The translations under genes were made by a program, and so were the position numbers. Shown here piece by piece: positions 1-23,026 of a stretch of DNA of 23,026 bases (position 1 is the stretch's first letter; every line of letters begins with the position of its first letter). The DNA is from an uncultured Subdoligranulum sp. (GTDB taxonomy: Bacteria; Bacillota_A; Clostridia; Oscillospirales; Ruminococcaceae). Under the pieces are notes generated by a model. That model was not told where the DNA came from and searched no databases. It worked only from the letters and a program-made list of their open reading frames with translations. The DNA lies in contig NZ_CALADU010000187.1 of assembly GCF_937890665.1 (NCBI RefSeq), positions 1 through 23,026 of the forward strand, in the 5' to 3' direction.

Positions 1-592
1 TATCCAATCTTACCCGGACAGGCTGTTCGGGAATATCAATGTCATAATCGACCTGTTTATCCTCAAAAATAGGTATCCAGTCGATCAGGATATTTCTTGT
101 CAGCTCTGCGGCCTCAACAGGCTGGATTTCCAAAGCGAACTCGTCGGAATTTAACTTGAACCAGTCAAAAAGCACATCAATATATTCTTTCAGATCGTGA
201 GCTTTCCGGCGGGCGGTTTCGATATAATCATCCCGATCTTTCCCTGTAACAAGCCCTTTATGTACAGCGTCAAGATACCCAATAAGGGTTGTAAGGGGCG
301 TCCGAACATCGTGGGAAAGGCTCGTCATAAGCTGGCGATTGGTTTCTTCTGTCTGCCGGACAATCGAAAGTCTGCTTTCATAGGACACAACGATCTCATT
401 GATTTCATAGGCAAGAGGCGCTGTCAGTTCATTTGTTGCAGACAAAATACGCCGGTTGCCATTTCCGTTTTTCACATCAACCAGTGCATCGGTCATTTCT
501 GCAATTTGCTTTTTTACGCGCCGAACGAGAACGATGGAAGTCAATACAGCCACAACAGCAATCACAATGGACAAGAATACGATGATTTCCAT
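1..592 (-). CDS. Sensor histidine kinase, N-terminal part (runs off the left edge)
   Basis: This is a membrane sensor kinase that should autophosphorylate on histidine and pass the phosphate to the response regulator encoded just upstream. Translation from the ATG at 592 gives one hydrophobic segment (about residues 3-23) ending in basic residues, a short HAMP-like linker (about 24-80), then an H-box reading SLSHDVRTPLT with the phospho-accepting His at residue 94. The dimerisation helices follow and the frame stays open to base 1, so the ATP-binding domain lies outside the window. There is almost no extracellular sensor region, which suggests intramembrane sensing or sensing through a partner transporter, as in BceS-like kinases (inference). 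The start is set by AAGGAGG overlapping the end of the regulator gene; the intergenic gap is 5 bp. Confidence 0.9.
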   Translation of the reverse strand, partial: MEIIVFLSIVIAVVAVLTSIVLVRRVKKQIAEMTDALVDVKNGNGNRRILSATNELTAPLAYEINEIVVSYESRLSIVRQTEETNRQLMTSLSHDVRTPLTTLIGYLDAVHKGLVTGKDRDDYIETARRKAHDLKEYIDVLFDWFKLNSDEFALEIQPVEAAELTRNILIDWIPIFEDKQVDYDIDIPEQPVRVRLD

Positions 593-597
593 GCTGA

Positions 598-1290
598 CTA
601 CACCTCCTTATTAAACCGGTAGCCAATCCCTTTGACCGTTTGTATATATTTTGGGCTTGAAGGATTGACTTCTAATTTTTTACGAAGCCGGCTGATAATC
701 GCCATAATGTTACTGTCATCATAGAAATATTCTTCGCCCCATACTTCCTCATAAATCTGCTGTTTTGTTAAAATCTTTCCTTGATGCTTTGCACAGTACA
801 GGAGCAGATCAAATTCCTTTGGTGGAAGTTCAAAAGTGCCGTTTTCCGTCGTAACAGAACGATTTTCAAGGTCAATCTGCAATCCATCAAAATCCAGTTT
901 TTGCGCAGCTCCGATTTGCTGATTAAAGCGGGTGTAGCGGCGAATGAGGGACGCAATACGGGCAATCAGTTCGTCCATGTCAAACGGCTTTGTCAGATAA
1001 TCGTCCGCACCGGCCCGTAACCCTCGCACTTTAGAAGCACTGTCATTTTTGGATGTGAACATCAAAATCGGCAGGCTGTTTTCTTTGCGGATTTCTTCCA
1101 GCGTTTCAAAGCCATCCATACCAGGCATCATCACATCCAGCACCACAAGCTGGTATTCCTGCTCTTTTAATTTCTGCAAGCCCTCTTTTCCAGTATTACA
1201 AAAATCAGCTTCTATATGTTCCGATTGCACACTGCGTTTAATCAAAGCACACAGTTCTCTGTCATCATCTATAATTAAAATTTTATTCAT
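598..1290 (-). CDS. OmpR/PhoB-family response regulator
   Basis: This is a DNA-binding response regulator of 230 aa, the usual length for the family. The receiver domain (about 1-118) has the acidic pocket IIDDD at residues 6-10, the phosphoacceptor Asp52 in VVLDVMMPGMDG, the switch Thr79 and Lys101 in the LTKPF motif. The winged-helix effector domain (about 128-228) shows the typical LPPKEFDLL, LTKQQIYEEVW and VKGIGYRF segments. Its start overlaps the small HTH gene by 8 bp and its stop lies 5 bp before the kinase, so the three genes form one operon. Closest in style to VanR and transporter-linked regulators, but nothing here identifies a target, so no gene symbol is given. Confidence 0.95.
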   Translation of the reverse strand: MNKILIIDDDRELCALIKRSVQSEHIEADFCNTGKEGLQKLKEQEYQLVVLDVMMPGMDGFETLEEIRKENSLPILMFTSKNDSASKVRGLRAGADDYLTKPFDMDELIARIASLIRRYTRFNQQIGAAQKLDFDGLQIDLENRSVTTENGTFELPPKEFDLLLYCAKHQGKILTKQQIYEEVWGEEYFYDDSNIMAIISRLRKKLEVNPSSPKYIQTVKGIGYRFNKEV

Positions 1291-1471
1291 GGCTCAGCTC
1301 CTTCCCTTGTTTTGTCCGGCCATCAATCGGCTTCTCTGCAGTTTTGGGGATCAGCCAAACACCGGCCATTTTCACAGCGCCGTGGATACGCCCACCCGCA
1401 CAATAATAATTTACCCTGCGAGGTGTCACGCCCCACTGTTCGGCGGCATCTTTTAGTGTCATATAGTCCAT
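1283..1471 (-). CDS. Small helix-turn-helix (excisionase/MerR-like) protein
   Basis: This 62-aa protein has the fold signature of small MerR/excisionase-type winged helices: TLKDAAEQWGVTPRRVNYY is a helix-turn-helix, followed by a wing-like segment (GRIHGAVKMAGVWLIP). It is the first gene of the HTH-regulator-kinase operon. It has a good site GGAGGTGCAAA before the ATG and overlaps the regulator start by 8 bp, which suggests translational coupling. Proteins of this form often precede two-component genes in Clostridia mobile elements. A role as DNA-binding modulator of this operon is inference; it is unlikely to be the element's excisionase, since a dedicated one lies next to int at 20933-21133. 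Confidence 0.85.
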   Translation of the reverse strand: MDYMTLKDAAEQWGVTPRRVNYYCAGGRIHGAVKMAGVWLIPKTAEKPIDGRTKQGKELSHE

Positions 1472-1491
1472 TTTGCACCTCCATAGGACAT

Positions 1492-1520
1492 ATTATAGTT
1501 CCTTATCTCGAATAATACAA
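1492..1520 (-). promoter_or_regulatory. Sigma-A-type promoter for the HTH/two-component operon
   Basis: On the minus strand there is a perfect -10 (TATAAT, 1492-1497) and a partial -35 (TTGTAT, 1515-1520, four of six matches) separated by 17 bp. Transcription would start near 1485, giving a very short leader before the GGAGG site and the ATG at 1471. The promoter lies just downstream of the terminator at 1550-1579, so the cargo operon has its own start. Confidence 0.65.
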
Positions 1521-1549
1521 GCTGACTATTGTGATTATGCTTACATAAA

Positions 1550-1579
1550 GAGCCGCAGATCATCTCTGACCTGCGGCTC
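1550..1579 (-). terminator. Rho-independent terminator after block B
   Basis: A perfect 9-bp GC-rich stem (GAGCCGCAG with CTGCGGCTC) and 12-nt loop lie 18 bp past the stop of the 209-aa gene in the minus direction. The stem is followed by TTTATG, a short U run, so it is a modest terminator. No U run follows in the plus direction. It separates the unknown three-gene block from the cargo promoter. Confidence 0.65.
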
Positions 1580-1597
1580 CGTTCTCCTATTAACCTG

Positions 1598-2227
1598 TTA
1601 AGTATGTATCCCGTATTTCGCCGTTTGGATGTTCTCTTCGCCATGCAGGATTACCCCGCCGCAGGTCTTGGCACCCTGTACCATGTAGCCCTCAAAAAAG
1701 AAGCTGTAAGGCAGGTAATCATCCGTCAGGACGATGCGTTCGTAGTTGTACCAATTAAAATGCTGATCCAGAAACTTTCCCAGCTTGTGCCGCAAGATAG
1801 GATTCCCCACTACGGCCTTGAGATTCTTCCTGCTGTGAAACTCCAGCTTTGGCCTGTTCTGTTCCGGAATGGACAGCAGCCGCCACCGTGTTCCATCGGC
1901 GACTTCTTCCTCACCTGCCGCATATGAGCGAAACGGCTCATATGGCAGCCTGACCCGCTCGGTATAACCGGAAACGTTGTCTCTGCCAGCATCCTTCAGC
2001 CATGTGAAGGAAAGCTCCAGCACTTTGGCACCGCCTACTGCATCACACAGCCGCAGTTCTGCATAGGAATGGATATCTTTGGTGATCAAATACTTTTTCT
2101 CCTCCAACCGCTGCAATTCCTTTTTCAAAATAATAAAGCGCTGCGGTGAGCAACCTTTTCTGGAACAGGTCTTGACGGAAATGCTATCTTGATTCACATA
2201 AACTGTTGCCATTGTCCTATTATTCAT
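1598..2227 (-). CDS. Conserved-looking hypothetical protein (209 aa), third gene of block B
   Basis: I do not recognise this family. The protein is soluble, with no signal peptide or membrane segment. The N-terminal part has a CSRKGC cysteine pair and a charged helix (KKELQRLEEKKYL). The rest looks alpha/beta with many aromatics, ending in a region with DDYLPYSFFFEGY and GGVILHG. The start at 2227 is chosen because GAGGTG lies 5 nt upstream; an in-frame ATG at 2239 lacks a good site. The gene overlaps the end of the 824-aa gene by 8 bp, so the two are probably translationally coupled and may act together. It is the last gene before the terminator at 1550-1579. Confidence 0.75.
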   Translation of the reverse strand: MNNRTMATVYVNQDSISVKTCSRKGCSPQRFIILKKELQRLEEKKYLITKDIHSYAELRLCDAVGGAKVLELSFTWLKDAGRDNVSGYTERVRLPYEPFRSYAAGEEEVADGTRWRLLSIPEQNRPKLEFHSRKNLKAVVGNPILRHKLGKFLDQHFNWYNYERIVLTDDYLPYSFFFEGYMVQGAKTCGGVILHGEENIQTAKYGIHT

Positions 2228-4694
2228 AATACACCTCATTTCTGCTATTTGCCTCTGCTTGATGCATGGCAGTCTGCATGACCAGGAAGGGGTGCTCTAC
2301 ATACTCCTCTTTTGCTGAGGTATATGCCGCTCCACCCAAAGAGTCCAGATACTGCCATCCGTTTTTGGATTTTGAGATGTACACATAGAACGGTGCAAGC
2401 ACATACTCATCCCGTTCATAGCAGCCCAGATACCGTCTTGCAAGTACTGCCACAACACCCAGCTCTGCCGCTTTCTGTGTTGTCAGGGAAACTGCCAGTT
2501 TCATTACTTCCTCTTTTTCAATATCATTGAGTCCGAAAGTATAGATACTCTCCAGGAACAGCACAGGCTTCTCACTGGTGACAGGCTTTCCGATATCCAT
2601 GTTCTCCTGCGACAGATCAGCAAAAGAAAAATCGACGGCAGGCGGTTTTTGAAATGCACCTTTTGTCAAGCGGAGACAGGCACGAGCCACCACCGCTTCA
2701 TCCTTTTTCACAAGGACAATCTTCTTATTAGAGTCAAAGGCAGCTAACAGGCACTCCCTCTGGCTTCCAGTACGGTAAGACAAGCAGGTACTATGAGGAA
2801 GTTCACCAAGCCGCAGAGTGTGGTAAAAATCATCCACCTCTTCTGCCCAAAATGCACCTCGCGCCAACGAAAGATTTTTCTTCCAGAGGCTCTCCTGCAT
2901 CTCGCTGACAGGGTAGCGAATCTCACGCTGCAGGTCACCAGCAAAATATTTGAGTTTATAGAACTGGCCCATCAATTCAGCCTGTACGATCCGTCGCAGC
3001 GCTTCAACAGCCAGCTCCTGCCCGTCCAGTTCCCCATAGAGAGCGCATACCATAGCCGCGCCGCCCTGCAGTAAAAATTCCGTGACAGTCTCCCGGTTCT
3101 GCTCCACAAAATCGTCCGAAAATGCCAGTTTTTCTTTTAGATCCAGCCAGTCTGCATCTGTTGTCAGAATATCTTTCCGCACCTGCTTCCAATCCGTCAT
3201 TTCCAAAAGAGCCTTCATATTATTGAGGGCAAATACCGCATCCGACTCTGTAGTGAAATCCGGTATGAATGCCTGCAGCTGCGTATAGTGTTGTAGCAGC
3301 CCCATGGCAATCCGCCGGGTCAGCCCACAGATATGTCCAAATGAACCCCGATACCATTCGCTAAACGGCCTTTCCAACAGACATTTTCCAAGCTGCTCCA
3401 ACTCTGCATCTCCTGTATATTGGCTGACCAGATCCCGTTTTATCAGCTGCCGCAGTGTCAGCAAACGCTGATCTATGGAAAGAGGTGTCAGCATAGTGTA
3501 TAACCGGACATAAACCTCTTTCTGATGCCAAAGCTGATACATTTCCTCAAAGGTGTACTGCTGCCCTTCTTCCAGAAGCGTAAAAAAGCTGTCGCTGCGG
3601 TTCACAGAATCGCTGGCTTTCAAATTCTTCAGCGTCAGGGAATTGATGTTACAGTGCTCACAAAAGCCCGGCTCAAACAATAGAGAGTATCGCCCCAAGG
3701 ACAGGAACACTTCACTGTTCTGATTCACCAATTCCAAAAAATGCTTTTTTCTATGCTCCACCGCATAAATGAGAATTGAAAACTGGAATTGCCGGACAGC
3801 ATTAAAATCCAGATGGAGCCTGCCGGCATACAGAGCATTCAGATAACTCAGTTGGTTGCATAAAATTTCTTCCCTCTGCTCCTTGCTCAAAGGATGTGGC
3901 TGGGAGATAAACCAGTTGAGGTCATATTGTCCGGCATGGTTGTCCAGCCAGAGGTCAAAAAAAGCAGACAAATCCTCTGCGTCATATTCAAATACAGCCA
4001 ACAGCCGGCGGAATTTTCCTACATCGGTCATTTTCATCCACCGGAGAGCTTTCAGGCGTTCTACTGACAGAAACAGCCGCACACCATACCGATAAAGCAA
4101 GATGCAGACTCTCTGGAGCGGACGATTCTGTTCCAACAGTTCCAGAGCTTTCCGTTCATTTTGATGCCAGAAAAACAGATACGAACCAAGAAACGGCTGC
4201 CGCATCATATCCCGCTGGTGCTCCGTCAGCATGGAAAGTCCCTTCCACTCCGCAATGGGAAAAGTCTGCAGGTTATCCAATATGACCTGCTCCTCTTCTT
4301 CATACATCACAAAGGGAAAATAGTATTTCAGGTATTCAAACCTCAGGGAAGGCAACAGTTCCAATTTCATGACTGCCAGCACCTGCTCTTGGGAATACGC
4401 TGTCAGTCTCTCTCCATACCCGTCTGCCGACTCTAAGGCTGAAGCAATTTCTTCATCGCCAATCTCCTGCCTGCACAACGTACCATAGAGCGCTGCAAAG
4501 TCCGGCACCCGAACCAGTTCTTCCTGTATCCGCTTTGTCTTTCGGATGTGCAGCCGTTCCTGTAATTGAAGTGTCTCCACCTGTCCACATGCCTGCGCTA
4601 TGGCATCCTCTGAAAAGCTGCCTGTAAGCGTCGGAAGCAATCCGTCATCTTTCATTCTGGTCAATAGGGTCAGATGTTTTAATGTATTTCTCAT
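2220..4694 (-). CDS. Large hypothetical protein (824 aa), probable helical-repeat N-terminus with alpha/beta C-terminal domain
   Basis: No family is recognised. Residues 1 to about 600 read as continuous amphipathic helices rich in Leu, Glu, Gln, Arg and aromatics, with no membrane segment, suggesting a solenoid scaffold. From about 615 the pattern changes to a compact mixed alpha/beta domain with STCLSYRTGS, FDSNKKIVLV and VVARACLRLTKG strands, then FLESIYTFG and a Gly-rich end (YLDSLGGAAY); this could be the catalytic or binding part. The start overlaps the stop of the 705-aa gene by 4 bp (ATGA), and the end overlaps the 209-aa gene by 8 bp, so the three form a tightly coupled set. The function is unknown; a conflict, defence or element-maintenance role is only speculation. 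Confidence 0.85.
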   Translation of the reverse strand: MRNTLKHLTLLTRMKDDGLLPTLTGSFSEDAIAQACGQVETLQLQERLHIRKTKRIQEELVRVPDFAALYGTLCRQEIGDEEIASALESADGYGERLTAYSQEQVLAVMKLELLPSLRFEYLKYYFPFVMYEEEEQVILDNLQTFPIAEWKGLSMLTEHQRDMMRQPFLGSYLFFWHQNERKALELLEQNRPLQRVCILLYRYGVRLFLSVERLKALRWMKMTDVGKFRRLLAVFEYDAEDLSAFFDLWLDNHAGQYDLNWFISQPHPLSKEQREEILCNQLSYLNALYAGRLHLDFNAVRQFQFSILIYAVEHRKKHFLELVNQNSEVFLSLGRYSLLFEPGFCEHCNINSLTLKNLKASDSVNRSDSFFTLLEEGQQYTFEEMYQLWHQKEVYVRLYTMLTPLSIDQRLLTLRQLIKRDLVSQYTGDAELEQLGKCLLERPFSEWYRGSFGHICGLTRRIAMGLLQHYTQLQAFIPDFTTESDAVFALNNMKALLEMTDWKQVRKDILTTDADWLDLKEKLAFSDDFVEQNRETVTEFLLQGGAAMVCALYGELDGQELAVEALRRIVQAELMGQFYKLKYFAGDLQREIRYPVSEMQESLWKKNLSLARGAFWAEEVDDFYHTLRLGELPHSTCLSYRTGSQRECLLAAFDSNKKIVLVKKDEAVVARACLRLTKGAFQKPPAVDFSFADLSQENMDIGKPVTSEKPVLFLESIYTFGLNDIEKEEVMKLAVSLTTQKAAELGVVAVLARRYLGCYERDEYVLAPFYVYISKSKNGWQYLDSLGGAAYTSAKEEYVEHPFLVMQTAMHQAEANSRNEVYYE

Positions 4695-6808
4695 GCTGCT
4701 TCACCTCCGATCATTGTCAGTACCATATTCAAAATCTCATGCCTTGGCCGGGGTTCAGACTCTACCAGTTCACCACACAGCTCAAAAAAGGCGTGTGCAT
4801 CTTTGGCATCCATTGTCTGCACACAACCGGCGGGCCATTCCACCAACTTATCAAATGCCATATCCAGTACCTCTTTCTTCTCATCCCTGTAATAATATCC
4901 CCCTATGAATTTCACAAGAGATTCGGCGCTGCCGTTATAAAGTTGCTGCAGCTTTTCCCGTTTCTGTATGGTCCGTTTTTCCTGCTCCAGTCGTTTTTCC
5001 TGCTCCTTTCTCTCAGCTTCGGCTCTGTGCTCATCCTCCAACTCTTCCTTGGAATAGAATGTTTCCTTCAGCCGGTTGATTTCATAGCCGTTATACTCCC
5101 TGTGGAGCAAAAACTGCCGCAACACCGCTGCCAGCGCTTTTTTATCATAAAGGCGTTGGATCTCCGGTGCTTTTAAGGCACTTAAAACGAAGTCCTCATA
5201 TTTTTCCGGCTCAGTCTGGAAAACTGAACGCTCCACCCAGTCATAGAGCTGTCGATGCTGCTCTGCAGATAGGAATGGACGGCTGATGTATGTTTTATAT
5301 TCCCTTCTGCTGTAATACCCCTCACTCCTGACAAAGCATTCGTGAAAGTAAAACCGCTTGCCAAATATCGTTTGAAGTTGGGAAAAAGTGTACTCAGCCA
5401 GTAGCCTCTCTACAAACCGGAAACACCTCCAACTTGAAATTCTCAGGGCATACTCCCGCAGCAGTTTCAGTTGTGGCGCATCTTCACCATCTTGCCGATG
5501 CTGCTTGAAAAACTCCCATAGATTGATTTCCTTCTTTTCCACCAGAAAGGCAAATGCCCGCCTACCGTTCGTATGCCAACTTCTGAAATATTCTCCATAG
5601 TCAGCTCCGGTCAGTTCCTGATATCTGGAAAGCCACTGTTTCAAAGGGATCGTCTGCCTGGAATGCAGCATCTGCAGGGTAAACAACTCCATGTAGTTAT
5701 CCCGCTCCAGTTCCTTCGCCAGATTATCGTACTGAGGATCAAACACATCAAATCGGTACGGAAAATCCTTCTGTATCGTTTGATTCATCCATAACAGTGT
5801 TTTCGGTGCTGTGGGGTTCAAACCATATTGAACCGCTTCCCAGAGTCCCTGAAATCCTTCGTACTTGACCGTAAAGCTGTTATAGAACTGAAACAGCCAG
5901 CCAAGATACTCGTAAAATTCTTCCGAAAAATCCTTTGGAGCATTCAGAAGCATCCGCCCACACGCTGTTGCGATTTTCTCGGCAGTGATACTCTTGGAAC
6001 TCAACCGGTCCGGCAGCCTGTCCGCCCATACAGCGAGAGAGTTTGCCAAAATGATTTCATCGCAGCGATACCCTGCTTTAGTCAAAACCGAAAATTCGCG
6101 GCTGTCGGGCTTCATATTCATATACGGCAGTTTCATCAGCGTGCGCAGCACCAGGTCGGCTTTCCCGCGGTACCTCTTTGCCTGCTCTGCATAGAACCGG
6201 ATGAACCATTCCAGCACACCAAAATCATATACCAGTGAAAGTGTCAGATTTTGTGTGAATAGATGACTGAGTTGGGTATGCATCACCTCATAGCCGCGTT
6301 CCCTATCATCAAATAACGACAGTACAAACAGGGCTTCTTCCGTTCTCGTACACTCCCTTTCTGCCAGTTTCTCCAACAGGGCATGGCGCTGTGCCGCATC
6401 TGTTTCCAGAAGATACAGAGCGCCCTGCAGGTACACATCTTCTCCGGCAGACCGCCGCAATTTCTGGAGGAATGCTCCCCGCTGATTGCCCACAAACATA
6501 TTGTCAGACTGGATCGCACAGGTATTTCCCAGCGCCAGGGCCAGAGCGCGGAGAACCCGGACATCATTGCCCAGTTTTTCCTCAAACCGCTCCAACACCT
6601 CGCCAGGATAACGCAGATGATATGGTTCAAAATAGCCGGACACATCCGTTTCCACCTGCCATATCTGCATCGCCCTTGTTTGTCGGTAAGTCCTTCTCGC
6701 CGTATCGTCCTGAGAAGTCTGTACTACCAATTCGGCAAAGGCATGGTAAAGCTCCAAATCAATAGCCCTCTGATATACCCGGTAAACCGGTATCCTGTCG
6801 ATATGCAT
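4691..6808 (-). CDS. Large hypothetical protein (705 aa), helical with C-terminal coiled coil
   Basis: No family is recognised. It is predominantly helical with dense Leu/Tyr/Phe/Arg content and no signal peptide or membrane span. A highly charged stretch at about residues 586-625 (Glu/Lys/Arg/Gln-rich) should form a coiled coil, followed by a small helical cap. The start at 6808 is set by GGAGGG six bases upstream; the frame is open 26 codons further up, but that segment crosses the terminator hairpin at 6845-6879 and has no binding site. It is the first gene of block B and overlaps the 824-aa gene by 4 bp. Its resemblance in size, composition and helical character to its neighbour suggests the two form a complex (inference). 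Confidence 0.85.
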   Translation of the reverse strand: MHIDRIPVYRVYQRAIDLELYHAFAELVVQTSQDDTARRTYRQTRAMQIWQVETDVSGYFEPYHLRYPGEVLERFEEKLGNDVRVLRALALALGNTCAIQSDNMFVGNQRGAFLQKLRRSAGEDVYLQGALYLLETDAAQRHALLEKLAERECTRTEEALFVLSLFDDRERGYEVMHTQLSHLFTQNLTLSLVYDFGVLEWFIRFYAEQAKRYRGKADLVLRTLMKLPYMNMKPDSREFSVLTKAGYRCDEIILANSLAVWADRLPDRLSSKSITAEKIATACGRMLLNAPKDFSEEFYEYLGWLFQFYNSFTVKYEGFQGLWEAVQYGLNPTAPKTLLWMNQTIQKDFPYRFDVFDPQYDNLAKELERDNYMELFTLQMLHSRQTIPLKQWLSRYQELTGADYGEYFRSWHTNGRRAFAFLVEKKEINLWEFFKQHRQDGEDAPQLKLLREYALRISSWRCFRFVERLLAEYTFSQLQTIFGKRFYFHECFVRSEGYYSRREYKTYISRPFLSAEQHRQLYDWVERSVFQTEPEKYEDFVLSALKAPEIQRLYDKKALAAVLRQFLLHREYNGYEINRLKETFYSKEELEDEHRAEAERKEQEKRLEQEKRTIQKREKLQQLYNGSAESLVKFIGGYYYRDEKKEVLDMAFDKLVEWPAGCVQTMDAKDAHAFFELCGELVESEPRPRHEILNMVLTMIGGEAA

Positions 6809-6844
6809 TAAAATCCCTCCTACTTGAAATCTTCCATAAAAGAT

Positions 6845-6879
6845 ATGGGGAGAGAGCCGCAACATGGCTCTCTCCCCAT
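6845..6879 (-). terminator. Strong hairpin terminator after ligA
   Basis: A perfect 14-bp inverted repeat (ATGGGGAGAGAGCC with its complement) has a 7-nt loop and is followed on the minus strand by ATATCTTTTATGG. It lies 39 bp past the ligA stop and 36 bp before the start of the 705-aa gene. The U run is imperfect and there is little room for a promoter before block B, so it may be a partial terminator that lowers block B expression rather than a full stop. Confidence 0.65.
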
Positions 6880-6891
6880 TGATCAACTGAC

Positions 6892-6910
6892 AGCATACCG
6901 ATAGTATGCT
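6892..6910. repeat. Small palindrome after ligA
   Basis: AGCATAC and GTATGCT form a perfect 7-bp inverted repeat with a 5-nt spacer, between the ligA stop and the larger hairpin. On the plus strand it is followed by ATATTTTCTT, so it could stop antisense transcription or be a protein-binding site. Its function is not known. Confidence 0.35.
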
Positions 6911-6918
6911 ATATTTTC

Positions 6919-8943
6919 TTACTCAGCGCCGGCCATGCTGAAGAACTCCGCAGGTGACAGCACCGTAACGCCCAAATCCCTGGCCTTGGATAACTTGCTG
7001 CCGGCATTTTCGCCACAGACCAGATAATCCGTCTTCTTGGACACCGAGCTGCCGGCATGGGCGCCCAGTGATTCGATCAGGTCATTGATTCCGTCCCGGG
7101 TGTAGGGTTCCACCTTGCCGGTAACTACGATAGTCTTTCCTACAAAGGGATTATCCTGCACCCTGTCTTCGCTGTGTTCTGCCACAGCAGGCTTTTGAAT
7201 ACTCATCATAGTCTGTAACTCCTCCCAAATACAAAAATTATCTTCTACACAGAACCAGTCGTGGATATTGTTATGCAATATCTCCCCGAAATCCGGAAGC
7301 TGCCGGAAATCATAGCCGCCATAGACCGCATCCCGAAACTCATCCAAATCATAGTGGAACACACGACCCAATACCTTGCTGGCAGTGTTGCCGATCATAG
7401 GGATGTCCATAGAAATCAGATACCGTTCAAAGGTGGTATTCCGGCTCTGCTGGATAGCGTCCCAAAGGCGCTGCCAGGACTTTTCACCAAATCCATCCAT
7501 GCGGACGATTTCAGCCCGGTAACGATCCAGACGGTAAATATCCAGATAACTATGGATAAATCCCTGACCGATGAATTTTTCCAATGCAGCCTCCGACAGC
7601 CCTTCAATGTCCATTGCCTTCTGGCTGACAAAATGGACGAACTTTTTCAGCCGACGTGTCTCGCAGTCAGGGTTATCACAGTACAGCGTCTTGATGATGC
7701 GATTCTCGCCATTTTCGCCCTTTCCACTTGATTCATGGATGCGGGTAGGCTGTCCACAGCAGGGACAAACATGGGGAATCGTATCCACCATAGAGAAGCC
7801 GCCTCTGTCCAGATTTTCCTCCACGTGGGGGATAATCATGTTTCGTTTGCTTACCAGAATCCGGTTTCCAGCCATCAGTTCCAGATCCTCAATAAAGGAC
7901 AGGTTGTGCAGACTGGCCCTGCTGACCTCACAGCCATCGATTTCCACCGGCGTAAACACTGCTACCGGAGCAATCTCTCCGGTTCTGCCCGGTGTCCATT
8001 CGATGTACTGCAGCAGGCTCTCATGCAGGTCATCTTCAAACTTATAGGCCAGACCGTCCTTATAGTGATGTCCGGTGCGGCCGCAGCTCTGGGCATAGGC
8101 GATGTCGTTAAACGAAACCACGATACCGTCAATGGGGATATCTTTGTCAGTGGCATATTGCCGCAGCTGATAGATACCGGCTTCCACATTTTCCAGCGTC
8201 AGTTTCTGCTTTGTGACCAGATACTTACAGGGCTGGAACCCCAACGCACGCAATTCCCGTAGCTTATCTGATTTCCGGGTCAGGTGCGGAAAGCCCTCCA
8301 GCACACCAAACGGCATGAAAACCAGCCGACGCTCCTGGCATATCTTGGCATCCATCAGACGGATGGAACCGGCAGCCAGATTGCGGCCGTTTTTATAGGG
8401 CTTACCGCTGCTGTCCTGCAGGCTGGTCTTCAGTTCCTCAAAATCACTGGGTCTGATAAAGCCCTCGCCCGTCACAACCAGTCTCTCTTTGTAGGTGATG
8501 TGGGAAGGGATACCGCTGATGGCTCGGGTGTTATGGGTAATGATCTCCCCTTCGTCACCATCGCCACGGGTAGCCGCCTCCAGAAGTTCTCCATTCTCAT
8601 AGGTCAACTTTACAGTCAAGCCATCCAGTTTGAGCATCAGCATCACCTGCTGCTCACCCATGAAATTCAGAAGATCCATACTGCTCTTAGTCTTATCCAA
8701 AGACAGCAGCGGGATCTCATGTCTGGTTTTCTCCAGCCTGCTCACCGCAGGATAGCCTACTGTCTGGGTTGGCGAATTTGCCATTTGGATTCCCGTTTCC
8801 TGTTCCAGCTCTTTCAACTCGTCAAAGAGTCTGTCATAGACCTCATCTGACACGCTGGGAGCGTTGCGGTTATAATACTCATCCCGATAGCGGTTGAGCC
8901 GGTCATTCAATTCCCTCTGCTTTTCAAAAATATTCCGTTCCAT
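6919..8943 (-). CDS. ligA: NAD-dependent DNA ligase, element-encoded
   Basis: It seals nicks in duplex DNA using NAD+ as adenyl donor. At 674 aa it matches full-length bacterial LigA. In order: NMN-binding domain Ia (DEYYNRNAPSVSDEVYDRLF, about 21-40); adenylation domain with the nucleophile Lys105 in KLDGLTV and the RGDGDEGE motif; OB fold; a four-cysteine zinc finger (CPCCGQ and CDNPDCE); a helix-hairpin-helix region; and a C-terminal BRCT domain (NPFVGKTIVVTGKVE and KKTDYLVCGENAGSK). All key elements are visible, so it is probably active. It starts by a one-base overlap (TAATG) with the 107-aa gene and ends block A. The host should have its own ligA elsewhere, so this copy is likely for element replication. 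The KLDGLTV motif departs slightly from the common KIDGLA. Confidence 0.95.
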   Translation of the reverse strand: MERNIFEKQRELNDRLNRYRDEYYNRNAPSVSDEVYDRLFDELKELEQETGIQMANSPTQTVGYPAVSRLEKTRHEIPLLSLDKTKSSMDLLNFMGEQQVMLMLKLDGLTVKLTYENGELLEAATRGDGDEGEIITHNTRAISGIPSHITYKERLVVTGEGFIRPSDFEELKTSLQDSSGKPYKNGRNLAAGSIRLMDAKICQERRLVFMPFGVLEGFPHLTRKSDKLRELRALGFQPCKYLVTKQKLTLENVEAGIYQLRQYATDKDIPIDGIVVSFNDIAYAQSCGRTGHHYKDGLAYKFEDDLHESLLQYIEWTPGRTGEIAPVAVFTPVEIDGCEVSRASLHNLSFIEDLELMAGNRILVSKRNMIIPHVEENLDRGGFSMVDTIPHVCPCCGQPTRIHESSGKGENGENRIIKTLYCDNPDCETRRLKKFVHFVSQKAMDIEGLSEAALEKFIGQGFIHSYLDIYRLDRYRAEIVRMDGFGEKSWQRLWDAIQQSRNTTFERYLISMDIPMIGNTASKVLGRVFHYDLDEFRDAVYGGYDFRQLPDFGEILHNNIHDWFCVEDNFCIWEELQTMMSIQKPAVAEHSEDRVQDNPFVGKTIVVTGKVEPYTRDGINDLIESLGAHAGSSVSKKTDYLVCGENAGSKLSKARDLGVTVLSPAEFFSMAGAE

Positions 8944-9266
8944 TATGCTGCCTCCTTTTCAAGTACCCGGAAGGACATAACCAGTTCTTCTTCCGTATGC
9001 TTCTGTTCACTGTCGAAAACACTGCAAACACCGTCTGCAAACTGCCAGTGGGCGGCTCTGCCCCACCAAAGGATCGGGCCGCGGCCGCCGTTGCCTCTGT
9101 TGGCAGACGCATCTGGCTGATTCGCTACGGTACTATAAAAGCCCTGCGTGTTTACCAGCGTAATGTTCCGTATCTGCCCAATACATTCCGGCCGACAGTG
9201 ATCCAATATCTCCAACTGCGTCCCTTCCCGAAGTGTCCTGCGCAGCTGATTCAGGTTTTTGATCAT
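8943..9266 (-). CDS. Hypothetical protein (107 aa) upstream of ligA
   Basis: Family not recognised. The start at 9266 is set by AAGGAG eight bases upstream; an earlier in-frame ATG at 9299 has no site and would overlap the neighbour more. The protein looks beta-rich and compact, with a conserved-looking centre (GQIRNITLVNTQGFYS, WWGRAAHWQF) and several Trp, Gly and Asn residues. It overlaps the upstream 85-aa gene by 4 bp and ligA by 1 bp, so it is translated with both. An accessory role in replication is possible from context alone. Confidence 0.75.
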   Translation of the reverse strand: MIKNLNQLRRTLREGTQLEILDHCRPECIGQIRNITLVNTQGFYSTVANQPDASANRGNGGRGPILWWGRAAHWQFADGVCSVFDSEQKHTEEELVMSFRVLEKEAA

Positions 9267-9520
9267 GCGATTTTCTCCTTTCCCCGCCCCACAGGGCAAT
9301 CCTGCTGTGCGGTATGCAGCCCATTTCTGCCGGCTGCATATCTGCCAAAATTCAATTCATGGACAATACGCTGAATGGCGTCATCATCGTCCCACGCTGC
9401 GTGAAGCGTATTCCGCTCTGGCCCGGCTCCCACATGGACACATACCTTTTCACTGCCAACCTGCAGCAGCACATCCTGTCGCCTGGCGCAAACCACTGCC
9501 AGATTTCCAATTTGTTTCAT
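9263..9520 (-). CDS. Hypothetical protein (85 aa)
   Basis: Family not recognised. It is a small soluble protein with an N-terminal beta-like segment (LAVVCARRQDVLLQVGSEKV), then VHVGAGPER and a helical HELNFGRYA segment. AAGGAG precedes the ATG at 9520 by about 8 bases. It overlaps the 107-aa gene by 4 bp (ATGA). The hairpin at 9547-9574 lies just upstream, between it and the pcfJ-like gene. Confidence 0.7.
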   Translation of the reverse strand: MKQIGNLAVVCARRQDVLLQVGSEKVCVHVGAGPERNTLHAAWDDDDAIQRIVHELNFGRYAAGRNGLHTAQQDCPVGRGKEKIA

Positions 9521-9546
9521 GCTCTGCTCCTTCCTTCTTCATCAAT

Positions 9547-9574
9547 GACCGGACGCCCTCAAGGACGCCCGGCC
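9547..9574. repeat. Hairpin in the pcfJ-like/85-aa intergenic gap
   Basis: GACCGGACGCCC, a TCAA loop and GGACGCCCGGCC form a stem of 12 pairs when wobble pairs are allowed on the minus-strand RNA (loop UUGA). No U run follows on the minus strand, so it is unlikely to be a terminator there. It may be an RNA processing or stability element that separates expression of upstream and downstream operon parts (inference). Confidence 0.45.
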
Positions 9575-9586
9575 ATTCTCATTTTG

Positions 9587-11773
9587 TCACGCTGCAGCAG
9601 CCAATGCCGGAGACTGGATGCTATCCGTGTTTTCCATCAGGTCAGCCATCAGCACATCCGCCAAAAGCCTTCCTGCCAAATGGCCGGTATGAATGATGAC
9701 CCGATCCTTCTTCAACTGGATAAACTCCTTCTCACGAAGAATCCTGCTTTCCGCAGCCAGCGCCTTGTCGCTTTCTGTCAGCCTGGCAGTAATCACCCGC
9801 TGCCACTTCTGCAGAAACTCGGTCGCCTGCTCAATGTCCTTCTTCTGCCGGTCATATTCCGTCCGTTTCTGCCGCACTGTTCCATCTGGCTCCACTTCCA
9901 GCGTGTAATAGGCATGGAAAGGATCAGCCGTTTTACGCAGAAACATCACAAAGCTTTCTCGCCGCTCAATCCGGTCCCAGTAGCGGTCACTGCTGCCTGC
10001 ACAGTGATGGAGCGCACGCCCCTCGGTAATAATGTCCAGAATACCGTCTGGCACCACTACCATGTAATCCGCATCGGCGTACTCATATTTCGCTTTGATT
10101 TCCTGACAGATAGCATTAACATGGGGGAATTTCTCCTCCATCTCCTCGGCCTGCAGTTCAATATCCTTCTCCTGGCATTTGAGCACCAGATCATCGTGGC
10201 GCCGCCGCAGTTTTCTGGTGCGATATACGATCTCATCATATACATCCATGTGCAATTTCTTTGCCATGGAAAGATAATCCTCCCAGGTACGCAATACCTC
10301 ATGGCTGTTTCTCCGGAAGGATGGCATCTGACGCCGTACATAGTTATAGACCTGCACCATGCTCATGCGGTCAGCAATGAACTGGACATCCCTGGGGCTA
10401 ATGTTCTGCTGACACATCCACAAAAGGACATTATCTGGGATTTCCCTGTCGGTGCCCTTTTCATATTGCAGCCACCGCAGCAGATCACAGCCTCCATTAT
10501 GGAGCCGAAGTCGCTGAAACCTCCTGCTGTCAAGGCCCAGAGCTTTAATCAGACTCCCGGCACTATGGTTTTTGATTAGTTCACTGACTGTTCCGCAGGA
10601 ACTGAAACATTCCTTGGTAAGCTTCGGCAGGTTCACCTTGCTGATCTGCTCCATTTGCGGTATCCGTTCAAGCACTGCCAGATATTTTTCCGGGTCAACA
10701 CTTTTCTGCTTCCGAATCCAGTTGACCAGCCCTGTGCATCGAAGTTCCTTCTGTTCCAGAGTTGGCAGCGTTTTTCCATAGACCCGTCCATCATGTGAAC
10801 CAGACCAACTATAAGAACAGGGGCTTCCGGAAATCCAGCGCATATTTCGCTGTTTATACAGACCCCAATAGTAGGTTCTTGGTTTTCTTTCCCGGTCATA
10901 AATCGTGCGCCGGATTTCCTGACAATAAAGCTTGGAGTTTGGAAGGCTTTCTTTCCCATATGTCCGGTCAGCCTGAAATTCACGAACTACAAAACCGTCT
11001 TTGCATCGCTGGATTAGGTAGGCAAAATGTTTTTCTGTCTGCATATACCCCGCTCGTCCATAGGCTTTGAATACCACCGGATGTCGGCAGCAGCTACAGC
11101 GGCCTTGTTGATTGTGATGGGGATGCACCTTGATCGGCACTTCCTTTTCGCAGTAGGTACAGTAACCTGTTTTGGCGCCGCCCTTTTTGTAGTGGTAGTA
11201 AATGTAATTTTGCCGGATGGCAACCTTATCCACCCAGCGGTTCCAGTCCTTGGGAAGCTCCGGCACCTGTTCCATATCCTTATCCCATGGATCAGTTTCC
11301 CGCCGGTGCCGCTGTTCGAGCTGTTCCTCACGCACATTCCGCTGAAACTGCCGGATTGCCTCTACCGCTTTTTTATTGATGTTCAGATATGCCTGTATAG
11401 ATGTCTCATCTTCCTCGCTGACCCAGTAGGCTTTGGTATACCAGTATCGGCGCTTCCAGTCCAATCTGTCCAGTTTGGCCTCACACCATTTCTGGTTCAG
11501 GCTATTATAAGTAATAAATTGCCGCTTTTCTTTATCCAGATACACTTCGTAAGCTGGGCTATTCCCGTCTATGCGAAGATGCTCTGGGAAAAAGAAAGCC
11601 ACCTTCAATATCCCATCCTGCGTGATGCATCTCAGGTAAACATAATACTCACAAACCTCCTGAACATATCCGTAGGCGATTTTTTCTTTTCTTGGCAAGT
11701 CTGACGCCGCGATCTGCTTCATCTCATCCGTCGCTGTCAGCTTGGGAAGTGCCATCAGGGCTCTTTTTTTCAT
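9587..11773 (-). CDS. PcfJ-like protein
   Basis: It resembles PcfJ, a protein of unknown biochemical role encoded on conjugative plasmids such as pCF10 and on many ICEs and phages. It has 728 aa. The N-terminal half has a possible zinc ribbon with Cys205, Cys208, Cys226 and Cys229. The diagnostic PcfJ core is in the C-terminal third: GRALHHCAGS at 585-594, RESFVMFLRK, then YYTLEVEPDG and VRQKRTEYD. The start at 11773 is one base after the stop of the DUF7666-like gene, implying coupled translation. A PcfK-like gene lies two genes upstream, the classic pairing. The C-terminus is Ala-rich and looks unstructured. Confidence 0.85.
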   Translation of the reverse strand: MKKRALMALPKLTATDEMKQIAASDLPRKEKIAYGYVQEVCEYYVYLRCITQDGILKVAFFFPEHLRIDGNSPAYEVYLDKEKRQFITYNSLNQKWCEAKLDRLDWKRRYWYTKAYWVSEEDETSIQAYLNINKKAVEAIRQFQRNVREEQLEQRHRRETDPWDKDMEQVPELPKDWNRWVDKVAIRQNYIYYHYKKGGAKTGYCTYCEKEVPIKVHPHHNQQGRCSCCRHPVVFKAYGRAGYMQTEKHFAYLIQRCKDGFVVREFQADRTYGKESLPNSKLYCQEIRRTIYDRERKPRTYYWGLYKQRNMRWISGSPCSYSWSGSHDGRVYGKTLPTLEQKELRCTGLVNWIRKQKSVDPEKYLAVLERIPQMEQISKVNLPKLTKECFSSCGTVSELIKNHSAGSLIKALGLDSRRFQRLRLHNGGCDLLRWLQYEKGTDREIPDNVLLWMCQQNISPRDVQFIADRMSMVQVYNYVRRQMPSFRRNSHEVLRTWEDYLSMAKKLHMDVYDEIVYRTRKLRRRHDDLVLKCQEKDIELQAEEMEEKFPHVNAICQEIKAKYEYADADYMVVVPDGILDIITEGRALHHCAGSSDRYWDRIERRESFVMFLRKTADPFHAYYTLEVEPDGTVRQKRTEYDRQKKDIEQATEFLQKWQRVITARLTESDKALAAESRILREKEFIQLKKDRVIIHTGHLAGRLLADVLMADLMENTDSIQSPALAAAA

Positions 11774-11774
11774 C

Positions 11775-12317
11775 TCAATTCACCGTCCTTCTTGTCAAAT
11801 CCACGCCATACCACACATCCGGCAGTAATGTGACACCATCAATTTGTCCTACAGCAACCTGTACGATACTTTCCGAATCCGGCGCTTCCTTCGCAAAAGC
11901 AAGGATGTCTCCCAGTCTGCCGGTGGCAACGGGGTCTTTCCCCCGTACCACCGCATAACCGCAGTTCGCCATTGCCCGGTTGGCTGCCACATGGGAACTC
12001 CACACCCTGCGCGGGTGATCTACCATGTAGGCCAAACCATGTAAAAACAGCTCCTCTTTGGTTAGCCGCTTAATCACAGTCAACTCCGTACAGGCGATTT
12101 TGGAGTCATGCTCATCTTCATCGATGTCGCCGCCGGCGTTGACAATATAATATTCCGAATGCTCCAGGCTGGAATAATAACTAAGGCAGTCCAGCGGATT
12201 TTCCGCACAGTGAAATCCATTTTCCCTGCAATTTGCTTTTTCAGTCGTATTGAGCCCCATCACAAACTGATAGCCACGGCATATCAGCCCGGGGCGAAAA
12301 CCCTTATAAGCAATCAT
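11775..12317 (-). CDS. DUF7666-like protein
   Basis: This 180-aa protein matches the form of a domain common in phages and plasmids. It begins MIAYKGFRPGLICRGYQF, has a GFHCAENPLDCLSYY motif, an acidic DIDEDEHDSKIA stretch, then a helical repeat-like tail with HVAANRAMANCG. The biochemical role of the family is unknown to me. The frame is open another 96 codons upstream, but that part is Arg-rich antisense-like sequence inside the pcfK-like gene. The start at 12317 is therefore preferred, with AGGAGG 11 bases upstream. It lies between the pcfK-like and pcfJ-like genes. Confidence 0.75.
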   Translation of the reverse strand: MIAYKGFRPGLICRGYQFVMGLNTTEKANCRENGFHCAENPLDCLSYYSSLEHSEYYIVNAGGDIDEDEHDSKIACTELTVIKRLTKEELFLHGLAYMVDHPRRVWSSHVAANRAMANCGYAVVRGKDPVATGRLGDILAFAKEAPDSESIVQVAVGQIDGVTLLPDVWYGVDLTRRTVN

Positions 12318-12342
12318 TCTGCATTTTTCCTCCTTTGCCGGC

Positions 12343-13263
12343 TCAGCCTGCCTTTGCCATCCCAAAATCCAGCAGCGACATCTGCCCATCCTGAGAAGGC
12401 TTTTTTTCCTCCTGCTTGGGTGCCGCCTTGGGTTCCGTCTTTTTCTTCTCTGCCGCCTTCTTGGGTTTGCTCTTTGCAGAGGACTTCCCAGCATACGGCT
12501 TGGGAACAAACTTCTCCTCATCCTCATGGTCTTCCTTGGCATCAGGGTCACGGAAATAATCTTCCGCCCACTGATAGCACATATCATCCGGCACATCGCA
12601 GCCATATGTCTGCTGTCCGGGACCAGGGCGGGTTCCGCTTGCTTTTAGTTCATCCTGCACATAATCCCATGCCTTTCGGTTGATGTACTGGAAACAGCGG
12701 ATCATGTTCTTTTTCGGATGCATCGTCAGACGGGCAAACGCCGTATCTTCCATACAGAGCATCTGGATATGCTCGGACACACATTCCTTCATATTTCGCC
12801 GTGTCAGTTTTTCTACATCGGTACTCACCCTCTGGGTAGAGGCCGCGATTACTTCTTCATCACTCATCGCTTCCAGACGGGCGATTTGCTCCTGCTCCGC
12901 GGCTTTCTTCGCCTGCTGTTTGGCGTCAAATTCCGCTTTGCGCTGGGCTTCAGCCGCCTCATGCTCCGCACGCTTTTTTTCTTCATCTTCTGCGGCGGGC
13001 GGTTGTGCCGAATTCCCCTCCTCAGCAGACTTCTCTTCCCCAGCAGGCGCTACTTCATCCGCAGGTTCCTCCTCTGCATCAGCCAAAGCAGTCTCACCGG
13101 CAGAAACCGAAGCCGCCGATACTGGGACAGTGTCTGTACCTACAGGCGGCACAGGCAAAGATTCCATCTCCTCCAGCTCAAAGGCTTCATCATCCTCAAA
13201 GGCTGCAGACGAATCGAACATACTGTTTTGCTGCTCCATTGCTATTTCTGAAAAAACACCCAT
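12343..13263 (-). CDS. PcfK-like protein with acidic N-terminus and possible clamp-binding tail
   Basis: The conserved PcfK-like region is about residues 155-245 (MKECVSEHIQMLCMEDTAFA, HPKKNMIRCFQYI, PDDMCYQWAEDYF). It is preceded by a long acidic, Ala/Pro/Glu-rich N-terminal tract and a coiled-coil-like stretch (about 92-135), and followed by a Lys-rich linker. The very end reads QMSLLDF at residues 294-300, close to the bacterial beta-clamp consensus QL(S/D)LF. The start at 13263 has AAGGAG eight bases upstream; an earlier ATG at 13320 overlaps the hairpin and is rejected. Family function is uncertain. Its place in a replication operon and the tail motif suggest that it works at the fork (inference). 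Confidence 0.8.
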   Translation of the reverse strand: MGVFSEIAMEQQNSMFDSSAAFEDDEAFELEEMESLPVPPVGTDTVPVSAASVSAGETALADAEEEPADEVAPAGEEKSAEEGNSAQPPAAEDEEKKRAEHEAAEAQRKAEFDAKQQAKKAAEQEQIARLEAMSDEEVIAASTQRVSTDVEKLTRRNMKECVSEHIQMLCMEDTAFARLTMHPKKNMIRCFQYINRKAWDYVQDELKASGTRPGPGQQTYGCDVPDDMCYQWAEDYFRDPDAKEDHEDEEKFVPKPYAGKSSAKSKPKKAAEKKKTEPKAAPKQEEKKPSQDGQMSLLDFGMAKAG

Positions 13264-13285
13264 TGTAAAATCTCCTTTCGCAAAA

Positions 13286-13326
13286 AATGGCATGGAGTAG
13301 GCCGTTATGACCCTTTCCATGCCATT
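13286..13326 (-). terminator. Terminator-like hairpin before the pcfK-like gene (possible attenuator)
   Basis: A perfect 11-bp inverted repeat (AATGGCATGGA and its complement) with a 19-nt loop is followed on the minus strand by TTTTGC, making six T in a row with the stem end. It sits between the 82-aa gene and the pcfK-like gene, inside an otherwise continuous operon. Partial termination or RNA processing is likely; the AT-rich stem base suggests leaky stopping. Confidence 0.55.
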
Positions 13327-13335
13327 GTGTGTTGC

Positions 13336-13584
13336 TCACAGCACATATAAAAGTGTGCTGAAGCTGTCAAAACAGTAGCAGACCACGCCAGTATACTGCC
13401 TTGACCATTCCTTGATTTTGTCCTGCACCTCCTGCGCAGTCTTTTGATTGCTCATGTTCCAGGGTGGAGGTACCGTTACGGTAAAGTAGCCATTCTCCAG
13501 ACAACTTCTGACATCTGCCGGAAGATTGGAGCACTGCTCATACAGTGCTGTAATCTGGCTTTTCTTCTTTTCTGCAATACGCAT
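13336..13584 (-). CDS. Hypothetical protein (82 aa)
   Basis: Family not recognised. It is a small protein with a basic helical N-terminus (MRIAEKKKSQITALYEQC), a central hydrophobic strand (GYFTVTVPPPW) and an amphipathic helix (QEVQDKIKEWSRQY), ending in a hydrophobic tail. The start lies 15 bp after the primase stop, with a moderate AGGGG site. A terminator-like hairpin follows it. Its genuine coding status rests on operon position and reasonable composition. Confidence 0.65.
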   Translation of the reverse strand: MRIAEKKKSQITALYEQCSNLPADVRSCLENGYFTVTVPPPWNMSNQKTAQEVQDKIKEWSRQYTGVVCYCFDSFSTLLYVL

Positions 13585-13599
13585 CTGACCCCTATCCCT

Positions 13600-15393
13600 T
13601 CATTCCTGTTTTTGAGCAGGCTCCGGAAGTCTTTTACACAAGAATGGGGAGAAGCGTACCGGCGCAAAATCCCGGCAGTCATTCACATAGAAGTATGTGC
13701 GTTTGCCTTGGCAGTCCAGTTCCACCACATCAGATGGAGCCAACGGACGGCCTCTGTAATCTTCCGGCAAATGCTCATTAAAGTCCAGGAACAGGCGCCC
13801 CAGCACTTCCATGTCATTCTGCCCCTTTGGGCAACAGACCTCTGCGCTCCATACCGTCTGATAGGCGGCAGCAGGCGGCTGTTCATATCCAGCCTTACGC
13901 AGTGCATCCAGTTGCTTGAACGCGAAAGGTACCGTCTGTGTCTCACCCAGGCAAAGCTGGTAAATGCAAAACCTCCGGAAAACTCTCTGGCTGTCCAGAA
14001 GATCCTTCAGCACCTGATTGCCCTGAGCAAGAAATATCTGATACTCTTCCTTTGTCAGCCCCAGATACTCTGTCAGGTCCAAATCTTTCTCCGCTCTGGT
14101 GTGCCAAAGCTCGACGCAGCCATCTATATAAGTAAAATCACACTTACCGCACAGATATTGCTGCTTAAAATTCATTCTCTGCACCTCCTTTTCCCTCTGT
14201 TCTTTCTCCCGAAGGGCAAGCTGCCAATCATCAAACCCTTTATAATTCGGATTCCAGGTCAGCCGACGACATGCCATTCCATTTTTTCGGGCCATCAGAT
14301 AGATCTTAGATGCCCCATTAGAGGTCATTTGGTTACTGTACTTATCCATATCATGAGCCTCAATGATCTCCTCAGTGCCATTCTGTGCCAACAGTGCAAA
14401 CAGCGTATCCAACTGGCTTGTGTTGTTTGCGCCGGCAATCGCCGCAAAAGTCCGGTTTGTCAGGCAGTGTGAGATGTCTGCTTTCAGCAGTCCCTCAATG
14501 ACATAGACCACCCGAGCAGATGGATTGCCGATAAAATGTACCGGGCTCCCGGATGTGACACCCATATTTTTGGACGAGGACGAAAACCAGATGTATTTGG
14601 CTCCTGACTTATCCGGTGGATCATCTTTTTGCTTGAGCGGACTATCCAAAAGTATCTGCAGGCCATGTATCATACCGTCGTATCCCACAGCTGGAATCAA
14701 AATCCCTGCGTTTTTTCGGTAGAAGTTCATGGTCCAGCGCCCGCTGTCATCCAGATAAAAGCCGGGCACCCCCTCCACCTTGCATCCCTGTTTCATCAGC
14801 CGCTCGGTAATGGAGCGGCAAAGGAAAGGGGGTGGAGTGCTCTTGAACCCAATCCGGTCGATCTGTTCATCCGACAGTCCCCGTTTTGGGGAGTGCAGAT
14901 GGTTGCGGTGGGCAGGCTGAAGAGGCAGCATAGCGAGCAGCAGCGAAAGCGTTTGATGAATTTCCTGTCCGCTGGCCCGTTCTGCTTGCTGCACTGTTTT
15001 TAGTTCGCCCCTCCTCTCATATCCGGCAAGGTCGGTCTGAGTCCCCGAAACCGGGGACCCAGTGCCAGCCTGCTGGTTTCCTGCCATCTCATATCCAGAG
15101 TTCGGCCGTTCCCTGTGAAAATCGTTGCACAGGGCTTCTCCTATCTCCCAATACGCATCGGATGTAGTCGTATTGTTTAGCCGCGCATAAAGCGCAAGCA
15201 TACCGCCATGCTCATCACAATAATTGCACCGCCAGACATTTTTGACGAAATTCACATTCATCTTGCCGCGGCGGTCACCACAAAACGGGCAATCCACATA
15301 TACACTGTTTGCCTGTCGGCGTCTGATTCGTAGATGTAGAAGTTCCACTACATCCATAATACCGAACGGAAAATCTCCTGGATATGAGTCCAT
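13600..15393 (-). CDS. DnaG-type primase (zinc finger plus TOPRIM) with C-terminal YodL-like domain
   Basis: It should synthesise RNA primers for DNA replication. Of 597 aa, the N-terminus has a zinc finger in which all four ligands appear to be Cys (35, 38, 56 and 59: CPFCGD and CNYCDE), a variant of the CHC2 finger. The TOPRIM core has Glu300 in VVYVIEGLLK and Asp348/Asp350 in HDMDKYSN. A linker with a CxxC pair (415/418) and a segment LTEYLGLTKEEYQ follow. The last part (about 470-585) matches the YodL-like domain: FNEHLPEDYRGRPLAPSDVV then YFYVN. That domain occurs in ICE antirestriction-type proteins. The start at 15393 has GGGAGG upstream. The fusion is unusual for a primase; no helicase domain is present. 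Confidence 0.88.
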   Translation of the reverse strand: MDSYPGDFPFGIMDVVELLHLRIRRRQANSVYVDCPFCGDRRGKMNVNFVKNVWRCNYCDEHGGMLALYARLNNTTTSDAYWEIGEALCNDFHRERPNSGYEMAGNQQAGTGSPVSGTQTDLAGYERRGELKTVQQAERASGQEIHQTLSLLLAMLPLQPAHRNHLHSPKRGLSDEQIDRIGFKSTPPPFLCRSITERLMKQGCKVEGVPGFYLDDSGRWTMNFYRKNAGILIPAVGYDGMIHGLQILLDSPLKQKDDPPDKSGAKYIWFSSSSKNMGVTSGSPVHFIGNPSARVVYVIEGLLKADISHCLTNRTFAAIAGANNTSQLDTLFALLAQNGTEEIIEAHDMDKYSNQMTSNGASKIYLMARKNGMACRRLTWNPNYKGFDDWQLALREKEQREKEVQRMNFKQQYLCGKCDFTYIDGCVELWHTRAEKDLDLTEYLGLTKEEYQIFLAQGNQVLKDLLDSQRVFRRFCIYQLCLGETQTVPFAFKQLDALRKAGYEQPPAAAYQTVWSAEVCCPKGQNDMEVLGRLFLDFNEHLPEDYRGRPLAPSDVVELDCQGKRTYFYVNDCRDFAPVRFSPFLCKRLPEPAQKQE

Positions 15394-15435
15394 CTGTTCT
15401 CCCTCCCTTCTTGGCCCCATAGATGGGGCTGCTTA

Positions 15436-16593
15436 TCATCCGGCTTTCTGTGCGGCCATACCATCGAGCATGATCTGCGCCGCAGCACGAACGATATTGT
15501 TGGTGCTCTTGTTGCCTGGGGTGAGGTAGAATTTCAGACTCACCGGACGCTCCTTGGCAACTGTTGCCATGGTCTTTCCTTTGCTCAGACCGCTATCCAC
15601 CACCACATTCTGCGCTTCTTCAAAGGTCATTACCTTCAAGATGTCTTCTACCGGAGTGCTCTCCGTATAAGAAGGCGCCACAGGCTGATCGGGTGCTTCC
15701 TGTTGGACAACAGGCGCCACAGGCAGTTCTTCCGGTTCATCCGATTGGAATACGGAGGCGGCCGGCTGCTCAGACGCATCATCCTGTTTTGGACTGCTAT
15801 CCAATGTAACCTCGCGGCTCGGTACCGGCAGCTCCATATTGGGAGCATTCTCCTCTACCTTGCCGGCAGGCAGTGTATCCATATTCTCCTTCTCTTCTGC
15901 AGCCATCTGCTGGACAGTGGGCTGTACCGGAGAAACCGGGGACTGTTCATTCTGAACCGGCTTTGCCGCAGGTTTCTGAATAGGCGCCGGACGAGCAGGC
16001 GCATTACGGCGCTCTACGGCGTTCTGAGGCGTTCTCTCCAGCTGGGCATGAACTTCCCCACCAGATTGCCGCAGCGCCGCTCCAGGGGCTTCTACGGGCC
16101 TCTGCGCCGCATTTGGCATCGGTTGCTGGATATGAGCTGTCCCGGAAAGCGGAATACTGCTTCCAAACACCTTGCCCGTACTGTCAACAGCAACATCGGC
16201 AAACTGCAGACCAAAACCGGCATCCGACAGCGCAGCACTCAATGCCTCATCCTGGGCAGCCTGCACATAGTCGGTACCTTCTTCCGCACTGTGCTGCGAG
16301 ATGTAACTGCTAATGGGCTCTGCATCACTGCGGTCCAGATAGACTCTGGCCTCCATAATCGCAAGCTGTTCCGTGATCCGCAGGGTAGTCAGTTTCATGC
16401 GGCCCTGGGGGTGGCGCAGACGGAACCACAGTTTCTGATAAGGCAATTCCAACTGCAGCATTTCCTCATTTGTCTTTCTGGACACCTTATGGCGCAGAAA
16501 TTTGAGCGGGTCAAAGCCCGGCACCTTGTTCAGTTCTGCCACTGCCGGAATTGTTTTGTACATCATAGGCATCGGATTACTTTTTTCGTTCAT
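15436..16593 (-). CDS. Probable single-strand annealing/recombination protein (Rad52-like N-terminus, exonuclease-X-type C-terminal motif)
   Basis: The 385-aa protein has three parts. Residues 10-135 form a conserved-looking domain: LPYQKLWFRLRHPQGRMK, LAIMEARVYLD and YVQAAQDEALSAALSDAGFG. The last motif resembles the helix typical of Rad52-superfamily annealing proteins, where an A-x-T/D-x-A-x-x-A-L pattern precedes GFG. Residues 150-310 are Pro/Gln/Glu/Ala-rich and disordered, like the linker of SSB and annealing proteins. Residues 315-385 (TFEEAQNVVVDSGLSKGKTM, IVRAAAQIML) resemble the short domain found at the C-terminus of some exonucleases and annealing proteins. It lies next to RecD2 and near a YqaJ exonuclease, as expected of a recombination pair. 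Assignment is inference; it could instead be a novel ssDNA-binding protein. Confidence 0.6.
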   Translation of the reverse strand: MNEKSNPMPMMYKTIPAVAELNKVPGFDPLKFLRHKVSRKTNEEMLQLELPYQKLWFRLRHPQGRMKLTTLRITEQLAIMEARVYLDRSDAEPISSYISQHSAEEGTDYVQAAQDEALSAALSDAGFGLQFADVAVDSTGKVFGSSIPLSGTAHIQQPMPNAAQRPVEAPGAALRQSGGEVHAQLERTPQNAVERRNAPARPAPIQKPAAKPVQNEQSPVSPVQPTVQQMAAEEKENMDTLPAGKVEENAPNMELPVPSREVTLDSSPKQDDASEQPAASVFQSDEPEELPVAPVVQQEAPDQPVAPSYTESTPVEDILKVMTFEEAQNVVVDSGLSKGKTMATVAKERPVSLKFYLTPGNKSTNNIVRAAAQIMLDGMAAQKAG

Positions 16594-16662
16594 GTTGGAA
16601 ACTCCTTTCTGACATAAAAATAGGAGACGCCAAGTGCTATTTCTGCATCTGACCTCTCTTTT

Positions 16663-18936
16663 TTAACTTGCGTTCTTCAATTGTTCTTCCAATGCAGCTG
16701 GAATGGGGATACCGGCTTTCTTTGCGTAGGCTTTGAAATACATCTGGATACGCATACCCAGCAGCGTATTTCGCTTTCCAATCTCATTACGATGGATTGC
16801 CATAAACAATACCTGTTTCTGCCCAATCAGCACCACCCGCTTTTTAGCGCGCGTGATTCCAGTGTAGAGCAGATTACGATACATCATGATAGTGTGCGCT
16901 TTGAGCAGCGGCATAATGACTGTTTCATACTCAGAGCCCATAGCCTTGTGGATCGTAGTAGCATAAGCCAGATCCACATTGCTCAAATCATCTACGCCAT
17001 ATTCCAGCGTCCTGCCAGCACCAAAATCCATGCCGATCTTTTTGCCCTGGTCAGTGTCCTTAATATACCGGATGAAACCCAAATCACCATTAGATACCTT
17101 TTCTGTGTTCTTGGTCTGCATGATGCGGTCATTGATCCGGAATATCTTGGGGCCAAACTTGATTTCCTCCTCCGCAGAGCGGAATGGGTTGACCAATTCA
17201 CGAATGGTCTCATTCAGCTGTTCCGACGACGCGGCGCCTTCTGAACGGAAAGGTGAAAGAATCTGCACATTCTCAATGCCACTCTCCTGTATCTCCAAAC
17301 AATACCGTTCTGTAATCTTTTCAGCGGTGTCTTCCTGACTATCACCAGACACGAAAACAAAGTCCGGTCCGTAAAACAGTTTGGTATTGCCCTCGTTGAT
17401 AAATTTGGCATTATAGGCAATCAGACTATCCTTCGACTGACGGAAAATCTGATCCAGCACCGTTACTGGGACGATTTTGGTTTCGATGATTTCACGAAAC
17501 ACATTTCCGGCTCCTACGCTCGGAAGCTGATCTGGGTCGCCTACCAGCACGATTCTGGCATTTATCTTCATGCGTTCAAAAAATTTCTCAGCAAGCCACA
17601 TATCCACCATGGAAAACTCATCCACAATGATTAAATCGGCCGACAGTGGCTCTGACTTTCTGTTCCGGCTACCCTCATCCTCTTCACTGGTCAGTCCCAG
17701 ACCACTGTGTAATGTTCGGGCATCCTCAAAGCCGGTACTCTCCGACATCCTGCGGCTTGCCCGACCGGTAGGTGCCATAAGAGCAATTTTGCCATCAGGG
17801 TACAGCCGCCGGTAAACCTCAAGTATCGTCCGCAGCACTGTTGTTTTACCAGTACCAGGAGAACCCGTAATCACTGACAAGCCATGCCTAAATGCTGCAT
17901 AGACCGCAGCCTCCTGCTGTGCAGACAAGCGCAGTCCCATTTCAACCTTGACCTGTTCCAGTACCGGCGCAATATGCTCTACTGGCATCTGGGCGACCAG
18001 ACGCTGGGCGATCCGGCGCGCCGTTTCGTCCTCTTGGGCAAACACTCTGGGAAGATAGATATTATCCTTCACGGAAACGATTGCTCCATTCAGGATCATT
18101 TCCTGCATCATATCCCTGACTTCCTGCTGATGCAGGCGAAGCTCCGGTACAGGTATCTTCTCATTGAGCAGTTTCAGCGCTGATTTCTCCAGTTCTTCAG
18201 AACTGATGTACAGATGGCCTCGTTTACTCTTGCCCTCATCCAGCGCACAAAAGACAGCCCCTTTGATACGCATAGGGTCATGGAGATTGCCCCCGCTCTT
18301 TTGTACGATTGCATCTACCCGCCGAAATCCAAAGCCGGAGATCTGGCAAAGCTCAAATGGGCTCTTTTCCAAAATCTCTACGCTGGTCGGGCCGAAATAT
18401 TGATATATTTTCAATGCCGTCTTGGGAGTAATCTTAAACGGTGCCAGCAAGGTCATAATTCCTTGGAGCATACGGTTTTCTGCATAAGAAGCTTTGATGT
18501 CCTCCAATTTATTTTCCGTAATGCCCCGGATCTCCAACAGCCGCTCCGGCTGGTGTTCCAGAATATCCAGTGTGTCCACACCGAACCGCTCCACAATGTC
18601 TGCGGCGGTTTTGGGACCAATCCCTTTGATAAGCCCGGAGGCAAGATAGCCCTCTACGCCGTTTTTTGTTCTGGGCACAATTTCACGCCACTGCTCCACC
18701 TGGAGCTGGACACCATACTTGCCTTTTGCCCATTCCCCATCCAGTTCCAACTCTACCGCATCTGTCCGTGGAATCTCATACCCCACAGCTGTAAAGCGGA
18801 TCAAATGGTCTTTGTACCGCCTGTTTGACCTGGCCTCAGCTGGCACGCTCTGGTCTGCGGTTTTTACACTGACGATACAAAACTTATTGGCAGGATTATA
18901 AAAAATCGTCCCGTCGTAGGTACCAATACAATTCAT
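16663..18936 (-). CDS. recD2: RecD2-like ATP-dependent DNA helicase
   Basis: It is a superfamily 1B 5'-3' DNA helicase of 757 aa, the usual RecD2 length. The N-terminal OB-like domain (1-90) is followed by helix-hairpin-helix repeats (about 93-215: GLIKGIGPKTA, LLEIRGIT, CQISGFGFRRVDAI). Motor motifs: Walker A TGSPGTGKTT (357-366), Walker B LIIVDE (435-440), motif III GDPDQLPSVGAG (466-477), and the C-terminal IHKAMGSEYETV and YTGITRAKKRVVL motifs. No nuclease or RecB-binding features are present. GAGGTGAAAAAGG precedes the ATG, 14 bp after the YqaJ gene. It probably unwinds element DNA during replication or recombination. A chromosomal recD2 may also exist. Confidence 0.93.
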   Translation of the reverse strand: MNCIGTYDGTIFYNPANKFCIVSVKTADQSVPAEARSNRRYKDHLIRFTAVGYEIPRTDAVELELDGEWAKGKYGVQLQVEQWREIVPRTKNGVEGYLASGLIKGIGPKTAADIVERFGVDTLDILEHQPERLLEIRGITENKLEDIKASYAENRMLQGIMTLLAPFKITPKTALKIYQYFGPTSVEILEKSPFELCQISGFGFRRVDAIVQKSGGNLHDPMRIKGAVFCALDEGKSKRGHLYISSEELEKSALKLLNEKIPVPELRLHQQEVRDMMQEMILNGAIVSVKDNIYLPRVFAQEDETARRIAQRLVAQMPVEHIAPVLEQVKVEMGLRLSAQQEAAVYAAFRHGLSVITGSPGTGKTTVLRTILEVYRRLYPDGKIALMAPTGRASRRMSESTGFEDARTLHSGLGLTSEEDEGSRNRKSEPLSADLIIVDEFSMVDMWLAEKFFERMKINARIVLVGDPDQLPSVGAGNVFREIIETKIVPVTVLDQIFRQSKDSLIAYNAKFINEGNTKLFYGPDFVFVSGDSQEDTAEKITERYCLEIQESGIENVQILSPFRSEGAASSEQLNETIRELVNPFRSAEEEIKFGPKIFRINDRIMQTKNTEKVSNGDLGFIRYIKDTDQGKKIGMDFGAGRTLEYGVDDLSNVDLAYATTIHKAMGSEYETVIMPLLKAHTIMMYRNLLYTGITRAKKRVVLIGQKQVLFMAIHRNEIGKRNTLLGMRIQMYFKAYAKKAGIPIPAALEEQLKNAS

Positions 18937-18950
18937 CCTTTTTCACCTCA

Positions 18951-20018
18951 CTAAGCGGCCTCCATAATCGAGGCTCTAACACTGAACCGTCTGGATTCGG
19001 ATACTGTAACAAACTGTTCGTAAATATCCGGATGCTCCAGTTTCAACCGAAGCAGGTTATCCTTGTCGATGATGGACTTGCGAACAGGGGTATAGGTAAC
19101 CGTATAGTTCACTCCCTCCTGCTCACAGACTGCAGTACAGCTGGTACCCATTTCCGCAATCAACAGCGCCTTCAGACGCTGAATATCCTTGTCGATTTCT
19201 TTGGAGTACACCTCTGCATTTTTCTTTTCATCCAGAAGCCGCAAATACTGCATGAGTTTTGCAGTCATATCCAGGTCGAGTGCAACGGCCGGGGCATTTT
19301 TATCTGCCGGGCCAAAGTGTTTGCGTGCGCTCTCAATAATCAAGGCCCCACTTTCTGTATAGGGCGGCGGCACATGGCGCTGCACATGGTTTTCCCAGAA
19401 ATACTGCTCCAAAAAGACCATCTCAGCCTCATACTCGAAATCACGCTTGACCTCCCGGATAATAACTTCCTCCTCGTTGTTACCATACAGGCAGCAAAAG
19501 AAACATCGGTCAAGATCCGTTACTGCCATATAATGACGCCCCTGAGATTCATAGTAGACTGGAACAGTCTCCTTCCCATTCATCCACCAGTTATCTCTGG
19601 CATTATAGTTTGTGGTCTTGATCTCAAGGATCGCTGTGGTGCCATCCGGCAGTTCCACAAAGTAGTCCACATCAGCCAGCATCCAAGGATACTGTGGGTG
19701 CTGGAACATCTTTTTGATTTGGTAGACCCGATATCCGGTTTTCCGCTCGAATATCTTTGCTACCAGTGGCTCCAGCAAATGCCCCATTTCCATGGCAACC
19801 CAGTTGCCCTCATCATCTTCCACTGACGCTATGTTCAGTTTGTCGTAGTACAGATCCCTGGCTGTCCGGAATGGAGAAGTGCCAAAGATTGCTGATACAT
19901 CGCTGCCGCCGATTCCACGGCGCCGGTAATCCAGCCAGTCTTCTTCTGAAAGATCTGCCGTTTCTACCAGCACCAGCGGTTCATGCCGCTTTTGTTCAGC
20001 ACTATTGCTGCCAGACAT
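18951..20018 (-). CDS. YqaJ-family (lambda-exonuclease-like) nuclease
   Basis: It is a predicted phage-type 5'-3' exonuclease that would make 3' single-stranded ends for an annealing protein. The 355 aa show the family motifs: GIGGSDVSAIFGTSPFRT (36-52), Glu83 in MGHLLEPLVAKIFE, LADVDYF with Asp116/Asp118, LEIKTTN with Glu132 and Lys134, and YESQGRHYMAVT with Gln159. The C-terminal third is helical and could hold a protein-interaction region. The start at 20018 has AAGGGGG upstream; an earlier in-frame ATG at 20078 lacks a site and lies inside the small upstream gene. It follows the 56-aa ORF by one base. Pairs functionally with the putative annealing protein two genes downstream. Confidence 0.92.
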   Translation of the reverse strand: MSGSNSAEQKRHEPLVLVETADLSEEDWLDYRRRGIGGSDVSAIFGTSPFRTARDLYYDKLNIASVEDDEGNWVAMEMGHLLEPLVAKIFERKTGYRVYQIKKMFQHPQYPWMLADVDYFVELPDGTTAILEIKTTNYNARDNWWMNGKETVPVYYESQGRHYMAVTDLDRCFFCCLYGNNEEEVIIREVKRDFEYEAEMVFLEQYFWENHVQRHVPPPYTESGALIIESARKHFGPADKNAPAVALDLDMTAKLMQYLRLLDEKKNAEVYSKEIDKDIQRLKALLIAEMGTSCTAVCEQEGVNYTVTYTPVRKSIIDKDNLLRLKLEHPDIYEQFVTVSESRRFSVRASIMEAA

Positions 20019-20019
20019 A

Positions 20020-20190
20020 TCAAATCCCCCTTCGTGATCTTCGGGGCAAAATAACTGCCCTCGCCATTGGTGCAACATTTTGGGGCCGGAGCGAAGATAC
20101 TGCCTGTCTCTTCATCTTCCAGTCCGTGGAGTGTGCCGGCTTGACCCGCCGACCATTCTGCTTTCTTTTCTGCTTCACATTCATGTACAT
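20020..20190 (-). CDS. Small basic protein (56 aa), first gene of block A
   Basis: This is a short open frame, MYMNVKQKRKQNGRR at the start and ILPRRSRRGI at the end, with many Lys and Arg residues and no recognised family. Support: AAGGCAGG lies just upstream of the ATG at 20190, the stop lies one base before the nuclease start, and the leader region ends just before it. A second in-frame ATG lies two codons in. The high charge suits nucleic acid binding or an unstructured leader that couples translation to the nuclease gene. There is no homology evidence, so it may be a translated leader rather than a functional protein. Confidence 0.5.
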   Translation of the reverse strand: MYMNVKQKRKQNGRRVKPAHSTDWKMKRQAVSSLRPQNVAPMARAVILPRRSRRGI

Positions 20191-20247
20191 GACCTGCCTT
20201 TCTCAGTTTTGATTTATCCTTAAAGCCCTTTCAGGCTTACAGGCAAT

Positions 20248-20318
20248 AAAAAAGCGAGAATGACAGACGGCATAAAGCCTGGCGTCCATAGTTGCCTATG
20301 AACCGATGTCATTCTCGC
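20248..20318 (-). ncRNA. Three-way-junction RNA element with U-tract (terminator or riboregulator)
   Basis: On the minus strand, a perfect 12-bp outer stem (20254-20265 with 20307-20318) encloses two helices that abut without gaps: CATAG-GCAA-CTATG (20287-20300, a GNRA tetraloop) and GAC/GTC plus GGC/GCC with a four-base bulge (20266-20286). Six unpaired bases (20301-20306) complete the junction. Six T follow the outer stem directly (20248-20253). The tetraloop and the U tract make sense only on the minus strand. It may be an elaborate intrinsic terminator or a ligand- or protein-controlled one. Confidence 0.6.
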
Positions 20319-20342
20319 AATGGTGGGTAAATCCCGTAAAAT

Positions 20343-20365
20343 AAAAAAGCCAGCAATATACCGGC
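20343..20365 (-). terminator. First leader terminator
   Basis: GCCGG, a 7-nt loop and CTGGC (20349-20353 with 20361-20365, one wobble pair) are followed on the minus strand by TTTTTTATTTTA. An alternative hairpin GCC-TTTTCA-GGC just upstream shares bases with the terminator stem and would exclude it. This fits an attenuation switch, but the stem is short. Confidence 0.5.
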
Positions 20366-20384
20366 CTGAAAAGGCGCAGTGATA

Positions 20385-20429
20385 CTACTGACACAAGTAC
20401 AAAATTAACAGCGTGTGCAATGCAGTCAT
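20385..20429 (-). CDS. Candidate 14-aa leader peptide
   Basis: The frame reads MTALHTLLILYLCQ and stops 20 bases before the first leader terminator stem. Five of 14 residues are Leu. A GGAG lies only 2 bases before the ATG, which is too close for strong initiation. The ATG overlaps the stop of a preceding GTG-started 16-codon frame (20429-20479, TAATG), which itself has no clear binding site. Position between promoter and terminator is that expected of an attenuation peptide; translation is not shown. Confidence 0.3.
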   Translation of the reverse strand: MTALHTLLILYLCQ

Positions 20430-20438
20430 TACTCCGCA

Positions 20439-20460
20439 ACACAAGCCCTAAAGCCTGTGT
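20439..20460 (-). repeat. Leader hairpin 1
   Basis: ACACAGGC and GCTTGTGT pair over 8 bp (one wobble) with a 6-nt loop on the minus-strand transcript, about 30 nt after the expected start of transcription. No U run follows, so it is a structural or regulatory stem rather than a terminator. Confidence 0.45.
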
Positions 20461-20498
20461 ACCCTGACGGGCAACGCACAAAAATCAATTACATTGCA

Positions 20499-20527
20499 AT
20501 TCTAACACAATATATAGTGCTTGTCAA
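20499..20527 (-). promoter_or_regulatory. Strong sigma-A-type promoter for the replication operon
   Basis: The minus strand carries a perfect -35 TTGACA (20522-20527), a 17-bp spacer and a -10 TAGAAT (20499-20504, five of six matches). Transcription should start near 20492. It points away from xis/int, and nothing else in the 1 kb around it is as close to consensus. An AT-rich flank (TATATA runs at 20512-20545) lies in and upstream of it and may bind a regulator. Confidence 0.75.
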
Positions 20528-20685
20528 TTCAAACATTCTATATATTGATTTTTGGATTTTCTTTAAATTTTCTTTCCTCTTTGCAGAAGTTCTTTCTTCC
20601 CCGCCTATTTATAGGATGTATCGGATCATTTGGTAATACCGGATGATCCCTACGCTCTTTTAGTACCTTGACAAGTTCATAACCT

Positions 20686-20814
20686 CTATGGGGAGTTATA
20701 CAGGAATTCTGGACAGTGTGCGATGACCACAGAAGCGCGCCCATAATCGAAGTGTTGCACAGCAGCAGCCTGAAATACACGGCAGAACCGTTCTGGCGTA
20801 GGAAATGGCCCCAT
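20686..20814 (-). CDS. Possible small protein or gene remnant (42 aa)
   Basis: A frame from ATG 20814 reads MGPFPTPERFCRVFQAAAV at the start and ends HCPEFLYNSP. Its composition is protein-like, unlike most short frames here. It has no good ribosome binding site: the AGGAGG upstream is about 25 bases away. A second frame continues past its stop with a charged stretch (YELVKVLKERRDHPV), so this could be a frameshifted remnant. The family is not recognised. The rest of 20530-20932 shows no supportable gene; the antisense strand is also open here but without a start. Confidence 0.3.
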   Translation of the reverse strand: MGPFPTPERFCRVFQAAAVQHFDYGRASVVIAHCPEFLYNSP

Positions 20815-20932
20815 TAGAGTTCTTTTGTTATTTCAATACCTCCTGACCTCAAGACCGTTTTCATTGTTTTTGTTGAAAACCTTCTTCTACAAATCGTAAG
20901 GGATCATTGTAATCGAAAAAAGGAGGACGATT

Positions 20933-21133
20933 ATGGAGAAAAGAAAACCGAATGACCTACCGCCGGAGCAGTGCTTGGCTGTTGATACCGATACCCTTTG
21001 CAAACTGTTGTGCTGTGGAAGGCACACTGCAGTACAGATTGGGGATCTTGCCAATGCACGCATTACCATGAACACCCGTGTCCTATGGAGTGTCCAGCGT
21101 ATCAAAGAATATCTTTATGATATTTCCGGCTAA
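20933..21133 (+). CDS. xis: Excisionase (Tn916 Xis-like)
   Basis: This small DNA-binding recombination directionality factor would bend DNA at the element end and favour excision by the integrase. The 66 aa include a winged-helix pattern: LCKLLCCGRHTAVQIGDLA as the helix-turn-helix, then a basic wing (ARITMNTRVLWS) and a terminal helix (VQRIKEYLYD). AAAGGAGG precedes the ATG. It lies 52 bp upstream of int on the same strand, the standard order for Tn916-family elements. No clear promoter can be read upstream, so its control is unknown. Confidence 0.88.
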   Translation: MEKRKPNDLPPEQCLAVDTDTLCKLLCCGRHTAVQIGDLANARITMNTRVLWSVQRIKEYLYDISG

Positions 21134-21185
21134 ATAACCATGCCAGTAAGGCGCACTACACTTTTATAATCAGGAGGTACCAGTA

Positions 21186-22418
21186 ATGGCAAAAGTGAGA
21201 AAAGACAACAAAGGACGAAATCTTCGGCCCGGAGAAACACAACGGGCAGATGGCAGCTATATGTATGTCTACAAATTAGGCACTAAAAAGAAATATCTCT
21301 ACGACTCCGATCTCGCAAGTCTTCGTGTCAAAGAAAAGCAGATCAACAAAGATAAGGATGATGGCATCCGTACTCAGGAAGCCATGAAGCTTACCCTGAA
21401 TGATATGTTCAAGGTCTACATGAATAACAACATCAAACTGAAGCCCTCTACCAGAGCAAATTATCTTTACCTGTGGGACTTCTATGTGAAAGAAGAGCCT
21501 TTCGCTAACATGCCTCTTCCACAAATCCACAGAAGTGATATTCTCGCGTTTTATACCAAACTGCTGAAACACGGCTTTGCTATCAACTCACTGGAGAGCA
21601 TCAACACCATTGTTCACCCTACGCTTGAAATGGCCGTGGACGACGATTACATCCGCAAAAATCCCAGCAAGGGCATTTACCGCAAGCTCAAAACGGATGG
21701 CAGCGCTCCAAAGCCTAAACGGCGGATCGCACTCACTAAAACGCAACAGCAGAATTTCCTGCGTTTTATTGCCAAGTCCCCTACATACAGCCATTGGCTC
21801 CCCATCATGACTGTGCTCCTTGGAACAGGAATGCGTGTAGCAGAATGTACCGGCATTACCAAAAGCGATATTAACTTGAGCGAAAACACAATCTCGGTCA
21901 ACCACAACTTAATCTACCGGGTCATTGATGGAAAAGCCGGATTTCACATTACCACTCCCAAAACTGAGAGCGGTACACGAATTATCCCTATCCTCTATCC
22001 AGAGGTGGCCGAGCAGCTTCGCCTCCAAATTGAAACCATCGACGCATTGTATCCAGACGATCAACTGGTGTTAGGAGGAGTTCACGGTTTTGTTTTCCGC
22101 AACAGAACCGGCTCATTCATGAGCGCCCACAATATCAATCGGGCGATTGAGAGAATCAGCGTAACTTACAACATGGAGGAAATGGATCAGGCTGAACTGG
22201 AAGACCGTGAACCGGATCTGCTCCCTCATTTTAGTGTTCACAACTTGCGGCACACCTTCTGTACCCGGCTCTGCGAAAGCACCAACGATGTTAAATTCAT
22301 TCAGCAAGTCATGGGGCATGCCGATTTCTCTACTACAATGGACATCTACACCCATATCACACAAGAGAATATGCAGGAGAAGGCAAAAAACATTAGTGTG
22401 AACATGAAGCTGATGTAA
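21186..22418 (+). CDS. int: Tyrosine-family integrase (Tn916 Int-like)
   Basis: It is a site-specific recombinase of 410 aa, typical for Tn916-family integrases. An N-terminal arm-binding domain (about 1-65; GSYMYVYKLGTKKKYLY) is followed by a core-binding SAM-like domain (about 70-170) and the catalytic domain. Active-site residues visible: Arg217 (GTGMRVAE), Lys259 (TPKTESG), His352 and Arg355 (HNLRHTF), His378 (MGHADFSTT) and the nucleophile Tyr388 (MDIYTH). All are present, so it is probably active. CAGGAGG lies ahead of the ATG. A hairpin follows immediately and then direct repeats near metG, as expected for an attachment site. Confidence 0.96.
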   Translation: MAKVRKDNKGRNLRPGETQRADGSYMYVYKLGTKKKYLYDSDLASLRVKEKQINKDKDDGIRTQEAMKLTLNDMFKVYMNNNIKLKPSTRANYLYLWDFYVKEEPFANMPLPQIHRSDILAFYTKLLKHGFAINSLESINTIVHPTLEMAVDDDYIRKNPSKGIYRKLKTDGSAPKPKRRIALTKTQQQNFLRFIAKSPTYSHWLPIMTVLLGTGMRVAECTGITKSDINLSENTISVNHNLIYRVIDGKAGFHITTPKTESGTRIIPILYPEVAEQLRLQIETIDALYPDDQLVLGGVHGFVFRNRTGSFMSAHNINRAIERISVTYNMEEMDQAELEDREPDLLPHFSVHNLRHTFCTRLCESTNDVKFIQQVMGHADFSTTMDIYTHITQENMQEKAKNISVNMKLM

Positions 22419-22421
22419 AAA

Positions 22422-22460
22422 GAAAGGCGAATCTGCATTTTATAAGCAGATCCGCCTTTC
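22422..22460. terminator. Terminator hairpin after int, possibly bidirectional
   Basis: GAAAGGCGAATCTGC and GCAGATCCGCCTTTC pair over 15 positions with one mismatch and a 9-nt loop, starting 3 bp after the int stop. The plus strand lacks a good U run (ATATTGCTT), but the minus strand has TTTTT directly after the stem. It can therefore stop metG readthrough into int as well as end int transcription. Confidence 0.65.
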
Positions 22461-22494
22461 ATATTGCTTCATCCGGTTTCGTAGGGTCTCACGC

Positions 22495-22537
22495 AAAAGT
22501 TGTAGAAAAGTTGTAGTAACGCGATTTTTTGTAGTAA
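22495..22537. repeat. Direct repeats at the element-metG junction; candidate integrase-binding or attachment region
   Basis: AAAAGTTGTAG occurs twice in perfect tandem (22495-22505, 22506-22516). TTGTAGTAA occurs at 22511-22519 and again at 22529-22537. Three TTGTAG units thus lie between the int terminator and the metG stop codon. Spaced short repeats beside int are typical of integrase arm-type sites. The crossover core is probably nearby but cannot be defined without the other element end. Confidence 0.55.
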
Positions 22538-22546
22538 ATGACCTCT

Positions 22547-23026
22547 TTAGTACAGCTTTGCTCCTGCCGGAATACTGTCATCCAGCATCAAAAGATTTAA
22601 GCCTTCCCGTCCGTCATACTCGTACACTGCGGAAATCAACATACCCTCGGAATCAATACCCATCATCTTTCTCGGCGGCAGGTTTGTGATTGCCACACAG
22701 GTCTTCCCAACCAGCTCTTCCGGCTCGTAATACTCGTGAATACCGCTTAAAATGGTGCGTTTCCGGTCTGTTCCGTCATTCAGTGTGAATTTCAGGAGCT
22801 TCTTGGACTTCGGCACTGCCTCACAGGCTTCGATCTTAACCACTCTGAAATCAGACTTGCTGAATGTTTCAAAGTCTACATCATCTGCAAACAAAGGCTC
22901 GATTTTCACCTTGGAAAGATCAATCTGTACGCTTGGCGCGGACACGGTTGCATCCTCTGCAGAACCATTTACCGCTGCTTTTTCGGCTTTGTTTTCAGCC
23001 CGCTTTGGTTCCAGGGTCTTCATTGT
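22547..23026 (-). CDS. metG: Methionyl-tRNA synthetase, C-terminal tRNA-binding domain (partial, runs off right edge)
   Basis: MetRS charges tRNA-Met with methionine in the cytoplasm. The visible part is a Lys/Glu/Ala-rich linker followed by the EMAP-II/Trbp111-type tRNA-binding OB fold: SKSDFRVVKIEACEAVPKSK, KLLKFTLNDG, TILSGIHEYYEPEELVGK, NLPPRKMMGIDSEGML and the end PAGAKLY. The frame is open to the last base, so the catalytic part lies outside. A separate tRNA-binding protein starting at the ATG at 23023 is possible, but no binding site can be checked and the linker fits MetRS. It marks the chromosomal side of the insertion; the gene's natural stop seems retained. Confidence 0.85.
   Translation of the reverse strand, partial: TMKTLEPKRAENKAEKAAVNGSAEDATVSAPSVQIDLSKVKIEPLFADDVDFETFSKSDFRVVKIEACEAVPKSKKLLKFTLNDGTDRKRTILSGIHEYYEPEELVGKTCVAITNLPPRKMMGIDSEGMLISAVYEYDGREGLNLLMLDDSIPAGAKLY

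Follow-up and report, generated by a model that had tools for sequence, protein, structure and literature searches.

The stretch of DNA analysed, hereafter the window (23,026 nucleotides from an uncultured Subdoligranulum sp.), carries on its minus strand a series of co-directional ORFs that begins with a small basic ORF and the recombinase gene yqaJ and covers about 18.6 kb (1598-20184), not the 13 kb given in a preliminary description of this DNA. From the spacing of the ORFs we infer that the run is one operon. A Tn916-type integrase gene diverges on the other side of the leader and the locus was therefore taken as the end of an integrative element; beyond the integrase, on the minus strand, an ORF with a tRNA-binding domain (22547-23023) is probably a host gene beside the attachment site. 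The translational start of yqaJ is probably at 20018, behind AAGGGGG, rather than at the listed 20078, and the stop codon of the basic ORF ends 1 nt before this preferred start. Within the run, the PcfK-like protein (12343-13320, minus strand, PF14058) had no match in NCBIfam or PADLOC. In pCF10 the gene next to PcfJ carries the annotation of the AcrIIA9 family of Cas9 inhibitors, so the run may hold anti-defence functions. The features of the locus are collected in Table 1.

Table 1. Genes and proposed leader elements of the window, in the order in which the minus strand is read, with the divergent integrase last.
Feature	Coordinates	Strand	Basis or description
Upstream ATATAT dyad (possible operator 1)	20538..20547	minus	recurring CTATATATAG-like dyad 5' of the -35 box, by eye
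Predicted promoter	20499..20527	minus	TTGACA - 17 - TAGAAT with extended -10 TG; 11/12 consensus matches
ATATAT dyad in promoter spacer (possible operator 2)	20506..20519	minus	conserved CAATATATTGTG-like spacer, by eye
Domain A, multibranched RNA domain	20393..20493	minus	near-invariant 5' box UGUAAUUGAUUUUUGUGC and 3' box GCAUUGCACACG..GUU..UUUGUA; alignments A2 and A3
T1, putative first terminator: hairpin (20392-20349) and U tract	20343..20392	minus	fold; covarying helix 5 of A3
T2, putative second terminator, with inner 8-bp helix and weak 3-bp helix	20248..20318	minus	fold, covariation, model R1 (87.4 bits)
Stretch 3' of T2	20211..20244	minus	conserved among aligned relatives as GCCCAAATGCCG..CGGCTTTGAGGATA
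Small basic ORF, first gene of the run	20020..20184	minus	54 aa (56 from the ATG at 20190); pI about 12, about 30% K+R
yqaJ (lambda-exonuclease-like recombinase)	18951..20018	minus	PF09588 (9.7e-29), TIGR03033 (2.1e-33)
Rest of the run: recD2, CHC2/YodL protein, PcfK, DUF7666, PcfJ, LigA, two large domain-less ORFs	1598..18936	minus	
Tn916-type tyrosine integrase, divergent from the leader	21186..22418	plus	PF02920, PF00589

When the minus strand of T2 was folded, the perfect 12 bp outer stem (20318-20307 with 20265-20254), the six U directly 3' of it (20253-20248) and an inner helix of 8 bp (20303-20284) capped by a GCAA loop were all seen; the preliminary description had proposed the stem, the GCAA-capped helix and the U tract. 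That description also had two inner helices abutting without gaps, which the MFE structure did not bear out: the second inner helix (20279-20269) was weak, with 3 bp only, and 3, 4 and 3 bases of the junction were unpaired. The MFE was -33 kcal/mol versus -17.19 (sd 2.9) in shuffled sequences (z -5.45), and none of 200 shuffles was as stable. By MFE alone T2 was not outstanding, ranking 47 among 9180 sliding 76-nt windows of the window. The most stable of these windows lies at a 14-bp hairpin with a weak T tail (6845-6879, minus strand), near the predicted start of a 731-aa ORF inside the run.

In an alignment of 33 distinct sequences, 13 of the 19 pairs of T2 were changed on both sides, versus a mean of 6.1 after shuffling, showing that T2 has been kept as an RNA structure. 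A lack of such compensatory changes was what the preliminary description had named as speaking against its reading, and on this check the reading was not refuted. The share of paired cells was 95.4% (87.2 shuffled) and there were 65 double-change cells (18.7 shuffled); none of 500 shuffles reached the observed values for paired share, pairs or cells, and 24 of 500 reached the measure of further pair types. Slid partners paired in just 34.5-48.0% of the cells. This covariation rules out a plain chance hairpin. The alignments exclude the 26-nt matches of L010 and L017, and A1 also excludes the truncated end of L041 and the degenerate second copy of L049.

As judged from these 33 relatives, the perfect 12-bp stem, the GNRA loop and the third helix are not conserved: a GNRA loop was present in 12; two registers of the third helix were seen, one in 10 sequences and the other in 12; and the invariant A at position 9 of the outer stem was mismatched in 7. 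The conserved elements of T2 are a terminator stem and one inner helix, and the three-way junction is not supported as its organising unit. The proposal of an undescribed cis-regulatory RNA of mobile elements is supported as regards a conserved cis-acting RNA without a match in Rfam 15, and not as regards the junction. A hairpin followed at once by a U tract was found at T2, both in the window and in the aligned relatives, and at T1, and both are putative intrinsic terminators, termination being predicted from this arrangement.

T2 appears to be not the core of this RNA but the later of a pair of built-in stop signals within a leader of about 250 nt. Along the aligned leaders the same series of elements recurs: the dyads with the promoter come first, domain A and its near-invariant boxes next, and T1, T2 and a conserved stretch then lead to the gene. 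The promoter predicts a transcription start near 20492, model R2 (domain A plus T1) matched 20337-20493 at 142.3 bits, and the whole-leader fold had a z of -5.40. A shorter hairpin nested in T1 passed the terminator pattern scan, and the U tract of T1 was present in 71 of 78 distinct copies, being absent in 7 (L098 and L109, for example). The upstream dyad was judged on the 77 of these 78 copies in which a -35-like box was located with at most 2 mismatches. R2 matches were longer than usual in L006 (201 nt) and L014 (194 nt), and L117 (347-540, minus strand) has an additional hairpin-like insert within the 3' box region.

Domain A plus T1 was 93.5% paired over 74 distinct rows, with double changes at 22 of 31 pairs and in 238 cells versus 67.1 after shuffling; because this alignment was CM-fitted, its covariation leans towards structure. 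All 7 pairs of the T1 helix (helix 5 of A3) were changed on both sides, and within domain A covariation was strongest in the inner hairpins. The outer helices were near-invariant and so say little on structure, with double changes at 1 of 5 and 1 of 6 pairs: UA to AU in 6 of the 74 sequences at one pair of helix 1, and UA to CG in 4 of the 74 at one pair of helix 2. No Rfam 15 model reached its gathering score anywhere in the window; with E up to 5, two weak miRNA models were the only matches in 20200-20560, leaving the leader without a riboswitch match, and an earlier description of the leader was not found in the open-licence PMC literature searched. We judge the leader to be a real conserved regulatory RNA, forming a new family as far as searched, of a known general kind.

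The leader matched by BLAST in 10 of 199 related genomes; one of the ten, G131, had a match of just 26 nt and was dropped. Relatives of YqaJ were located at 41 loci in genome contigs, and a leader match (E up to 0.01) was found at all of them but L059. One carrier is Anaerotruncus colihominis DSM 17241, whose cassette (L020) showed 99.7% identity over 347 positions. With R2, under strict filters by which weak matches are lost, the module was found in 18 of 394 genomes of the order (8 with one copy, 10 with two or three), 4 of 391 of the class (two of which, G001 and G035, had been counted before) and 2 of 398 of the phylum (again including G001). In 7 of the 18 order genomes two copies faced each other on one contig, at about 78 kb in G001, 72 in G311, 60 in G450, 56 in G245, 34 in G223, 9 in G405 and 2 kb in G259. 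Facing copies were also present in the locus-derived genomes G200 (about 60 kb) and G201 (about 106 kb), while three copies on the same strand were seen in G202, a single one in G203 and, spread over several contigs, seven full or partial matches in G204. G576, from the class scan, had six copies, located on two contigs; an SSB-like gene follows one of them and different genes follow the others. An FMN riboswitch (RF00050; L120, 4488-4603), probably cargo, lies between the two modules of G001. R2 may serve to locate such elements, and the operons they carry, in genome sequences.

Sixty-one of the 78 distinct copies precede one of three gene types, and the presence of T2, counted as an R1 hit of at least 24 bits, tracked the type: all 37 copies before yqaJ (one weakly), 6 of 7 before a 67-aa ORF, none of 17 before ssb and 2 of the 17 without an assigned gene type, or 45 of 78 overall. 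Two copies with a hairpin at the same place, L116 (21.1 bits) and L115 (hairpin found by script), were counted as having no T2. In copies without T2, domain A and T1 run straight into the SSB-like gene (representative PF00436, 27.6 bits, cut-off 26). The upstream part of the leader (20493-20393) was found in more places than T2 and looks regulatory. Many of the copies that R1 and R2 find had gone into building these models; the yqaJ copies outside the training set (L086, L087, L097, L106 and L107) scored 35.8-45.8 bits with R1, and without L112 (27.1 bits) 36 of the 37 yqaJ copies have R1 at 35 bits or more. In a scan of pLS20 in full and of the initial 45 kb of pCF10, unrelated pCF10 sites reached 30.2 bits with R1, so that the R1 hits of 24-29 bits in the G576 copies are no proof of homology; the three weakest hits of the T2 model (24-27 bits) are in the range of unrelated terminators.

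Most yqaJ copies have a small basic ORF behind T2, which in the window (54 aa) falls below a 60-aa cut-off for ORFs. It showed a coding signal among its relatives, with a pN/pS of 0.24 over 35 pairs; the 25 pairs among those listed belong to a single clade and are not independent. The changes at the three codon positions were 128, 117 and 332 (332 of 577 at the third). The ORF was extracted leniently, by taking the longest one between 20 and 130 aa whose ribosome site matched at 3 or more of 6 positions, giving 33 distinct candidates from the 37 yqaJ copies, 27 of which were kept in the alignment; L054, L014, L112, L057, L034 and L086 were left out as mis-chosen, too long or less basic. Neither Pfam nor PHROG gave a match, one relative matched weakly (E 0.019) a PHROG family without function, and none of 5 relatives in protein databases is named. 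The ORF was not found behind the five non-ssb copies of G576. It is a candidate RNA-binding factor, and is put forward as that only. A gene for a sigma-70-like protein (L119:1603-2184) was found in 12 of the 18 module genomes versus 12 of 376 others, in ten of the twelve on the contig of the module, 1.7-9.5 kb from it and mostly at the ssb end. The association shows linkage within one element and not function; the protein is another candidate regulator, which would act at the promoter instead.

Taken together, these data suggest, with about an even chance of being right, that one family of Clostridia integrative elements reuses this leader before several operons, which would be terminated by default and opened by a factor acting at domain A. 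By default RNA polymerase would stop at T1 and T2; a factor recognising domain A and its near-invariant boxes in the nascent RNA would let the polymerase pass both terminators, and the operons of the element would open together. The double gate of T1 and T2 would stand before the run of recombination, primase and PcfJK genes, and the single gate of T1 before ssb, which may need basal expression. A repressor or activator bound at the two ATATAT dyads could add a second layer of control, and the factor itself may be encoded by the basic first ORF behind T2, a candidate that would act like N with positive feedback. When the 45 leaders having a T2 match were folded, the predicted MFE structure retained 24 or more paired bases within T1 in all 45 and 30 or more within T2 in 43 (not in L049 and L079), suggesting that termination is the default fold. 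On average 85% of the pairs of domain A stayed internal, with far lower values in some leaders (8 of 21 in L097, 16 of 39 in L004). Sites resembling terminators within the run, as would be expected of action over distance, were few and short on the minus strand (13; 29 on both strands versus 17.9, sd 4.4, in shuffles), the 14-bp hairpin at 6845-6879 excepted. Such a leader could silence and open large operons of gut-Clostridia integrative elements jointly, and its boxes, two gates and candidate factor are testable with simple reporters.

An extended form of this reading is a new system of element-wide processive antitermination in gut Clostridia, in which a nut-like RNA at several operons (at least two, and six in one of the genomes) and tandem terminator gates would be served by a fast-evolving R/K-rich micro-protein, encoded immediately behind the gate and opening all copies in trans; we hold it as tentative and on balance unlikely. 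If true, the micro-protein system would be a bistable switch for the gene expression of the element.

A similarly unlikely explanation is that T1 and T2 merely insulate, stopping transcripts that enter from host DNA or weak promoters, with domain A having another task (RNA stability, for example) and regulation taking place at the dyads. The dyads at the promoter are indeed conserved, and a terminator near one end of Tn916 acts as an insulator (PMC11658703). However, T1 and T2 sit 3' of the element's own strong promoter, so that its own transcripts would be stopped too, and the best conserved part is domain A, followed by a U-tracted T1 in 71 of the 78 copies. It is less probable again that domain A modifies RNA polymerase by itself, in the manner of put, EAR or canT, as a constitutive antiterminator that needs no element protein. 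Its placement between promoter and terminators is that of canT before T1 of Tn916, the boxes are near-invariant and a competing helix with good support is absent; yet if it were always active the terminators right behind it would be purposeless, and transcripts reading in from upstream would carry domain A as well.

A gate opened by a factor can also be compared with a helix switch, an attenuator or riboswitch in which a ligand would shift domain A so that another helix breaks T1 or T2. Such a switch would be in keeping with a multibranched, highly conserved domain immediately 5' of a terminator, and the alignment allows the 5' box to match the 5' arm of T2 through 8 pairs. This match showed zero compensatory changes in the scan of 30 non-redundant full leaders, and a second competitor on paper, GCGA/UUGC (4 pairs), had 6 compensatory cells at one pair. 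At thresholds of 85% canonical cells, 70% occupancy and at least 4 pairs, judged by counts, no helix competing with T1 or T2 had more than 2 compensatory pairs, whereas the stems of T1 and T2 themselves had 5 and 6. Since no competing helix covaries comparably, a factor is favoured over a helix switch, which is not proof of a factor; a classical attenuator was rejected on the same absence, and with no Rfam riboswitch match in the leader we regard the ligand-driven switch as quite improbable.

Poorer still are the prospects of a trans-acting small RNA, in which the T1-ended product would be the functional molecule and the genes behind would live on leak: a strong promoter and a terminator within about 150 nt and several similar copies per genome would suit it, but the placement of 61 of the 78 copies before three gene types, with T2 tracking the type, does not, even with 17 copies outside these types. 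A promoter active in single-stranded DNA, or another DNA-level element working on entry (Frpo type), appears very improbable: the downstream ssb, recombination and PcfK genes resemble establishment functions, the cassettes are repeated before several operons and the minus strand of the window can, as DNA, form pairs between the 5' box and the upstream flank around the promoter, but the DNA folds had z values of only -2.5 and -1.5, with 3 and 11 of 200 shuffles as stable, a flank-box match of at least 9 bp occurred in 4 of 78 copies, and G-U pairs and a one-sided U tract point to RNA.

Two further candidates were rejected. For antitermination of the LoaP/NusG type, a search of 12 genomes found no NusG closer than 70 kb to a module, the nearest lying about 76 kb away (G207); 11 of the 12 genomes had one NusG and G200 had two. 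The DUF3268 k-junction RNA, a family presumably contained in Rfam, was considered since the element encodes a DUF3268 protein, and gave no match in the stretches searched. That RNA is described as a three-way junction (PMC10573300).

On the favoured reading, the leader would be like conAn, canT or nut in kind. In lambda (N/nut) and HK022 (put), an RNA site lies near the promoter with terminators behind it, and the unit occurs in two operons of one element. The leader is like both, by description only, in its RNA site by the promoter, the terminators behind and the repetition of the unit across operons; that the basic ORF acts like N is a guess.

Processive antitermination is established for conjugative elements, with conAn of pLS20 (PMC8955417) and canT of Tn916 (PMC11658703). 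Like the leader as proposed here, conAn (ConAn1 protein plus conAn2 RNA) is an antitermination unit of RNA plus protein at the start of a conjugative-element operon (PMC8955417). In contrast, the present leader has several copies per element and putative terminators immediately behind the RNA domain, and R2 gave on the whole pLS20 record a single match of 7.1 bits (E 8.3). Likewise, R2 had no match in all of pCF10 (best 13.7 and 13.3 bits), which we take, from gene order, to hold a Tn916-like segment. Matching neither pLS20 nor pCF10, the leader is not a recognisable member of the conAn or canT families and may work alike; a distant relation to the pLS20 RNA is possible.

The likeness to canT/T1 of Tn916 is that of an ICE with a structured RNA placed after a promoter and before a terminator (PMC11658703), and the integrase of the window is also of the Tn916 type; for canT, a 452-bp fragment was shown to be active, and a 341-nt one also, with no other Tn916 gene needed (PMC11658703). 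Lastly, EGeRS1 and EGeRS2, the establishment regulatory sequences of pLS20-family plasmids, resemble the leader in being conserved regulatory sequences that recur in front of several operons within a single conjugative element, and EGeRS2 has a promoter plus operators (PMC8708921). EGeRS1 differs in its length of 400-600 bp and in that the copy tested was without a strong sigma-A promoter (PMC8708921), whereas the leader, of about 300 bp, combines a predicted sigma-70 promoter with 11 of 12 consensus matches and putative tandem terminators.
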